Part shown: positions 1 through 64,000 of the stretch, in pieces
How the letters are laid out: the number at the start of each line of letters is the position of its first letter
Position numbering within the stretch: the first letter of the stretch is position 1
Source of the DNA: Desulfitobacterium dehalogenans ATCC 51507
GTDB lineage: Bacteria > Bacillota > Desulfitobacteriia > Desulfitobacteriales > Desulfitobacteriaceae
Direction: 5' to 3'
DNA: 64,000 bases
Assembly: GCF_000243155.2 (NCBI RefSeq)
Contig: NC_018017.1
Span: 1,860,001 to 1,924,000 of the forward strand
Position numbers and translations under genes: made by a program
The notes under the pieces: generated by a model
The model's input: only the letters and a program-made list of their open reading frames with translations
Told to the model about the DNA's origin: nothing
The model's database searches: none

Positions 1-675
1 CAAGTCATGGGTAATGAATACGATGGTCTTATTCATCTTCTGCTGAAGGTTAAGAAGCTCATCCTGCATTTCTTCCCGAATTAAGGGATCCAAAGCGCTG
101 AAAGCTTCATCCATGAGTAAGATATCAGGATCATTGGTTAAGGCTCGGGCCAATCCCACCCGCTGTTTCATACCGCCGCTTAATTCATCAGGGTAGGAGT
201 TTTCCCAACCCGCTAGTCCTACCATTGCCAGGCAATCTCGGGCCTTCTGTTCACGAGCGGCTTTGCCGATCCCTTGAATCTCTAAACCGAATACAGTGTT
301 TTGAAGGACCGTGCGATGGGGAAGGAGGGCAAACTGTTGGAAGACCATGCCTAATTTTTTTTGTCTTATTTGTCTCAGTTCTTGAGGTTTTAACTTAGTA
401 ATATCCACCCCATCGATCAGGATGGCTCCGGCACTCGGTTCAATTAAGCGATTGAGACAGCGGAGAATAGTGGATTTACCGCTGCCGGAAAGGCCCATGA
501 TCACGAATATTTCTCCTTCGTTGACTGTGAAGCTGACTTTATTCACACCGACGCTCAGGCCGGTCTCGGTTAGAATCTGATCTTTGCTCAAACCCTTTTC
601 CAAAAGATTTAAGGCTTTTTGTGGTTGAGGACTAAAAACTTTGATCAGGTTATTCACTTCGATTTTTATGCCCAT
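1..675 (-). CDS. opuAA: Glycine betaine/proline ABC transporter ATP-binding protein (3' part missing)
   Basis: Cytoplasmic ATPase that energises uptake of compatible solutes such as glycine betaine. The 225 visible residues hold a Walker A ([10 protein letters not shown]), the ABC signature ([10 protein letters not shown]), a Walker B ([14 protein letters not shown]) and the switch region ending in HDL at the window edge. The long N-terminal extension before Walker A and the wording around the Q-loop ([15 protein letters not shown]) are typical of the ProV/OpuAA subfamily rather than amino-acid transporters. The ATG at 675 is preceded by GAGAGGAGG at a good distance. The C-terminal CBS-type part expected in the family lies outside the window, as would the permease and binding-protein genes. 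Confidence 0.9.
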
Positions 676-1011
676 GTTTAACCTCCTCTCGAAAAAAATA
701 GTTATCTCAAATGACAACTTGTATGATACTGCAGAGTTGTCACCATGCTATTTTATCCCTTTTCCCATCAGGAGTCAAAGAGGTTCAGGGAGGATAATCC
801 TTTCTGAGCCGACCTCAGAGGTCATAAGCCTGGGGATTCTTCCAGATCGGGACAAATCCTTCATGATACTGACATATCCGATTGAATGCACAAGTTGTCA
901 CTTGAGAATAAACCTGGGAACAAAATGAAGAGGAAAGGGTTAGCATTGCAGAGACTTCGCAGTTGATGCTATGATAAACATGAAAACAAAGATGAAAGAA
1001 GAGATGATGGC
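676..1011. other. Intergenic region between opuAA and the aminotransferase, with an operator-like dyad
   Basis: No gene is supported here; the 95-codon open frame over this stretch has no family resemblance and no ribosome site. An inverted repeat TGACAACT (712-719) / AGTTGTCA (735-742) lies about 40 bases upstream of the opuAA start, and the half-site AGTTGTCA recurs at 893-900. ATGATACTG also occurs twice (723-731 and 863-871). These could be operator sites for osmotic or repressor control of opuA, but this is inference. Confidence 0.4.
946..975 (+). promoter_or_regulatory. Possible sigma-A promoter of the aminotransferase gene
   Basis: TTGCAG (946-951) and TATGAT (970-975) are separated by 18 bases and lie about 40 bases before the ATG at 1012. 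The match is good for the -10 and moderate for the -35. Confidence 0.4.
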
Positions 1012-2217
1012 ATGATTTCCAATACCATGCAACAACAAGTTAAGAACTCCTCGATTATTCGTGCTATGTTTGAAGAAGGAAAACGATTAGCAGCACTATA
1101 CGGCGCTGAAAATGTGTATGATTTTAGTTTAGGTAATCCCAATGTGGAGCCGCCTGAGGAAGTCAAGAAAGCAATTATAGACATTATAAATGAAGAAAAT
1201 TCCACAGCCCTTCACGGCTATATGAATAATTCTGGTTTTGAAGACGTTCGAGGAGCTATCGCCGATTCCCTTAATCAACGATTCGCTACCGAGTTTTCGG
1301 CTGATAATATTCTCATGACGGTAGGGGCAGCCGGAGGTTTAAATGTCATATTCAAAACCCTTCTTAATCCTGAGGACGAGGTTCTTACCTTTGCTCCCTT
1401 TTTTGGAGAGTACCGTAACTATGTTCAAAACTATCAGGGTCAACTCATTGTGGTTTCTCCGGATACGAGGGATTTTCAACCTAATTTGGAAGAGTTTAAA
1501 GAGAAAATCAGTCCAAGGACCAAAGCTGTTCTGGTTAATTCACCCAACAATCCCACAGGGGTGGTCTATTCAGAAGAGACCATCGTTTCCCTGGCGAATA
1601 TTCTTCGGGCCAAGCAAAAGGAGTATGGCACAGTGATCTATCTGGTAGCTGATGAGCCCTATCGGGAGCTTGCTTATGACCAGGTGGAAGTACCCTATCT
1701 GACCAAGTATTATGAAAATACCATCGTAGGATACTCTTTCAGCAAATCCCTCTCTTTGCCGGGAGAGAGAATCGGCTATTTGGTGATTCCGCAAGAGGCT
1801 GCGGATTATGAAAATCTAATCGCCGCTGCTAATATTGCCAATCGCATTCTGGGATTTGTTAATGCTCCGTCCCTTTTCCAGAAGGTCATTGCCAAGTGTC
1901 TTAGTGCCCAGGTTGATCTTGAAACCTACAACCGGAATCGAGAGCTTCTCTATAATGCGCTTGTATCCTATGGTTATCAATGCATTAAACCCGAGGGAGC
2001 TTTTTACTTATTCGTCAAGACTCCTATAGAGAATGATGTTGAATTTTGCAATCTCGCCAAGAGTAAAAATATCCTGATCGTTCCGGGCACTTCCTTTGCT
2101 TGCCCTGGGTATGCCCGGATTGCCTATTGCGTAGCTTATGAAACCATTGAAAAAGCTCTGCCGGGATTCAAGGCTTTAATCCTGGAGAACCAGCGTTTCG
2201 GCTCTTTTTCAGGATAG
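1012..2217 (+). CDS. Pyridoxal-phosphate-dependent aminotransferase, class I/II
   Basis: Fold-type I aminotransferase of the aspartate-aminotransferase superfamily, 401 residues, cytoplasmic. Visible landmarks are the substrate-loop start SLGNPNVEPP (39-48), the NNPTG motif around 179-183, the PLP-ring aspartate in VADEPYREL (D214) and the Schiff-base lysine in YSFSKSLSLPGERIGY (K245), followed by the phosphate-binding arginine of GERIGY. The length is normal for the family. The amino donor and product cannot be decided from sequence. It stands alone, with its own promoter-like sequence and a terminator behind it. Confidence 0.85.
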   Translation: MISNTMQQQVKNSSIIRAMFEEGKRLAALYGAENVYDFSLGNPNVEPPEEVKKAIIDIINEENSTALHGYMNNSGFEDVRGAIADSLNQRFATEFSADNILMTVGAAGGLNVIFKTLLNPEDEVLTFAPFFGEYRNYVQNYQGQLIVVSPDTRDFQPNLEEFKEKISPRTKAVLVNSPNNPTGVVYSEETIVSLANILRAKQKEYGTVIYLVADEPYRELAYDQVEVPYLTKYYENTIVGYSFSKSLSLPGERIGYLVIPQEAADYENLIAAANIANRILGFVNAPSLFQKVIAKCLSAQVDLETYNRNRELLYNALVSYGYQCIKPEGAFYLFVKTPIENDVEFCNLAKSKNILIVPGTSFACPGYARIAYCVAYETIEKALPGFKALILENQRFGSFSG

Positions 2218-2277
2218 CCCATGCAAGAAAAACATAAAGGATAGTGTCAGATTTAAAGAAGCTAAAACGTCATTATA

Positions 2278-2330
2278 AAACAAAGACTTACTTCTTTACT
2301 TAAGAAAAGAGTAAGTTTTTGTTTATTTTT
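2278..2330 (+). terminator. Rho-independent terminator after the aminotransferase
   Basis: An imperfect AT-rich stem pairs AACAAAGACTTACTTCTT with AAGAAAAGAGTAAGTTTTTG and runs into GTTTATTTTT. It ends the 1012-2217 transcript before the next gene's own leader. Confidence 0.65.
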
Positions 2331-2400
2331 AATTAATAATTATAAACTTGAAAATATGGTAAATTTTATATATGACAAGGGGAAGAGAGGGAACAAAGAG

Positions 2401-4707
2401 ATGAATGATTTTAAATTGATGTCGATGAGTCCAAAAGCTTACATAACCATGGTCTTTTTGGCATTAGCCATTGCATTATTGGTTCCTTCAACTGCTTTAG
2501 CATTATCCAGTCCTACCATTCAATACTTCGGTGGTTCAAACTGGGAAGTATTCAATGGGGTGGATAACACTCACGACGGAGGTTATGTGGTAGTAGGCCA
2601 CAGTAGCTCAAACAACGGGAATTTGGAAGGATTGAATAAGAAATACGCTGATGCAGTGATTGTGAAGTTTTCTGCTGACGCCGAGGTTCAGTGGGTCAAG
2701 ACCTTCGGGGGCAGTTTCATCGATAGTTTTCAAAGTGTGAAGCAAACCAAGGATGGCGGGTATATAGCCGTCGGCTCCAGTTCTTCTGTCGATATGGATA
2801 TGAATAATTCCCGCAAAAAGGCACGGGAAGCGGGACAGGACAGCTCTAATGATGACGCCATTATCGTCAAGTTTAACTCCCTTGGAGAAGTAGAATGGTT
2901 CAAGGATTTTGGCGGGAGCCAGCGCGATAGTTTTAATGGGGTGGTGGAAACCCCGGAAGGTGATTTCATCGCGGTAGGAGAGTCTGAATCAAAGGATGGG
3001 GATCTCTCCGGTCTTGCTCTGGGAAACTGTGATGCTATCTATGCTCGCTATAATCATGATGGAACCTTTATGGGTGCTCATAGCTATGGCGGTTCTCTCG
3101 GCGATGGCTTTAATGACCTTGTCCTGCTCTCCGACGGAAGCATAGTGGCCGTAGGATACAGCAGCAGCAATGATAAAGATATGAAGGGCGCGGGAGCATC
3201 TATGCTCAAGGGAATAGTCGTCAAGATCAATAAAGATTTAAGTATACCTTGGGCGACTTCTGTGGATTTAGCCGATCCTAGCTATCAGCGCTTGGTCTAT
3301 TCTTCCGGAAATGGGTTTCAGGATGTAAAGGTCACAGATGATCAGGGCTTCATCGTCGTTGGCAAAGGGACCTATATCGATCAAAAAGCCGATGGTAACA
3401 GCAATATGAATGAAGATGGCAGGATTTATAAATTTAATTCCCTGGGTCAGGAAGAGTGGCATGATACGTATATAAACCAAGCCTATACCCGCTTTTTCGG
3501 TGTCGCACAAGATCAATCCGGCTCTTATATGGTAGTGGGGGACAGCTACATGCCGGAAGCAAAAAAGATAATCGCTCTGCGCTATGACCCTCATGGTGTA
3601 CGGCTTTGGGATAAAGAAGATGAAGGAAGCCGCAGTCGTTATTTATTGAGTCTTGTGGCAAAAGGGGATCACTTTGTGGCTGTAGGGTCCAAGTATATCC
3701 AAGGCAAAAGCGAAGAGGGTCTGTTATACATAGGCCGTTTTGAGGAAGCGAACAATAAGCTGATTATGGCCCCCAACACAGGGAGCCATTCTGCAGATAC
3801 AACGGCACAGTTAAAAGTCAGTGAGACAGAGCGCCTTTCGGGCAATGACCGTTATGAAACTGCCATTGCCATAAGCAAGAAGGGATGGGAAAAATCAGAG
3901 AATGTAATTTTGGTCAACGGCAATAATTTCCCTGATGCTTTGGTAGGTTCAAGTTTTGCCTATCTCAAAAATGCACCTATCCTCATTACAGCTTCTGATA
4001 AGTTGGATAACCGGGTAAGTGCAGAAATCCAACGATTAGGAGCCAAAACAATTGCTATCCTGGGTAATAGTTCTTCAGTATCTCAACCTATTGAGAATCA
4101 GTTGAAAGAGCGCTACCAAGTGACTCGGATCGGTGGGGCAGAAATATACGATACTGCAGTAAAACTCGGGGAAGAAATCAAAAAGATAAAACCCTTTGAT
4201 ACGGTTATTATTGCGACTCAGAGCAATTTTCCCGATGCTCTGGCCATTGCCCCTTATTCGGCGAAAGAAACGATTCCCATCCTGTTCACGGAAAAAGATC
4301 GCTTAAGGCCGGATACCAAGAAAGCCTTGGCGGAGTGGGAGATCAGGAATGCTATTATTATAGGCGGTACCGGTGTAGTTTCTCTGGATGTGGATCTTGA
4401 GCTGGATGCTCTCGGCCTGACGATTACCCGGCTGGGAGGAGAGGACCGCTATGATACAGCCTTAGAGATAGCAAAACAGTTTGGGACAGAAAATCCTTAT
4501 TCGGCTATAGCAGTTGCTACAGGAGAAAATTATCCCGATGCTTTGACCGGGGCCGTTCTGGCTGCTAAGCACAATGCTCCTCTTATTTTGGTAAGGAAAA
4601 ATAAGGTCAAAAATACCGTCACAGAATATCTGAACCCTCTTGGCCTGGAAAAGGCCACGATCTTTGGGGGAACTGGGGTTGTTTTAGATGAGATTTTCAG
4701 AAAGTAA
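2401..4707 (+). CDS. Secreted cell-wall-binding protein with propeller-like repeats and three CWB2 repeats
   Basis: Exported surface protein of about 768 residues. The ATG at 2401 is preferred over an upstream in-frame ATG at 2356 because GAGAGGGA lies just ahead of it; the resulting N-terminus is a normal signal peptide (charged start, hydrophobic stretch, AL-ALS cleavage region). Residues about 40-455 contain repeated units with GGYVVVGHS/GGYIAVGSS/GDFIAVGES wording and F-GG-DSF loops, resembling a beta-propeller of secreted repeat proteins. Three CWB2-type repeats follow, beginning at RLSGNDRYETA (about 478), RIGGAEIYDTA (about 575) and RLGGEDRYDTA (about 676); such triplets anchor proteins to secondary wall polymers. 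The ligand of the N-terminal part is unknown. Confidence 0.8.
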   Translation: MNDFKLMSMSPKAYITMVFLALAIALLVPSTALALSSPTIQYFGGSNWEVFNGVDNTHDGGYVVVGHSSSNNGNLEGLNKKYADAVIVKFSADAEVQWVKTFGGSFIDSFQSVKQTKDGGYIAVGSSSSVDMDMNNSRKKAREAGQDSSNDDAIIVKFNSLGEVEWFKDFGGSQRDSFNGVVETPEGDFIAVGESESKDGDLSGLALGNCDAIYARYNHDGTFMGAHSYGGSLGDGFNDLVLLSDGSIVAVGYSSSNDKDMKGAGASMLKGIVVKINKDLSIPWATSVDLADPSYQRLVYSSGNGFQDVKVTDDQGFIVVGKGTYIDQKADGNSNMNEDGRIYKFNSLGQEEWHDTYINQAYTRFFGVAQDQSGSYMVVGDSYMPEAKKIIALRYDPHGVRLWDKEDEGSRSRYLLSLVAKGDHFVAVGSKYIQGKSEEGLLYIGRFEEANNKLIMAPNTGSHSADTTAQLKVSETERLSGNDRYETAIAISKKGWEKSENVILVNGNNFPDALVGSSFAYLKNAPILITASDKLDNRVSAEIQRLGAKTIAILGNSSSVSQPIENQLKERYQVTRIGGAEIYDTAVKLGEEIKKIKPFDTVIIATQSNFPDALAIAPYSAKETIPILFTEKDRLRPDTKKALAEWEIRNAIIIGGTGVVSLDVDLELDALGLTITRLGGEDRYDTALEIAKQFGTENPYSAIAVATGENYPDALTGAVLAAKHNAPLILVRKNKVKNTVTEYLNPLGLEKATIFGGTGVVLDEIFRK

Positions 4708-4723
4708 TACATAATGAGAGTAG

Positions 4724-4762
4724 AACCCGAAGACCGTATCTCTTCGGGTTCTCTATTTATTC
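4724..4762 (+). terminator. Terminator after the CWB2 protein
   Basis: A perfect 12-base stem, AGAACCCGAAGA / TCTTCGGGTTCT, is followed by CTATTTATT. It sits 17 bases after the stop codon at 4707. Confidence 0.85.
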
Positions 4763-4836
4763 CGATATCTTTAATTCAGAATCCATCGTTCTGATACTTT
4801 TCGAAGGATTTCTGGGAAGAAGGAACTAAGACATTA

Positions 4837-4923
4837 ATGAAGAATATAGTAGAATATTTAGATTTGTTAGAAAAAACGGCATATGACCGTTTAAGCTGCA
4901 CCGAAGAGCAGGGGGTATCTTAG
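4837..4923 (+). pseudogene. 28-codon ORF resembling an acyl-CoA synthetase N-terminus; relic or leader peptide
   Basis: An ATG-initiated frame of 28 codons with AAGGA about ten bases upstream ends 22 bases before the start of the receptor gene at 4946. Its text (NIVEYLDLLEKTAYDRLS) reads like the start of AMP-forming acyl-CoA synthetases, which usually open with an -EYL-xx-A- helix, but the rest of such an enzyme is absent. It may be the stump of a deleted ligase gene or a translated leader coupled to the downstream gene. No firm function is assigned. Confidence 0.35.
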
Positions 4924-4945
4924 AGCGGTTGCTGGGGGTGAAGTG

Positions 4946-7891
4946 ATGTATAATTCATTATTGACACAAAGACGTTGGGCAAAGGCAATCCTTCTCATTC
5001 TGTTTTTACTCGGTGGATCCATCATGCCTAAATTAGGTTATGCCACCCAGGACCCGGTCCATATCTTGATACTAAACTCCTACCATCAAGGACTGGAATG
5101 GACCTATGACCAGACCGAAGGAATCCTGCGTAAATTGCAGAGCCCTGGAGAACAGCAGATTTATGTGGAGTATCTGGATTGGAAAAGGTATCCTACTCTG
5201 GAGAATCTGAACAACCAATTCGACTATTTACAGGCTAAATATATCGATCAGAGACTGGACCTCATTATAACCACGGATGATGCGGCCTTAAAATTCGCAT
5301 TGGATCATCGCGAGGAGATTTTTTCCGGTGCCCCTATCGTGTTCAGCGGTATCTTAGAAAAAAGTGCGGAAGAGTTATTGCAAGGTCATGATAGAGTTAC
5401 CGGTGCTTATGAGATTGTTGATTCTGAAGGGACTATAAAACTGGCGATGGGAATCAATCCCCAAATTAAGAATATTTATGTCCTCTATGATCTATTAGAA
5501 AGTGGTCTTGCCTGCGGTGAAGATGTTTTTGCCGCTGTCCAAAGAATTAACAGGTCGGGGGATGTTGGGCTGGTTGCCCACAGCCTTGCTTATTTGAGCC
5601 TCAGTGACATCCTTCAGAAGGTGGCCACACTGGATAAAGACAGTATCGTGTTGCTTGGATCCTACAATATGGATAGTACCGGCTTAATATTATCTACGGA
5701 AGGCGTAGCCAACCAAGTCAGCCAGAGCAGCAGTGTACCCGTATATTCCCTCTATGAATTTCTGCTGGACAGTGGGGTTACCGGCGGTAGTTTATTGAGC
5801 GGTGAGGTTCATGGTGAATATGCCGGGGAACAAGCTCTAAAGGTCTTGGCAGGTCAAGATGTGAATACAATACCGATCATCAAAGATCAGACCTTTGTCA
5901 CAGGCTTTAATTACAATGAACTGGAGCGTTTTCATATCCCGGAAAATTTAATCCCCCAGGGCAGTATGATCATTAATAAACCTTTTTCCTTTGTGGATAC
6001 TTATCGGTCCTTAGTCTATAACACAGTTACGGTTCTTCTCTTGCTCCTCCTTTTAGTGGCAGGATTATTAATCAATATCAGAAGACGAATGAAGGTGGAG
6101 AATAATCTAAGAATCAAAAATGAAGAAATAGCGGCAATGCATGAGGAGCTTACCGCCACTGAGGAAGAACTTAGGCAGCAATTTGACGAACTGCTGAACC
6201 ATCAACAGCAACTGAAGGAGACTCAGCAACTTCAGGAATTGGTCCTGGAAGCGGCCACAGACACCATCTGGGATTGGGATATGCTTCGGGATATTCGTAT
6301 TTACCATTCCAAGACCTCCCATGTTTTGGGATATAGGGGAGAGGAAGTCGGCAGTGTTGAGTATTGGAATACCCTTATGCATCCCGATGATAAAGCAGAA
6401 TTTGAAGCGAAATTGAATGAGCACTTGACCCAGAAGACTCCCCGCTACAGCTGCGATTATCGGATTAAGGATAAAGAAGGAGTGTATAAATGGATCCGCG
6501 CCTTTGGCAAAGCTTTGTATGACCAAGACGGCAACCCATACCGGATGTTGGGTTCCCATCGGGATATCACAGACATCAAAGAAAAAGAGATGCATATCGA
6601 GTATTTGGCTTATCATGACTTCCTTACAGGGCTCCCGAACAGAGCACAGATCCAGGAAATTATTAAAAATGAAATCCCAAAAGCAGGGGAACAGGGCACC
6701 ATTCTTGCTGTTTTATTCCTGGATATTGATAATTTTAAGGCAATCAACGATTCATTCGGCCATCCCACAGGAGATCAGCTGTTAATCACAATCAGCCGTC
6801 ATCTGACGCAAATCCTGGATAACCATGTGGTAGCCCGTTTGGCTGGGGATGAATTCCTTATTCTCATACGAGATATTAAGGAAAGAGAGGAAGCTTTAAA
6901 CTACGCACAAAAGATTATGAAGCTATTCGAGAAGGCTCTCGTCATTTATAAACAATATTGCTATGTTTCAGCCAGTATCGGTATCACCTTCTACCCCCAG
7001 GATGGAGAGAGTTATGAAAGTCTTCTGATCAACGCAGATACGGCAATGCATAAAGCCAAGGAATTGGGGAAGAGAAACTATGTAGTATTCAATATAGAAA
7101 TGAAAAAAGCTGTGATGGAGAAAGCAGAAATTCAAAACAATTTGCGTAAAGCCATAGAATTTAATGAATTCGTTCTTCATTATCAGCCCCAGGTGGAACC
7201 CCATACGGGAAGAGTACTTGGCCTAGAGGCATTGATTCGCTGGGAAAAGGATAATAAACTTGTTCCTCCGAATAAGTTTATCGGAATCGCCGAAGAAACC
7301 GGGCTTATCGTACCCATTGGGGACTGGGTGATTACGACAGCATGTGCATTTCTGAAAAAACTGCATGATTTGGGTTATCAAGAGTTAACAATGTCCGTCA
7401 ATATCTCCGCACTCCAACTCCAAGAAGATCAATTCGTGGATAAGGTCTTAAAAGTGCTCAGGGATAACAACCTTGATTCGGGCAAGCTTGAACTGGAAAT
7501 TACGGAGACAGTGCTGATTGAATTTTTAGATGCTAAAATAAGCCATGTCCTGGACAGCCTTATCGAAAATAATATCAAAATCTCTTTGGATGATTTTGGA
7601 CTGGGGTATTCCTCGCTTAACTATATTAAACAATTGCCTATTTCAACTTTAAAAGTGGATAAGTCATTTATCGATGATATCCAATCCGCTCCGGAAAGCA
7701 AGAATATTACCGGTTTAATCGTCACGATGGCTCATCAATTGGGCTTAAAAGTGGTAGCGGAAGGTGTAGAGAAACCGGAGCAAAGAGAGTATTTGATAAA
7801 ATACGATTGTGATGCAATCCAAGGATATTTGGCAAGCAAACCCTTGCCGGAGGAAGAGATCATTAAAGTGTTAAACAAAAACCTCTTGTAG
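4946..7891 (+). CDS. Membrane c-di-GMP regulator: extracellular ABC-type sensor, PAS, GGDEF and EAL domains
   Basis: A 981-residue membrane protein. ATG at 4946 is taken because GGGGGTG lies six bases upstream; the adjacent GTG at 4943 is too close. After a signal-anchor, residues about 38-330 resemble the ABC-transporter substrate-binding fold used as a sensor (PVHILILNSYHQGLEWTYDQ), followed by one membrane segment near 355-378, a Glu/Gln-rich coiled coil (about 385-430), a PAS/PAC domain (about 431-546), GGDEF (551-715) and EAL (725-975). The GGDEF signature reads AGDEF (about 633), so cyclase activity may be reduced. The EAL motif (GLEALIRWE, about 757) and the later DDFGLGYSSL are intact, so phosphodiesterase activity is expected. 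It probably converts an external ligand signal into c-di-GMP turnover. Confidence 0.88.
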   Translation: MYNSLLTQRRWAKAILLILFLLGGSIMPKLGYATQDPVHILILNSYHQGLEWTYDQTEGILRKLQSPGEQQIYVEYLDWKRYPTLENLNNQFDYLQAKYIDQRLDLIITTDDAALKFALDHREEIFSGAPIVFSGILEKSAEELLQGHDRVTGAYEIVDSEGTIKLAMGINPQIKNIYVLYDLLESGLACGEDVFAAVQRINRSGDVGLVAHSLAYLSLSDILQKVATLDKDSIVLLGSYNMDSTGLILSTEGVANQVSQSSSVPVYSLYEFLLDSGVTGGSLLSGEVHGEYAGEQALKVLAGQDVNTIPIIKDQTFVTGFNYNELERFHIPENLIPQGSMIINKPFSFVDTYRSLVYNTVTVLLLLLLLVAGLLINIRRRMKVENNLRIKNEEIAAMHEELTATEEELRQQFDELLNHQQQLKETQQLQELVLEAATDTIWDWDMLRDIRIYHSKTSHVLGYRGEEVGSVEYWNTLMHPDDKAEFEAKLNEHLTQKTPRYSCDYRIKDKEGVYKWIRAFGKALYDQDGNPYRMLGSHRDITDIKEKEMHIEYLAYHDFLTGLPNRAQIQEIIKNEIPKAGEQGTILAVLFLDIDNFKAINDSFGHPTGDQLLITISRHLTQILDNHVVARLAGDEFLILIRDIKEREEALNYAQKIMKLFEKALVIYKQYCYVSASIGITFYPQDGESYESLLINADTAMHKAKELGKRNYVVFNIEMKKAVMEKAEIQNNLRKAIEFNEFVLHYQPQVEPHTGRVLGLEALIRWEKDNKLVPPNKFIGIAEETGLIVPIGDWVITTACAFLKKLHDLGYQELTMSVNISALQLQEDQFVDKVLKVLRDNNLDSGKLELEITETVLIEFLDAKISHVLDSLIENNIKISLDDFGLGYSSLNYIKQLPISTLKVDKSFIDDIQSAPESKNITGLIVTMAHQLGLKVVAEGVEKPEQREYLIKYDCDAIQGYLASKPLPEEEIIKVLNKNLL

Positions 7892-7918
7892 GATTATTTT
7901 GTCGGAATATTAAGAATA

Positions 7919-7966
7919 AAGGCTACGGTTATAGGCGTTTAGAGCTTATAACTGTAGCTTTTTGTA
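7919..7966 (+). terminator. Terminator after the GGDEF/EAL gene
   Basis: GGCTACGGTTATA pairs with TTATAACTGTAGCT (one G-T wobble) and is followed by TTTTTGTATTATTATTTTTATTTTT. Confidence 0.75.
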
Positions 7967-8053
7967 TTATTATTTTTATTTTTGGAGGAAATTCGAATAA
8001 TGTGACGAAAAGCTAATAGGTGCATCCATTAATCAATTTTTTGGGGGATTGAA

Positions 8054-8992
8054 ATGATAAAAATCTTAGCGGACTCGACATGTGATTTGTCGAAAGAGGT
8101 ACTGGAGAAATACAATATATGTATTGCACCACTGACAATTTGTATCAAAGATAAGGATTATCGGGATCGTATCGATATTACACCCGATGAATTCTATGGC
8201 TTTATTGAGGATCTGGACACTCCCCCTACCACATCGATGCCGAGTCCCGCAGAGTATTTAAAGATTTTTAAGAAAGCTATTCAGGAAGGTCATCACTCTA
8301 TTCTCTGTATTTGCATGTCCAGTGGCACCAGCGGCTCTTATCAGTCGGCAGTTATAGCACGGGACTATTTCCTGGAGGAACATCCTGAGATGACCGAAAA
8401 GATTCATGTCTTGGATTCTAAATGCATGAGCCATGGCAGCGGATGGTTAATCTTAAAAAGTGCCCGCATGCGGGAGAGAGGTGTCGACTTTGCTGAGATT
8501 GTGGAGTTTAATGAGACTTATAAGACCAGTGTAAAGCACTATCTTTCTGTTGATGATTTAGACCATTTAATTCGCAGCGGCAGATTGACCAATGCTAGTG
8601 CTTTTGTGGGCAAATTGTTGAAGCTGAAACCGATTATGACCATGAAGAAAGGGAAAGGGGCCATTGTCGCCAAGGAGAGAGGACGAAAGAAAGTCCTTGA
8701 ACATTATGTTTCCGAGTTTTCCCGGCGGGTTGACTATGAGCTGACTGATTTCATCATTATCGGCTATACTTCAGATCTGACCTTTGCCGAAAATTTAAAG
8801 CATAAAATCGAAAGAGATACCCCTTACATGGGTGAAATCTATATCATGCAAATGGGAGTGGCGGTAGGAACCCATGTTGGCTTAGGGGCAATATCCATGT
8901 TCTTCATGGAAAAGGGTCGGATAAAAGACAATCTCCTTATTAATGAGGTCCATGGACTGGCTGCTTTGAAGAATCAATTTTTAAGAAGTTAA
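8054..8992 (+). CDS. DegV family (fatty-acid-binding) protein
   Basis: A 312-residue cytoplasmic protein of the DegV family, whose members bind a long-chain fatty acid and, as FakB-type proteins, present it to a fatty-acid kinase. It opens with the characteristic ADSTCDLSKE and keeps the lipid-head-group region (TSMPSPAEY, ICMSSGTSGSYQSA) and the later SVDDLDHLIRSGRL motif. The TTGGGGGATTGAA ribosome site precedes the ATG. It is a single gene between two terminators. Membership is clear; whether it works with FakA here cannot be told because no kinase gene is nearby. Confidence 0.9.
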   Translation: MIKILADSTCDLSKEVLEKYNICIAPLTICIKDKDYRDRIDITPDEFYGFIEDLDTPPTTSMPSPAEYLKIFKKAIQEGHHSILCICMSSGTSGSYQSAVIARDYFLEEHPEMTEKIHVLDSKCMSHGSGWLILKSARMRERGVDFAEIVEFNETYKTSVKHYLSVDDLDHLIRSGRLTNASAFVGKLLKLKPIMTMKKGKGAIVAKERGRKKVLEHYVSEFSRRVDYELTDFIIIGYTSDLTFAENLKHKIERDTPYMGEIYIMQMGVAVGTHVGLGAISMFFMEKGRIKDNLLINEVHGLAALKNQFLRS

Positions 8993-9003
8993 CTTTATGA
9001 ATT

Positions 9004-9055
9004 TAAAGAGGCTGATGCGAAAGAACGGCAAGGTTCATAAGCATTAGCCTCTTTG
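9004..9055 (+). terminator. Terminator after the degV-like gene
   Basis: AAAGAGGCTGATGC pairs with GCATTAGCCTCTTT across a 23-base loop and is followed by GTTTGCC. It lies directly behind the DegV stop codon. Confidence 0.7.
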
Positions 9056-9091
9056 TTTGCCCTAGCGGACGTTCATAGAAATTTGTAATAT

Positions 9092-9142
9092 AATGAACAT
9101 AAACACCAACATTGTTCTTCCAACGTAAGTGCAATGTTCATT
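9092..9142. repeat. Inverted repeat AATGAACAT / ATGTTCATT
   Basis: Perfect 9-base arms (9092-9100 and 9134-9142) are separated by 33 bases, with another GTTCAT at 9071. This may be an operator of the lost gene that followed; no function can be assigned. Confidence 0.3.
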
Positions 9143-9236
9143 TGCTTCTACCTTTCAGGGGCATAAAACAAGCAAGCACTATTATTTAGCTAGTTCTGCA
9201 TCCTATAAAAATGCTTTTTCTTTTTAGTGCTTAAGA

Positions 9237-9409
9237 GTCAACGAAAATGCCCAAGTGTTGATTCCCAAGGAAATGTGATCAATGGGCTTTATGCTGCCGG
9301 AAGCGCTGCTTGAGCGCAAACTGTTTCCCACGAATATGAAGGCAGCGGAACAGCAATGCTTCAGGGATTGACCTTGGGAAGAGTTGCGGCTGAGCACGCA
9401 ACACAATAG
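9237..9409 (+). pseudogene. Relic of the C-terminus of an FAD-dependent fumarate-reductase-type flavoprotein
   Basis: Frame-by-frame reading gives VNENAQVL (9237-9260), then after a one-base shift DSQGNVINGLYAAGSAA, an in-frame TGA, and EYEGSGTAMLQGLTLGRVAA ending at TAG 9409. This matches the conserved end of flavocytochrome-c/fumarate-reductase-type flavoproteins (GLYAAGE...GSGT...GRIAG). The catalytic body is missing and at least one frameshift and one stop are present, so it is a dead fragment. It suggests that a flavin reductase gene once stood here, which may be the former target of the LysR regulator at 9871-10830. Confidence 0.75.
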
Positions 9410-9526
9410 TGAAAAATCCACGAAGTTTAATAAGTTCTTAAAATCATTACAGGAAAGAGAGAGTTATAAGATATTCAGGATGCCCTGTATGGCAAGCTGG
9501 GAGAATGAGTAGGGAGTCAAAAAGTC

Positions 9527-9706
9527 ATGGCCGTAGCTTATCCTTTGACATCGGATGGACAAATTGTCAGAGCCTTATGTTTTATTGCTTCTACCAGTGC
9601 CATTGATCAGGATATTCCAGACACGGCAAAATCTTTAGAGTGGGCGACAGGGTCTTACGTTGACAACTTGGAGAAATTCTTTCTCTCTTATGGCGCCCAA
9701 CCCTAA
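9527..9706 (+). CDS. Small unrecognised ORF (59 residues)
   Basis: An ATG frame with AGGGAG about ten bases upstream encodes 59 residues (begins MAVAYPLTSDGQIVRALCF, ends FFLSYGAQP). The composition is protein-like, with no low-complexity or shadow-frame character, but it has no family I recognise. Because it follows the flavoprotein relic, it may equally be the end of another decayed gene that happens to keep an ATG. Confidence that it is expressed is low. Confidence 0.35.
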   Translation: MAVAYPLTSDGQIVRALCFIASTSAIDQDIPDTAKSLEWATGSYVDNLEKFFLSYGAQP

Positions 9707-9870
9707 TCAAATAGCTCTTTTAGAATCGCTGAGTGTGCTGATTTTTATGTGAAAATGTAGATGACATCGTGGATTTTCAGGAAAATTTAAAAAGCGTCAT
9801 ACGGTAACATTAACAGTACTTTTTGGTTAAAAATAGTAGGATTAATATTATTCTTAGTTTTTATCTGATT

Positions 9871-10830
9871 TTAAATCTTAACACTATTAGGTTTTTCTTT
9901 TATTGTGAAGTCCTGGAAGTTTTCTAATAAATATGATTTGATTAGGGATACTAATGTTTTTATCTCTGAATTTTCCTTTTGGCTATTATGATACAAAACA
10001 ATTATAGATAGCTTAAGGGTATCATGAATAGGTATTGTTATTTTGTTGCTTGAGATTAAATTTCTTGTTAAATTAACGCTTAAACTAACGATATCATTGC
10101 TAAGAGCTATTCCTTGAGCAAGCCGAATATTGCTGCTACGGGTAACAATATTTGGTTCACCGTATTCTTCCAGCATAGAGCGAATACAATCCTCTAATAG
10201 CGGTTCTTTGAAGCAACATAACGGCAGAGCAACGAGCTCCTGCTTCGTAAAAAATTTCTTTTTTGCGTAAACAGAGTTAGGACTAACATTAGCAACCATA
10301 CCGATTTCAAGTAAATATTCATAAGTAAGCTCCTCAGGAAACGTTAATTCCTCTAATGCATAACTGGGAATATTGACCAATCCGATACTGCTAACGTTTT
10401 GATTTTTTAAGCTCTTTATAACTTCGAACGGAAGCTGTTCTAATATTAAATACTTGCTGTTTATTAAATTCTTGGAAAAAATATTTACCATATCAAGAAT
10501 GATACCGCTTACCGAAAAAAGGGCAGTCGTATAAATTGAAAAGGTATCATTTATCTTCCCTCCGCTTATAGGACTAATATTATGACTCTTTTCTTTAAAA
10601 TCTTCATAGCATTTGAGAAATTCCTTTGTGCAGACGGCAAATTTTTCACCATCACCGGTTAATATAAAACCATGTTTGGTGCGATCAAATAACTCAATAT
10701 TATATTCCTTCTCTAAAGACTTTATTGCTTGACTTAATCCTTGTGGGGATATATAGAGGTCTTTTGCCGATTGTGATATAGACAATGTTCTTACAACATC
10801 AAGAAAATAGTATAAATGCTCGATTTGCAT
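9871..10830 (-). CDS. LysR family transcriptional regulator
   Basis: A 319-residue LysR-type regulator. The N-terminal winged helix is clear (MQIEHLYYFLDVVRTLSISQ, then SAKDLYISPQGLSQAIKSLE with the recognition helix, residues about 1-60), followed by a periplasmic-binding-protein-like effector domain (about 90-300). It shows the common LysR length. The ATG at 10830 has AAAGGGGGC upstream. Flanking DNA on both sides is decayed, so its regulated gene may have been lost; the flavoprotein relic at 9.2-9.4 kb is a candidate. It is noticeably richer in AT than the molybdoenzyme operons. Confidence 0.88.
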   Translation of the reverse strand: MQIEHLYYFLDVVRTLSISQSAKDLYISPQGLSQAIKSLEKEYNIELFDRTKHGFILTGDGEKFAVCTKEFLKCYEDFKEKSHNISPISGGKINDTFSIYTTALFSVSGIILDMVNIFSKNLINSKYLILEQLPFEVIKSLKNQNVSSIGLVNIPSYALEELTFPEELTYEYLLEIGMVANVSPNSVYAKKKFFTKQELVALPLCCFKEPLLEDCIRSMLEEYGEPNIVTRSSNIRLAQGIALSNDIVSLSVNLTRNLISSNKITIPIHDTLKLSIIVLYHNSQKENSEIKTLVSLIKSYLLENFQDFTIKEKPNSVKI

Positions 10831-11272
10831 TGCTGTTGCCCCCTTTCAATAATGACCCCTAAGTCAAGACATGAATAAAGTTTTAATTAGTCTTCTTTCG
10901 CGTTTTGATCATTAAGCGCAAATTGTCAATGATGGGCTTCATCCGGACATACGCTTCCAAATGATGAGAGAGTCTGTTCTTTTCTTCACTAGTCTGGTTT
11001 ATATATCGTTTCAGTAGCGTTGCATCCAAATAAAAAAACTTATGTCAATACCAAAATCGTCTTTATTTTAATTCCTTATAATTTACTTATATGGTGTTTA
11101 CAACCATTTGCCTTTTTCCTCTTTTGCCCAAAGGATTGTTTGTCTAAGAGGTAGCCCTATTCCACATTTTACACATATTCTTTACAGTATTACTGGGTCA
11201 TAGGTTAAATCATCTAGCCACTGTGTATCTTCTTCTTTCAAGATATTATGCTCCGTCATTCTATAGATCTCT
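10831..11272 (-). other. Gene-poor strip with unassigned open fragments
   Basis: On the minus strand, 11041 to 10883 is open for about 52 codons (contains TLLKRYINQTSEEKNRLSHH and EAYVRMKPIIDNLRLMIK) and ends in TAA at 10883, but it lacks a convincing start. A second short frame near 11180-11270 ends in LTYDPVIL. Neither is recognised. They look like ends of decayed genes next to the transposase fragment at 11273-11581. Confidence 0.4.
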
Positions 11273-11581
11273 TCATAGCTTGAGCAGGACTAAAGAACAG
11301 TAGGTCATCAGGGCTAAGAGTACTTGGTTGATTACTATGTTTTCGCTTGTGCCGTAAAAGTGTTTAATTTGAGCATGCTGCTTGAGCCATTTAAAGAACA
11401 ACTCGATCTGCCAGCGGTAGCGATACATCTCACCTAATTCTTCGGCACTCAAATCAAAATCATTGGTCAAGATGGTGAAGGGTTCATTGATCGTGTCATC
11501 TAGGGTTACTTCCCGAAGGGTATGCTTCATTTTTCGAGAACCTGTTCCTAAGATGACATCCACGTCCTCAGCTTTATGCAA
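11273..11581 (-). mobile_element. IS4-family transposase C-terminal fragment
   Basis: About 100 residues of an IS4-type DDE transposase. The Y-(2)-R-(3)-E-(6)-K signature is visible in YRYRWQIELFFKWLKQ, containing the third catalytic acid, followed by the usual HFYGTSENIVINQVLLALM tail. The N-terminal two thirds with the two catalytic aspartates are absent, and no terminal inverted repeats were found, so the element is dead. It marks the 9-12 kb strip as a site of past insertion and deletion. Confidence 0.8.
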
Positions 11582-12064
11582 CGCTACTGATATCGTTTAG
11601 TCTCTTAGTTTAAATATTCCAAATCTAAATGATTTGGTAATGTATAAATTTGCTTATTTAATATAAGTATAAGTGATGAATATTTATAAAATAATAATTA
11701 ATTTTATTTTTAATTAAAAAATTAAATAAAATAATGGCAAATAAGCTATTTTTTATGGACAATGTCATAAATAGTGTTAGAACAAGGTTATTATACTACA
11801 ATTTAAATTAAAAGCAATATGTGAAAGTTAAGATAAGTATAAACTTTTATTTGATGAGATTGAACTAATTGATTGATAGCATAAAGTTTTTATAATGATA
11901 AGATGAATTGCATATAGTGAACGTTCTTCAGATAACAGGATTACTCCATATTTATTAAGAGGTGGTGACTTTGAGACTTGATACTTAGGCAGTAGTAGAA
12001 TCTGTCAGGAGTGATGCGGCTTGCATCAGACAAATTACTAAGGGTATTGTAGAAGGAGGTTATT
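11582..12064 (+). promoter_or_regulatory. AT-rich control region upstream of the first molybdoenzyme operon
   Basis: A very AT-rich stretch of 480 bases without a gene. It contains a near-perfect dyad at about 11701-11733 (ATTTTATTTTTAATT against AATTAAATAAAAT). A promoter-like pair, TTGATT (11869-11874) and TATAAT (11891-11896) with 16-base spacing, points at the operon. A small hairpin GATGC/GCATC and the ribosome site AGAAGGAGG precede the ATG at 12065. The dyad could bind an FNR/CRP-type regulator, but its half-site spacing does not fit the FNR or dehalobox consensus. Confidence 0.5.
11869..11896 (+). promoter_or_regulatory. Probable promoter of the 12.1-17.2 kb operon
   Basis: TTGATT-16-TATAAT, a full consensus -10, about 170 bases upstream of the first start codon. 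Confidence 0.5.
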
Positions 12065-14770
12065 ATGAATACTAAAAGTCTTGCCAATTCATTGCCAAAG
12101 ATGTCGAGAAGAAGTTTTTTAAAGTCAAGTTTAGCTATTACCGGGGCTGCGGCTTTGGGCGGTGGAACTGCCTTTGCTGGGACCGCGTTGGCTGCTTCTG
12201 GCAATCCTGTGCCCAATGGTAATGCTAAGTGGGTAAAACATTATTGTGGATCATGTATTTGGCCAAACTGTGGTACTGAGGTTAAGGTCGTTAACGGAGT
12301 TGCAGTTGAGGTTCGCGGGAATAAAGAACACCCGTCTAATCAAGGTACGTTATGTCCACGCGGAGCGGCCCAGTTGATGAATCTTTATAATCCTTACCGT
12401 ATCAAGGCCCCCTTAAAACGTACCAATCCCGAGAAGGGGCTTGATGTAGATCCCGGTTGGGTAGAAATTAGTTGGGAAGAGGCAATGGATACCGTCACTG
12501 AAAAAATTCGTGCGGCACAAGCTAAAGACCCTAGAAAATTGATGATGATGTACGGTTTTGCGGGCAATCTTCATGAGACTCCTTTTGTGAAACTATTTAC
12601 AGCGATTTTTGGTACTCCGAATTATTCCATGAGCTGCGGACCCTTATGTGAAGTGCACCATGCTCCCGCCATGTTTAACGCAACCTTTGTTGACCGTATT
12701 GATGCCGGCCGGTGTAATTATTTGATTACTTTTGGCCGTAATTTAGGCGGTTCGGCAATGTTTGCGAGCGGGCCCGGACGCGCAATGGCTGACGCAGTTG
12801 ATCGTGGAATGAAACTGGTGGTCTTTGATCCCCATGCGACTCCTGATGCTTCTAAAGGTGAATGGGTACCTATTCGCCCTGGTACCGATAATGCTGTGGG
12901 TATGGCAATGCTTCACGTTATTTTATATGAGCTTAATACATTTGACGTTGATGCAGTGAAAAATCGTTGCAATGGTCCTTACCTTATCGATAAACAAGGT
13001 GATTATGTTCGTCACCCGGAAAGTAACAAGCCTCTGATTTGGGATGAGGCAGACGGCAAAGCAAAAGTCTTTGACGACCCAACCTTAACCAATCCCGCTA
13101 TCTTAGGCGAATACACTGTAAACGGTGTTTCGGCCTTTCCCGCCTTCGTTGCTATACGAGAAAGCGTAGCGACTGCAACTCCCGAATGGGCGGAGGAGAT
13201 CTCCAGTGTACCGGCTGCAGATATTCGACGCATTACCAAGAATTTGGTAGAGGCCGCTTGTATCGGTTCTACAATTAATATTGACGGGTTTGAATTCCCT
13301 TACCGTCCTGTTGCAGTAACTGTGGGACGTGGCAGTGCCAACAATATGATGGGAATGAATTTCTATATTCTTGCTGACATTATCAATATGGTATTAGGAG
13401 CCATTGGTGTACCCGGTTCCTTGCTTCACGCCGCTGGCCCGAAATTTATTTTTGAAGACGGCATGATGCGTGAAAACCCGATTGCTTTTTACACTACCGA
13501 TAGGGAAAAGAAATTTTCTATTCCTAACAATGATTATACAATGAAGCAATTCTATCCTTTGTCAAGATTCCCAGTCCTGGGTGCAACAATGGGTGCCATT
13601 CTTGATCCCCAAAAATATTATCTTGACTATGAACTTGAAGTTCTTTTCCCGCATGGTGCGAATCCTTTCCAAAATGATGCAGACTATGAAACAACGGCCA
13701 AGGCATTCCAAAAGGTTCCTTTCATCTTTACTGTTGGCTATCATTTGGACGAAACGTCAATGTTCTGCGATATTATTCTCCCCGAATGTTCCCATATGGA
13801 ACGATATCAAAACCGTCCCATTAATGAAACCATGACAGTTGGCCTGGATAGCATTGCTTTGGACGGTCTGAACTATAAAGAGCCTGTGGTTGATTTAGTC
13901 TATAATACAAGACAATACGATGATGTTATCGTCGAACTTGCTGACCGTTTGGGGCTGACTCCTAAGCTAAACACTATCTACAACGGCTTCTATAAATTGT
14001 CGGGAGAATTCAGTCTGGATCCCGGTAAAAAGTATACCTACCCTGAAATGCTTGATATTCGGTTGAAGGGCTTTAGCGGCAGTGCCTCAAAGGGCGTGGA
14101 ATACTTCCGTGAACATGGCTTCCTAATGAAAAATATACCTCTTAAGGAATGCTATGAATATTACTTCTTTAAAGGCAAAGGCAGGCTGCCACTCTACAAT
14201 TGGCGTGATCTTTCTGCTGGCAGAGCATTGCAGCGCAGCCTTGACAAATATGGCGTAAAAGTCCCTGCCTGGGATAACCAGGAAGAAGCGATGAGGGAAT
14301 ATACTCCGGTACCCAAGTGGTTCGACAATCATCTAACCAACAAATCAGATGAATTTGATATGACTGTAGCTAACTGGAAGATTTCACCTCGGAGCTTAGG
14401 CCTTGGTGGACAGGACGATAATGTCTGGCTTCGTGAGGTTGTAGAAACTTGGGAATATGATGGGTTAAATATACAAATTAACCCTGTTACAGCTGCAGCC
14501 AAGGGCTTAAAGACTGGGGATAAAGTAATTATTGAGTCGCAGCATGGAGGCAAAGTTGAGGGGATTTTACAAGTTACCAACTTGATCCATCCCGAAGTTG
14601 TGGGCTTCCCAGCCCAAGGTGGGCGTATTTCCCAATTTATGAACCCTATTTCCCGTAAAGGTTCAAACTATAACCGTCTATTAACATACAAAGAAGGCTA
14701 TGTCTTATCTGAAAACGGATCGGTTTCTGTTTCGTCTAGAGTAAAAATCAGTAAAGCGGAGGTGAAGTAG
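12065..14770 (+). CDS. Tat-exported molybdopterin oxidoreductase catalytic subunit, Cys-type (PsrA/TtrA-like)
   Basis: A 901-residue catalytic subunit of the DMSO-reductase superfamily, exported folded by the Tat system (SRRSFLK at 14-20, then a hydrophobic run and ALAAS cleavage site). The [4Fe-4S] cluster ligands are C61, C64, C69 and C97 (CX2CX4CX27C). The likely molybdenum ligand is C195 in CGPLCEVHHAPAM, aligned by position with the Cys/Sec of NapA and FdhH. The C-terminal molybdopterin-dinucleotide-binding region includes INPVTAAAKGLKTGDKV. Family members with this gene order reduce polysulfide, thiosulfate, tetrathionate or similar compounds; the substrate here is unknown. It is first gene of an operon with tight spacing (one base to the next start). 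Confidence 0.88.
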   Translation: MNTKSLANSLPKMSRRSFLKSSLAITGAAALGGGTAFAGTALAASGNPVPNGNAKWVKHYCGSCIWPNCGTEVKVVNGVAVEVRGNKEHPSNQGTLCPRGAAQLMNLYNPYRIKAPLKRTNPEKGLDVDPGWVEISWEEAMDTVTEKIRAAQAKDPRKLMMMYGFAGNLHETPFVKLFTAIFGTPNYSMSCGPLCEVHHAPAMFNATFVDRIDAGRCNYLITFGRNLGGSAMFASGPGRAMADAVDRGMKLVVFDPHATPDASKGEWVPIRPGTDNAVGMAMLHVILYELNTFDVDAVKNRCNGPYLIDKQGDYVRHPESNKPLIWDEADGKAKVFDDPTLTNPAILGEYTVNGVSAFPAFVAIRESVATATPEWAEEISSVPAADIRRITKNLVEAACIGSTINIDGFEFPYRPVAVTVGRGSANNMMGMNFYILADIINMVLGAIGVPGSLLHAAGPKFIFEDGMMRENPIAFYTTDREKKFSIPNNDYTMKQFYPLSRFPVLGATMGAILDPQKYYLDYELEVLFPHGANPFQNDADYETTAKAFQKVPFIFTVGYHLDETSMFCDIILPECSHMERYQNRPINETMTVGLDSIALDGLNYKEPVVDLVYNTRQYDDVIVELADRLGLTPKLNTIYNGFYKLSGEFSLDPGKKYTYPEMLDIRLKGFSGSASKGVEYFREHGFLMKNIPLKECYEYYFFKGKGRLPLYNWRDLSAGRALQRSLDKYGVKVPAWDNQEEAMREYTPVPKWFDNHLTNKSDEFDMTVANWKISPRSLGLGGQDDNVWLREVVETWEYDGLNIQINPVTAAAKGLKTGDKVIIESQHGGKVEGILQVTNLIHPEVVGFPAQGGRISQFMNPISRKGSNYNRLLTYKEGYVLSENGSVSVSSRVKISKAEVK

Positions 14771-14771
14771 T

Positions 14772-15374
14772 ATGAGATACGGGATGATCATCGATTTAAA
14801 AAGATGTGTTGGTTGTAATGCCTGTACGGTGATTTGCAAACAAAAAAACGGTACTCCTAAAGGTGTCTTTTGGGGTAAAGTCTATGCTACTGAAGCAGGA
14901 GAGTATCCTCATGCCCGCCGAGAGTATAAGCCTGCGATGTGTATGCATTGCGACGATGCCCCATGTGTTAGCGCTTGTCCCACGGGAGCAAGCTACAAGC
15001 GGGAAGATGGAATAGTACTTGTTGACCAAAATAAATGTATTGGCTGTCGTTATTGCATGGTTGCTTGTCCTTATGATGCCCGCTATTTTGATTTCGGTGC
15101 CGAAGGCAGCTACTTCCCAGATAAGGATCCTAATCCTTATGAGGAGGAACAGGCAGGAAAACGAAAAAAAGGGACGGTTAGCAAGTGTACTTTGTGTGTT
15201 GACCGTATAGAAGAAGGTGACATACCTGCATGTGCTCAGGTTTGCCCCTCGAAAGCCCGTACTTTTGGTGATCTCGATGATCCCAAGTTTAAAGAACTCA
15301 TTGTTCAGCGCGGAGGCTATCAAGAAAAAAGCCACGTTGGTACTAACCCATCGGTTTATTACTTACCGAGATAG
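14772..15374 (+). CDS. Four-cluster ferredoxin-type electron-transfer subunit (PsrB/NrfC-like)
   Basis: A 200-residue subunit with sixteen cysteines arranged as four [4Fe-4S] sites: CVGCNACTVICK, CMHCDDAPCVSACP, CIGCRYCMVACP and CTLCVDRI...CAQVCP. It would ferry electrons from the NrfD-type anchor to the catalytic subunit. It has no signal peptide, as expected for hitch-hiker Tat export with the catalytic partner. The start follows GGAGGTGAAGTAGT and nearly touches the upstream stop. The family role is well known; the exact partner is inferred from gene order. Confidence 0.92.
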   Translation: MRYGMIIDLKRCVGCNACTVICKQKNGTPKGVFWGKVYATEAGEYPHARREYKPAMCMHCDDAPCVSACPTGASYKREDGIVLVDQNKCIGCRYCMVACPYDARYFDFGAEGSYFPDKDPNPYEEEQAGKRKKGTVSKCTLCVDRIEEGDIPACAQVCPSKARTFGDLDDPKFKELIVQRGGYQEKSHVGTNPSVYYLPR

Positions 15375-15385
15375 GAGGAAATACT

Positions 15386-16465
15386 ATGAATATAACGGAA
15401 GATATTAATCTGCCTAAGTCTTTTTTTGTTCCTGCCGTTATCCTTGCTATTGTAGGTATCTGCACTTGGATTTTCCAACTGGTGTCAGGTATGCAGGTAA
15501 CGGGACTTGATCAAGGTGTAGTATGGGGGCTCTATATCGCTGCCTTCTTTGCTGCTGTTGGCGGCGGGGCTGCTTTATTAGCGATCGTCGGTATTTCGGA
15601 ATTTAAAAATATTCTTAGCCCTGTTGCCAAAAGCAAGACATTGATACTTGCAATGACTGCCTTTATCATAGGCGGGATTTTAATTACTATGGATCTCGGC
15701 AATCCCGTTCAAATGTTGAGATTGATTACCTCCTTTAGATTCCAGTCAATGATGGTTTGGGACTTTTGGTTTCTAGCCTTGTGCTTCTTAGCTGCTCTCT
15801 TCTTTTTATTAAAGGTACGTAAGAGTGGCAATGGAGGCAAAACTTTTGGTGTGATTGCTATTGCTGCTGCTTTACTTGTAGTTATTGTTGAAGGTTTTAT
15901 GCTTTCAAGCATGGCAGCACACAGTATGTGGGGATCGGGTATAACCGTTGTATCCTTCTTGATTAGTGCAGCAATTATGGGTTGTGCTCTGGCGATGTTA
16001 ATTATGCCCCAAAATGACTCTATTCGTAAAATCCTCCAGACTGTGCTCATACTTAGTCTTATTGTAACCCTTGCGGAAGTTTTTACCGGAGCCTTGACTG
16101 GCAACCCTGAAACCAAGTCTGAAATGATGTTTGTTCTTAGCGGTAAGGCCGCCCCTTTCTTTTGGATTCAGCTGATTATTGGGCTGCTTGTACCCTTATA
16201 CTTATTGATTAAGTGTAATAAACCTATCGCTGTTGCTCTATTGGCAGCAATTGGTGTTGTTTTTGAGAAAATTTGGGTATTGGCTGCCGGTCAAGCAAGT
16301 CATTGGATGCAAGAATCTTTAAATGCTTATTTTCCCTCACTGATAGAATATATTACTGTTATCGGTGCTGCTGCTATCGGGGTATTGTTATTTGTGCTTC
16401 TAATGAAGCTCTTTAACGGTAAAGTTTCTACTGCGTCTAAAAATCAGAACATGCAGGCTATATAA
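15386..16465 (+). CDS. NrfD/PsrC-type integral membrane subunit
   Basis: A 359-residue polytopic protein with about eight to ten hydrophobic helices, matching the NrfD/PsrC family that oxidises menaquinol and anchors the Fe-S subunit. Typical wording includes VWGLYIAAFFAAVGGGAALL and MAAHSMWGSGITVVSFLISA. The ATG is preceded by GATAGGAGGAAATACT, 11 bases after the previous stop. No haem-ligand pattern was evident, consistent with this family, which carries no haem. It would couple menaquinol oxidation to the reductase encoded at 12065-14770. Confidence 0.88.
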   Translation: MNITEDINLPKSFFVPAVILAIVGICTWIFQLVSGMQVTGLDQGVVWGLYIAAFFAAVGGGAALLAIVGISEFKNILSPVAKSKTLILAMTAFIIGGILITMDLGNPVQMLRLITSFRFQSMMVWDFWFLALCFLAALFFLLKVRKSGNGGKTFGVIAIAAALLVVIVEGFMLSSMAAHSMWGSGITVVSFLISAAIMGCALAMLIMPQNDSIRKILQTVLILSLIVTLAEVFTGALTGNPETKSEMMFVLSGKAAPFFWIQLIIGLLVPLYLLIKCNKPIAVALLAAIGVVFEKIWVLAAGQASHWMQESLNAYFPSLIEYITVIGAAAIGVLLFVLLMKLFNGKVSTASKNQNMQAI

Positions 16466-16488
16466 TTCGAAGAGAAAAGGAGCAAATT

Positions 16489-17169
16489 ATGCCAAATAGT
16501 ATTGTAGCTGATCAAGAATTGCATTCATCATTATTTGACTGGCAAACTATCAGCAATGCCTTTGCTTTCCTTGCCTCAATATTAAATAATCAGCCTGATC
16601 AAGAAATGATCAAAAGACTTCGTACAGTATTTAATGAAGAAGAGTCTCCCTTTCAAAGGCAAGGCGGTTCGTATCAACTGATTGCCGGGTATCTTAATGA
16701 CAGTGATCAGAAGTCTATTGCGGAATTAGTTCAAGAGCTGTCTGTGGAATGGACACGTCTTTTTCGGGGTATAAGTCCTGTCTACTGCCCCCAACCTCCA
16801 TATGCAGGTGTTTATAACTCTGTGGACGGCGTGGGAGTAGATGCCATCATGGCGATAACACAGCTCTATTCATCACACGGTCTAGGAATTCGGCAGGACA
16901 ATCATAACCGTATGGATTATCTGGGGACTCTGTTAGATTTTATCAGTATCCTTGCAAAAAGAGCTGCTCAAGAAACGGAATTGGGGAATTTCACAGTCGA
17001 GGAAGCGATTAAAACAGACATTCTCGATTTCCTACAAAAGTATATTTTGCCATGGGTAGATAAATTTATTGATAACGCACAAGAATATGCGCAAACCGAT
17101 TTGTTCAGAGGATATTTGATTCTGCTATCAGAATCCTTAAAGGAACTTAAGATTCTTATTGAAGATTAA
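16489..17169 (+). CDS. TorD/DmsD-family molybdoenzyme maturation chaperone
   Basis: A 226-residue, alpha-helical cytoplasmic protein. The core YSxLFxGxx-PxPPYxSVY region of TorD-like chaperones is recognisable as EWTRLFRGISPVYCPQPPYAGVY (about 85-107). Such proteins bind the Tat signal and apo-enzyme until molybdenum cofactor and clusters are inserted. Its place as last gene of the operon 12065-17169 marks the catalytic subunit of this operon as its client. The ribosome site is AAAAGGAGCAAATT. Confidence 0.8.
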   Translation: MPNSIVADQELHSSLFDWQTISNAFAFLASILNNQPDQEMIKRLRTVFNEEESPFQRQGGSYQLIAGYLNDSDQKSIAELVQELSVEWTRLFRGISPVYCPQPPYAGVYNSVDGVGVDAIMAITQLYSSHGLGIRQDNHNRMDYLGTLLDFISILAKRAAQETELGNFTVEEAIKTDILDFLQKYILPWVDKFIDNAQEYAQTDLFRGYLILLSESLKELKILIED

Positions 17170-17258
17170 AATAGTACTCCCCTATTCGGTACTTAAAAAG
17201 CACAGTCTTGCTTAGTATAATGTAGTGAACCAAGAAAAATAGACATTGAAAGAATAAA

Positions 17259-17294
17259 GGGATTGTCTCAATGAGACAATCCCAGATTTTTTTT
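17259..17294. terminator. Bidirectional terminator between the operon and the MetE-like gene
   Basis: GGGATTGTCTCA / TGAGACAATCCC (one-base loop) is followed by AGATTTTTTTT on the plus strand; on the minus strand AAAG-rich sequence precedes it. It separates the convergent genes at 17169 and 17293. Confidence 0.8.
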
Positions 17295-18366
17295 AATGGG
17301 TAGAGGAGGCACTTAACTCCTGCAAGAGAACATAAATCCTTTCCGCCAGATCTATATCCAAGGTTCCGGTGCCGCAGCTTGGAGTGAGCATACTTTGTGA
17401 CCGCAGCCTGTCTTCGCTGACTCCTCTTTTGGTCAGCTCTTTAATATTTCCTTCCAGACGCTTACCCAGGCTGGCTGCAGTTTCCCCCCAAGCTTTTATC
17501 GAAGTCGGAACGATGCCCCAGGAAAGAATGCCGCCTCTCTGGAGAAATTTTTCCAGAGGTTCAGCCAGAACGGCCATACTTGTCATGTATTCATAAGCAT
17601 CAAAATTGACGATCTTAATCTTTGAGTCGAAGATGAGAGTCCAATCCATTCCGGCACAGACGTGAACTCCAGGTATCCCACCCTCGGCGAGAATTCCTTC
17701 AGCCACTTCATTAAGGTTGCCAATCAAAGTATTGCGATCTAAAGTCAGGTGGGTTGAGGCCCCATAAGCATACAATCCGGGGTCATCGATGGACATCAGG
17801 ACGGGTAGTCCGTACTGAGCCAGACGCCTCGTCTGCCAACGGGCGTGCAATCTTAAGGACTTAACAAGGATATCCCGCTGATATTCATCATAATAGGCGG
17901 CTCTGCGGTTTTGATCCGTAATTTGCATCCCCAGAGTTACTGGGCCGCTTAACTGTCCTTTCAACAGCAATGCTCCTTGAGTGCCTTTGTGGTCAAGGTC
18001 GTTACAAAACTCATTGAATCCCACTCCTCCCTCCGGGGTGAAGCTGAATTCTTCTAAGGCATGTTGATCGCCTGCTTCAGCATGGAGATAATATTCGTAG
18101 AAACGGGCCATCCGTTCCGTCCAATCCGGGGTGTCCGCCTGGAAACGGGGCTGATCAAATCCTTCAATACACCCTGTTTCGACAAGAATTCTTAAATACT
18201 GTCCCACAAAAGAACTTTTTGCTCCTAGTTGGGGGAGTTGCGGCCAATGAGGTGCTTTAGGGAGGGTTTTCCATATTTGCTTTAAGGCTGTTTCAGCTTG
18301 AGCATAGGGAAGGCTGCCTACACCTGTGGCGAGGAATTGGGGTTGCCAGTTTGCCGAATCTAACAT
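17293..18366 (-). CDS. MetE C-terminal/UROD-like protein
   Basis: A 357-residue single-domain protein of the uroporphyrinogen-decarboxylase/cobalamin-independent methionine-synthase fold. It starts with ATGVGSLPYAQAETAL, as in archaeal-type MetE-like proteins. It keeps probable zinc ligands in HVCAGMDW and TPSCGTGTL, so a zinc-activated thiol methyl transfer is likely. The N-terminal half of full MetE is absent, as in corrinoid-dependent methyltransferases of this superfamily. Donor and acceptor are unknown. The ATG at 18366 is followed by normal coding text, and the gene is monocistronic with a shared terminator behind it. Confidence 0.75.
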   Translation of the reverse strand: MLDSANWQPQFLATGVGSLPYAQAETALKQIWKTLPKAPHWPQLPQLGAKSSFVGQYLRILVETGCIEGFDQPRFQADTPDWTERMARFYEYYLHAEAGDQHALEEFSFTPEGGVGFNEFCNDLDHKGTQGALLLKGQLSGPVTLGMQITDQNRRAAYYDEYQRDILVKSLRLHARWQTRRLAQYGLPVLMSIDDPGLYAYGASTHLTLDRNTLIGNLNEVAEGILAEGGIPGVHVCAGMDWTLIFDSKIKIVNFDAYEYMTSMAVLAEPLEKFLQRGGILSWGIVPTSIKAWGETAASLGKRLEGNIKELTKRGVSEDRLRSQSMLTPSCGTGTLDIDLAERIYVLLQELSASSTH

Positions 18367-18502
18367 AGAATAACCTGCTTTCTTCAGAGAGTATTAATGG
18401 ATGCATAATCCAGTAGTAAAAGCTCGATAGAATAATGATATAATAATTAAGTACAAACTTGCTGTATTTTGGGATTTCTATACATAGATTATAGCTTTAA
18501 TG

Positions 18503-18553
18503 GAAGTCATTAGCAAAGGAATAAGGGGTCAGCAGACTTGATGCTATGACTTC
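18503..18553 (+). promoter_or_regulatory. Hairpin in the leader of the UvrC-like gene
   Basis: GAAGTCATTAGCA (18503-18515) pairs with TGCTATGACTTC (18542-18553) with one bulge. It lies between a TATAATAATT-rich promoter area and the start codon. Role unknown. Confidence 0.3.
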
Positions 18554-18570
18554 TAAGTTGGAGTAGGGAT

Positions 18571-18624
18571 GTTGAAAAGTGATGGATCATAAGGAATGTT
18601 GAAAAGTGATGGATCATAAGGAAT
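18571..18624 (+). repeat. 27-bp tandem duplication over the start codon of the UvrC-like gene
   Basis: The 27-base unit beginning GTTGAAAAGTGATGGATC occurs twice in direct succession (18571-18597 and 18598-18624). It contains the ATG and first codons. In the first copy the reading frame ATG GAT CAT AAG GAA TGT runs into TGA, making a six-codon upstream ORF; the second copy supplies the productive ATG at 18609. The better ribosome site (GGAG/AGGGA) sits ahead of the first copy only. Confidence 0.9.
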
Positions 18625-19750
18625 GTTTAAAGGAAAAATTAAAGGACCTGCCGGAGAAACCAGGGGTTTATCTTATGCAGGATTCATTAGGCAATATTAT
18701 CTATGTGGGTAAAGCCAAGAACCTCAAGAACAGAGTATCCCAATATTTTTATAAGCATAAGCACCGGGATCCCAAAGTGGAAGAAATGATCCTTCGTATT
18801 GCGGATTTAGAGTATCGGATAGTGGACACGGAACTGGATGCTCTCTTGGAAGAGTGCCGCATAATTAAGGAGATTAGGCCTCATTATAATAGACAGATGA
18901 AAAACGATCAGAACTATGTCTATATTAAGATACCTGATGATAACTTCCCCAAGATAGAGATTGTTCAGGTAAGGGAGGAGGATGGAGGGGTATATTATGG
19001 CCCTTTTAACAGCCGTCATCGGGTGGAAACTGGTGTGGAGTGTCTTAATGATACCTTCTTAATTCGTAAATGCCCCACCCCTGGCCGAGGTAAGCGGGGT
19101 GATGGCTGCTTGTATCGGCAATTGGGCACCTGTGTCGGGGTATGCACAGGGAAGGTCAGCCCTGAAGAATACAGGGATAGGTTAAAAGCGGTTTGCCAAG
19201 TGATTGAAACCAGGGACAAAGAGATGATGAAGGAGATTAGCGGCCGGCTAGCAAGGGCAGCCGAGGACCTTCATTTTGAAGAGGCTGCCCGCTATCGTGA
19301 ATATCTGTTGGGGTTACGCTATATACAAGGCAGGCAAAAATTACTCAATAGAACACTTCGCCATAATAGCCTTCTTGTTTCGAGTTTTTAGATAAGGAGA
19401 AGAAGATTGTAAAGATGTTCCTAATCAAAGGGAACACAGTATTGATGAGTAGGATAATCCCTTTGCGTGACCTGCCTCAAGGGGACAGTACCCAAGCAAA
19501 GCCTCATGAGGAATTGAAGCAATTTCTGAAGGAAATCCCCAAAGCACTGGCCGATAAGCAAGGCTGTTCTCGACAGCTGACACAGTCGGAAGTGGATGAG
19601 GCCCAAATCCTTGATTCCTATCTTCGTAAAGACCGGGTCATCTCAATCCGAGTCACTCAAAAAGCACTAAAACAAGGGGAGTTTGTTGAAGATATGCTCA
19701 AGAGGATTAGGAATAAAAAGGGGGGTAACAATGGCAAGGAAATCTTTTAA
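18609..19750 (+). pseudogene. UvrC-like GIY-YIG protein, split by a frameshift near 19379
   Basis: The first part, to TAG at 19391, has the GIY-YIG nuclease core (GVYLMQDSLGNIIYVGKAKN), the UvrC-like insert ending CPTPGRGKRGDGCLYRQL and a UVR-type helical segment (EDLHFEEAARYREYL). Joining frames at the TTT of 19378-19380 gives LLV-FEFLDKEKKIVKMFLIKG, continuing into the frame that stops at 19750, a single protein of about 381 residues. One T is missing compared with an open gene. The product resembles the short UvrC-like proteins of clostridia, not full UvrC. The truncated 260-residue product might retain nuclease activity; otherwise the gene is inactive. A sequencing slip in the T run is also possible. 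Confidence 0.75.
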
Positions 19751-20195
19751 TGAGAAGCTCAAACAAAGTAAGGATCTACCCAAAGTGGTTCAGGTGACAG
19801 ATCCTAAAACGATTATGCGTTATGGCGGTGATAAAATGCTGGTGGCACCGCCCACGGCTTATGATGAGCAGATGCGGAGAGTCCCCGAGGGTAAAGTGAT
19901 AACCGCAGATGATCTTAGAAACTATCTGGCTCAAAAGCATGGAGCAGATTTTACTTGTCCTCTCACTGCCGGCATATTCGTCAACATCGCGGCCCATGCC
20001 TCTGCAGAAAGGGGAGAGGATTTGACTCCTTATTGGCGGACCTTAAAGAAGGATGGCCTGCTGAACGAAAAATATCCGGAGGGAATCCAAGGGCATAAAA
20101 CCTTTCTGGAAAGGGAAGGGCATACGGTGATCCAAAAGGGTAAACATTATTATGTAAAGGATTATCAGGATAAAGAATTTGACCTCAGTTCATAG
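19731..20195 (+). CDS. Small protein annotated as MGMT-family in related genomes
   Basis: A 154-residue protein. ATG at 19731 is chosen because GGGGGT lies just ahead; an upstream in-frame ATG at 19683 lacks a ribosome site. The C-terminal half ([20 protein letters not shown], then [12 protein letters not shown] and [12 protein letters not shown]) resembles the DNA-binding helix-turn-helix of alkyltransferase-like proteins, but no PCHR active-site cysteine motif is present, so it is not an active alkylguanine transferase. The gene overlaps the end of the frameshifted UvrC-like gene by 20 bases, suggesting translational coupling and a shared DNA-repair context. The functional call is tentative. 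Confidence 0.55.
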
Positions 20196-20226
20196 AGAGA
20201 AGAAGTATGCATTAAGGAGAATTTTC

Positions 20227-20523
20227 ATGGGCAAATTTTATGAATTTGATGCTGAAATCAAGAAAGTACCGGATATCGATGGGGCTTATGTAGAAATTCC
20301 CTTTGACGTTAAGGCGGAGTTTGGGAAAGGCCGCGTACCGGTGACAGCTACCTTTGATGGAGAAGTCTATGAAGGAAGCTTGGTCAGAATGGGAACCCCC
20401 TGCCATATCCTGGGGATTCGCAAAGATATACGTGCCAAAATCGGCAAACAGCCTGGGGATACCATCAGGGTCACCTTACAAGAACGAGAGCCTAAAAGCA
20501 AGACCAAGGTTTCGAAAAACTGA
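20227..20523 (+). CDS. DUF1905 domain protein
   Basis: A 98-residue beta-rich protein of the DUF1905 family ([20 protein letters not shown] near the start, [11 protein letters not shown] and [20 protein letters not shown] later). ATG at 20227 is preferred because TTAAGGAGAATTTTC precedes it; a longer in-frame start at 20179 lies inside the previous gene. The family has no established biochemical role. It closes a three-gene run with the UvrC-like and MGMT-family genes. Confidence 0.85.
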
Positions 20524-20579
20524 AATGGTCAGGGGTTTCAAGCACTTTACTAATCTTGCCTGCCTTTTTGTACTTTTCA

Positions 20580-21239
20580 TTATTTCTTAACCACAGCAAT
20601 CCATACTTCTTGACGGTTTTCCTGCATGTAGCATTCGATAACCGGAAGGTCTGCCAGCTCATATCCTGAGTTAGGAAGCCATTCGGTGTAAAATTGCTTG
20701 TAGACTTTCTGCGTCGCATCAGGCAGTTCTCCGTTCGCTTCAAAAACTGCCCAGGTCGCAGCAGGGTAAGAAAATTCCTCCATTCCTTCAAGTACAGGGA
20801 TAGGTTTACATTCAGATACATCAACATGGTTTGTTACGGCTATTATATAATTCATTTCTTCGGAATCTCCCCATTGGCCACCGGCTGCAATTCCTAAAAA
20901 TCCTGCAGGCCTGTAATCAGGAAAATTCTCTATAAACCTTCTCATTGTTCCGTCTTGCCAGGCGTTTTCCCATAGGCCTGGAATAATTTCAAATGCCGCC
21001 GATGTTTTAACTTTGTGTAATATACCCATAACTTTAAAGGCAGGCCACTGTTCAATTTGATAATTCATATGATTTTCTCCTTTAATTGTAATTTGAAAGG
21101 AGAGCTTGGGGCAGGATTTTAGCTGAACTGTTTCGTTTCTGACACCGGAAGGTAAAACCCCATGAAAGCTCTTAAAGGCACGTGAAAATGAATCCTGGGA
21201 TTCATATCCATACTTTAAAGCAACATCAACCCAATCCAT
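20580..21239 (-). CDS. Truncated AraC-type HTH fused to a GyrI-like effector-binding domain
   Basis: A 219-residue protein. Residues 1-34 (VDVALKYGYESQDSFSRAF) are the second helix-turn-helix of an AraC/XylS regulator; the preceding first helix-turn-helix of about 70 residues is missing, and the sequence upstream of the ATG does not encode it in any frame. Residues about 58-219 form a GyrI-like/SOUL-type ligand-binding domain (NYQIEQWPAFKVMGI; AGGQWGDSEEMNYIIAVT; FEANGELPDA). AGGGAG lies ahead of the ATG at 21239, so the short form can be translated. With half a DNA-binding unit it may act only as a ligand-binding protein, or it may be a decaying gene. Confidence 0.75.
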   Translation of the reverse strand: MDWVDVALKYGYESQDSFSRAFKSFHGVLPSGVRNETVQLKSCPKLSFQITIKGENHMNYQIEQWPAFKVMGILHKVKTSAAFEIIPGLWENAWQDGTMRRFIENFPDYRPAGFLGIAAGGQWGDSEEMNYIIAVTNHVDVSECKPIPVLEGMEEFSYPAATWAVFEANGELPDATQKVYKQFYTEWLPNSGYELADLPVIECYMQENRQEVWIAVVKK

Positions 21240-21413
21240 TTTCCCACTCCCTGTTCAATTCTACCTTTTGGGAAATTGATTTGCACGATATTTTGTGCCG
21301 CATTATGTAGTTTTTGGTAAGCCTAATAATTCCAGTGATTCCGCAATTCACATCATGTTATAATCAAAAAGTGTCAATTTTTGTCGATATGATTGAATTG
21401 CAGGAGGTCTATT

Positions 21414-23024
21414 ATGCATTGGAAACGGATTTCTTTTTTGTCTTTAGCAGTGGTTCTTCTTTTGAATCTTTTTCCCTTCACGGTTTTTGGTGCTGAAGCA
21501 ACTGCAGAATCTTCTGCAACCGGAGCCGCTGCTTTAAGATTATATGGTAAAGACCGCACAGCAACTTCCCTTGCCGTTTCTCAGCAAGGCTGGGCTGCCT
21601 CGGATACGGTAATTCTTAATGAATTAAACAATTATGCCGATGCTATCGCCGCTACCCCTTTGGCAGTTCAACTGGATGCGCCGGTTCTTCTGACCTATGG
21701 CGCTCATCTTGATCCCCGGGTCAAAGAGGAATTAAAACGTCTGAAGGCCAAAAAGGTGATTCTTCTGGGAGGAAATGGGCGGCTATCAACTACTATGGAA
21801 AAAGAACTCACTGAACTCAATTATGAGTGGGAAAGAATTGGCGGAGCGGATCGCTATGAGACATCAGCTCTTATCGCGGAAAGGGTTCCCAGCGATACCA
21901 TGATCCTGGTCAATGGGGATGATTTCCCTGATGCCCTTTCGGCGGCATCTTATGCGGGAATCAAGCAGATTCCTATTCTCTTGATGTCAAACCCTGAGTT
22001 TCCCCAAACGGTATCAGACTATTATCAGAAGCATAAACCCACCCAAGTCATTGTGGTGGGGGGAGACGGAGTGGTTCCCGAGCAGCTGGTGAAGAAACAG
22101 AACATTCCCATAACCCTTCGTTTGGGAGGGGAGGACCGCTATGAATCAGCAGCTAAACTTTACGAGTATGCTCAAGGTTCCTATGGCTCAAAGCAGCTTT
22201 ATCTGGCTTCCGGTCAGCACTATCCCGACGCGATGGTAGGAACTGTACTGGCTGCGAAAAACAATTCAGCCCTTCTCATCACGAAAAGTTATACTTTACC
22301 TGAGTCAATAGCTCCGATTTTTGCCCCGGATAAGATTGCCGCTATGGAGATTTTTATTCTGGGGGGCACCGGTGTGGTTTCGGGGAAAATTCAGGCTGGA
22401 CTGGAAGGGAAGGACTTTACCAAGAATCTGCTGATTGGCAAAACAGTGGTCGTGGATCCCGGTCATGGGTCTCCGGATCCGGGGGCGCTCGGACCCAGCG
22501 GATCGCAAGAGAAGAATAATAATTTGGCCATTGCTCAATATTTAGCCGTGGAGCTGGAGGCTACCGGTGCCAAGGTGGTGTTAACCCGTAGCGGCGATAA
22601 TTCTCCGGCTTATTCTCCAGGGACAACCTACACTGAGAGGGGGGACCTGCAAAAGCGGGTGGATATAGCTAACGAAAACAATGCCGACCTATTTATCAGT
22701 ATTCACAATGACTCTTGGAAAACCGCTCAGGGGACGACGACTTTTTACTCATCAGAAAACCCCAGTGGTACTTCAAGCTATAAATTAGCCCAATATATCC
22801 AAAGTGAATTAACTCAGAAGATTGGCACCAAAAACCTTGGCGTGAAGGACTCCCGGCTTTATGTGCTGAGGAACACTACCATGCCCGCAGTTCTGGTGGA
22901 GGTTGCTTTTATCTCTCACCCGACTGAGGAGAAACAGCTCAGTGATAATGCTTTTAGACAAAAAGCTGCTCAGGGAATAAGTCAAGGAATTCAAGCCTAT
23001 ATCCGTTACCTTGAGAGAGTGTAA
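21414..23024 (+). CDS. Secreted N-acetylmuramoyl-L-alanine amidase with three CWB2 repeats
   Basis: A 536-residue secreted cell-wall hydrolase. ATG at 21414 has a perfect AGGAGG (21402-21407) ahead and gives a standard signal peptide. Three CWB2 repeats begin near residues 42 (RLYGKDRTATS), 141 (RIGGADRYETS) and 237 (RLGGEDRYESA) and attach the protein to the wall. Residues about 343-535 are an Amidase_3 zinc amidase that cuts the muramic-acid/alanine bond: zinc ligands in VVDPGHGSPDPG and the following Glu of SQEKNNN, ISIHND, and the catalytic Glu of VLVEVAFISH. This N-terminal anchor/C-terminal enzyme order is common in clostridia. Confidence 0.93.
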   Translation: MHWKRISFLSLAVVLLLNLFPFTVFGAEATAESSATGAAALRLYGKDRTATSLAVSQQGWAASDTVILNELNNYADAIAATPLAVQLDAPVLLTYGAHLDPRVKEELKRLKAKKVILLGGNGRLSTTMEKELTELNYEWERIGGADRYETSALIAERVPSDTMILVNGDDFPDALSAASYAGIKQIPILLMSNPEFPQTVSDYYQKHKPTQVIVVGGDGVVPEQLVKKQNIPITLRLGGEDRYESAAKLYEYAQGSYGSKQLYLASGQHYPDAMVGTVLAAKNNSALLITKSYTLPESIAPIFAPDKIAAMEIFILGGTGVVSGKIQAGLEGKDFTKNLLIGKTVVVDPGHGSPDPGALGPSGSQEKNNNLAIAQYLAVELEATGAKVVLTRSGDNSPAYSPGTTYTERGDLQKRVDIANENNADLFISIHNDSWKTAQGTTTFYSSENPSGTSSYKLAQYIQSELTQKIGTKNLGVKDSRLYVLRNTTMPAVLVEVAFISHPTEEKQLSDNAFRQKAAQGISQGIQAYIRYLERV

Positions 23025-23039
23025 ATAAATCCGGCAAAT

Positions 23040-23063
23040 AAGCCCTCGGAAATCCGAGGGCTT
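23040..23063. terminator. Hairpin terminator after the amidase
   Basis: AAGCCCTCGGA / TCCGAGGGCTT with a two-base loop; the T-run is weak, so it may serve convergent genes in both directions. Confidence 0.6.
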
Positions 23064-23094
23064 AACTTATGCCATAGGCCAACAATTTTTAGTC

Positions 23095-23769
23095 CTAGAA
23101 AAGAAAATCATTTCGTTTAAAGGACCAATTGACTTTTTTGGTCCCCTTGTCCAGCGGAGGATAGGATAAGGAACTATAAGGATTCATTTCGTAACAATAG
23201 TTTGAATGAATGCAGTTGCGGATATTCAATAAATCGAGAATCTGCTTTGTGATATAGACACACTCCCCATAACCTCCACCGATGATATGTACTTTAGATC
23301 CCTGACATGAATGAAGATAGTCTTTGAAGGCTGGGGGGAGGTACTCCAGTAAGTACTCTTGAAGATTGTCCGAATGACAGACTTTATAATCGGGTATAAA
23401 GCTGGGTTCGATGAGTGCCATTAAACCATCATGAAAGGGCAGGATGCAGTGATTATTGAGTAATTCCTGCTTAAACTCTGCCACATCGATTCCCTCTTCT
23501 TCCAAGAGGTTCATGGCAAAATCAGTACAATACTGTTTGAAAATCGGCTCACCGGTTAAGCTTTTGTCGATGAACGAGGGGATGAATTCCCCTGAGTAAA
23601 TTTCCTCAAATACATCAATCAGCATCCTTATGTCCTCAAAGGAATGATTAGCCAGAAAGCGTTTTACTTTAAGCAGATAATTAAGATTATAAAAGCGAGA
23701 GTAGGTCTTTTGAATATCGACGACCAATAGTCGATGTTTGTATCGATGGAGAATAGACATACGTTTCAC
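23095..23769 (-). CDS. Unrecognised protein, possibly isochorismatase-like
   Basis: A 224-residue protein. The start HRLLVVDIQKTY and the later VHIIGGGYGECVYITKQILD resemble the first strand and the cysteine-containing strand of isochorismatase-like hydrolases. In the usual motif a cysteine follows -GV-T--C-; here C lies in GECVY. The middle (residues about 35-130) does not match that family by eye. No catalytic triad can be assigned confidently. It is a single gene with the ATG at 23769. Confidence 0.5.
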   Translation of the reverse strand: MKRMSILHRYKHRLLVVDIQKTYSRFYNLNYLLKVKRFLANHSFEDIRMLIDVFEEIYSGEFIPSFIDKSLTGEPIFKQYCTDFAMNLLEEEGIDVAEFKQELLNNHCILPFHDGLMALIEPSFIPDYKVCHSDNLQEYLLEYLPPAFKDYLHSCQGSKVHIIGGGYGECVYITKQILDLLNIRNCIHSNYCYEMNPYSSLSYPPLDKGTKKVNWSFKRNDFLF

Positions 23770-23999
23770 CTCTGATACGAATGGTGTTTATTCTTCCTTT
23801 TCTGCTTGGAAAAATAGTACCGATACTACCAATGAGGCAGTGATAATTAAGTAACTTGTAGTTCTCTTGTTCACTTATAGTATATAAGAAGACAAGAGAT
23901 AAAGTCCATACATAAGATGGGTTATTTGGATAAGTTATGGAAGTTAAAGGATGAAGAATATTGTCCGGGTCGTATAGCTTTATCCTACATCCACACCGT

Positions 24000-24338
24000 T
24001 CAAGCCCGAAAGATAGCCCAAGGATTTTGCTTTAAGGCAGAGAACGGATTCTAAGCGAGCAGGCAAGCAATCTTCGCGAAAAGACTGCAGCGGAGTCGGG
24101 TTGGAAACAGGACGTTTCCAACCGCCCATTGAGAACAAGTGCGAAAGCAGTGCTTTCGAGGAGCGATTTGGGCACGAAACCCGGGCGAGGGTTTCGCCCA
24201 AGCCGCAATGCCACAGAGACTGCTTAGCGGCGCAGGTGGACCCGACGCAGCGTAGGTCTTGAGTGATTAGATTGCTCCGCGCAGCTAATGGAGTGAACGC
24301 CGAAAGCAAAATCCTGGAGAATTACCTTCGGCCCTTTT
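24000..24338 (+). ncRNA. Candidate structured non-coding RNA of about 300 nt, class unknown
   Basis: GC-rich island in an AT-richer gap. A perfect 13-base closing helix joins AGGATTTTGCTTT (24021-24033) to AAAGCAAAATCCT (24303-24315). Inside, AGCAATC (24066-24072) pairs with GATTGCT (24270-24276). Three local hairpins follow each other: GGTTGGAAAC/GTTTCCAACC (24099-24123), CGAAAGCA/TGCTTTCG (24142-24158) and CGAAACCC/GGGTTTCG (24175-24196, extended by GGG/CCC). At the 3' end GCCGAAAG (24299-24306) can instead pair with CTTCGGC (24326-24332) before CCTTTT, a terminator-like fold that competes with the closing helix. The plus strand is favoured by this end, but orientation is not certain. It ends just before the blaI promoter. 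Confidence 0.6.
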
Positions 24339-24352
24339 CAGAATAGAAAGTA

Positions 24353-24381
24353 TTGACAGTATAGGTTTATCGGGATAAACT
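24353..24381 (+). promoter_or_regulatory. blaI promoter
   Basis: TTGACA (24353-24358) and TAAACT (24376-24381) with 17-base spacing. The first operator palindrome overlaps the spacer and -10. Confidence 0.65.
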
Positions 24382-24408
24382 TATCATAGGTTTATTTTGA
24401 TAAACCTA
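24362..24408. promoter_or_regulatory. Two BlaI-type operator palindromes
   Basis: TAGGTTTATCGGGATAAACT (24362-24381, with TA following) and TAGGTTTATTTTGATAAACC (24387-24406, with TA following) are near-identical dyads, 25 bases centre to centre. They lie over and just after the blaI promoter, as expected for autorepression by the dimeric repressor encoded next. Confidence 0.75.
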
Positions 24409-24442
24409 TATACTTAACTCATGGACAGGGAGGGTGTAAACT

Positions 24443-24802
24443 GTGGAAGAATTTAAGCTGTTTGATGCGGAGTATAAATTCCTCGATATTATTTGGGGCC
24501 TTGAGCCTATCAACTCAACGGAACTGACCAAAGTCTGCCGGGATAAGCTGGGCTGGAAAAAGCCGACCACCTACACCATGCTGCGTAAGCTTTCCGAGCG
24601 GGGATTATTAAAAAATGAAAACGCTACGGTGACCACCATCGTCAAGCGGGAACAAGTCCAAAAGTACGAAAGCGAGGTGCTCTTGGAAAAGTCCTTTGAT
24701 AATTCCCTTCCCGCTTTTTTAGCCACCTTCCTCAAGGATAGGAAACTCTCCCGGCAGGAGGCCGAGGAAATGAAGAAGATGATCGAGGAGGCGACGAAAT
24801 GA
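24443..24802 (+). CDS. BlaI/MecI-family repressor
   Basis: A 119-residue winged-helix repressor of the BlaI/MecI/CopY family. The N-terminal domain shows EYKFLDIIWGLEPINSTEL, then the recognition region GWKKPTTYTMLRKLSERGLL, typical of the family; the C-terminal helices form the dimer interface and carry the usual protease-sensitive linker. The start is GTG at 24443, after GGGAGGGTG. It overlaps the sensor gene by four bases (ATGA), so the two are co-translated. The regulated target beyond its own operon is not visible; no beta-lactamase gene is nearby. Confidence 0.9.
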   Translation: MEEFKLFDAEYKFLDIIWGLEPINSTELTKVCRDKLGWKKPTTYTMLRKLSERGLLKNENATVTTIVKREQVQKYESEVLLEKSFDNSLPAFLATFLKDRKLSRQEAEEMKKMIEEATK

Positions 24803-27267
24803 GCAGTTTGCAGGGTGCATTGACAACCGTTCTGAACATGAGCATTACGGCGTCCTATGTTGCCGTTGTCGTCATACTGATTCGTTTCTTTTTAAGAAAG
24901 GCCCCTAAAATTTTCTCCTATGTCTTGTGGTCGGTTGTTTTGTTTCGGCTTCTTTGTCCCTTATCCCTGACTTCAGACTTTAGCTTTTTAGGGCTAATCG
25001 ACAGGAATTTGCAAAGTGGTGCCGACGTGTTGGACTATGTTCCTCAACATAATGCGATGACGCCGCGGCCCACCATGCCGTCCGGCAGTGCCGGTTTCGA
25101 GCCTGGGGTCAATGCCTCCTTGCCCCAGATCACACCCATGACAAGTTCAAGCCCGATGCCAATCGGGATGGATATCTTGAGCTTGCTCTGGCTGGCAGGT
25201 ATTGCGGCACTGATGTCTTACAGTATCATTTCCTATATAAGGACAAAACGGCTGCTGCAAACGGCTACCCTGGTTAAAGACACTATTTACGAATCCGATC
25301 GGCTTACGACAGCCTTTGTGTGCGGGTTTATCCGTCCGAAGATTTATGTGCCTCTGGGTGTAGCCGGGGCTGATCTGGATTATATCCTGGCTCATGAGGA
25401 AACCCATATTAAAAGAAGGGACTATCTCCTGAAGCCTCTTGCTTTTTTTGCCCTCATTCTTCATTGGTTTAATCCCCTGATCTGGCTGTCTTTTGTCCTC
25501 ATGAGCCGGGACATGGAAATGTCTTGTGATGAAAGCGTTCTCAGCAAGATGGGCGAGGAAGCGAAGAGGGGCTACTCCAGCTCTTTGCTGGCTCTTTCCG
25601 TAAAAAGAAACGGACTTTTCACCATAAACCCTCTGGCCTTTGGGGAACTCCATGTGAAAACAAGGATTAAAAATATCCTTAATTATAAGAAGCCTAGGTT
25701 TTGGGTTCTGATCGCTTTGGTCATTGTCATGGGCGCTATGGTATTCACTTTGGTAGCCGATCCTGCCGATCAGGAACCGGATCTGTCCTTCCTCAATCCG
25801 AATAATCTGGCATCCCTCCTTATGCAAGGGGAGGGAGTACAGATTAGCGAAGCGGGGTATTCTTATCCCATCATAGTGTCCAGTGCGGAGTTGGGAAAAT
25901 GGCTGTCCTCGGCTGCGGATGACTGGAAGAAAAAAGAGGTCCCCACACCCTTTGACCTTACACCCTCCATCACTATTCATGTGAATGCGGATAACGAGAT
26001 TCGCTTTTTTGACGAAGAACCGACTCTAGCTATGATTCAATCCGGTGATCACTATCGTTACTATGCCATTCCCAAGCAAGATTTCCAAGTTATTCAGCAA
26101 ATAGCCCTGCTGGCCTATCCCAAGATCCAAAGCCTGACCATGTCAAAGTGGGAAAAAGGAGAAGAGGTCGCTTCCGTGACCAGCATAGACAGCACTATTT
26201 TGGAGATGGTGGTACATCTGGCCCAGGAAGAAGAGAATTCTCCTTTTCTCTTAAGATACTCCAGTGTGAATGATACGCCGGATGTGGCCGATTATATGCG
26301 AATCGTTTTGGAAGGCCCGAATGCTGCCTATACTTATTTCCTCTACACTGAGGATGGAAAGAACTACGCTATTGAAAAACCCTATGAACGCATCTATAAA
26401 ATCAGCCCGGATACGGCCCAGGCAATCATCGACCTGTTTAAAAAAGCTGGGGATAGGTCCCAGGCAAGAGCCGCCTATGATCTGGAAAAAAGCCTTAACA
26501 TCATCATGTCTTCTCCCCTAAGCTCCTCCAATCCACAAGATTACATCCGTACCCATCAGGATGAGTATGAAAAGATCCTGAAATATGGGGGTGAAGAGGC
26601 TTTGCAATACATGTTGAACCAGTTTGAGCAAGGGAAGGGGGAGGGCTTAAGAGGACATATTATGATGGAACTATGCAAGGATATCTTGAGAGAGCGCAAT
26701 GGCATTACTGATGAATCTCTTTCTCCTCAGGAATGGTATGAGGCCTTATCCAAGCAGAAAAGGATTATGCTCCCAGATTATACCCATGAGGGAGAGGACG
26801 AGGTGGAGAAGCTCGTCTATAGAACGGAAACTGAAAGAAATTCCCAGCCTCAGCGAGGGTTTACGGTGGTTGCCCCGAAAATCTTCGGCAGTTATGAGGA
26901 AGGGGAGTTCCTTAAAGTTTTTGTGACGACCTATAGTTCCACTTATACCATCTATAATGATGGCGTTAGAGAAATAGGAGGCAGTGTGATTCCTTCTGCC
27001 CACACCTATAAAAAGGACAGCAAGGGGAATTATGTTCTTTTGACTTATGAACAGGCCGGAGACGGGGCTAACTTTTTTACCTCCATTCGCAGCTTTTGCA
27101 CCCTGCCGGTATCAGGTAAACCCATTAGCGGACTGGCTGAGAAAATCATTCATTACAGCAATGATGAGGAACTCCTGAAGCTTCAACTTGAGAACTTAAC
27201 TAAACATTTGCGGAAAAACGGCGTAACCAATCCGATAATCGTCAAGCCCGGGAATAATACCATTTAA
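24799..27267 (+). CDS. BlaR1/MecR1-type M56 metalloprotease signal transducer
   Basis: An 822-residue membrane protein. The N-terminal part has four hydrophobic helices around an M56 zinc protease domain: zinc motif HEETH at about 199-203 (LAHEETHIKRRDY) and downstream MSRDMEMSCDES. A further membrane segment (FWVLIALVIVMGAMVFTLV, about 297-315) leads to a roughly 500-residue external region. That region lacks the SxxK penicilloyl-serine transpeptidase-type sensor of true BlaR1, so the signal is probably not a beta-lactam. On activation the protease is expected to inactivate the BlaI partner. Confidence 0.85.
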   Translation: MSSLQGALTTVLNMSITASYVAVVVILIRFFLRKAPKIFSYVLWSVVLFRLLCPLSLTSDFSFLGLIDRNLQSGADVLDYVPQHNAMTPRPTMPSGSAGFEPGVNASLPQITPMTSSSPMPIGMDILSLLWLAGIAALMSYSIISYIRTKRLLQTATLVKDTIYESDRLTTAFVCGFIRPKIYVPLGVAGADLDYILAHEETHIKRRDYLLKPLAFFALILHWFNPLIWLSFVLMSRDMEMSCDESVLSKMGEEAKRGYSSSLLALSVKRNGLFTINPLAFGELHVKTRIKNILNYKKPRFWVLIALVIVMGAMVFTLVADPADQEPDLSFLNPNNLASLLMQGEGVQISEAGYSYPIIVSSAELGKWLSSAADDWKKKEVPTPFDLTPSITIHVNADNEIRFFDEEPTLAMIQSGDHYRYYAIPKQDFQVIQQIALLAYPKIQSLTMSKWEKGEEVASVTSIDSTILEMVVHLAQEEENSPFLLRYSSVNDTPDVADYMRIVLEGPNAAYTYFLYTEDGKNYAIEKPYERIYKISPDTAQAIIDLFKKAGDRSQARAAYDLEKSLNIIMSSPLSSSNPQDYIRTHQDEYEKILKYGGEEALQYMLNQFEQGKGEGLRGHIMMELCKDILRERNGITDESLSPQEWYEALSKQKRIMLPDYTHEGEDEVEKLVYRTETERNSQPQRGFTVVAPKIFGSYEEGEFLKVFVTTYSSTYTIYNDGVREIGGSVIPSAHTYKKDSKGNYVLLTYEQAGDGANFFTSIRSFCTLPVSGKPISGLAEKIIHYSNDEELLKLQLENLTKHLRKNGVTNPIIVKPGNNTI

Positions 27268-27309
27268 ATAGTCTAAGGCTCTGGCTTGGGGGAAGAACTC
27301 TTGAAATAC

Positions 27310-27780
27310 TTATTTATGATATTTTCCGGTACATTCCTTAATCTGTAGTTCAATCACCGCAGTGCCTTTCACCATATTTTCCGGAAGCTCCTTACCAGCA
27401 AACTGCGGTGTGTATTTTTCAACTAATCTGTTTAGAACCTCACGTTTATAGGGGATATCTTCCAGAATATGTGCAGTTCCTATTACAACCACGCTGTTGT
27501 AAATGGCCTCTGTATCGCAGGCCATCCCTTCACCCGGCTGCAATCCCAACAACTCATCCACTTCAAAGCAAACCTTTGGATTATCCTTCACATTGTCAAT
27601 CTTTAATCCCTTGGGCAGTCCGTGCATATAAATAGTTCCGTTATAGTATAGAAAATGCATGGCAGTGACATAAGGATATCCGTCTCCGCGAACTGTTCCG
27701 AAGCGTCCAATATCCGCTCTTTGCAGGAGTGTGTCAATCTCCTCTTTTGTTAATTGAAAGTGTTTCATCCTGTTTTGCAT
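27310..27780 (-). CDS. Pyridoxamine-5'-phosphate-oxidase-like flavin protein (NimA-type)
   Basis: A 156-residue split-barrel protein of the PPOX family. The opening LTKEEIDTLLQRADIGRFGTV and PYVTAMHFLYYNGTIYMHG match NimA-like and related FMN- or haem-binding proteins. AGGAGG lies eight bases before the ATG at 27780. It is divergent from the MocR-type gene, with the promoters of both embedded in one palindrome. A link to vitamin B6 metabolism, reduction of nitro compounds or a cofactor salvage step is suggested by the neighbour only. Confidence 0.8.
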   Translation of the reverse strand: MQNRMKHFQLTKEEIDTLLQRADIGRFGTVRGDGYPYVTAMHFLYYNGTIYMHGLPKGLKIDNVKDNPKVCFEVDELLGLQPGEGMACDTEAIYNSVVVIGTAHILEDIPYKREVLNRLVEKYTPQFAGKELPENMVKGTAVIELQIKECTGKYHK

Positions 27781-27850
27781 ACATCATTCCTCCTAATTTT
27801 TATACATAAGGATGCCCCCGGTTTTTCCGATTGCTAACCATATGCTTTTA

Positions 27851-27898
27851 TTATATGCTAGAAGTGTACCTGTCAAAAGGTACACTTCTAGCATATAA
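27851..27898. promoter_or_regulatory. Large palindrome with divergent promoters (MocR operator)
   Basis: Perfect 21-base arms, beginning TTATATGCTAGAAGTGTACC at 27851 and mirrored to 27898, flank a six-base centre GTCAAA. A TATAAT -10 lies in each outer end, facing the PPOX gene (minus) and the MocR gene (plus). TTGACA on the minus strand sits at the centre. A further half-site GGTACACT occurs at about 27904. The layout fits a regulator that controls its own gene and the divergent neighbour. Confidence 0.8.
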
Positions 27899-27931
27899 TT
27901 ATGGGTACACTGAATGAGGGATGTATGAACA

Positions 27932-29341
27932 ATGATTTATATTGACAAAGAAATGGACACACCTTTATATGAACAGATTTACAGGCAAATACAAGAGGAC
28001 ATAATTTCCGGAAATCTTTCCCCGGGGACGCTGCTGCCCGGAATCCGAACTTTATCAAAGACGTTAGGTGTCGCGCGTAATACCGTGGATAAGGCCTATA
28101 CACAACTAGCGGTGGAGGGGTATATTTGCCCTCGAAAAGGTGCGGGTTTTGCCATAGAAAGCATCAGAGATTCTAAAAGGAGCGGTGAAATTCAAAATTT
28201 GTCCTGTGCGGTGACTGATGATTCAGGTCACGAGACAGAAGAGAGAAACCTTCCCTATGATTTTCAATATGGAAGTTTTCCTGACGAGTGCTTTCCTAAA
28301 GCGGCATGGAAAAAGTATATGCTGGAGGTGCTATCCTCACCCGATTCGTCATCTTATATGACGCAGTATCAGGATAAACAGGGGAACCGTTCCCTGCGCT
28401 GTGAACTTCGGAACTATTTGTACCAGACCCGCGGGGTGGTTTGTACAGAAGCCCAGATCCTCATCGGCTGTGGTCTGCATTATTCGCTGGATATTTTATG
28501 TAAGCTGTTTGCAAGCCATAAGAGGATTGCCATGGAGGAACCGGGATATAACGGAGCCAAAGAGGTATTTCAAAACAATGGGTTTTTGATACGCCATATT
28601 CCATCTACACAAGACGGACTTGACTTCTCAGGGCTAAAAACATTGGATGTCCCTGCTGTTTATGTAACACCGTCCCATCAGTTTCCTTATGGAACCGTCC
28701 TGCCGATTTCCAAACGACGGGAATTGCTGGAATGGGCAGCGGAAGAAAATGCTTATATCATTGAAGACGATTATGACAGCGAATACAGGTACGATGCAAA
28801 TCCGGTACCGTCCCTGCAGTCCATCGATGGCAATGACCGTGTTATTTATATCGGCACCTTTTCCAAATCTCTTTCTCCATCATTGCGCATCAATTACATG
28901 GTACTCCCTAAACATTTACTTGGGGCCTACCATCAGATGTTTTCTTCTTACAGCAGCCCCGTTACTTGGCTGACACAGGAAGTGCTGGCAAGATTTCTTC
29001 GCTCTGGCGATTATACCCGGCATGTGCGCCGGATGTGTGCAGTCTATCGAAAACGGCATGACGTTTTTGTCCAGCAGCTGTCGAAACAATTCGGGCCAAA
29101 AATCGTGCTGCACGGGCAAGGTGCAGGGTTGCATTTTTTGTTGGAGTTTTCGGATGGAGTGCATGCCGACCGGTTAATCCTGACCGCAAAGAAAGCAGGA
29201 GTCAGGGTATACCCGGTAACCCCGTTCTGGAGTGTTTCGGAAGCCTGCCCCCCCAATATGCTTTTTGCAGGGTACAGCCTGCTGAATGAGGGGCAGATAC
29301 AAGAGGGAATCCGCCTTTTGAAGCAAGCGTGGGCTCTATAG
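27932..29341 (+). CDS. MocR-type regulator: GntR HTH fused to aminotransferase-like domain
   Basis: A 469-residue regulator. Residues about 10-75 are a GntR winged helix (PLYEQIYRQIQEDIISGNLS; RTLSKTLGVARNTVDKAYTQ). Residues about 110-465 form a fold-type I aminotransferase-like domain, with the PLP lysine in YIGTFSKSLSPSLRINY (about 312) and the aspartate of EDDYDSEYRYD. Members such as PdxR and GabR sense PLP or its adducts. The divergent PPOX-like gene and the shared palindrome make that gene the likely target. A PdxR-like role is plausible but unproven. Confidence 0.88.
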   Translation: MIYIDKEMDTPLYEQIYRQIQEDIISGNLSPGTLLPGIRTLSKTLGVARNTVDKAYTQLAVEGYICPRKGAGFAIESIRDSKRSGEIQNLSCAVTDDSGHETEERNLPYDFQYGSFPDECFPKAAWKKYMLEVLSSPDSSSYMTQYQDKQGNRSLRCELRNYLYQTRGVVCTEAQILIGCGLHYSLDILCKLFASHKRIAMEEPGYNGAKEVFQNNGFLIRHIPSTQDGLDFSGLKTLDVPAVYVTPSHQFPYGTVLPISKRRELLEWAAEENAYIIEDDYDSEYRYDANPVPSLQSIDGNDRVIYIGTFSKSLSPSLRINYMVLPKHLLGAYHQMFSSYSSPVTWLTQEVLARFLRSGDYTRHVRRMCAVYRKRHDVFVQQLSKQFGPKIVLHGQGAGLHFLLEFSDGVHADRLILTAKKAGVRVYPVTPFWSVSEACPPNMLFAGYSLLNEGQIQEGIRLLKQAWAL

Positions 29342-29440
29342 AAATTATGGTGCAAAATCGGAAGACGTGATACTAAAAATAAAGTACATTTAACCACATA
29401 AGAAAAAGGATAGAAGAGCTACAGATATGCTTACCGGGTA

Positions 29441-29469
29441 TTGACAAATTCGCTGGCGGACCTTAAACT
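29441..29469 (+). promoter_or_regulatory. Promoter of the NiCo riboswitch/cation-efflux unit
   Basis: TTGACA (29441-29446), 17-base spacer, TAAACT (29464-29469), about 30 bases before the riboswitch. Confidence 0.7.
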
Positions 29470-29496
29470 AGTAACATATTAAATTAAATACAAATA

Positions 29497-29580
29497 TAAT
29501 AGAGCAGGCGATCGGTATAAAAGCCGATGGGGCTGGGCTGGGAAACCGGCAGCAGGAAGAATACCTGTGGGACTATAATT
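29497..29580 (+). ncRNA. NiCo (czcD) riboswitch
   Basis: The element contains AGAGCAGGCGATCGG, the paired ATCGGT/GCCGAT arm, GGGCTGGGCTGGGAAACCGG, CAGCAGG and finally CCTGTGGGACT. This order and wording match the four-way-junction aptamer for Ni2+/Co2+ known upstream of czcD-type genes. Ligand binding normally prevents the following terminator. The downstream gene is a cation diffusion facilitator, which is the textbook partner. Confidence 0.88.
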
Positions 29581-29611
29581 GAAATAATTATTGTGCCACA
29601 GGTATTTTTTT
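29563..29611 (+). terminator. Riboswitch expression-platform terminator
   Basis: ACCTGTGG...CCACAGGT with an inner ATAATT/AATTAT pairing, followed by ATTTTTTT. Its 5' arm is the last aptamer segment, so aptamer and terminator folds exclude each other. Confidence 0.85.
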
Positions 29612-29632
29612 ACCAAAAAGAGGAGGGGTATC

Positions 29633-30508
29633 TTGAATACCGCAAATAGGAAGGTAAAGGTTGCCGCATTATCCATCGTATCGAATTCGGTGCTGATCAT
29701 TCTCAAGGTTACAGCAGGTTTGCTAAGCGGATCCATCAGTATTATTTCCGAAGCCATACATTCCGGTATGGATCTCATCGCTTCCATCATCGCATTTTTC
29801 TCGGTGAGGATGTCGTCAAAGCCTGCTGATCGGAAGCATCCCTACGGTCACGGGAAAATTGAAAATGTTTCAGGTGTTCTGGAGGGCCTGCTGATTTTTG
29901 TGGCAGCCTGCCTTATCATAGCTGAGGCCATAAAAAAGATACAACACCCCGTGGAAATTTCTCAAACATGGGTGGCTATAGCGGTCATGCTGTTTTCCGG
30001 TGTTGTGAACACCCTGGTTTCCAGGATTCTCTACAAGGTGGCCAAAGAAGAGGATTCCATAGCGCTGGAGGCAGATGCCCTGCACCTGAAAACAGATGTG
30101 TATACCTCTCTTGGCGTCGCGGTTGGCCTTCTGTTGATCTGGATTACGAAAATCAACATACTTGACCCGATTGCGGCCATATTGGTGGCACTGCTGATCA
30201 TAAAGGAAGCCTTTGTGCTTTGCAAAAATGCCTTCGAACCGCTTCTGGACACAAAATTGTCGGATGAGGACGAAATGAAGATCAAGACTATTATGGATAG
30301 CTATCATGGCAAAATATTGGATTATCATAACTTGCGTACCAGAAAATCCGGCAACATCAAATATATTGACTGCCATCTTACGGTTAGTGAGGGTCTGACC
30401 ATTCGCGAAACCCATGAAATGAGCGATGAAATGGAACGGGAGCTGGAACTGGCCTTGAAGAATACAAATGTCAACATCCATTTTGAGCCAGGAAAGGATG
30501 GACAGTGA
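29633..30508 (+). CDS. Cation diffusion facilitator transporter, probable Ni2+/Co2+ exporter
   Basis: A 291-residue CDF transporter. TTG at 29633 is the start because AGAGGAGGGG lies ahead and the ATG-type frame opening at 29591 would lie inside the terminator. Six membrane helices are expected. Metal-site residues are visible in HSGMD (helix 2) and DALHLKTDV (the HxxxD of helix 5), with HPYGHGKIE in the loop. A cytoplasmic domain (about 205-290) ends with the conserved VNIHFEP. The riboswitch in front indicates induction by nickel or cobalt and hence efflux of those ions, likely relevant to an organism that imports much nickel/cobalt for enzymes. Confidence 0.92.
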   Translation: MNTANRKVKVAALSIVSNSVLIILKVTAGLLSGSISIISEAIHSGMDLIASIIAFFSVRMSSKPADRKHPYGHGKIENVSGVLEGLLIFVAACLIIAEAIKKIQHPVEISQTWVAIAVMLFSGVVNTLVSRILYKVAKEEDSIALEADALHLKTDVYTSLGVAVGLLLIWITKINILDPIAAILVALLIIKEAFVLCKNAFEPLLDTKLSDEDEMKIKTIMDSYHGKILDYHNLRTRKSGNIKYIDCHLTVSEGLTIRETHEMSDEMERELELALKNTNVNIHFEPGKDGQ

Positions 30509-30542
30509 GCCCGCCCTGCTGATTTACGGTCAGCAGGGCGGC
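30509..30542. terminator. Terminator between the convergent CDF and PucR genes
   Basis: GCCCGCCCTGCTGA / TCAGCAGGGCGGC around a seven-base loop; placed between two convergent stops. Confidence 0.75.
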
Positions 30543-30548
30543 TTCCTG

Positions 30549-31775
30549 TCAAGCCAATAATTTTTCAATAGTGTGAAGCCGTTTAATTTTAAGAGCTGCC
30601 ATGATATCCAGGCGGGTATGGTTATCCGTCAAGGACTTACCTAAGATGTTTTCAATTTTATTCAAGCGGTAGCGCAAGGTATTAGGGTGCATGAAGATCG
30701 CTTTGGCGGTTTTGTTCACGTCAAATTGGTTCTCGGCAAAGCTCTCCAGGAGGGCTATAAGGGAACTTTCCGGATCATCTTGTTTGTGCAATTCCCCCAG
30801 AACATGGACATAGTATTCTTTTAAGTCCTGGAGATCATGTTTATACAGGATTCGTTCCAAGCCGAGTTCACTGAAGAAGGGAACAGGTATTTCTAATAGC
30901 TTTCCCATTTCAAAAGCCACTTTAGCTTCCTGATAACTGCGAAAAAGCTCGGTGGATTCGGAATAAACCTGTCCTACTCCACAGGTTACCAGATTATTTA
31001 ATTCCGTGGTTCTGATTTGAGAAAAAGTTTTTTCAGCAAAACCAAGTATTTCTTCCTTTTGCAAAGCAGATTTATCCGCCTGAAGAGGAACGAGGATCAC
31101 CAGTTCATTTTGGCGGAGGATGAGTGCCGGGTTTTTATAATAGTTATCGATGAAAATTTCTTCTATGATGCGGGAGAGAAAATCCATAAGATGATGCCCC
31201 GGATTATGATGCTCCGGATCAGGAAGGAGAAAAACCATAACCGTATGGGGGCGACTGAAATTCCAGCCCCACACTTCTCCGGTAGCAATGATATCTTCAC
31301 TGCGTTTAAGGTTTCCGTAAAGCAGATCATAGAGAAAGGCATTTTTAAACTTGCTTTGCTCCTGCTTAAGCTCTAACCGGCTCTGGAGGTGGACGGCATA
31401 GAGTGATGATGTATAATCCAACAGGGGTTGAAAGGCTTCTCGATCCGGATTATCTTCATCACTAAGAATGAAAATATACCCAATGACACGGCCAAGGGGA
31501 GCAATAGCACGACCTATGGCACGTACCTTAAAAGTACCCGCAGAGATATGACAGAGAAAAAGGCTTTCGTCATGGATCCGAGGGTCATCCAGTTCAACTT
31601 GAAAGAATTCACAATCATAGTGAGAAGAGGAGGCAACCAGTTTATAAGCAGAAGTTGAAACCAGTACAGGCCGATTAATGACCTTAGCTAAAGTATGGGT
31701 CAGAAGATCTAACCCCTGTCCTGAAGCCATAACCAATTCTTGCATATAATCCGGAACGGAAAATTGCTTGTTCAT
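30549..31775 (-). CDS. PucR/CdaR-type regulator of the first dmsABC-like operon
   Basis: A 408-residue regulator. ATG at 31775 follows AAAGGTGG; the GTG 18 bases upstream overlaps that site. Residues about 1-150 look like a GAF-type sensor domain (ELVMASGQGLDLLTHTLAKV; AIAPLGRVIGYIFIL). Then comes the hallmark LYDLLYGNLKR, a GGDEF-like central domain (CGVGQVYSESTELFRSYQEA) and a C-terminal PucR-type helix-turn-helix (NKTAKAIFMHPNTLRYRLNK). It is transcribed away from the dmsABC genes at 32116. Two close paralogues at 40709 and 50114 sit in the same position relative to their own operons. The ligand is unknown. Confidence 0.88.
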   Translation of the reverse strand: MNKQFSVPDYMQELVMASGQGLDLLTHTLAKVINRPVLVSTSAYKLVASSSHYDCEFFQVELDDPRIHDESLFLCHISAGTFKVRAIGRAIAPLGRVIGYIFILSDEDNPDREAFQPLLDYTSSLYAVHLQSRLELKQEQSKFKNAFLYDLLYGNLKRSEDIIATGEVWGWNFSRPHTVMVFLLPDPEHHNPGHHLMDFLSRIIEEIFIDNYYKNPALILRQNELVILVPLQADKSALQKEEILGFAEKTFSQIRTTELNNLVTCGVGQVYSESTELFRSYQEAKVAFEMGKLLEIPVPFFSELGLERILYKHDLQDLKEYYVHVLGELHKQDDPESSLIALLESFAENQFDVNKTAKAIFMHPNTLRYRLNKIENILGKSLTDNHTRLDIMAALKIKRLHTIEKLLA

Positions 31776-32115
31776 ATAGACCACCTTTCTCACGATTTAC
31801 CAAGGAAAAGCTCAGGGGTTCATTCTAGGCGACTCTTAAAAGTTAGGGTAGAATGGTATTTATAGTTATAGATTAATTTTGATTCTATAAGGGATGATTG
31901 TAAAGTCCTTTAATCTGTATCCCGGAATAAAAAAAGCGTGGCTTTTTTGTACTTGTGAACATATGACCAAAATGGGCGGCAAGCTATACTGATTATAGAT
32001 TCGGGAGCGGCTCTCGTCAAATAAGAGGAAGTATGTTCCTTTTTTATTGCGAAGAGGCACAGAATTTCGCTCAGGCATGATGGAACGCTGATTTAAAAGG
32101 GAGGTTCAAGGTACT
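31776..32115. promoter_or_regulatory. Divergent control region pucR1/dmsABC1
   Basis: 340 bases without a gene. Visible elements are a dyad TATAGATTAATTTTGATTCT (about 31867-31886, closed by ATA), a terminator-like hairpin AAAAAAAGC-GTG-GCTTTTTTG (31929-31949) on the dmsA side, and the string TTTTTTGTACTTGTGAAC just after it. The hairpin could act as a leader attenuator for the operon. Confidence 0.45.
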
Positions 32116-34770
32116 ATGTCAAGTTTTCTTAAAAAAGTAACGGATAAAACCATAAGCCGCAGGAGTTTCTTAAAAGCAACTGCGGCAGGTACTGCCGGCT
32201 TGGCACTGACCGGTTGCGGGAGTGTCTTAGCACCGGCGGGGGGAAAGATCAATGCGGTGGGAGAGGAGCAAGGAGAATGGATCTCGGCAGCCTGCTGGCA
32301 TAACTGCGGTGGACGATGTTTGAACAAAGCACTGGTGGTGGATGGAGTAGTCATTCGCCAGAAAACAGATGATACCCATGAAGATTCTCCAGACTACCCA
32401 CAACAGAGAGGTTGTTTGAGAGGACGCTCTCAACGCCAGCAGGTCTTTGGCGCGGATCGGTTGAAATACCCCATGAAACGCAAACATTGGCAGCCCGGCG
32501 GAGGGGATAAATCCCTGCGCGGTCAGGATGAATGGGAGCGGATCAGCTGGGATGAAGCCTTGGCTTATATTGCCGATGAATTGAATCGGGTGAAAAAAGA
32601 CTATGGCAACCGTTCGATTCTGCATATTGGAGGATGGAGCAGCCGAATTACGGATATCTCAAGAACCTTGGGATTGTATGGGGGATATTGCGAATACTGG
32701 AATACCAACTCTTTCGGCAGTTGGGCCATGACACCTAAAACCGTTGGTTTTATGCAATTAGGAGTATGGGATCAGACGGTGAATGATCGTTTTGATCTGC
32801 GGAACTGTGAGACCATTATCATGCTCAGCATGAATCCGGCCTGGAGTGCGATGGGAAGTTCCAGTTGGCACTATAGGCAAGCCAAGAAAGCCGGAGCGAA
32901 ATTTATCGGGATTGACCCCTTTTTCAATGCTACCTATTCTATGTTGGGTGCACAGTGGGTACCGGTCCGACCAAGTACGGACGCAGCCTTGCTGTTAGCC
33001 ATTGCCTATGTCCTCATTACCAAAGATCACCCGACCCTTAATCCTTTGATTGATTGGGAGTTTTTAAATAAGTGTGCTATTGGCTTTGATGCAGAGCATA
33101 TGCCGGAAGGTGAAGATCCTAAAGGCAATTTCAAAGACCATGTGCTCGGGACTTACGACGGTGTTCCTAAAACACCGGAATGGGCCAGTGAAATTTGTGG
33201 AGTGTCTGAAGACCAGATCGAGAAATTAGCGCTGGAGTTCCGAAAAGATAAAAAGGTAGCCTTCATCTGCGGGATGGCTTCCGGAAGAACCAGAAACTCG
33301 GATAATCTGCCGCAATTGATTATGACCATCGGAGCCATGACCGGTCATATGGGCAAATCCGGACATATGACCGGCAGTACCATGCATGCCACATCCGGCA
33401 ATGGGGGCCCGGCTCTGGTGTGTGCGGGTTCCAACGGCCTGCCGGGGATCCCTAATCCCGTAGATGACAGTATTAATGCAGGTCAGGTCTGGGACGCGAT
33501 CCTAAACGGCAAATACAACTTCACCGGAAGCGGGGACTTCACTTCAGCCGACCAATACAAACCTGGTGAAGAAAGAGATATCGATATTCGGATCATTTAT
33601 CATTCAGGCGGTGCGACGTTGCAGACCAACGATGGGATGACCAAAGGGATCGAAGCCCATCGCAAGGTGGATTTGGTTGTCTCTCATTCTCAGTTCGTCA
33701 CCACAAATTCCAAGTATGCAGATATTGTCCTCCCGGTAACAACGGAGTGGGAGAAAATCGGCGGTTTCTCCGGAGGAACCTTGGTGCACAGCGGCAACCG
33801 TGAAATGATTATTATGTATTCCCAAATCTCGGAACCCCTTTACGAAGCCAGGAGTGATCAATGGATCGCCATAGAACTGGCCAAGAAGTTGGGAATCGAT
33901 GAAAAAGAAGCCTTCCCCTTTGATGAGAAGCAGCAGTTCTTTAATGCCTTGGCCAGCACTACAGTAGTCAATGAAGATGGGAAGACCTACGGGCCCTTGG
34001 TGACCATAACCCAGGAAGATATTGATGAGTTAGGAGTGACCGGCAAGCCCCAAACTGGGAAAATCACTTATCGTGAACTCAAGGAAAAGGGAGTATATCA
34101 AGTTAAACGCTATCCAGGGGATAATTATGGGTATATTGCCTATGAAGATTTTGTCCGGGATCCTGAGAATAATCCCTTAAGCTCAGAAAGCGGCAAGTTG
34201 GAAATCTATAGCCGAAAGTTGGCGAAAACCATCAATGACATGGGATTTAGTACAATTCAGCCGATTCCATCCTATATCAAACCTGCCGGGGGATTTGAAG
34301 ATACCTTCCAGGAATGGGAGGGTAAAGCCAAAGGAGAATATCCCTATCAGGTGATCAATCCTCATTACCTTCGCCGTTCCCACACCGTTTTCGATAATGT
34401 GAAATGGCTTCAGGAAGCTTGGCCTAATCCTGTTTTCTTGAATACCAACGATGCCAGGGACAATGGCCTTGCCGATGGGGATACGGTTCTGATTACCAGT
34501 CCCTATGGAAAAATCTTAAGAAATGCCTGCCTTACAGAACGAGTAAGACCCGGAGTCGTTGCTCTGCCTCATGGCGCCTGGGTGGATATGGATGAAAAAA
34601 CGGGAATCGATGTGGGTGGCGCGGATAATATCCTCAGTGGCCAAATCCCGACCGGGCAGGGAGTTTCAGGGTTTAATACCGGGATTGCCCGGATTGAGAA
34701 ATACACACAATCCAAACTCATTCCCGATGTAGAAAAAGCAGCAAGAATCGTATTCCAGGAAGGGGTGTAA
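32116..34770 (+). CDS. dmsA: DmsA-like molybdoenzyme catalytic subunit 1 (Tat lipoprotein type)
   Basis: An 884-residue catalytic subunit of the Ser-type DMSO-reductase family. Tat signal ISRRSFLK (13-20) is followed by a lipobox-like LTGC (C34), suggesting Tat export and lipid anchoring outside the membrane. [4Fe-4S] ligands are C60, C64, C68 and C100 (CX3CX3CX31C). The presumed molybdenum ligand is S199 in NTNSFGSW. The terminal region includes the MGD-binding DARDNGLADGDTVLI and GVSGFNTGIARIEKY. Co-transcribed with dmsB and dmsC. DMSO, other S- or N-oxides, or unrelated substrates are possible; the substrate cannot be assigned. More divergent from copies 2 and 3 than those are from each other. 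Confidence 0.88.
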   Translation: MSSFLKKVTDKTISRRSFLKATAAGTAGLALTGCGSVLAPAGGKINAVGEEQGEWISAACWHNCGGRCLNKALVVDGVVIRQKTDDTHEDSPDYPQQRGCLRGRSQRQQVFGADRLKYPMKRKHWQPGGGDKSLRGQDEWERISWDEALAYIADELNRVKKDYGNRSILHIGGWSSRITDISRTLGLYGGYCEYWNTNSFGSWAMTPKTVGFMQLGVWDQTVNDRFDLRNCETIIMLSMNPAWSAMGSSSWHYRQAKKAGAKFIGIDPFFNATYSMLGAQWVPVRPSTDAALLLAIAYVLITKDHPTLNPLIDWEFLNKCAIGFDAEHMPEGEDPKGNFKDHVLGTYDGVPKTPEWASEICGVSEDQIEKLALEFRKDKKVAFICGMASGRTRNSDNLPQLIMTIGAMTGHMGKSGHMTGSTMHATSGNGGPALVCAGSNGLPGIPNPVDDSINAGQVWDAILNGKYNFTGSGDFTSADQYKPGEERDIDIRIIYHSGGATLQTNDGMTKGIEAHRKVDLVVSHSQFVTTNSKYADIVLPVTTEWEKIGGFSGGTLVHSGNREMIIMYSQISEPLYEARSDQWIAIELAKKLGIDEKEAFPFDEKQQFFNALASTTVVNEDGKTYGPLVTITQEDIDELGVTGKPQTGKITYRELKEKGVYQVKRYPGDNYGYIAYEDFVRDPENNPLSSESGKLEIYSRKLAKTINDMGFSTIQPIPSYIKPAGGFEDTFQEWEGKAKGEYPYQVINPHYLRRSHTVFDNVKWLQEAWPNPVFLNTNDARDNGLADGDTVLITSPYGKILRNACLTERVRPGVVALPHGAWVDMDEKTGIDVGGADNILSGQIPTGQGVSGFNTGIARIEKYTQSKLIPDVEKAARIVFQEGV

Positions 34771-34776
34771 GGAAAA

Positions 34777-35355
34777 ATGGGTAAAAAAGGTTTTTACTTT
34801 GATATGGAAGCCTGCATCGGCTGTCGCACTTGCCAGATTGCCTGCAAAGATAAAAATAATAACGATATTGGCGTGTTATACCGTCGGGTAAAGAATTTTG
34901 AGACCGGTGTTTATCCACGACCTGATGCTTTCAACTATTCCTCTTCCTGCAACCACTGTGCCGAGGCCAAATGTGTCAAGGGGTGCCCCACCGGTGCCAT
35001 GCATTATGCAGAGGATGGTACTGTGCAGCACGATAAGGATAAATGCATCGGCTGTAAATATTGCATCTGGAACTGTCCCTATGGTGCACCTCAATTCATT
35101 GAAGAAAGCGGCATCGTGGGGAAATGCGACAGCTGCAAGGGCCTTCGTGACAGCGGAGAAAACCCTGCCTGTGTGGATGCATGTATTATGCGCTGCCTGG
35201 AATTTGGGGACTTAGATGAACTTAAGGCAAAGTATGGCGACCGCTTTGTTCAGGAGTTGCCTATTCTGCCCTCTGCAAAGCTTACAAATCCATCGGTGCT
35301 GATTAAGCCCAAGGATTGTGCTTTAGACTCCAATTCTCGTGAGAAAGAGGTGTAA
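34777..35355 (+). CDS. dmsB: DmsB-like four-cluster Fe-S subunit 1
   Basis: A 192-residue electron-transfer subunit. Four cysteine groups are present: CIGCRTCQIACK, CNHCAEAKCVKGCP, CIGCKYCIWNCP and CDSCKGLR...CVDACIM, giving four [4Fe-4S] clusters as in E. coli DmsB. No signal peptide, so export with DmsA is expected. It starts six bases after dmsA1. The third group has WNCP like DmsB, which distinguishes it from PsrB-type subunits. Confidence 0.93.
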   Translation: MGKKGFYFDMEACIGCRTCQIACKDKNNNDIGVLYRRVKNFETGVYPRPDAFNYSSSCNHCAEAKCVKGCPTGAMHYAEDGTVQHDKDKCIGCKYCIWNCPYGAPQFIEESGIVGKCDSCKGLRDSGENPACVDACIMRCLEFGDLDELKAKYGDRFVQELPILPSAKLTNPSVLIKPKDCALDSNSREKEV

Positions 35356-35358
35356 TCA

Positions 35359-36237
35359 GTGGAAAACCTATCCTTAATCCTATTCTCAATCTGCATTCAG
35401 GCGGCTATCGGCATTATGATCTTCGTGGCTCTGGGCAAATCCTTCAACAAGGAAGGACAATTTAAAACGGCGATAGTCACAGCCGCCGGCCTGGCTATTG
35501 TCGGGTTTCTCGCCTCTCTGCTGCACTTGGGTAAACCCCTTGCCGCACTGAACTCCCTTCTCCACTTCAGCACCTCCTGGCTGAGCCGGGAAATCTGGTT
35601 CACCGGTGCCTTTACTGGGATAACCCTTTTAATAGCCTTATTGGTGATTGCCAGACCTTCGGCCAAAGGTGCGGTCAATGCTTTGGCTCCCCTTGTCGCA
35701 GTGGTGGGTTTAGTTGATGTTTATATGATGGCTTCGATCTATGGCTTTGCCTCGGTGCCGGCCTGGCAGCACGGTTCCCTAACGATTGAGTTCTATGCGG
35801 CCGCCATCTCCATGGGAGCCGTCATGTTTCTCGCGTTAAGCGGACAGGAAGCTGTTAAAGTGAAAAAACCTGCCTCTCTGGCAGTGGGCGCTGTGGTAAT
35901 CGTGCAGGTAGCGGCTATGGTGCTCTACTATATCCAGCTGGGAACCAGCGGGAATGGGGCAGCCGGGCAAAGCCTTGCTCTCTTGAACAGCATGAGCGGA
36001 ATCATGGCCATGAAATGGATGTTGATTCTCTTTGGAGCAGGATTGCTGTTCTTCCCCGTGGGTAAAGGAGGGACGAAGGTATCTGCCGGTCAAGATGCCG
36101 TTCAAGCAGCGGCAACTACTGAAGGTGCTGTTGATACGGCAGTCTATCTTGCAGCAGCCTTAGTGGTTGTAGGCCAGATATTAGGCCGATATCTCTTTTA
36201 TGCAATTATGGTTGTGAATACTGTTGGATTAAGTTAA
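35359..36237 (+). CDS. dmsC: DmsC-like membrane anchor 1
   Basis: A 292-residue protein with eight hydrophobic helices, family DmsC: menaquinol oxidation and attachment of the A-B dimer to the membrane. Typical wording is LLHLGKPLAALNSLLHFSTS and SWLSREIWFTGAFTG. GTG start at 35359 after GAGGTG, three bases after the dmsB stop. The family has no haem. It ends in a convergent arrangement with the second dmsC. Confidence 0.9.
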   Translation: MENLSLILFSICIQAAIGIMIFVALGKSFNKEGQFKTAIVTAAGLAIVGFLASLLHLGKPLAALNSLLHFSTSWLSREIWFTGAFTGITLLIALLVIARPSAKGAVNALAPLVAVVGLVDVYMMASIYGFASVPAWQHGSLTIEFYAAAISMGAVMFLALSGQEAVKVKKPASLAVGAVVIVQVAAMVLYYIQLGTSGNGAAGQSLALLNSMSGIMAMKWMLILFGAGLLFFPVGKGGTKVSAGQDAVQAAATTEGAVDTAVYLAAALVVVGQILGRYLFYAIMVVNTVGLS

Positions 36238-36251
36238 GGTTAATAAATGTC

Positions 36252-36283
36252 AGGGAACCAGGGGAGATTTACCTTGGTTCCCT
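36252..36283 (+). terminator. Terminator of the first dmsABC-like operon
   Basis: AGGGAACCA / TGGTTCCCT with a 14-base loop, followed by ATTTAATT. Confidence 0.7.
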
Positions 36284-36346
36284 ATTTAATTGTCATCAAG
36301 ATAACAATGGTTGGCAAGGAGGATGGAATTTAAGAAGTTCAATAAT

Positions 36347-36382
36347 TCACCCCTCCCCACAGTGATCTGTAAGGAGGGGTGA
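36347..36382 (-). terminator. Hairpin at the end of the second dmsABC-like operon
   Basis: TCACCCCTCC / GGAGGGGTGA with a 16-base loop, 35 bases beyond the dmsC2 stop on the minus strand. It lacks a clear T-run, so the terminator call is moderate. Confidence 0.5.
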
Positions 36383-36416
36383 GGAGAGAGATGTAGTCTT
36401 TTAGCTTTGGCAATGA

Positions 36417-37160
36417 TTATAAAGTGAAGAAGATATAGCGGCCGACAATTTGTCCGAGGAGCACTAAAGCAGTAGAACCTAAGACGATGGAAACTCCAAG
36501 TTCTTTCTTTTTGCCGGAGAGGAAGAGTAAACCGGCACCCACCAGGATGGCAGCCCATTTAATAATCATGGCTGCGCCCATGGTTTGCGGAGCGGTGAAA
36601 CTGCCGACAGCCTGGACCACAATCGCTGCGGCAACGGCAATGGACACAACTTTTTGCAGGTTAGGCGCTTCTTTAGCGCTCAAAGCGAAGAAAATCAGGG
36701 ACCCCATGGATAGGGCGGCAGCATAAAATTCGATAAAGGTTGCTGCATGCTGCCAAGCTTCAATACTGGTGGAGGCATAGACGGAAGCCATGGCATAAAC
36801 ATCGATTAAACCAATAACAGCGGCTAGTATAACTAAAAGATTGACAGCACTTTTGGCTGCAGGCTTAAAATAAATGAACAAAGCGGCCAGGACGGTTAGA
36901 CCGGTAAACAAGCTGGTAAACCAAATTTCACGGCTCAGCCAGGAGGTTGCGAATCTCGTAAGGGCGTTGATGGCCGACAAGGGGTGACCCAAGTGCAGGA
37001 AGGAGGCAAGAAGGCCGGCTATGGCTAGGACTGCCGAGGTCAAGACGGCGGTTTTAAAGAGACCGTCTTTATGCAATTGCTTGGCAATAGCGGCAAAAAC
37101 CATAATCCCGATGGCGACTTGAACACTGATGGTGAACAGAATTAATGCTAACTCTTTCAT
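36417..37160 (-). CDS. dmsC: DmsC-like membrane anchor 2 (short form)
   Basis: A 247-residue DmsC-family anchor with about seven to eight helices. It opens LALILFTISVQVAIGIMVFA and has FLHLGHPLSAINALTRFATSW then SREIWFTSLFTG. It is about 25-45 residues shorter than the other DmsC proteins here because the loop before the last two helices is reduced. ATG at 37160 follows GAGGTATAATCA, three bases after dmsB2. Role as menaquinol-side anchor of the A2-B2 enzyme is inferred from gene order. Confidence 0.88.
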   Translation of the reverse strand: MKELALILFTISVQVAIGIMVFAAIAKQLHKDGLFKTAVLTSAVLAIAGLLASFLHLGHPLSAINALTRFATSWLSREIWFTSLFTGLTVLAALFIYFKPAAKSAVNLLVILAAVIGLIDVYAMASVYASTSIEAWQHAATFIEFYAAALSMGSLIFFALSAKEAPNLQKVVSIAVAAAIVVQAVGSFTAPQTMGAAMIIKWAAILVGAGLLFLSGKKKELGVSIVLGSTALVLLGQIVGRYIFFTL

Positions 37161-37163
37161 TGA

Positions 37164-37739
37164 TTATACCTCCAACTCTACATAGTTGGTATCTAAAGAG
37201 CACTCTTTAGGATTGATCAGGATAGAGGGTTTTGTCACATTGGCAGAAGGCAATACTGGTAACTCTTTAACGAGGTTTGTTCCATGTTTAGCAGCCAGTT
37301 CATTCAGATCGCCGAATTCCAGGCAGCGCATGAGGCAGGCATTTACGCACATAGGGTTTTGGCCTGCATCCCGCAGATCTTTGCAGCTATCGCATTTGCT
37401 GATGACCCCGGTCTCTTCAATGAATTGGGGAACACCATAAGGGCAGTTCCAGGTACAGTATTTGCAGCCGATACATTTGTTTTTATTATGCTGCACGGTC
37501 CCATCATCAGCGAAGTGAAGAGCTCCGGTGGGGCAGCCTTTAACACATTTGGCTTCTTTACAATGGTTGCAGGCGCCGGAGTAATGATACACCCTGGCGT
37601 CGGGATACACCCCGGTTTCATAGCTTTTGACTTGGCGGAATAAAATGCCTACATCCAAGCGGTTTCTATCTTTGCAGGCTACTTGACAGGTGCGGCAGCC
37701 GATGCATTTAGTGACATCAAAATAAAATCCTAAGGCCAT
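37164..37739 (-). CDS. dmsB: DmsB-like four-cluster Fe-S subunit 2
   Basis: A 191-residue subunit with CIGCRTCQVACK, CNHCKEAKCVKGCP, CIGCKYCTWNCP and CDSCKDLR...CVNACLM, i.e. four [4Fe-4S] centres. It is nearly identical in layout to the subunits at 46456 and 34777 and ends with LDTNYVELEV. Located 17 bases behind dmsA2. Electron relay between DmsC2 and DmsA2. Confidence 0.93.
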   Translation of the reverse strand: MALGFYFDVTKCIGCRTCQVACKDRNRLDVGILFRQVKSYETGVYPDARVYHYSGACNHCKEAKCVKGCPTGALHFADDGTVQHNKNKCIGCKYCTWNCPYGVPQFIEETGVISKCDSCKDLRDAGQNPMCVNACLMRCLEFGDLNELAAKHGTNLVKELPVLPSANVTKPSILINPKECSLDTNYVELEV

Positions 37740-37756
37740 TCAAATTCGCCTCCTTA

Positions 37757-40399
37757 TCAGATTTTAATAATTCTTTGGGGCCATAGATAGTCCGGTGTAA
37801 GGGGCTTTCCATCATACTTCTCCATATTGACCAATTGGGTATTGTAACCGGAAACACCACAACCGGTAGTAATAGGGGCGGAAAGATAATTATCAGAGCC
37901 GGACTTATCAATGCCGGTTTTCTCATCCAACTCCAGCCAGGTGCCGTGAGGCATCTCAATATAGCCGGGCATCAGCCGCTGGCTGACACTGGCTTGACGC
38001 AATACCTTGCCATAGGGATTGGTGAGAAGTACGGCATCGCCGTTCTTTATGCCTTTTTCCGCTGCGTCCACGGCACTGATGAATACCGGATTGCGCATAG
38101 CTTCCCGCAGCCAGGGTAAATTGTCCAAAATTGTATGCGAACGCCTTAAATAATGGGGGGTGGTTACTTGGTAAGGATAATCGCCTTTGATTTTTTTGTC
38201 CCAATCCTTAAAACTCTGTTCGTAACCATTAAGGGGCTGGATATAAGTCGGATAAGGTTTGAGGGTGCTGCGGCCCATGGCATTAATGCTGTCGGCTTTG
38301 GTTTGGCAGTAGATTTCAAACTTGCCGCTTTTGGAGCCAACGGGATTCTTATCCGGGTCTTCGACAAAGGATTGGTAAGTGATATGGCCATAGTTATCGC
38401 CTTCATGGCGTTCGACTTTATAGATCCCTTTTTCCATCAACTCTTTGAGACCGATGCGGCCTTGCTGCAGTTTTCCATCGACTTTGCCATGCTTTTGTTT
38501 CCACCAGGCGAGATCCGCTTCAGTGATGGTGACTAAGGTTTCATAGCCTGTACCTTCCTTGTTAATCACCGTAGCACCGGCAATCGCATTGAAATACCGC
38601 TGCTCTTCAGACAGGGGATAGACTTGATTCACATTAATGCCTAAGCGCTTGCCAAGCTCCCTGCCAATCCATAGATCGCTTTTCGCTTCGTAAAGAGGTT
38701 CGATGACTTTGGAAGGGAAGAATTGAACCTCTCGGTTATAATATATCTCCAGATAAAGATAAGAACTGTGTCTTTCCCACTGAGTGGTAATGGGGAGTAC
38801 GATATCGGCGTATTGGGCACTGGCGTTTAAAGAATAAGCACAACTTACCACGAAATCTACTTTCCGGTGGGCTTCAATCCCTTTGGCGACACCTTGGTTT
38901 GTCTGCAGAGTGTTTCTGTAGGAATGAATGATGACATGGATATCAATATCCTTCTCTCCCATACTGGCAAGATCTCCCCATAGGGCTGGTGCGGTGTAAT
39001 TGTATTTTCCATTCAATACATTGTCCCATAGCTCAGGAGCCATAATTGAGTCTGGGCAAGGATTGGGAAGGATTGGAGCGCCGGAAGCCCCTAATTGGAC
39101 TAATTTAGGCCCGCTGTTGGTAGCGAAATAGTATTGGCACGAGCCGCAGGAGTGACCGGGTTTGCCGAAATGACCGCCCATAGCCGCTATGGTCATTAGG
39201 ATTTGCGGAAAATCATCGGCATTATTGCAGCGGGCCGGTGCGCTGCTGTGTAAAATGGAAACTTTCTTATCTTTGTGCATTTCCTTGGCATACCAAAGGA
39301 TATCTTCCACAGGCGTGCCGCAAATTTCCGAAGCCCATTCAGGGGTTTTGGGTTGGTTATCATAGTTGCCAAGCACATAATCCTTAAAGTTTTCCTTGAT
39401 CGTGGCATCAGCCGGTATATGCCCGGCATCAAAGCCTACAGTGCAGCGATTGAGAAAGTCCCAATCGATCAGGGGATTGCTTAGGGGGTCGTCTTCCGTA
39501 ATCATCACATAGGCTACTGCCAGCAGAAAAGCTATATCTGTGCCGGGCCGGACGCGAATCCATTTGGCTTCTACCAAATTAGCCGTTTCATTATAGCTGG
39601 GACCGACATAAATAAACTTGGCGCCGGCTTCTTTGGCATGCATTAAGTTGTGACTGGGCAATCCTGCAGCAGCCCAGGCGGGATTGCAACCATAAAGAAC
39701 AATGGTTTCGCTTTTTAATAGATCCAAGCGATCATTAGCATCATCATTACCATAAGGGATAATACCCAGGACACCGGAAACGAAGAGGTAGGTGCCCAGG
39801 GAGCCTGTATCCTGCACATTGGTATAACCGCCAAAGGCATTAATTGAATTATTGAAATCACAAAGGGCATCGGCAAAGTTAGGCATCAGGATGGAACGGT
39901 TGCCATACTTTTCTTTGGCGTTCTTTAACTCGGCAGCCACATAATCCAGGGCTTCATCCCAGGAAATCCGCACCCATTCATCTTTGCCGCGCAACGATTT
40001 GTCACCGCCGGTCAGGGGTTCCCAGTGCTTGCGTTTCATGGGATATTTGATCCGATCCGCGCCGAAAACCTGCTGCTGCTGGGCTCGCCCGCGCAGGCAG
40101 CCTCTGAGTTGTGGCTTGTTGAAGCTGTCCGGTTCGGTATCATCGGTTTTCTGGCGGACCACCACATTGTCCACCACAAGGGCGGAGTTATAACATTTGT
40201 AGCCGCAGTTATGCCAGCAGGCGGCAGGGATCCATTCACCTTCTCCGTTCACTGCGGCAGCATCAAGTTCCGCTCCCACCGGAGCCAGCGCAGTGCCGCA
40301 GCCGGCAAGGGCCAGGCCGGCGGTTCCGGCCGCGGTGGCCTTCAGGAAATTTCGGCGGCTTATTTTTTTGTCCGTAATTTTTTTAAGAATATCTGACAT
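37757..40399 (-). CDS. dmsA: DmsA-like molybdoenzyme catalytic subunit 2 (Tat lipoprotein type)
   Basis: An 880-residue catalytic subunit. Tat motif ISRRNFLK (13-20) and lipobox LAGC (C34). Cluster ligands C61, C65, C69 and C101; presumed molybdenum ligand S200 in QDTGSLGTY. By eye it is very similar along its whole length to copy 3 at 47052 (shared GEGEWIPAACW, EPDSF-KPQLRGCLRGRAQQQ, ISRRxFL-ATAAGTA), so the two are recent paralogues. AAGGA precedes the ATG. The residues around the presumed substrate funnel (about 170-215) are where the two copies differ most, which hints at different substrates. Confidence 0.9.
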   Translation of the reverse strand: MSDILKKITDKKISRRNFLKATAAGTAGLALAGCGTALAPVGAELDAAAVNGEGEWIPAACWHNCGYKCYNSALVVDNVVVRQKTDDTEPDSFNKPQLRGCLRGRAQQQQVFGADRIKYPMKRKHWEPLTGGDKSLRGKDEWVRISWDEALDYVAAELKNAKEKYGNRSILMPNFADALCDFNNSINAFGGYTNVQDTGSLGTYLFVSGVLGIIPYGNDDANDRLDLLKSETIVLYGCNPAWAAAGLPSHNLMHAKEAGAKFIYVGPSYNETANLVEAKWIRVRPGTDIAFLLAVAYVMITEDDPLSNPLIDWDFLNRCTVGFDAGHIPADATIKENFKDYVLGNYDNQPKTPEWASEICGTPVEDILWYAKEMHKDKKVSILHSSAPARCNNADDFPQILMTIAAMGGHFGKPGHSCGSCQYYFATNSGPKLVQLGASGAPILPNPCPDSIMAPELWDNVLNGKYNYTAPALWGDLASMGEKDIDIHVIIHSYRNTLQTNQGVAKGIEAHRKVDFVVSCAYSLNASAQYADIVLPITTQWERHSSYLYLEIYYNREVQFFPSKVIEPLYEAKSDLWIGRELGKRLGINVNQVYPLSEEQRYFNAIAGATVINKEGTGYETLVTITEADLAWWKQKHGKVDGKLQQGRIGLKELMEKGIYKVERHEGDNYGHITYQSFVEDPDKNPVGSKSGKFEIYCQTKADSINAMGRSTLKPYPTYIQPLNGYEQSFKDWDKKIKGDYPYQVTTPHYLRRSHTILDNLPWLREAMRNPVFISAVDAAEKGIKNGDAVLLTNPYGKVLRQASVSQRLMPGYIEMPHGTWLELDEKTGIDKSGSDNYLSAPITTGCGVSGYNTQLVNMEKYDGKPLTPDYLWPQRIIKI

Positions 40400-40708
40400 T
40401 AATCCTTCTACCTCCTTTTAAGTCTGTAATGCTGAAGCCGGAACGGGATTTCAAGAAGCATAATTACGCCTATAATTACGCATTCCGATACGATAGATTA
40501 AGCTTGCTAAAAGCTGATCCCGAACCTATAATCATTGTATAGCTATTGTGAATAGTTTAATATGTTTGTGTGTACGAATTGACACCGGTAAAATACAGCA
40601 CCGTGACAAAAACTATCGTTACGATTCTTTAGACATAATAATCCATGAATTGATTATGGCGTATAGGATATTATATTGCACTTGCTAAAAGGAAGAAGGA
40701 GCTGAATT
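40400..40708. promoter_or_regulatory. Divergent control region dmsABC2/pucR2
   Basis: About 310 bases without a gene. It holds a direct repeat ATAATTACGC (about 40461-40470 and 40474-40483), two copies of CTTGCTAAAAG (40503-40513 and 40681-40691), a small dyad CTATTGTGAATAG near 40541, and a promoter-like pair for pucR2 (listed separately). These repeats are candidate regulator sites. Confidence 0.45.
40650..40677 (+). promoter_or_regulatory. Possible promoter of pucR2
   Basis: TTGATT (40650-40655) and TATATT (40672-40677) with a 16-base spacer, about 30 bases before the start codon. Confidence 0.4.
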
Positions 40709-41950
40709 ATGGAGGAGAAGGCTGGAGACGTTAGTATTCTTAACTATATGGAAGAACTGCTCATAGCTTCCGGACAAGGTTTGCAAGCTTTGACAGATGC
40801 TCTGGCTAAGATATTAAGGCTTCCCATTCTTATTTCTACATCCGGATATAATTTGATTTCCTCATCCCTTAGTTGCCCTGATCTTGATTCTTTTCACACG
40901 GATATAGTGAGTGCCAGGATTGATAATGAAACATCATTTTTTTGCAAATTGTCTGCCGGCACTTTTCATTCCAATGCTTGGGGACGAGCGATTGCACCTG
41001 CGGGGCGTGTTATTGGTTATATTTTTATCTTTGTCGACGATGCCGATAGCAATGCGATAATGGAAGCCCATAAACTCATTATCAAGGCAGCTGCATCCTT
41101 ATGTGCAGTCCATCTCCAAAGCCGGGTTGAGTTGCTCAAGGAGCAACAAAAACATCAAGAATCCTTTTTATACGATCTTCTGTATGGGAACCTTAAAACA
41201 GAAGAAGAAATTGTTGCATCCGGAGCCACCTGGGGTTGGAATTTCACTCTACCTCATACCGCTATAATCCTGACAATTCCTGAATTAGATATTCATTCCC
41301 CGGATAAACACTTGATGGATATTCTGAACCACTTTACGGAGAAAGCTCTCATTGATAGGTATTATAAGAAGTTACCTACACTGATAAGGCATAACGAACT
41401 CATTGTGCTTTTGCCCTCTGAGGAGTGGAAGCAGCCTGCCCAAAAGAAAGAAATTCTTGCCTTGATGGACATCCTCTTAGCTCAATTAACAGCTACAGAA
41501 CTTAAGAATCGGGTAATCTGTGGCGTGGGTCAGACCTATGTTAAAGCTACCAATCTTTTTCGGAGCTATCAAGAGGCTAAGGTATCCCTTGAGCTGGGAA
41601 CAGTGATGGGGATAGCCGTTCCTTTCTTCAGTGACATAGGGGTGGAGCGGATCTTCTACAAGCATGATCTTGAGGATTTAAAGGAGTATTATGCTCATGT
41701 TCTTGGCGAACTGCACAAGCAAGATGATGAAGAGCTTTCACTGATCAGCGTTTTAGAAAGCTTTGCTGAGAATCAATTTGAAGTGACGAAAACAGCGGAG
41801 GCTCTCTTTTTGCATCGCAATACACTCCGTTACCGCCTCAATAAGATCGAAACTATTCTGGGGCGTTCGTTGAACGATCACAATACCCGCTTTGATATTA
41901 TGGCCGCACTGAAAATCAAGCGATTGCACAAGATGGATGAGGAATTATGA
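40709..41950 (+). CDS. PucR/CdaR-type regulator of the second dmsABC-like operon
   Basis: A 413-residue paralogue of the regulator at 30549. The same blocks are present: ELLIASGQGLQALTDALAKI (sensor start), LYDLLYGNLKTEEEI, CGVGQTYVKATNLFRSYQEA, and the C-terminal helix-turn-helix TKTAEALFLHRNTLRYRLNK. AAGAAGGAG precedes the ATG. Divergent from dmsA2 across about 310 bases, so it probably controls that operon. The sensor domain is the least conserved part among the three paralogues, consistent with different ligands. Confidence 0.88.
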   Translation: MEEKAGDVSILNYMEELLIASGQGLQALTDALAKILRLPILISTSGYNLISSSLSCPDLDSFHTDIVSARIDNETSFFCKLSAGTFHSNAWGRAIAPAGRVIGYIFIFVDDADSNAIMEAHKLIIKAAASLCAVHLQSRVELLKEQQKHQESFLYDLLYGNLKTEEEIVASGATWGWNFTLPHTAIILTIPELDIHSPDKHLMDILNHFTEKALIDRYYKKLPTLIRHNELIVLLPSEEWKQPAQKKEILALMDILLAQLTATELKNRVICGVGQTYVKATNLFRSYQEAKVSLELGTVMGIAVPFFSDIGVERIFYKHDLEDLKEYYAHVLGELHKQDDEELSLISVLESFAENQFEVTKTAEALFLHRNTLRYRLNKIETILGRSLNDHNTRFDIMAALKIKRLHKMDEEL

Positions 41951-42023
41951 TGGGGAAAGCAAAGGGACGCATCACATAAGTGAAAGCGTCCCTGTTAAAT
42001 TGTGTCTAGGGAAGACACTCATC

Positions 42024-42713
42024 TTATAATAAAGCCAAAACTTCATCAAGAACTAAACGATCTGTTTGCAGGAACTGTTGGGTTAAAATAGCCATTTGGG
42101 GATAAAAATGATGAGTTTTGGAGGTTTGCATATCCTTGGCGAAATCCCCGATCCAAACCAGTAAATGCTCCCCCAAAAAGGCTTTTTGATCGTCCAGCAG
42201 TTGTTTGACCTCATCCATAGCCTGCTTATCAAAGTTTTCCAAGGCCAGTTTTGCCAGATGAGCCATAAAATCCAACTCAAAGCCCAGATGATCATCGGCT
42301 TCATGAGGATAATTGGCTGGCAGGAATTGATAGTTGAGGTAGGTGCGCCGCACTTTTAAGGTGCTTTCCTGGAACAAAGCCCGTTCTTTGGTCACATAGA
42401 CGGATTCCCAGGGGGGAGCGGGCAGCTTATGGGGGCCGATCATCAGATAGGTATATTCGCTGGTCAGCTTATCCAGGATGCTGTCAGCCTCGGTGGACAG
42501 AGCCGGCCTTAATTCTGAGAGTAAACTCAGGCAGGCTTGTAAGTGACTGTTATCCTCGTCGAGCATTAACTCCAAGGCTTCCAGGGTGTATTCGTTGGTG
42601 AGGATATCCAGCAGTTCCTGGTTAGGTTCATTGCCAAAAATACGTTGCAGCAACTGATAGAGATAATGCCGGGTGGCCAGAATGATGGCAATTCCGTCTT
42701 CTTGTGAAGTCAT
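42024..42713 (-). CDS. TorD/DmsD-family chaperone at the end of the third operon
   Basis: A 229-residue helical chaperone. ATG at 42713 is selected because AAAGGCGGTG precedes it; the GTG at 42722 overlaps this site. The family signature is clear in EYTYLMIGPHKLPAPPWESVY (about 85-105) and HLGFELDFMAHLAKLALE. It is the only TorD-type gene for the three dmsABC-like operons in this window, so it may serve all three catalytic subunits, which share nearly the same Tat signal. Confidence 0.85.
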   Translation of the reverse strand: MTSQEDGIAIILATRHYLYQLLQRIFGNEPNQELLDILTNEYTLEALELMLDEDNSHLQACLSLLSELRPALSTEADSILDKLTSEYTYLMIGPHKLPAPPWESVYVTKERALFQESTLKVRRTYLNYQFLPANYPHEADDHLGFELDFMAHLAKLALENFDKQAMDEVKQLLDDQKAFLGEHLLVWIGDFAKDMQTSKTHHFYPQMAILTQQFLQTDRLVLDEVLALL

Positions 42714-42761
42714 AGCAGACACCGCCTTTAAGTTTTTTGAGATTAGGATTTCATTCCTGAA

Positions 42762-43337
42762 TTAGACTTTTTTTTCGGTATAATTGGGATCTAAAGCATA
42801 TTTCCTTGGTTTAATTAATAAGGATGGGTTGGTAAGGGTTGAGGAAGGAAGAATGGGCAAATCCTGAACAATATCCGTACCGTGTTTGGCTTCAAGTTCA
42901 TCTAAATCACCAAATTCAAGGCACCGCATCGGGCAGGAATCCACACAGACCGGATTGACGCTCTTGTCACGCAAGCCCTTGCAGCTGTCGCATTTGCCGA
43001 TGATGCCGGTTTCTTCAATGAACTGGGGAACGCCATAGGGACAGTTCCAGGTACAGTACTTACAGCCGATGCATTTATTTTTGTCATGCTGAACCGTACC
43101 GTCATCGGCGTAGTACAACGCATTGGCGGGGCACCCCTTGACACATTTGGCATGGGAACAGTGATGGCAGGCACTGGAATAATGATACAGCCTGGCATGG
43201 GGATAAACGCCTACTTCATAACTGCGGACGTCACGGAAGCTAATGCCCACATCCAGGCGGTTTCTATCCTTGCAGGCTACCTGGCAAGTCCGGCAGCCGA
43301 GGCATTTATTCATATCGAAATAAAACCCTAAGGCCAT
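42762..43337 (-). CDS. Second DmsB-like Fe-S subunit of the third operon
   Basis: A 191-residue four-cluster subunit: CLGCRTCQVACK, CHHCSHAKCVKGCP, CIGCKYCTWNCP and CDSCKGLR...CVDSCPM. It follows the flavin/4Fe-4S membrane protein by 15 bases and has no catalytic subunit of its own. It could replace DmsB3 in the complex, or connect the flavin protein to DmsA3. GAGGAAGGTGAG precedes the ATG. Confidence 0.9.
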   Translation of the reverse strand: MALGFYFDMNKCLGCRTCQVACKDRNRLDVGISFRDVRSYEVGVYPHARLYHYSSACHHCSHAKCVKGCPANALYYADDGTVQHDKNKCIGCKYCTWNCPYGVPQFIEETGIIGKCDSCKGLRDKSVNPVCVDSCPMRCLEFGDLDELEAKHGTDIVQDLPILPSSTLTNPSLLIKPRKYALDPNYTEKKV

Positions 43338-43352
43338 GCTTGCTCACCTTCC

Positions 43353-44717
43353 TCATAGTTTCCAAAGTTGAGGGATATTCAGAGACAATGTTATGGCAAT
43401 CAAAAGGCCGTACACCAGCAACATGACAAAGAATGCTTTTTCTTTGCCGGGTAAACCGGCCCAGCGTATGGGGTCTTGACCGGCGGTGCATTCAGAACAG
43501 CCTGCTTTCGTGTGGGCTGAAGGGGGTTCAAAAGTGGGGTCTGCGTGCTGGTCTGCGGAGCTATGGGGGTGGAAGAACCGCTTGAACTTTCTCTTTACTG
43601 AAGCAAGAAAATTAAGCACAGCCCCCACCGGACAGGCCAACCGGCACCAAACACGATAGAAGAGAATCCCGGTCAGCAGGACCAGGCATAAAGTAAGCCA
43701 GTGGCCGAGATTGCCCTGACCGCCAAAACTTACCGCAAAAGGTTCATAATTGGCGATACTGGGATTGTTAAAAATAAGCGCCGCCATCACGGCAGCCCAG
43801 ACGACTCCCCAGCGGATTTTATGAGCCAGGGCAAGCACAGGCGGCGCAGGATTGAACTTTATGAACCCCAGGAATTTGTAAAGTCCTTCCTGAAGCCCCC
43901 CGAAGGGGCAAAGCCAGGAGCAGTAAAAATTTCTTCCCCAGAGTAAAGTGAGGATAGGAATGCCCAAAGTCAGGATATACCAGAAAGGGCGTTCCAGGGG
44001 AGAGGGCCAATTGCCGCTGAGCAGACTGGTCAGGTTAGCCAGACTCAGGGAAGCGTTGAGGAAAAAGCCCAGGAAAAGAACGGAGCCCGCTAAGAGCCAA
44101 GGGCGTAATTTTTGGCCGCGGCGGGATACGGCGATGAAGACCAGGCCATATAATAGAATCAGCCCCAACTCCGGCCACCCCAAAGCAAGTTGGCTCCCGG
44201 CAGGGACTTGAAGGCCTAATTCGTTTTTGCCGGCCTGCCAGGCTCCCTTACGGACGGCCAGGGCGATTCCATTAACAGTATAGGTGGCCCCGCTTATCCC
44301 GTCAAGGTCGTGGCCCAGCTCAAAGGGATCACGGGCTTCTTTGCCGGTAAATTGGTGCAAATAACCTTCCCTCAGGACTCTGCTCAGATAAGCGGGAGTT
44401 TCACAATTTTCGGTGATGATCACATTTTTAAGAATGCCATCTTTTCCGAGAGAGACGAAGACACTGAGGGGCCCGCCATATCCGGAGGCATCGGCTTCCA
44501 CGGCATATCCAAGAAAATGGTCGTCCGTATCCCATAAGCTGTAGGTCGGATATCCGCCGGCTATGGGCTCGTATCTGGAGACGGCAGGTTCCAGCCGCTG
44601 CAGGGAAGTAAAGGTCTCCTGCTTGTTTGCCGATTGCTGAAAGATCAGAGCGGCCAAGATCAGAACAAAAGCGGTGATAAGGGCGAGCGACCGGGGGGAG
44701 AAATGTGTCTGCTTCAT
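43353..44717 (-). CDS. NosR/RdhC-like membrane flavoprotein with covalent-FMN domain and CxxxCP iron-sulfur motifs
   Basis: A 454-residue membrane protein. After an N-terminal helix (about 12-27), residues about 45-165 form an extracytoplasmic FMN-binding domain with the flavinylation motif DGISGATYT (T145 would carry FMN by a phosphoester bond, added by an ApbE-type transferase). Then follow about five helices with two cysteine motifs, CSWLCP (266-271) and CRLACP (358-363), as in NapH/NosR. The C-terminal eight-cysteine ferredoxin domain of NosR is missing; only GCSEC (407-410) remains before the last helix, as in RdhC/PceC-type proteins. It likely moves electrons between the quinone pool and an outside acceptor. 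Presence in a DMSO-reductase-like operon is unusual. Confidence 0.8.
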   Translation of the reverse strand: MKQTHFSPRSLALITAFVLILAALIFQQSANKQETFTSLQRLEPAVSRYEPIAGGYPTYSLWDTDDHFLGYAVEADASGYGGPLSVFVSLGKDGILKNVIITENCETPAYLSRVLREGYLHQFTGKEARDPFELGHDLDGISGATYTVNGIALAVRKGAWQAGKNELGLQVPAGSQLALGWPELGLILLYGLVFIAVSRRGQKLRPWLLAGSVLFLGFFLNASLSLANLTSLLSGNWPSPLERPFWYILTLGIPILTLLWGRNFYCSWLCPFGGLQEGLYKFLGFIKFNPAPPVLALAHKIRWGVVWAAVMAALIFNNPSIANYEPFAVSFGGQGNLGHWLTLCLVLLTGILFYRVWCRLACPVGAVLNFLASVKRKFKRFFHPHSSADQHADPTFEPPSAHTKAGCSECTAGQDPIRWAGLPGKEKAFFVMLLVYGLLIAITLSLNIPQLWKL

Positions 44718-44729
44718 TCCGGCAGTCCT

Positions 44730-45521
44730 TTAAAGTCCCTTAGCGGTCATAAGGACGGCATAGAACAAATACCTGCTCACCATGATTCCGCCGCTCAAAG
44801 CCAAGGCACCCAGATAGGCCATGCCGGCTTTTCCGGAACCCGCCTGTTCCTTGGCTGGCTTCAAGGAGGCGAATAGCAATAAAGCAGCGCCGGCCAGGAG
44901 CAGGAGAAGGTGAACCTCGAGGAGCAGCCCTGGGGTTTGCCCGCCGAGACCGCTATAATTAAGAAATGTTTCTGCCCCCAGAATGATGGCACCGGCCAGG
45001 GCGATCAGGCTGTATAGTTTTTTGGTTTTTATCCCTATCCCGCTGAATTGAATGGCCAAGAAGAGGGCAAGGCCCAGAATAGCTGTCGCCGTCGCAAAAT
45101 CGATAAGAGGAGATATGCTTTGCCAGCCGGGGCGGCTGGTGCTCATATAGACATTGGCCATAAAAACCACATCAATCACCCCTACGGCACTGGCCGCCCA
45201 GCCAAAACGCTTGACGGAGGGATTGACATATTGCACGACGGCATGGATGATGGCAAGACCAATGAATAAAAGGGAAAAGACCAGTGCCCGGGACAGCCAG
45301 GAATGGCTGAATTGGGAGATGGCATTAAAAATAGACGCCGGTCGGCCCAAGTAAAAAACAAAAGCCAGAAAGCCGATCACGCCCAATAAGGCAGAGGCGA
45401 TGGAGGCATATTTGTTTTCAGTTCTGCCGTTTGTTTTTCCGGCAGCCATTATGGCAATCATGATGCCAATAGCCGCCTGAAGGCCTATGGAGAAGATCAC
45501 CAGTTTAACATTCTGAACCAT
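44730..45521 (-). CDS. Second DmsC-like membrane anchor of the third operon
   Basis: A 263-residue DmsC-family protein with eight helices (LVIFSIGLQAAIGIMIAIMA at the start; FYLGRPASIFNAISQFSHSW and LSRALVFSLL). It is clearly more divergent than the three main DmsC proteins: the usual FLHLG is FYLGR. ATG at 45521 after AAGGGGTGA. It is followed 12 bases later by the flavin/4Fe-4S protein. Probably the quinone-reactive partner of the accessory module. Confidence 0.82.
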   Translation of the reverse strand: MVQNVKLVIFSIGLQAAIGIMIAIMAAGKTNGRTENKYASIASALLGVIGFLAFVFYLGRPASIFNAISQFSHSWLSRALVFSLLFIGLAIIHAVVQYVNPSVKRFGWAASAVGVIDVVFMANVYMSTSRPGWQSISPLIDFATATAILGLALFLAIQFSGIGIKTKKLYSLIALAGAIILGAETFLNYSGLGGQTPGLLLEVHLLLLLAGAALLLFASLKPAKEQAGSGKAGMAYLGALALSGGIMVSRYLFYAVLMTAKGL

Positions 45522-45575
45522 AGTTTCACCCCTTCTATGAACTATAGAAATTATGAAATATAGAACTTATAGCAG

Positions 45576-45618
45576 CAAGTTCCTCTTCCCGCCCCTAAAA
45601 AGCGGGAAAAGGAACTTG
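45576..45618 (-). terminator. Strong intra-operon hairpin between dmsC3 and the accessory module
   Basis: CAAGTTCCT-TTCCCGC pairs with GCGGGAA-AGGAACTTG (one bulge on each side) across a nine-base loop. It has no T-run in the minus direction, so it may be a partial terminator or an mRNA-processing/stability hairpin that separates expression of dmsABC3 from the four genes behind it. Confidence 0.5.
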
Positions 45619-45640
45619 AAGCAGAAAGCAGAAGTCTCGA

Positions 45641-46453
45641 CTAGGAGATAATTTTGATGGCAAAGAAGAGGTAGCGTCCAATGAGCTGGCCTACTACAAC
45701 CAGAGCAGCGGCCCCCAGGATGAAGGAGGCATCTTTGCTCTTTTCCTTGACAGGGAGGAAGAGCAGCACGGCCCCCACCAGGATGGCGGCCCATTTCAGA
45801 ACCATGGCCGGCATCATGCCGCTGAGAATAGCATAGCTCTGTTGCAGAGCATGATTGGTGCTGGCTCCGAAACTATTGTAATAGGGAATCATGGCGATGG
45901 CTTGGATTACGAAGGCTGCGGCTACGGCTATGGCTACGATGGTTTTCATCTTGCCGGTATCTTCCTTCATGCTCAAGGCGAGGAACAGCAGCGCGCCCAT
46001 GGAAATGGCGGCGGCATAGAACTCCACAACAATTGAACCGGACTTCCAGGCGGCAACGCTGGAGGAGGTGTAGACCGAAGCCATGGCCAAGACGTCAACC
46101 AGACCGATGGCGGCAGCCAGAATAATTAAAGCATCGATGGCTTTTTTCGCCTCAGGTTTCAAGTAAATGAGCAAAGCGGCGAGGACGGTCAAGCCGGTAA
46201 AGGCGCTGGTCAGCCAAATCTCCCGGCTCAGCCAGGAGGTGGCGAAGCGGGTGAGGGCATTGACCGCAGCCAAGGGATGGCCCAGATGGAGGAAGGAAGC
46301 GAGAAAGCCCACAATGGCTAACCCGGCGGAAATGGTTACAGCGGTTTTAAAGAGAGCGGTTTTGTTCAGTTGTTTGGCAACAGCCGTAAAGACCATTAAC
46401 CCAGCCGCCGCTTGCACACAAATGGTAAAGATAATTAAGGCGAACTCTTCCAT
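45641..46453 (-). CDS. dmsC: DmsC-like membrane anchor 3
   Basis: A 270-residue anchor with eight helices, opening LIIFTICVQAAAGLMVFTAV and containing FLHLGHPLAAVNALTRFATSW then LSREIWLTSAFTGLTVLAAL. Closest by eye to copy 2, but it keeps the full-length loop containing YYNSFGASTNHALQQSYAIL. GAGGTGTAACT precedes the ATG. Third gene of the dmsABC3 unit. Confidence 0.9.
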   Translation of the reverse strand: MEEFALIIFTICVQAAAGLMVFTAVAKQLNKTALFKTAVTISAGLAIVGFLASFLHLGHPLAAVNALTRFATSWLSREIWLTSAFTGLTVLAALLIYLKPEAKKAIDALIILAAAIGLVDVLAMASVYTSSSVAAWKSGSIVVEFYAAAISMGALLFLALSMKEDTGKMKTIVAIAVAAAFVIQAIAMIPYYNSFGASTNHALQQSYAILSGMMPAMVLKWAAILVGAVLLFLPVKEKSKDASFILGAAALVVVGQLIGRYLFFAIKIIS

Positions 46454-46455
46454 AG

Positions 46456-47031
46456 TTACACCTCCACTTCTTTATACTTGGGGTCCAGGGAGAATTTCCT
46501 GGGGTTGATCAATAAGGAGGGATTGGTAACCTGGGAGGAGGGTAGGGTAGGCAAATCTTTGACCAGGTCAGCCTTATGTTTGGCCGCCAATTGGTCCAGA
46601 TCACCGAACTCCAGGCAGCGCATCAGGCAGGCATCGACGCAAACCGGATTGGCACCGGTATCGCGGAGGTCTTTGCAGCTGTCGCATTTGCCGATGACGC
46701 CGGCTTCTTCAATGAATTGGGGGACACTATAGGGGCAATTCCAGGTGCAGTACTTGCAGCCGACGCATTTTTTGCGATCGTGCTGTACAGTGCCGTCATC
46801 AGCGAAATGCAGGGCCCCGGTGGGGCAGCCTTGAACACATTTGGCTTCGGCGCAATGGTTGCAGGCGCCGGAGTAGTGGTAGACTCTGGCATCGGGAAAA
46901 GAGCCTGTTTCATAGCTTTTGACTTTGCGGAAAATAATGCCCACATCCAGGCGGTTTCTATCTTTGCAGGCTACCTGGCAGGTGCGGCAGCCAATGCATT
47001 TATTGACATCAAAATAAAATCCTAAGGCCAT
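46456..47031 (-). CDS. dmsB: DmsB-like four-cluster Fe-S subunit 3
   Basis: A 191-residue subunit with CIGCRTCQVACK, CNHCAEAKCVQGCP, CVGCKYCTWNCP and CDSCKDLR...CVDACLM. ATG at 47031 is chosen because GAAGGAGGAG precedes it; a longer frame reaching 47079 would overlap dmsA3. Almost identical to copy 2. Electron relay to DmsA3. Confidence 0.92.
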   Translation of the reverse strand: MALGFYFDVNKCIGCRTCQVACKDRNRLDVGIIFRKVKSYETGSFPDARVYHYSGACNHCAEAKCVQGCPTGALHFADDGTVQHDRKKCVGCKYCTWNCPYSVPQFIEEAGVIGKCDSCKDLRDTGANPVCVDACLMRCLEFGDLDQLAAKHKADLVKDLPTLPSSQVTNPSLLINPRKFSLDPKYKEVEV

Positions 47032-47051
47032 TGTAGTTTCTCCTCCTTCGT

Positions 47052-49706
47052 TTAAAGTATAACGACTCTCATGGGCCATAAGTGGTCAGGGGTAAGGGGC
47101 TCACCCTCATATTTTTCCAGGTTGGCTAGGGTAGTATTGTAGCCGGAAACACCTTGGCCGCTGGTTTGAGGATGGCAGAGATAATTATCAGAGCCGGATT
47201 TGTCAATACCAGTTTTCTCATCCAGCTCCAGCCAGGTACCGTGGGGCAGCTCGATATAGCCGGGCATCAGCCGCTGGCTGACGCTGGCCTGACGCAGGAC
47301 TTTGCCATGGGGATTGGTGAGCAGTACGGTATCGCCGTCTTTGATGCCTTTTTCCTCTGCATCCACGGCACTGATAAATACCGGATTGGGCATGGCTTCC
47401 CTGAGCCAGGGCAGGTAGTCAAAACCGGTATGGGCGCGCCTTAAATAGTGAGGATTGGTGACTTGATAAGGATAATCGCCTTTGATCTTTTTATCCCAAT
47501 CTTTAAAGCTCTGTTCATAACCGTTGAGGGGCTGTACATAAGAGGGATAGGGTTTGAGGGTGCTGCGTCCCATACGGTTGATGATGTCGGCCTTGGTTTG
47601 GCAATAGATTTCAAACTTGCCGCTATTGGTAGTAAGGGGGTTTTTCTCCGGATCTTTGACAAAGGCTTCATAGGTGATAGCTCCATAGTTATCGCCCTCG
47701 TGACGTTCAACCTTGTAGATGCCCTTCTCCATCAGCTCGCGCAGACCGATGTGGCCTTGCTGTGGCTTCCCATCCACTTTGCCATATTTTTGCTCCCACC
47801 AGGCGAGATCCTCGGCAGTAATGGTTACTAAGGTTTCATAGTCAGTGCCTTCTTTGTTAATCACCGTAGTACCGGCAATGCAATTGAAGTACTGCTGCTC
47901 TTCCGACAGGGGATAGGCTTGATTCACATCAATGCCTAAGCGCTTGCCAAGCTCTACGGCAATCCATTGATCGCTTTTAGCCTCGAAAAGAGGTTCCATG
48001 ACTCTTGATGGGAAGAACTGCATGTCCCGGTTATACGACGTAAGGTAAGTGTAGGTGCTCTGTTTTTCCCACTGAGTAACAATGGGGAGTACGATATCCG
48101 AGTATTGGGCGCTGATGTTTAAGGAATAAGCACAGCTGAAAACAAAGTCTACCTTGCGATGGGCCTCGATCCCTTTGCCGACACCTTGGGTTGTCTGCAG
48201 GGTGTTGCGCCAGGAATGGATGATGACACGGATATCAATATCCCGCTCTCCCATATAGGTAGGATCCCATAGACTTGAGAAATCTTCCCACGTAGTCCCG
48301 GTTCGGTTGTATTTTCCGTTCAGTACGGCATCCCATAACTCGGGAGCGGTAATCACTTCTTTGCAGGAATTGGGAATGACTGGAGCGCCGGAAGCTCCCA
48401 TCCGGATCAGGTTAGGGCCGCCGTTAGTGGAGCAGTAGTATTGACCAGAGCCACAGGAGTGACCAGGTTTACCGTAATGCCCCCCCATTGCGGCGATGGT
48501 CATCAATAGTTGAGGGAAATCATCGGCGTTATTGCAGCGGGCCGGCGCACTGGCGTGCAAAATGGAGACCTTCTTGTCCTTATGCATTTCTTTGGCAAAC
48601 CAAATAATATCTTCCACCGGTGTGCCGCTGATTTCCGAAGCCCATTCAGGGGTTTTGGGATGATTGTCGTATTTGCCCAGTACATAGTCTTTGAAGTTTT
48701 CGTCAAGTTTGGCATCAGCCGGCATATGATTAGCGTCAAAGCCCACCGTGCAGCGATTGAGAAAATCCCAATCAAGCAAAGGATTGGTGAGGGGGTCGTC
48801 TTCTGTGATCATGACATAGGCTACCGAAAGCAGGAACGCCGTATCTGTACCGGGGCGGACGCGTATCCATTTAGCATCCGTGAGGTTAGCGCTTTCGTTA
48901 TAACTTGGCCCGACATAAATGAACTTGGCGCCGGCTTCTTTGGCATGGATTAAGTTGTGGCTGGGCAATCCAGCTGAAGCCCAGGCAGGGTTGCAGCCAT
49001 ACAGAACAATTGTGTCGCAGTTTAACAGATCCAAACGGTCATTGGCATCACCATAACCACCATTGTGAATCCCCACCATGCCACCGCCATATTTGTAGGT
49101 GCCTACGGATGAAGTATCATCCACGTCGGCATAACCGCCAAAGGCACTGATTGTATTATAAAAATCACACATATTGCTGCCCCAGGTAGGCATCAGGATG
49201 GAGCTGTTCCCATATTTCTCTTTGACGTGTTTTAACTCGGCAGCTACATAATCCAGGGCTTCATCCCAGGAAATCCGTACCCATTCGTCTTTGCCGCGCA
49301 ACGATTTGTCGCCGCCGGTGAGGGGTTCCCAATGTTTGCGTTTCATCGGGTATTTTAAACGATCCGCGCCAAAGGCCTGCTGCTGCTGGGCCCGTCCGCG
49401 CAGGCAGCCTCTCAGCTGGGGCTTGCTGAAGCTGTCCGGTTCGGTATCATCGGTTTTCTGGCGGACCACCACATTGTCCACGACAAGGGCGGCGTTATAA
49501 CATTTATAGCCGCAGTTAAACCAACAGGCGGCAGGTATCCATTCACCTTCCCCGTTGATTGCGGCCGCGTCATATTCCGCTCCCACCGGAGCGAGGGCAG
49601 TGCCGCAGCCGGCAAGGGCCAGGCTGGCCGTTCCGGCTGCAGTGGCAGCCAGGAATGTTCTGCGGCTTATTTGTTTCTCAGTAATTTTTTTGAAAAGATT
49701 TACCAT
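47052..49706 (-). CDS. dmsA: DmsA-like molybdoenzyme catalytic subunit 3 (Tat lipoprotein type)
   Basis: An 884-residue catalytic subunit. ATG at 49706 with AGGAGGTTAAGGTGT ahead; the open frame extends 41 codons further upstream but without a ribosome site and would bury the Tat motif. Tat motif ISRRTFLA (13-20), lipobox LAGC (C34), cluster ligands C61, C65, C69 and C101, presumed molybdenum ligand S200 in DDTSSVGTY. Very similar to copy 2 in all conserved blocks. First gene of a seven-gene minus-strand operon running to 42024. Confidence 0.9.
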   Translation of the reverse strand: MVNLFKKITEKQISRRTFLAATAAGTASLALAGCGTALAPVGAEYDAAAINGEGEWIPAACWFNCGYKCYNAALVVDNVVVRQKTDDTEPDSFSKPQLRGCLRGRAQQQQAFGADRLKYPMKRKHWEPLTGGDKSLRGKDEWVRISWDEALDYVAAELKHVKEKYGNSSILMPTWGSNMCDFYNTISAFGGYADVDDTSSVGTYKYGGGMVGIHNGGYGDANDRLDLLNCDTIVLYGCNPAWASAGLPSHNLIHAKEAGAKFIYVGPSYNESANLTDAKWIRVRPGTDTAFLLSVAYVMITEDDPLTNPLLDWDFLNRCTVGFDANHMPADAKLDENFKDYVLGKYDNHPKTPEWASEISGTPVEDIIWFAKEMHKDKKVSILHASAPARCNNADDFPQLLMTIAAMGGHYGKPGHSCGSGQYYCSTNGGPNLIRMGASGAPVIPNSCKEVITAPELWDAVLNGKYNRTGTTWEDFSSLWDPTYMGERDIDIRVIIHSWRNTLQTTQGVGKGIEAHRKVDFVFSCAYSLNISAQYSDIVLPIVTQWEKQSTYTYLTSYNRDMQFFPSRVMEPLFEAKSDQWIAVELGKRLGIDVNQAYPLSEEQQYFNCIAGTTVINKEGTDYETLVTITAEDLAWWEQKYGKVDGKPQQGHIGLRELMEKGIYKVERHEGDNYGAITYEAFVKDPEKNPLTTNSGKFEIYCQTKADIINRMGRSTLKPYPSYVQPLNGYEQSFKDWDKKIKGDYPYQVTNPHYLRRAHTGFDYLPWLREAMPNPVFISAVDAEEKGIKDGDTVLLTNPHGKVLRQASVSQRLMPGYIELPHGTWLELDEKTGIDKSGSDNYLCHPQTSGQGVSGYNTTLANLEKYEGEPLTPDHLWPMRVVIL

Positions 49707-50113
49707 ACACCTTAACCTCCTTCTGAAATTACGAAATATCTCTGAGCGTGACTCGGTGATGGACTTATTCCGGCCGGAAAGAGGCTGTAAGCAGTCACGG
49801 TTTGTACAGACACTGTTTGTACTAATCATAACATTTGCCGTCGCAGTGCCTCAAGTTCAAATATTAACCATTAGTTTCTGCAGTCTCAGCAAGCACATCG
49901 TGAAGATTGCAAAGCCCCGACGGCTTTTCTTAAGTCCATCTTCATTATATAATTGATTTGAATAGCTCAAATGTTCACGTGCACAAAGTAGTTGCTGGGT
50001 TTTTGTGCATCATAACCAAATGATCTTTAGGTTGAAATTTTATAGCATTATAGGCTAAACTACGAGTGACTGAAATGCTGATAGTTCGAACGGGAAGATG
50101 GAGGAAATGAAGC
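49707..50113. promoter_or_regulatory. Divergent control region dmsABC3/pucR3
   Basis: 407 bases without a gene. Visible are a direct repeat TTTGTAC (49801-49807 and 49816-49822), an inverted repeat TGCACAAA/TTTGTGCA (49980-49987 and 50002-50009), a small hairpin AAAGCC/GGCTTT (49911-49927) and a minus-strand TATAAT near 49945-49951. For pucR3, TTGAAA (50032-50037) and TAAACT (50056-50061) are 18 bases apart. The TTTGT-AC half-sites may be PucR-type sites. Confidence 0.45.
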
Positions 50114-51355
50114 ATGATGGAAAAAAACACTTCAATGCCGAACCCCATGCGGAAGCTGTTGAAAATGTCCGGTAAGGGCCTGGATGCTCTCACTTGCGCC
50201 CTTGCCGAAGTGTTGAATCAGCCCATCCTGGTTGCTACCCCCGCTTATGAAACCATTTCCACCACACTGCTCCATCCGGATCTGGATGCTTTCAGGGTTG
50301 AGATAGAAGGGGATTGGGCGGATAATGAGTCTATATTCTTCTGTACACTATCTACGGAAGCTTTGCGTCTGCAAGGGGCAGGTTGGGCTGTTGCTCCCAA
50401 TGGCCGGGTGTTGGGCTATCTCTTCGTACTGTATGAACAAACCGAGCCGGATTTTGAGGGGTTGCAACCCATCATTGAAACAGCTCTATCCTTATATGCC
50501 ATCCACCTTCAGAACAAGTTGGAGCTGAAGCAGGAAAAGCATAAGACCAAGAATTCTTTCTTCTATGATTTGCTCTATGGGAACCTTAAGCGCAATGAAG
50601 ATATTATTACCATGGGTGAGGTGTGGGGCTGGGATTTCCGCCGGCCCCACAGAGTGCTGCTGCTGGCAACGGAGCTGGAACATCACTCACCCGACTGGCA
50701 CCTTATGGAGGTTCTGCAAAAGATTGTGGACCGCACCTTGATCAATAAATTTTATAAAAACCCTGCCACCACAGTGAACCGCAACGAAGTTGTGGCCATC
50801 ATACCCGGGGCGAGAGAAAAGGGGGCAGAGCAAAAACAGGAAATCCTCTCCATCATGGAACACCTTTCCGGTCAATTCCAAGCAACAGCACCCCAGTACC
50901 GGATATCCTGCGGAGTAGGGCAAGCCTATACTCACCCTAATGACCTCTTTCGCAGTTACCAGGAGGCCAAAGTCGCCTGCGAGATGGGAAGTCTGCTGGA
51001 GGTTGCCGTGCCTTTTTTCAGCGAGATGGGCTTGGAGCGCATCCTTTACAAACATGACTTGGAGGATCTGAAGGAATACTATCATCATGTTCTGGGAGCT
51101 TTACCGGAGGATGAGGGGGAAGATAATCTGCTTTCTCTTCTGGAGAGCTTTGTGGATAACCAGTTCGATATGAATAAGACGGCTCAGGCTACTTTTTTGC
51201 ACCGCAACACCCTTCGTTACCGCTTGAACAAAATCGAAGCCCTTCTCGACCGCTCCCTGACCGATATTGATACCCGCCTGGATCTGGCTGCGGCGTTTAA
51301 GATCAGGCGGCTGCATAAAGAGAGGCTTGCTTCAGACGATCTCAGCGGTATTTAG
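50114..51355 (+). CDS. PucR/CdaR-type regulator 3, between dmsABC3 and the soluble molybdoenzyme genes
   Basis: A 413-residue paralogue of the regulators at 30549 and 40709, with MRKLLKMSGKGLDALTCALA, FYDLLYGNLKRNEDI, CGVGQAYTHPNDLFRSYQEA and NKTAQATFLHRNTLRYRLNK. ATGGAGGAAATGAAGC precedes the ATG. It is divergent from dmsA3 and co-directional with the molybdoenzyme gene starting 61 bases after its stop. It may therefore regulate both units. Confidence 0.88.
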   Translation: MMEKNTSMPNPMRKLLKMSGKGLDALTCALAEVLNQPILVATPAYETISTTLLHPDLDAFRVEIEGDWADNESIFFCTLSTEALRLQGAGWAVAPNGRVLGYLFVLYEQTEPDFEGLQPIIETALSLYAIHLQNKLELKQEKHKTKNSFFYDLLYGNLKRNEDIITMGEVWGWDFRRPHRVLLLATELEHHSPDWHLMEVLQKIVDRTLINKFYKNPATTVNRNEVVAIIPGAREKGAEQKQEILSIMEHLSGQFQATAPQYRISCGVGQAYTHPNDLFRSYQEAKVACEMGSLLEVAVPFFSEMGLERILYKHDLEDLKEYYHHVLGALPEDEGEDNLLSLLESFVDNQFDMNKTAQATFLHRNTLRYRLNKIEALLDRSLTDIDTRLDLAAAFKIRRLHKERLASDDLSGI

Positions 51356-51416
51356 TCATGGCTTATTGAACTAAGAATTATTGAACCAAAGAATCATAAA
51401 AAGGCTGGTGCTAGGT

Positions 51417-53405
51417 ATGCCAACGTTTCGCAATACATGTCCGCGGCATTGTTATAGTTCCTGCAGTATGATTTCCCATATGAGCGGAGGTAAGCTGACC
51501 CGGGTTGTGGGAGACTCCGCCCATGGCTATACCCGGGGAAGACTCTGTGCCAAAGGGTATTCCTTGATTCAATATGCCTTGGACGAATATCGTTTGAAAT
51601 ATCCTTTGCGTCAAGTGCGGCGGGGGTCAGGGGAGTGGCGGCGGATTTCCTGGGACCAGGCCTATGAAATCATCGCCTCCAAAATGATCGAACTGAATAC
51701 CCGCTATGGTTCTAATCTGGGCTTAGGGTATTATAAAGGCAATGGCAATGCCGGCTTGCTGCATCAGGCTGTGGAAGGAATGTTTGCGGGTCTGGGCCCT
51801 CATACCCGACCGACCGGGGATATTTGTTCGGCTACCGGGGAAGCCGCACTTATGGAGACCGTAGGTGAACTAAGTCCTGATCCGGAGGAGATGGGCGATG
51901 CCGGCTTGATCGTGATCTGGGGAGCTAACCCGGCCAATACCAATATCAATCAAATGAAGTTTATCTATGAAGCACGCCAAAAGGGAGTCCCATTGGTGGT
52001 TATCGATCCGCTCCTTACTCATACAGCCAATAGAGCCGATTTATATGTTCAGATCAATCCGGGAACCGATGGGTGGCTGGCTTGGGGTATTGCCAAAATC
52101 TTGATCGAAAGTGGCAGGATCGATAAAAAGTTCATTCAGGAAAAAACCAGAGACTTTGATCAATATAAGCTAGGACTTAAGAAGATTACTCTGGATGAAG
52201 TCTGTTCACAAACAGGAGTCCATTTAAGCGTTGTTGAAGAATTAGCCGCTCTGTATGCCCGCTTTTACCCAGCCGCTAATTGGCTGGGTTTCGGCATGCA
52301 GCGCTATCCCAGTGGCGGAGAATCGGTAAAGGCTGTGGGTGCTCTGGCAGCTCTGACAGGGAGTTTTGCTTCGGTTGGGGGCGGGGTCTATTTTCGCCAC
52401 CGGCCTCAGGAGGAATTTCCTCTGAATATAGCCAAGCATCAGGGAGTAAAGCATCCTTTGCTCACCTCTTCCCGGGAGGTACCGGTCAACGATTTTCCGC
52501 GCAGGGCGATGAAGCTTCAGGAGCCGCCTCTTAAAATGCTTTGGGTTTCCTGTGGCAATCCTTTGGCCCAGGATTATAATCTACGGGTTTGGCGTGATTT
52601 GTTTCAACACATGGAGTTAGTCATTACTGTAGATCTCTATCTGAACAGCACCGCCCGGCAGTCCGACCTTGTCCTGCCGGCTGCTTCCTTCTTTGAGGAA
52701 GAAGATTTGCATGTGAGCTTTTGGCACCACTGGCTTTCCTATAATCAAAAAGTGCTGCCGGCTTTCTATGAATCAAAGAGCGATTTACAGATTGCCCGGG
52801 AATTAACCCGTAAACTCAATGAACTCCGGCCTGGGTTTTCTAATTTTCCCGCGGAAAAAGAACCCTGGGATTGGATAGCAGGGGAGTTGTCTCCGGAGGT
52901 TAGGGAACTTTATGCTTTAGAGGACCCCGCCGATCTCCAAAAGTGCTCCTATAAAAGGAGCAAGGAACCCCTCTCACCGGATTGGAGCTACCGTTTTCCT
53001 GAAATTCAACCTCAACGTTTTCAAGATGTCAGAGAAAGGGATTCATCCCTACTGTTTCCTTACCACCTGCTTACTCCCCAATCCCTGCTTAAATTCCATA
53101 CCCAGTATGAGACCCTTTCCTGGCTTAATTCAGAGAATAGGGAAGAACCCATGATTGAACTGGCGGAGGAAATCGCCTGCAAGCATAATATCCGTGAAGA
53201 TTCTTGGGTTGAAATCTATAATGAGAATGGCTTTGTAAGTGGCCGGGCTAAAATCAATCCCTATCTTCCGGAGAAAATTATCCTGGTGGAGCAAAGTGAC
53301 CGTTATCCGATCAATCATCTGATCAGCGGTCAAGGGAAAGAAGGGGAAAGTATCCCTTATTTTGATTGCCGAGTCAACCTCAGGAGGGTGCGCAAGGATG
53401 TTTAA
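51417..53405 (+). CDS. Soluble molybdopterin oxidoreductase, Cys-type, without export signal
   Basis: About 662 residues. ATG at 51417 follows GGTGCTAGGT; the frame is open to a TTG at 51381 but that extension has no Tat motif either. The protein begins directly with the cluster motif C8, C12, C16, C44 (TCPRHCYSSC...GRLCAKG). The probable molybdenum ligand is C137 in GDICSATGEAAL. Later blocks are WGANPANTNINQMKF, WVSCGNPLAQDYN and the MGD-binding end. The lack of a signal indicates a cytoplasmic enzyme. The 8-base overlap with the Fe-S gene shows coupled translation. Substrate unknown; formate dehydrogenase-like or thiosulfate-reductase-like enzymes are possible relatives. Confidence 0.85.
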   Translation: MPTFRNTCPRHCYSSCSMISHMSGGKLTRVVGDSAHGYTRGRLCAKGYSLIQYALDEYRLKYPLRQVRRGSGEWRRISWDQAYEIIASKMIELNTRYGSNLGLGYYKGNGNAGLLHQAVEGMFAGLGPHTRPTGDICSATGEAALMETVGELSPDPEEMGDAGLIVIWGANPANTNINQMKFIYEARQKGVPLVVIDPLLTHTANRADLYVQINPGTDGWLAWGIAKILIESGRIDKKFIQEKTRDFDQYKLGLKKITLDEVCSQTGVHLSVVEELAALYARFYPAANWLGFGMQRYPSGGESVKAVGALAALTGSFASVGGGVYFRHRPQEEFPLNIAKHQGVKHPLLTSSREVPVNDFPRRAMKLQEPPLKMLWVSCGNPLAQDYNLRVWRDLFQHMELVITVDLYLNSTARQSDLVLPAASFFEEEDLHVSFWHHWLSYNQKVLPAFYESKSDLQIARELTRKLNELRPGFSNFPAEKEPWDWIAGELSPEVRELYALEDPADLQKCSYKRSKEPLSPDWSYRFPEIQPQRFQDVRERDSSLLFPYHLLTPQSLLKFHTQYETLSWLNSENREEPMIELAEEIACKHNIREDSWVEIYNENGFVSGRAKINPYLPEKIILVEQSDRYPINHLISGQGKEGESIPYFDCRVNLRRVRKDV

Positions 53406-53946
53406 GAGAAAGGGCTTTCTGTTTAATGCCAATCTCTGCATAGGATGCCGGGCTTGTGAGATGGCCTGCCGCAATGAAAATCATACACCGGCTAATATAC
53501 ACTGGCGGCATGTCAAGGAAATAGACCTGGGGACCTATCTGTCCATGGCCTGCAACCATTGTGACAGCCCGGAATGTTTCCGTGTCTGCCCCCAGCATGC
53601 CTTTAACAAAAGAAAAGACGGGATTGTTGAGATTGATTCTTCCCTTTGCAACGGCTGCCGTCTCTGTGTGAAGGCCTGCCCTTATGATGCTCCCCAGTAC
53701 AACATCAATACCAATAAGGTGACCCGCTGCCAGATGTGCTATCCTCGTCAGGACCATGGGCTGCCCCCAGCCTGCGTTGAGGCTTGCACCACGGGGGCAT
53801 TGACAACCATAGAGCTTAATGATCCTCGGCTGCCTGAAACGGTGCAAGTCATTCCAGGATTTACAGATATCCGCTTAACAAAACCTTCAATTCTCTTTTA
53901 TCCGCCGCGGCCGAAGAAGAGATACTTTCTTAAACAGAGTGAGTAA
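53398..53946 (+). CDS. Four-cluster ferredoxin-type partner of the soluble molybdoenzyme
   Basis: A 182-residue subunit with CIGCRACEMACR, CNHCDSPECFRVCP, CNGCRLCVKACP and CQMCYPRQ...CVEACTT. ATG at 53398 lies inside the last codons of the catalytic gene, after AGGAGGGTGCGCAAGG. No membrane anchor gene follows, so its electron partner is probably a soluble carrier or an anchor encoded elsewhere. Confidence 0.9.
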   Translation: MFKRKGFLFNANLCIGCRACEMACRNENHTPANIHWRHVKEIDLGTYLSMACNHCDSPECFRVCPQHAFNKRKDGIVEIDSSLCNGCRLCVKACPYDAPQYNINTNKVTRCQMCYPRQDHGLPPACVEACTTGALTTIELNDPRLPETVQVIPGFTDIRLTKPSILFYPPRPKKRYFLKQSE

Positions 53947-53957
53947 AACGAAGAGGA

Positions 53958-54003
53958 AGGGCAGCCTTCGTTCCTTAGTGAGGAACAAAGGCTGCTCTTT
54001 ATT
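53958..54003 (+). terminator. Terminator after the soluble molybdoenzyme genes
   Basis: GGGCAGCCTTCGTTCCT pairs with AGGAACAAAGGCTGCTCT (one mismatch) and is followed by TTATTTCCCC. It also lies beyond the minus-strand small genes, so it may act both ways. Confidence 0.75.
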
Positions 54004-54021
54004 TCCCCAAAGGGGAGCTTA

Positions 54022-54261
54022 TTAACCGGCTGCCGGATCAAAGAGATCGTTAATTGTCGTATCGACAATCTTCGCATCCTTGATCCCGGTTAATGCCCCG
54101 ACGGCTGTCATATAGATGTCACTTGCTATGAGTGATTCCATAGCGGCCACGATTTCTGTCACCTGCACATCTTCCCTTGGATCGGGAAGAGTAATGGTGA
54201 ACGTTCCGCCACCGGCGGTGGTGAAGACCAATCGGGCCACTTTTCTTGTGGATAACCCCAT
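54022..54261 (-). CDS. DUF2922 family small protein
   Basis: A 79-residue protein of the DUF2922 family. It reads RLVFTTAGGGTFTITLPDPR, then AAMESLIASDIY and KDAKIVDTTINDLFDP, as in the short proteins found in many spore-formers. GGAGGCTTCGGA precedes the ATG. It follows the DUF1659 gene by 32 bases. The biological role is unknown. Confidence 0.85.
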   Translation of the reverse strand: MGLSTRKVARLVFTTAGGGTFTITLPDPREDVQVTEIVAAMESLIASDIYMTAVGALTGIKDAKIVDTTINDLFDPAAG

Positions 54262-54293
54262 TCCGAAGCCTCCTTTTCATTCAGTTTTTTTAG

Positions 54294-54521
54294 CTATTCA
54301 TCCTCTGCCAGTTCCCAGGTTTTACGAAAAAACACATCGAGGACGGGATGCTTCGTTAAGCCAAATAACGCATGTGCAGCGTTATAAACGGCTTCTTCGG
54401 ATGCATCAAAGCGGATAGAATTGAAGGTTTTTTGTCTCGTGATGGGGACTCCGAGAGGGGAAAGACCCGTCTGATAGACCACCACCAAAGCTGCGGAATA
54501 AGGAATTCCTTCCACTGCCAT
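54294..54521 (-). CDS. DUF1659 family small protein
   Basis: A 75-residue protein. ATG at 54521 is chosen because AGGTGATTAAG precedes it; the 60-codon extension upstream covers the divergent promoter region. Family wording: VVYQTGLSPLGVPITRQKTF and EEAVYNAAHALFGLTKHPV. DUF1659 and DUF2922 genes commonly occur side by side in Firmicutes. Role unknown. Confidence 0.82.
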   Translation of the reverse strand: MAVEGIPYSAALVVVYQTGLSPLGVPITRQKTFNSIRFDASEEAVYNAAHALFGLTKHPVLDVFFRKTWELAEDE

Positions 54522-54594
54522 CTTAATCACCTGCCTTTCTTGATGGATTGACAGGCTAAGGCTGTCCCTACATACTATGAATGTGTTCCTCCGG

Positions 54595-54611
54595 GTGACA
54601 CAGGTTGTCAC
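54595..54611. promoter_or_regulatory. Operator-like dyad between the DUF1659 and DUF3102 genes
   Basis: Perfect inverted repeat GTGACA-CAGGT-TGTCAC in the divergent gap 54522-54663. Confidence 0.45.
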
Positions 54612-54663
54612 ACCAATCGGGCCAACCCCATATACTATATTAAAAACCCGGGAAGGGATTGGC

Positions 54664-55503
54664 ATGAGCGATTTCGTAACCGAACGCACCCCGCAGATCA
54701 TCGCGGCCGAGATAAACAGCTATAAAGAACCAAGCCGGAGAATCCACTTAATCTGTGCCGTGGAGATAGGTCGGCGGCTGATAGAGGCTAAGTCTCTCGT
54801 TCCTTATGGGGAATGGGGAAAATGGCTGCAGGAGTATGTGGATTATTCCCAGCTTACGGCGGAAAGATATATGAAAGTTGCCAGGGAGTACGGGCAGGCA
54901 ATGAGTGCCTCCCCGGAGGGGGAAGCAGAATCTTCATCGATGAAGAATTTGAGCTATACTCAGGCGGTAATTTTGTTTGATGTTCCGGAAGAAGAACGGG
55001 CAGAGTTTATCGCAGAGTTGGATATCGACAATATGTCTGTGCGCCAGCTCCAGAAGGCCGTAAAGGAACGGGAGCAGGCCAAGCAGGAAAAAGATGAGGC
55101 CGAGCTGAAGAACGGGGAACTGCAGAAAGCTCTGGAGGGTGAAAAGGAGAAAAGTAGTGAGCTGAAAAAAGAGCGTGACGATCTGAAGGTCAAGACAGGG
55201 GTATTGGAAAAGAAAAATCAGGTTCTGGAGCAGGAGGTTGCAAATAGGAAGGCTGAGAACAGTAAGCTCAAAGAAAAAGAGCTTTTCAAAAGCAATCAAA
55301 AGCTGAGGAGTGACCTTACCGCCGCACAAATCAAGAACGCTACCCATAAAGTCGCCTTTAAATTTGAAGCCCTGGAAAGGGCATTCAAAGAACTGACGTA
55401 TGAGCTGGGCTTGCTGGTTGAGATCGATAAGGGTGTACATGGGGAGTACCAAAAAAATCTGAGAAAGTTCCTGCTTAAATGTCTGGATGAGAAATGGCGG
55501 TAA
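54664..55503 (+). CDS. DUF3102 protein with long coiled coil
   Basis: A 279-residue protein. ATG at 54664 follows GGGAAGGGA; the upstream part of the frame covers the operator region. The N-terminal domain (about 1-100) matches DUF3102, a family often found on phage-like or plasmid elements (IGRRLIEAKSLVPYGEWGKW; YSQLTAERYMKVAREYG). Residues about 125-225 form a charged coiled coil rich in Glu/Lys (KEREQAKQEKDEAELKNGEL). The domain resembles helix-turn-helix DNA-binding proteins with a dimerising tail. Function unknown; it may mark an old mobile insertion between the molybdoenzyme operons. Confidence 0.75.
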   Translation: MSDFVTERTPQIIAAEINSYKEPSRRIHLICAVEIGRRLIEAKSLVPYGEWGKWLQEYVDYSQLTAERYMKVAREYGQAMSASPEGEAESSSMKNLSYTQAVILFDVPEEERAEFIAELDIDNMSVRQLQKAVKEREQAKQEKDEAELKNGELQKALEGEKEKSSELKKERDDLKVKTGVLEKKNQVLEQEVANRKAENSKLKEKELFKSNQKLRSDLTAAQIKNATHKVAFKFEALERAFKELTYELGLLVEIDKGVHGEYQKNLRKFLLKCLDEKWR

Positions 55504-55664
55504 TTAAAAAACTATAAAATTGAAGGTGGCAAGAGGATTGTCATCGGGACTGAGACAGACCGACGGAAAGGGAAAATTGCGGTCAAAGTCCAACTTGCAC
55601 ATTGCGGGGTATTCCATTAATTCGTATGTTAGCTGCCCCCCATGGATACAAATAATGTTATGCT

Positions 55665-55705
55665 AAAAGACGGCTTCTGGAATGTTTTTCCGGTTGCCGT
55701 CTTTT
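55665..55705. terminator. Bidirectional terminator between DUF3102 and torD genes
   Basis: AAAAGACGGC / GCCGTCTTTT, with TCTTTTGC behind on the plus strand and A-rich arm giving T's on the minus strand. Confidence 0.75.
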
Positions 55706-55739
55706 GCTTAACTTTAAAACCGTTGATGCAACAGCCCGA

Positions 55740-56426
55740 TTACTCTAGCTCATCTCTCTCTATTCCGATCCAGACCTCCGTCAGGCCTGCGACTCCACGA
55801 TAGAATTCTGAGTTTGTTCCTCGGTCAACAGCTTGAGAAAGATCTGTAATCCAGCTGCCTAAATGCGTTTTCAGAAAATCAGTCTGCATCTTACGGATGG
55901 AGATCGGATCTTTTTCCTTATCTTCATTGGCCATGTCAAATTCCAGAGAACATAGATAGGCCATGAAATAAAGTTCTAAGGCAATATGGTCCGGTAAGTC
56001 CGTAAAATCATCGGAAAGCTCAAGCCCGGCGGAGCGATAGAAACGTTTTGCTGCAATAGCTGCATCTCCCATCACGACTCCGATCTCATTGTCATCGTCT
56101 CTTGTTTTGTAAACGGATTCATAGGGCGGCGCTACTACATGCCCAGGGCCGACGAAAAGGCGGCTGTATTCCACTTTCATGTCCTGCAAGATTTCCGCAG
56201 GGGATCGCCCTTGGGATTGGACGCCAAAATCTTTGACTCTAGCTAATTCACGGGCTACTTTTCCCTCTTCCACCAGACCCAGGGTCCTTTGCAATGCCTC
56301 GGTCAATGAACCTTGAACAAGGCTTGCCACCAGGTCTTCCGATGGCTGCACAAAGCACTGAGACAATAACGTGTAGATGTTTCCACGCACTTGGGTTATT
56401 TGTTTTGCTTCTTCTGTAATGCTCAT
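55740..56426 (-). CDS. TorD-family chaperone of the 55.7-59.5 kb molybdoenzyme
   Basis: A 228-residue chaperone. ATG at 56426 follows AAAGGTGGTGGC; a TTG at 56450 lies upstream of that site. The signature EYSRLFVGPGHVVAPPYESV (about 88-107) is complete, and IALELYFMAYLCSLEFDMAN follows. Last gene of a three-gene operon, so its client is the catalytic subunit encoded at 57047. Confidence 0.88.
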   Translation of the reverse strand: MSITEEAKQITQVRGNIYTLLSQCFVQPSEDLVASLVQGSLTEALQRTLGLVEEGKVARELARVKDFGVQSQGRSPAEILQDMKVEYSRLFVGPGHVVAPPYESVYKTRDDDNEIGVVMGDAAIAAKRFYRSAGLELSDDFTDLPDHIALELYFMAYLCSLEFDMANEDKEKDPISIRKMQTDFLKTHLGSWITDLSQAVDRGTNSEFYRGVAGLTEVWIGIERDELE

Positions 56427-56464
56427 TATAGCCACCACCTTTGAGCTCAACTGGTTTTTTATTT

Positions 56465-57034
56465 TTAAGGTAAGATATAGTAGGCTGCGGGACCGGTACC
56501 CAATTCTGATTTAATGGTCTTTGCCGTTTGACTGCTGACTAGTTTGGCGGCTTCTGAATTGGCATCATTGAGATCGCCATAGGTAATTGCCCGGCCCGGA
56601 CAACAGTAGACACACATAGGGTCTTTGCCCTCCTCCAGCCGATGCATGCATAGGGTGCATTTATCAACCTTTTTGCTCTCCTTATCCATTTGTCTGGAGC
56701 CATAAGGACAAGCAGCCACGCATACGCCACAGCCGATGCAGTCTTCCTTCACCACATAGACAATGCCGTCTTCTCTTTTCTTTGAAGCACCGGTGGGGCA
56801 GACAGGAACACAGGGAGCGTTGTCACAGTGCTGACAAGGTACCGGAACGAAATTTCTTACCGGGTTCGGATAGGTCCCGGTAGGTTTATCAAAGACTTCC
56901 GCCTGATGATCATCCAGCACGCGAATCCGTGCCAGCCCGGCAGCTACTGTATTTTCCATTTTGCAGGATACGGTACAGGTCTTGCATCCTACGCACCGTT
57001 TCACATTAATCACAAATCCCATTCTCTTTGCCAT
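56465..57034 (-). CDS. Four-cluster Fe-S subunit of the 57 kb molybdoenzyme
   Basis: A 189-residue ferredoxin-type subunit: CVGCKTCTVSCK, CQHCDNAPCVPVCP, CIGCGVCVAACP and CTLCMHRL...CVYCCPG. It is closer to PsrB/NrfC-like subunits than to DmsB (no WNCP). GGGGGAG precedes the ATG; it starts 12 bases after the catalytic gene. No membrane anchor gene follows. Confidence 0.92.
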   Translation of the reverse strand: MAKRMGFVINVKRCVGCKTCTVSCKMENTVAAGLARIRVLDDHQAEVFDKPTGTYPNPVRNFVPVPCQHCDNAPCVPVCPTGASKKREDGIVYVVKEDCIGCGVCVAACPYGSRQMDKESKKVDKCTLCMHRLEEGKDPMCVYCCPGRAITYGDLNDANSEAAKLVSSQTAKTIKSELGTGPAAYYILP

Positions 57035-57046
57035 GGTTATCTCCCC

Positions 57047-59482
57047 CTAAGCCTTCTTAATCTCGACGAGATTGTCATATGGAGCAAAGTTGGTCTCCAG
57101 CACTGCATCTTGCGCAGGATTCAGCTCCATGTGGAGCAGAGATGCATAATGACCTTCGGGAAAATGCTTGGGCCACCAGCCCTGGCAGATATTCAGGCAG
57201 CCCGGTTTGATCCCTTCCGTCACTTGAATCTTGACCTTGAATTTCCCCCGGTCATTGGCTACTTCCACCAGATCCCCGTCCCGGAGATTCCGCGCTTTGG
57301 CATCCACAGGGTTTATTTCCAGCCGGGGCTCAGGATAGACTTCATTGATCCAGGGCAGGTTCACGTGCTGGGAGTGGGTAGTAAAGACACTTCTGGCATT
57401 CATGAAGGTCAGGGGATATTTCCTGGCCAGGGGTGTGCGGTTGCTTTCGAGAGGTTCTTTATAGACCGGTAAAGCTTCCCCGAATTCAGTGAGAAAATCC
57501 AGATAGATCTCAATCTTCCCGTGAGCCGTATTGAATTTTTTATCTTCAAAAGGAACAAAATCCGCTGGCTGGTTGGCCCAGGCCACACCCTTGTTTTTAA
57601 GCTCTTCCAGGTTGGTGCCGCTGATGATCGGATCGGGAGAATTCTTCACGATAAATTCGGCGCTTTCCTGTTGGGTCATGGTCCAATATTCCCCAAAGCC
57701 CATCCGTTTGGCATATTCAGCAAAGCAATCCCAGTCGGCTTTGGCTTCCCACAAAGGTTTAATGGCCTGCTTACGGAACTGGATATAGAGGTTGGACCAA
57801 GCTCCAACCACATCACACTCTTCTTCATAATAAGAGGTGACAGGGAGGACATAGTCTGCATACTTCGTCATAGGGGTCATAATTTGCTCAGACACGACAA
57901 TGAGATCCAGGGCCGGGAAGACTTCGTTGATCAAGCGGTCTCTAAGGGGAGCCTGGGTTCCCATTCCGTAGCTGGAAAGCCAAAGACTCTTGATAGGATA
58001 AGGTTTTTCACTGGGGATCACATCATAGAGCTGGGTTCCGGGGATCTTCTTTCCTTGAACATTGGGATTGGGGGCTGCCCAGTCGCCAGGGACCCCGGCA
58101 ATAAGCTTAAAGAGAGTTCCGCCCGCCCAGGATACTCCGGCATGGCGCTTACCGATATTGCCGGTGATTGCTCCCAGGGTAATAAGTGCCCTGCAGGACA
58201 AATGGCCTTGATAATAGCGCTGAATGCCTTGGGTCATGCGAATGGCGGCCGGGTCGGTTTGGCCGTACATAAGTGCCAGCTTGCGAATATCTTCGGCAGG
58301 GACTTCACAGATTTCTGAGGCTTTTTCGGGAGTATATTCTTCAATGAGGTCGAGCAGGAGCTGGTGGGAGGGAGTACATTTTACGGTTTGCCCACCGATG
58401 GCGACTTCATAAATTCCGGTCAAGGCAGCCAGGGGTGTTTCATCGGCAGGTACGGCTTTCCCGGCCGCCGTATCCCATACCATACACCGATCGCCGCTTC
58501 CCCCCAGGTCCTTTGCCAGGATTAGTTTGCCGGTGTCTTGGCGGACAAGGAAGGGACCGGTAGTGTATTGGCGAATATAATCATCTTTTTGCAGGTTTTC
58601 CTTGAAAATCACGTGCATCATACCTAAAGCCATAGCTGCATCGGTACCCGGACGGATCGGAATCCACCAATCGGCTTTTGCTGCGGTTCTTGTAAAGCGG
58701 GGATCTACCACCACCAGCTTGGCGCCGGCTTCTTTAGCATCGGAGAGGAAGTGGCTGTCGTTGAGGGATGCTTCTGTATAGTTGCAGCCAAAAAAGATCA
58801 GGAGTTTGGAACCCCGAAGATCTTTCCAGCCGTGTCCTTCCTGGAGAACACCGAGCATGGGGAGGTAGGCAATGTTGGTGGCCAGGTCGCCCATGATGCC
58901 CAGGTTATCAATCTGGGTTCCGCCTACGGTATTGGCAATTCTGGCCGAGATGAGCTGAGCGTTGATTCCGTAGTTTCCGGTCATGCCCATCCAGGAGTTG
59001 GCTTCCATACCGTATTTATCGGCAATTTCCTTGTGTTTTTCAGTGATCTCATTATAAGCTTGGTCCCAGGAGATCTGCTCCCATTTGTCTTCGCCACGTT
59101 CTCCCGCCCGCTTCATAGGGTATTTGACCCGGTCCGGGCTGTAGACCCGCTGCATGGCATTGGCAATTCCCTTAAGACAAATTCTTCTGTACTCGGGATC
59201 GGGGTATTCACCGGGTTCGATCTTAATGATTTTTTCGTCTTTAACAAAAACGTTGTGAGCGCAGCTGTTCACACAGTTCGGAGCACACACAGTACGAACT
59301 ACCTTAACTCCGTCTTCTGTTTTTTCCACGGCTTCATTGGTTGATGCCGGTTTAAATGCGTTCGTACACCCGGGTAAGGCTAAAGTGGTTGCACCAAGGG
59401 CAGCGGATGCTTTTAAGAATCCTCTTCGCGTTAAGCCCTTCTTAGAAGTCTGTTTTTGCTCATCTTTAATCATTTCCTTCAC
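57047..59482 (-). CDS. Tat-lipoprotein molybdopterin oxidoreductase, possibly Asp-type active site
   Basis: An 811-residue catalytic subunit. Tat motif LTRRGFLK (17-24) and a lipobox-like LPGC (C39). Cluster ligands C66, C70, C74 and C102 (CX3CX3CX27C). In the position that carries the molybdenum ligand the text is DNLGIMGDLATNI, with no Cys, Ser or Sec at the expected place; D199 is the best candidate, as in NarG-type enzymes. Downstream blocks FFGCNYTEASLNDSHF, RPGTDAAMALGMMHV and NPVDAKARNLRDGDLVEV are standard. Operon order is A, B, TorD with no anchor. Divergent from the GntR/hydantoinase genes, which hints at a shared metabolic context. Confidence 0.85.
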   Translation of the reverse strand: MKEMIKDEQKQTSKKGLTRRGFLKASAALGATTLALPGCTNAFKPASTNEAVEKTEDGVKVVRTVCAPNCVNSCAHNVFVKDEKIIKIEPGEYPDPEYRRICLKGIANAMQRVYSPDRVKYPMKRAGERGEDKWEQISWDQAYNEITEKHKEIADKYGMEANSWMGMTGNYGINAQLISARIANTVGGTQIDNLGIMGDLATNIAYLPMLGVLQEGHGWKDLRGSKLLIFFGCNYTEASLNDSHFLSDAKEAGAKLVVVDPRFTRTAAKADWWIPIRPGTDAAMALGMMHVIFKENLQKDDYIRQYTTGPFLVRQDTGKLILAKDLGGSGDRCMVWDTAAGKAVPADETPLAALTGIYEVAIGGQTVKCTPSHQLLLDLIEEYTPEKASEICEVPAEDIRKLALMYGQTDPAAIRMTQGIQRYYQGHLSCRALITLGAITGNIGKRHAGVSWAGGTLFKLIAGVPGDWAAPNPNVQGKKIPGTQLYDVIPSEKPYPIKSLWLSSYGMGTQAPLRDRLINEVFPALDLIVVSEQIMTPMTKYADYVLPVTSYYEEECDVVGAWSNLYIQFRKQAIKPLWEAKADWDCFAEYAKRMGFGEYWTMTQQESAEFIVKNSPDPIISGTNLEELKNKGVAWANQPADFVPFEDKKFNTAHGKIEIYLDFLTEFGEALPVYKEPLESNRTPLARKYPLTFMNARSVFTTHSQHVNLPWINEVYPEPRLEINPVDAKARNLRDGDLVEVANDRGKFKVKIQVTEGIKPGCLNICQGWWPKHFPEGHYASLLHMELNPAQDAVLETNFAPYDNLVEIKKA

Positions 59483-59616
59483 CTCCGAAATATTTACAGG
59501 GTACTGACTCCATCATGGCCTACTCATATCTTCTTTATTTGATATAATAGAACCATGACATTGGTGAATGTGCTCACCTTCCCTTGAACAATTCTTCTTA
59601 AAACCAAAAAGACCTC

Positions 59617-59641
59617 TTAAATGTATTAAGTGCAGACATTT
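59617..59641. repeat. Operator-like repeat 1 of the gntR/hyu region
   Basis: TTAAATGTATTAAGTGCAGA followed by CATTT; palindromic ends AAATGT/ACATTT. Its partner is at 59716. Confidence 0.65.
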
Positions 59642-59715
59642 AAAATCATGCTTGAACAGCAAGGTTTTGCGGCTTTAATTCAGTACTTATGGCATTTGGG
59701 CGGGGGGGGCGAATT

Positions 59716-59740
59716 TTAAATGTACTATATTCAGACATAT
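59716..59740. repeat. Operator-like repeat 2 of the gntR/hyu region
   Basis: TTAAATGTACTATATTCAGA followed by CATAT; matches the copy at 59617 at most positions, start-to-start distance 99 bases. Confidence 0.65.
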
Positions 59741-59814
59741 TGGGTCCTGTTTTGCCAAAAGGAAAGTGCTATGATAATGGCGCTGATTTTTAGACTTCGG
59801 GGGTATTGTGAATT

Positions 59815-60525
59815 ATGATATTGAGAACTAAAGCCTTATTGAGCATTCCAGAGCAGATTGCCGAAATCATCAAAGACAACATTATTACAGGTCAATTGAA
59901 GTTAGGCGATCGTCTCCCCGGGGAAATTGAGCTGGCCGAGCAATTAGGGGTAAGCCGCTCAACTCTTCGCGAGGCTTTGGATCTTTTGGAAGAGCAGCAG
60001 ATCATTTATCGGAAACAAGGAAAGCAGGGGGGGAGCTTTATCACCAAGCGCACCACAGAAGATGTGGTGAAATATTTAATGAACTATCTGGCCCTTTCTG
60101 TGGGACTCCATTCCATTTCTATTGAAAACATCTACGAGATGCGGATGATTGTGGAGGTCAAAGGATGCGGTCTGGCAGCGCTCCGGAGAACGGACGAGGA
60201 TCTTGAAGCCATGTACGCCGCCTTACTCCCTTTAGATGACCTGGTGACACCTTATCATTTTCATCATAATGATATTATTTTTCATAAGGCCATGGCTCAG
60301 GCCACCCATAATGAGCTCATGATCATCTATATGAGCCTTTTCACTAAGGTTCAGGAAGTAATAGGCTTCAATGCCAGCGCCAGCAAAGAGGTCCATCAAA
60401 GCCTGGTTCGAAATCTTAAGAATATCTACCAGGCGATTTTGGACCAAGACCAAGAACGTGCAGAAAAGTTGATGGTAGATCATATTGACTTTTTTAAAAC
60501 GATTCCGAAAGGTGTTCGTATATAA
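59815..60525 (+). CDS. GntR-family regulator with FCD effector domain (FadR type)
   Basis: A 236-residue regulator. The winged helix is clear (IPEQIAEIIKDNIITGQLKL; ELAEQLGVSRSTLREALDLL, residues about 10-70). The FCD domain (about 85-225) includes EMRMIVEVKGCGLAA and the metal/ligand residues of FHHNDIIFHKAMA. ATG at 59815 with GGGGGTATTGTGAATT ahead. Its stop lies before the hyuA start by 22 bases, and the two form one unit. It likely represses hyuAB and perhaps the divergent molybdoenzyme operon through the two repeats at 59617 and 59716. Confidence 0.88.
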   Translation: MILRTKALLSIPEQIAEIIKDNIITGQLKLGDRLPGEIELAEQLGVSRSTLREALDLLEEQQIIYRKQGKQGGSFITKRTTEDVVKYLMNYLALSVGLHSISIENIYEMRMIVEVKGCGLAALRRTDEDLEAMYAALLPLDDLVTPYHFHHNDIIFHKAMAQATHNELMIIYMSLFTKVQEVIGFNASASKEVHQSLVRNLKNIYQAILDQDQERAEKLMVDHIDFFKTIPKGVRI

Positions 60526-60547
60526 TCCGGAAAAGGTGGGGAATCCA

Positions 60548-62626
60548 TTGACAAGCTATACCCTTGCCATTGATACAGGTGGGACATTTACTGATTTTGC
60601 GTTGCTGGATGAAGGCGGCAATGCAGTTGAAAAATATAAAGTAGCCAGCACCCCCGAAGATCCCTCCAACGGAATTATTGCCGGGCTTCAGCTCATTGCC
60701 CAGTCAAAGTCCATAGAGATAAAGTCTCTGATGAGCCGTGTTCAGCTTATTATTCATGGCACTACTGTGACCACGAATGCCGTGCTCACTTCCCTAGGCG
60801 CTAAAACTGCTCTGATTACTACGGAAGGGTTTCGGGATATTCTGGAAATGCGCCGGGGAATCCGTCCGACCTTTTTTGATAACAAATATACTGCCCCTAA
60901 ATCTCTTATCCCCAGACATTTGCGTTTTGGTGTCCAGGAGCGGATCAGCTCTACAGGCGCGGTACTTATTCCTTTAAATAAAAACGATCTTTACAGGATC
61001 GGTGATCAACTTAAAGCTGAACAGGTGGAGGCTGTTGCGGTTTGCTTTATGCATTCCTATCTCAATCCTCAACATGAAAAGCAGGCGAACCACATCCTAC
61101 AGGAACTGCTCCCTCATGCCTATATCACCGTTTCCAGCGAAATTTTGCCCCAACCTCGGCTCTATGAGCGGGTTAGTACCACGGCAATCAATTCTTACGT
61201 GGGTCCCTTGCTCAATCATTACCTCGATGCTCTGCTGGAGAAATTACGGGACCTTCACTTTACAGGCACTTTCTTTATTGTAACTTCCAATGGCGGGGCT
61301 GCCTCACCGGAGCTGGCCAAGAAAATCCCTGCCGCCACCTTATTATCCGGACCGGCGGCAGGTCCGGTTGCGGCACTGCACCTCTGCCAATCTGCCGGGT
61401 ATTCCAACTGCCTCACTATGGATATGGGAGGGACAAGTTTTGAGGCCTCCCTGATCAAGGACGGGATGCCTTTAACCTCCCGCCGGGCAGAGGTGAATTT
61501 TAATGCTGTCTCTTTACCCATGATGGCGATTCAAACCATCGGCGCCGGTGGCGGGAGCATTGCCTGGCTGGACAGCGGTAACTTTTTGCATATGGGGCCA
61601 CAGAGTTCCGGGGCCATTCCCGGACCGGCCGCCTATAATCTTGGCGGTACGGTACCTACCTGTACGGATGCGGCTTTGGTAATGGGGTTACTGGATCCTG
61701 ACCGCTTCCTGAGTGGCCGTTATCCTTTGTCCCTGGACAAAGCCAGCCAGGCCATCGAAAAATATATTGCCACTCCCTTGGGTATTTCTGTGGAAGAAGC
61801 CGCCTGGGGAATGTATCAGGTGATTATAACCAATATGGCTAACAGCCTGAAGGAACTCACCGTAAGGAAGGGGTATGACCCCAGGGAATTTCTTCTCGTT
61901 GTAGGAGGAGGAGCAGGACCTCTCCATTGTGCTTATTTATCCCGGGAGCTGGAAATCCCCATGATGATGATTCCTGCAGAATCTTCGGTCATGTGTGCTT
62001 TTGGTATGTTGCTGGCGGATCTGAAATTAGATTATGTGCGGACCTTTTATGCAGCCTTTTCTCATGATAATGTGCCGGAGATGCTGGCTTTATTCGATGA
62101 GATGCATGTCCGGGGGAAAAAGGAGTCCGCCTATGGAGAGAGCTTGAACTATCGTATTGGAGTCACCTATAGCCTCGACCTTCGCTATCGGGGTCAGCAC
62201 AATGAATTGACCATAGCCATCGACCGCGCAGATCTGGAGCGTCATAACCTGGAAAACATCGTGCGCTCTTTTCACCAAGAGCACAACCGCCAATATGGAT
62301 ATAGCCTGGAGAACAGTCGGGTGCCCTTGGAAGTCCTTTGCCTGAGGCTTTTATATACGGGCAAACGACAGATCGGCTCGGATCTCAAACCTCTTGAAAA
62401 GCAATCCCTTTCTGCTCGTCTATTGGGTTATAGGGAAGTCTATAATCCTCATGCCAGGACATATCAAAAGCTCTCCGTTTGGGATGGTACTCAGCCCAGT
62501 CAGGAGGTCATCGAGGGGCCGGCTATTATCGAAATGGGGTATACCACGGTGTTCATTCCCCAACATTTTTCGGGGCAATATGATTCCTTCGGTAATCTTT
62601 TGATGTATGAGAACAATAACACTTGA
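60548..62626 (+). CDS. hyuA: Hydantoinase/oxoprolinase A subunit family protein
   Basis: About 692 residues. TTG at 60548 is the start because AAAGGTGGGG lies seven bases ahead; the ATG frame from 60485 lies within gntR. The N-terminal phosphate/ATP-binding block DTGGTFTDFALLD, then HGTTVTTNAVLTSLGAK, SNGGAASPELAKKIP and the domain 2 block GGAGPLHCAYLSRELEIP identify the HyuA/OXP family. Such enzymes act on N-methylhydantoin, 5-oxoproline, or acetone/acetophenone carboxylation. The substrate class cannot be told apart by eye. Works with the B subunit encoded next. Confidence 0.88.
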   Translation: MTSYTLAIDTGGTFTDFALLDEGGNAVEKYKVASTPEDPSNGIIAGLQLIAQSKSIEIKSLMSRVQLIIHGTTVTTNAVLTSLGAKTALITTEGFRDILEMRRGIRPTFFDNKYTAPKSLIPRHLRFGVQERISSTGAVLIPLNKNDLYRIGDQLKAEQVEAVAVCFMHSYLNPQHEKQANHILQELLPHAYITVSSEILPQPRLYERVSTTAINSYVGPLLNHYLDALLEKLRDLHFTGTFFIVTSNGGAASPELAKKIPAATLLSGPAAGPVAALHLCQSAGYSNCLTMDMGGTSFEASLIKDGMPLTSRRAEVNFNAVSLPMMAIQTIGAGGGSIAWLDSGNFLHMGPQSSGAIPGPAAYNLGGTVPTCTDAALVMGLLDPDRFLSGRYPLSLDKASQAIEKYIATPLGISVEEAAWGMYQVIITNMANSLKELTVRKGYDPREFLLVVGGGAGPLHCAYLSRELEIPMMMIPAESSVMCAFGMLLADLKLDYVRTFYAAFSHDNVPEMLALFDEMHVRGKKESAYGESLNYRIGVTYSLDLRYRGQHNELTIAIDRADLERHNLENIVRSFHQEHNRQYGYSLENSRVPLEVLCLRLLYTGKRQIGSDLKPLEKQSLSARLLGYREVYNPHARTYQKLSVWDGTQPSQEVIEGPAIIEMGYTTVFIPQHFSGQYDSFGNLLMYENNNT

Positions 62627-62667
62627 ATTTGATCTATTCTTTTAGAAGTTCGGGGGAGGGAAAAGGC

Positions 62668-64000
62668 TTGCTCATTGAAACCATTGAAGTTACCCTGGTG
62701 CAAAGTTCATTGCACTCTATAACGGAGCAAATGGCTCATGCCCTTTTGCATTCAGCTCGTTCTCTCAATCTCAGCGAAGCCCGGGATTTTTGCACCGGAC
62801 TTTACGGTTCCCGGGGCGAGATCATAGAGCAGACAGAATTCATCCCCCTTTTAGCCTATACGGTACCCACATCCATCAAAAATATCGTGGATTTTTTCGA
62901 GGAAGATATCCGGCCCGGGGATATTTTTATCCACAATGATCCTTTTACTGGGGGCAATCAAGCCACCGATGTCAAAATCGCCAAGCCCATCTTCCATGAA
63001 GGTCGGTTGGTGGCCTGGGCTGCCATCAATGCTCATCAAGCCGATGTGGGAGGGTGCATTCCCGGCGGCTATAACCCCTGTGCTACGGAAATCTGGCAGG
63101 AAGCTCTTCGTATCCCTCCTGTTAAGCTGTTTGATGGGGGAGTCAAAAGAAAGGATGTTTGGCGGCTGATTTTCAGCAATATCCGTTACTCTATTGTGGA
63201 AGACGACATCCTGGCCATGATCGGGGGATGTACCATCGGCGAACGGGAATTGGTCAAGCAGATTGAAAAGTGGGGTTACGAAAGATTCTCGCAAAATCTG
63301 CAAAAGCTTTATGATCAAACGGAAAAGATGGTTCGCGAGGAATTCCTGCGGATCAATAACGGGGTGTACTACGGTGAAAGCATGGCTTATGATGACGGAA
63401 TCAAAGGGGAAAAGGCCATGCCCATTAAGGTTAAGATCACCGTGCAGGATGATCAGATGACTTTTGATTTTACGGGCACGGCGGAACAGACAGCAGGTTA
63501 TGTCAATGCTCCATATCCTGTGACTCTGTCCGGTGTTCTTCTCACCTTGCTCATGTGTCTTGAGTATGCAGATATACCTCGCAATGAGGGTATGTTGCGG
63601 CCGGTTCGGGTGATCGTTCCGGAAGGATGCCTGCTCAACCCCAGATTTCCGGCTGCCACGGGTTTTGGCAATCACTTAGTGGATCAGATCGGCGAAGCTG
63701 TTATGCAAGCCCTCTTCCCCGCCTTGCCGCAAAGGGTCACTGCCGGTTGGAATCATATGCTCTGTGTCCTCCTTTCCGGCCATGACTCGAGGAAAAACAG
63801 TCCTTTTGCCCATATGCTGATCAATGCCTGCAAAGGGGGCGGCGGTGCTTCTTTCGGTGCCGATGGTTATAACCATATCGGCTTCATTGGAGGAGGCGGG
63901 GGAATTGCCGCCCAGGATCCGGAGATGTTTGAACTGGAAGCTCCGGTCCATTTTCACAAATTCGAATATGCTCCGGACTCCTGCGGCTCAGGACAGTGGC
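62668..64000 (+). CDS. hyuB: Hydantoinase B subunit family protein (truncated by window end)
   Basis: The frame starts at TTG 62668 behind GGGGGAGGG and stays open for 444 codons to the end of the window. Recognisable blocks are YTVPTSIKNIVDFFEEDIRP (as in HyuB), GDIFIHNDPFTGGNQATDVK, INAHQADVGGCIPGGYNP and the glycine-rich GFIGGGGGIAAQDP. It is the partner of hyuA, 41 bases downstream. About 100-130 further residues of the family length are expected beyond the window. Confidence 0.88.
   Translation, partial: MLIETIEVTLVQSSLHSITEQMAHALLHSARSLNLSEARDFCTGLYGSRGEIIEQTEFIPLLAYTVPTSIKNIVDFFEEDIRPGDIFIHNDPFTGGNQATDVKIAKPIFHEGRLVAWAAINAHQADVGGCIPGGYNPCATEIWQEALRIPPVKLFDGGVKRKDVWRLIFSNIRYSIVEDDILAMIGGCTIGERELVKQIEKWGYERFSQNLQKLYDQTEKMVREEFLRINNGVYYGESMAYDDGIKGEKAMPIKVKITVQDDQMTFDFTGTAEQTAGYVNAPYPVTLSGVLLTLLMCLEYADIPRNEGMLRPVRVIVPEGCLLNPRFPAATGFGNHLVDQIGEAVMQALFPALPQRVTAGWNHMLCVLLSGHDSRKNSPFAHMLINACKGGGGASFGADGYNHIGFIGGGGGIAAQDPEMFELEAPVHFHKFEYAPDSCGSGQW

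Follow-up and report, generated by a model that had tools for sequence, protein, structure and literature searches.

Described proteins close to the flavin-binding membrane protein studied here include RdhC and flavinylated NapH-like proteins. RdhC is defined by an FMN-binding motif, [S/T]G[A/S]TX[S/T], together with two CX3CP motifs, and the RdhC-type protein PceC carries covalent FMN on the exocytoplasmic face of the membrane (PMC5928378). Flavinylated NapH-like modules have been described as serving varied oxidoreductases (Meheust et al., 2021, PMC8238504); the partners named there include NosZ, PceA, NirS and ExaA, and the words "molybdopterin" and "DMSO" are absent from the main text of that article. 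The way in which RdhC and NosR transfer electrons is debated, and the dmsA3 operon of Desulfitobacterium dehalogenans ties a protein of this kind to a well-studied enzyme family with a known electron route. In the DmsC anchor of E. coli DmsABC, quinol is no longer oxidised once H65 has been replaced, and E87 is important too (PMC8076601).

Results

The seven genes of the operon were found as open reading frames on the minus strand of the window, i.e., the whole 64,000-nucleotide stretch that was analysed, in the order dmsA-dmsB-dmsC-dmsC'-FMN protein-dmsB'-torD, and their families were assigned with Pfam and NCBIfam. This layout, with its coordinates, its families and the SGATYT and two CX3CP motifs, was as described in the original prediction. 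The first gene, dmsA3 (47052..49706), encodes a Tat-exported, DmsA/YnfE-like molybdopterin catalytic subunit with a twin-arginine SRRTF motif and matches to PF00384 and PF01568, its TIGR02166 score (413.5 bits) being under the cut-off of 777.7. It is followed by dmsB3 (46456..47034; TIGR02951, 191 bits), encoding a four-cluster [4Fe-4S] subunit whose cluster cysteines all align with those of E. coli DmsB, and by dmsC3 (45641..46453; PF04976, 109.9 bits), encoding a DmsC anchor with a normal quinol site. Behind these lie the divergent dmsC' (44730..45521), the gene of the FMN/Fe-S membrane protein (43353..44717), a second four-cluster dmsB, here dmsB' (42762..43337), and torD (42024..42722), encoding a TorD/DmsD-type chaperone (PF02613, 115.7 bits). 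From dmsA3 to torD, the intergenic gaps measure 17, 2, 119, 12, 15 and 39 bp. The A, B and C subunit domains are those of E. coli DmsABC, but the E. coli locus has neither a second B/C pair nor an FMN protein. As originally proposed, dmsA3 is the only catalytic subunit gene in the locus, and DmsB' has no DmsA of its own; genome-wide, there are 17 DmsC-family genes and many other catalytic subunits.

Another species of the genus (locus L042) has the same seven-gene order, with protein identities of 72-92%. Between the two species, dN/dS is about 0.06-0.24 for every gene of the seven, which are under purifying selection in both; dmsC' is the most diverged (dN 0.16, dS 0.68, dN/dS about 0.24), and dmsB' has a dN of 0.10 for a dS of 0.72. 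Because the same order is kept under purifying selection in a second species, it is not an accident of one genome, an outcome that the original prediction had named as telling against it. No third copy was found among 83 genomes of the class, and among the genomes searched the operon is confined to this pair of congeneric species. Outside the class, searches across the phylum turned up RdhC-like relatives and no further DmsC'-FMN pair. A scan of genome contigs was dominated by NosR and RdhC, and the loci examined from it added no example tied to a molybdoenzyme.

The FMN protein combines an FMN_bind domain (PF04205), whose model matches RnfG/NqrC, with two Fer4_5 stretches (PF12801); no PDB counterpart was found for its membrane half. 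Its motifs are SGATYT (residues 142-147), CSWLCP (266-271) and CRLACP (358-363), in which Thr145, C266/C270 and C358/C362 are invariant in 16 relatives. It thus carries the FMN motif and the two CX3CP motifs that define RdhC, shares several membrane helices with RdhC/PceC, and is about 30-43% identical to the RdhC-type proteins found in its bacterial class. Assignment to RdhC by context was nevertheless rejected, as rdhA is absent from the operon and its immediate neighbours in both species; in the tree, moreover, the protein belongs to a molybdoenzyme-linked clade (100/99 support), apart from rdhA-linked proteins. The NosR-type label of the original prediction proved too strong. NosR likewise has an FMN domain and membrane CX3CP motifs, and residues 185-375 partially match the NosR model, but the score reached 69.6 bits where the cut-off is 1000, the C-terminal 2[4Fe-4S] ferredoxin domain of NosR was not found (FMN_bind and Fer4_5 being the only matches), and there is no nosZ in the operon. 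Flavinylated NapH-like systems, as presented in PMC8238504, share with it a PF12801 membrane protein, an N-terminal FMN-binding domain and a modular association with extracytosolic oxidoreductases. The genome also has two ApbE genes, a type of gene for which the original prediction had proposed a search. The FMN protein is RdhC-like or NapH-like.

The neighbouring DmsC' belongs to the DmsC family (PF04976, 52.6 bits against a cut-off of 22.3), although the match is partial, covering residues 4-176 only, and its AlphaFold model keeps the NrfD-like fold with eight long helices; the alignments behind the structure models were shallow, with 8 and 4 sequences. Four mapped quinol-site residues were compared (S62, H65, S82 and E87, E. 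coli numbering). DmsC3 has all four, and the 42 DmsC rows compared with DmsC', E. coli included, keep them with a single H65D as the sole exception. By contrast, DmsC' lacks three of them, with S62F, H65Y and E87A in D. dehalogenans and E87A or E87V across the two species, so that both mutationally important residues are gone. DmsC' may therefore be a quinol-blind anchor. It retains Ser82, and in both species it has gained Tyr65 and a His adjoining Ser82; for this reason, its site may instead have been rebuilt for another ligand. DmsB', for its part, has 16 of 16 cysteines for four [4Fe-4S] clusters when aligned with E. coli DmsB, and it departs at only one fixed position from residues otherwise invariant in the aligned Desulfitobacterium DmsB. 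It should thus still fit a DmsA. Its TIGR02951 score is 187 bits, under the equivalog cut-off of 214.

A second type of FMN operon occurs in the same genome (L060) and in the second species (L059). Its FMN protein and that of the dmsA3 operon fall in different, well-supported clades; this second operon was separately recruited, and RdhC-like proteins became associated with operons of molybdoenzymes on at least two occasions. Directly upstream of its FMN gene lies an NrfD gene in which the quinone-site acid is changed from D to N, a mild change, whereas the twin NrfD keeps D and the other NrfD compared keep D or E. Independent cases of lost quinone-site residues beside an FMN gene thus number two, the second having been examined after the first. 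In a third type, the FMN gene comes after a poly-[4Fe-4S] protein gene, which is consistent with a cytosolic electron source.

Discussion

Flavinylated NapH-like modules are already known; in the present case the partner is an operon of the DMSO-reductase family that has an extra DmsB and a DmsC without the quinol residues. We favour, with somewhat less than even confidence, the reading that dmsC'-FMN-dmsB'-torD encodes an alternative unit that feeds electrons to the same catalytic subunit, built on a quinol-blind anchor that recalls ActF of alternative complex III. DmsB' would dock on DmsA3, or on its close paralogues DmsA2 or DmsA1, in place of DmsB3, and DmsC' would anchor DmsB' with the normal menaquinol site unusable. 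By analogy with PceC, the FMN protein would bear covalent FMN at Thr145 on the outer face. Its CX3CP cysteines would pass electrons across or within the membrane to this flavin, which would hand them to the clusters of DmsB'; the enzyme could then be driven either by menaquinol, through DmsB3-DmsC3, or by the flavin route. The two electron inputs of the original prediction gain support from features that it had not seen, namely the loss of quinol-site residues in DmsC' and in the NrfD of the second operon. A flavin-fed input is favoured by the gene order kept under selection in both species, by the quinol residues lost from DmsC', by an intact DmsB' in a locus where dmsA3 is the sole catalytic subunit gene, by the independent D to N change in the NrfD of the second FMN operon, by the poly-[4Fe-4S] protein gene of the third operon type, by the outer-face covalent FMN of PceC and by the presence of two ApbE genes. 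On the other side stand Ser82, Tyr65 and the new His of DmsC', the mildness of the D to N change, the restriction to two cases and two species, the hairpin and 119-bp gap between the two halves of the operon, and the normal NrfD of FMN operon type (b).

The pairing of one intact with one defective DmsC/NrfD in FMN operon types (a) and (c) would also suit an arrangement like that of alternative complex III, in which ActF shows an NrfD-like fold, lacks a normal quinone site and is encoded beside a quinone-binding NrfD-like protein. DmsA3B3C3 would still oxidise menaquinol, DmsC' would be a second, quinone-free NrfD-like subunit, in that complex or in a dimeric one, that couples to ion movement, and the FMN protein would tune or couple the step. 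Foldseek matched DmsC' best to ActC chains of alternative complex III and to PsrC, and ActF ranked fourth; no sequence match of DmsC' to solved structures was found. We consider this arrangement unlikely. On its own it leaves the second complete DmsB unexplained, and DmsC' keeps the Ser82 that is missing in ActF. DmsC' also differs from ActF in belonging to the DmsC family and in lying beside an FMN protein and a DmsB of its own. The transfer of electrons from menaquinol to DMSO, moreover, releases energy unaided.

No more probable is a role in maturation or reactivation, in which the FMN protein and DmsB'C' would supply electrons for the reductive activation or the repair of DmsA3, at its Mo centre or its clusters, as is discussed for NosR and NosZ. 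Deletion of the NosR FMN domain abolishes NosZ activity (as cited in PMC5928378), torD closes the series, and the FMN protein is seen with chemically different reductases, as such proteins are in PMC8238504. A full DmsB paralogue and a remodelled DmsC are, however, not obviously needed for such a role, and the neighbouring dmsABC1 and dmsABC2, like dmsABC1 of the second species, have no such module. More improbable still is a remodelled quinone site, in which DmsC', through the Tyr65, new His and Ser82 common to both species, would oxidise a different quinol or act at another potential, with the FMN protein as a parallel accessory: both residues with a mutational effect on quinol are gone (PMC8076601), and D. 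hafniense is reported to have the full pathway for menaquinone and none for ubiquinone (PMC3306737). A reading of DmsC' as a duplicate in decay, with the module as a leftover, was rejected as highly improbable, despite the divergence of DmsC' and its partial PF04976 match, on account of purifying selection, the same fold, the lack of frameshifts and the order kept in two species.

Returning to the flavin-fed input, we put forward a wider and more doubtful possibility: NrfD/DmsC-family subunits without quinol oxidation would dock an Fe-S subunit to a flavinylated NapH-like protein, having arisen at least twice in the molybdoenzyme operons of the genus, so that one catalytic subunit could be fed by menaquinol or by a flavin/cytosolic Fe-S route. 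DmsC' and the NrfD of the second operon would be new candidates, having arisen separately, and the loss of quinol residues beside an FMN gene offers a clean test of whether these flavoproteins replace quinol as donor.

Expression of the operon may itself be divided. Folding, together with alignment of the gaps of both species, revealed an intercistronic stem-loop between dmsC3 and dmsC' (45577..45617, minus strand) that is kept in the second species. A terminator was considered and rejected, as this strong hairpin has no T-run on its 3' side and no terminator was listed in the gap; nor was a promoter listed there, promoter-like sites in the whole region being no more frequent than in shuffles. 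A genome-wide repeat was ruled out, since the 23-base core occurs once in the genome, with up to 3 mismatches allowed. Because of this conserved hairpin and the 119-bp gap, the two halves may not be co-expressed. Divergently from the operon, a PucR-type regulator called as an open reading frame on the plus strand (50114..51355) has an orthologue with 79% identity at the same place before dmsA3 in the second species (L042), and possibly controls the dmsA3 operon; its relative at 40709-41950 carries PF13556.

Operon organization and conservation

The seven genes of the original prediction were confirmed at 42024-49706 on the minus strand of the window (1860001-1924000 of a single-contig genome of 4,321,753 bases), in the order dmsA3, dmsB3, dmsC3, dmsC', FMN gene, dmsB' and torD, with successive intergenic gaps of 17, 2, 119, 12, 15 and 39 bp and domain matches consistent with each name. 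DmsA3 is the sole DmsA of this operon, and the adjoining dmsABC1 and dmsABC2 operons have no module of the DmsC'-FMN-DmsB' type. The genome as a whole encodes 11 FMN_bind domains, 17 DmsC-family genes and two ApbE genes, the last a class of gene to which the original prediction had drawn attention.

The conserved gene order on which that prediction depended was found in a single further species of the genus (locus L042), where all seven genes occur in identical order, with 72-92% protein identity. All seven were under purifying selection in this two-species comparison (dN 0.16 and dS 0.68 for dmsC', 0.155 and 0.78 for the FMN gene, 0.10 and 0.72 for dmsB'). No third copy of the arrangement was present in 83 genomes of the class and 398 drawn from the phylum, and in class and phylum searches the next-closest relatives reached about 40-42% identity or below for DmsC' and 46% or below for the FMN protein. 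Given the shared order and selection in a second species and the lack of a third copy, the arrangement is genuine and maintained, with a narrow distribution. A strong stem-loop without a T-run (45577-45617), whose 23-base core occurs once in the genome, lies in the dmsC3/dmsC' gap in both species, and may give the two halves of the operon unequal expression levels.

Elsewhere in the window, mutually related-looking PucR-type regulators lie close to each of the three dmsABC operons (30549-31793, 40709-41950, 50114-51355), and three further molybdoenzyme operons or gene pairs (12065-17169, 51381-53946, 55740-59482) lack FMN proteins. The dmsA1 and dmsB1 sequences of the two species (32116-35355 versus L042 2091-5331) are close to identical, with dS of 0.25-0.28; since this is far below the dS of 0.7-1.0 for dmsC1 beside them and for the dms3 genes, the comparison suggests that dmsA1B1 alone was recently transferred or underwent gene conversion.

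Loss of quinol-site residues beside the FMN gene

In E. coli DmsC, the quinol site includes S62, H65, S82 and E87; quinol is no longer oxidized when H65 is replaced, and E87 plays an important part in coordinating quinol (PMC8076601). A 45-row alignment brought DmsC' (44730-45521) together with E. coli DmsC (MG1655 record) and further DmsC from this genome and from the class. At these positions DmsC' carries F, Y, S and A, and its orthologue F, Y, S and V. The loss was limited to three rows, all of DmsC' type (the gene of the window, entered twice, and its orthologue, i.e., two distinct genes), and the other 42 kept all four residues, save one with Asp for His65. The latter, a DmsC of this genome (L087 7777-8574, the gene at L077 1486), has the residue usual for PsrC/TtrC-type subunits.

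The FMN protein (43353-44717) contains an FMN_bind domain and two Fer4_5 stretches, with the motifs SGATYT (142-147), CSWLCP (266-271) and CRLACP (358-363). In its AlphaFold model (mean pLDDT 75), the FMN domain matches RnfG/NqrC, and the membrane half had no match among solved structures. Among the 76 relatives whose gene neighbourhoods were compared, a majority adjoin rdhA, as RdhC does, and three kinds of molybdoenzyme operon were found: (a) the seven-gene operon; (b) A-B-NrfD-TorD-polyferredoxin-FMN, at about nine loci including L050 in this genome; and (c) A-B-TorD-NrfD-NrfD-FMN, at L060 in this genome and L059 in the second species. The poly-[4Fe-4S] protein of type (b) gave ferredoxin-type domain matches only. 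One of these nine type (b) operons (L058 8425-11627, genome G030) is broken and apparently eroding, its FMN, polyferredoxin and NrfD genes being cut to shorter pieces. Since the FMN proteins of types (a) and (b) form one clade in the maximum-likelihood tree (support 100/99) and those of type (c) are placed elsewhere among RdhC-type proteins, RdhC-like proteins are, on the evidence of the tree, linked to molybdoenzymes at least twice.

Of the two NrfD of type (c), the one whose gene lies immediately upstream of the FMN gene carries N (MNLG) in place of the quinone-site acid, and the other carries D (LDLG). The remaining NrfD of two alignments show D or E. Type (b) NrfD keeps D, and there the TorD and polyferredoxin genes separate it from the FMN gene. 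Thus, judged by alignment, in both operon types where a NrfD/DmsC gene immediately precedes the FMN gene, the quinone-site residue has been lost from that subunit. With 20-32 DmsC and 21-22 NrfD sequence groups counted, the chance of two losses falling on the two FMN-adjacent groups is about 1/435 to 1/1225 (30-50 groups), a rough figure, as the second case was looked at once the first was known and the D-to-N change is mild.

Flavinylated NapH-like proteins are described as a modular group in PMC8238504, with NosZ, PceA, NirS and ExaA named as partners; "molybdopterin" and "DMSO" are absent from its main text, and its supplementary tables may list molybdoenzyme neighbours. The passages found in the D. 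hafniense DCB-2 genome paper (PMC3306737) contain no description of the seven-gene arrangement. Within the reach of these sources, the group is therefore known, and quinol-site loss beside the FMN gene is the unusual, testable feature here.

Possible role of the module

DmsB' (42762-43337) has a complete set of cluster cysteines, is closely related to DmsB2 and DmsB3, and has a single fixed position differing from an otherwise invariant residue; it should therefore still be able to dock on a DmsA. Our best reading, held tentatively, is that DmsB'-DmsC'-FMN is a second electron input to DmsA3. Its observed basis comprises the genes, their order, conservation and selection, the cluster cysteines, the FMN motif, the quinol-residue loss and its recurrence. 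The three proteins would form a complex delivering electrons to DmsA3, with FMN presumably bound covalently in a domain on the outer face, by analogy with the RdhC protein PceC (PMC5928378). The module may draw its electrons from menaquinol, at the FMN protein, or, as suggested by type (b) operons, from an iron-sulfur protein in the cytosol.

DmsC' is predicted to retain eight helices, with ActC (alternative complex III) and PsrC as best fold matches; that it is an energy-coupling subunit resembling ActF seems unlikely, and a role of the module in reductive activation or repair equally so. A quinone site rebuilt within DmsC' keeps a small probability because a new His adjoins S82. Decay is very improbable.

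Downstream of a tandem TorD-dmsABC-dmsABC operon (L082 3931-14377; genome 1206.9-1217.4 kb) lie genes for one more DmsC, in which the quinol residues are intact, and for a hydrophobic protein of 168 aa that contains several histidines and matched no Pfam family. A further DMSO-reductase-like operon (L081 7766-12494; genome 22.8-27.5 kb) has as its last product a protein of 287 aa that combines membrane helices and several histidines with an FMN_bind domain; by eye this appears to be a different, MsrQ-like flavin accessory.
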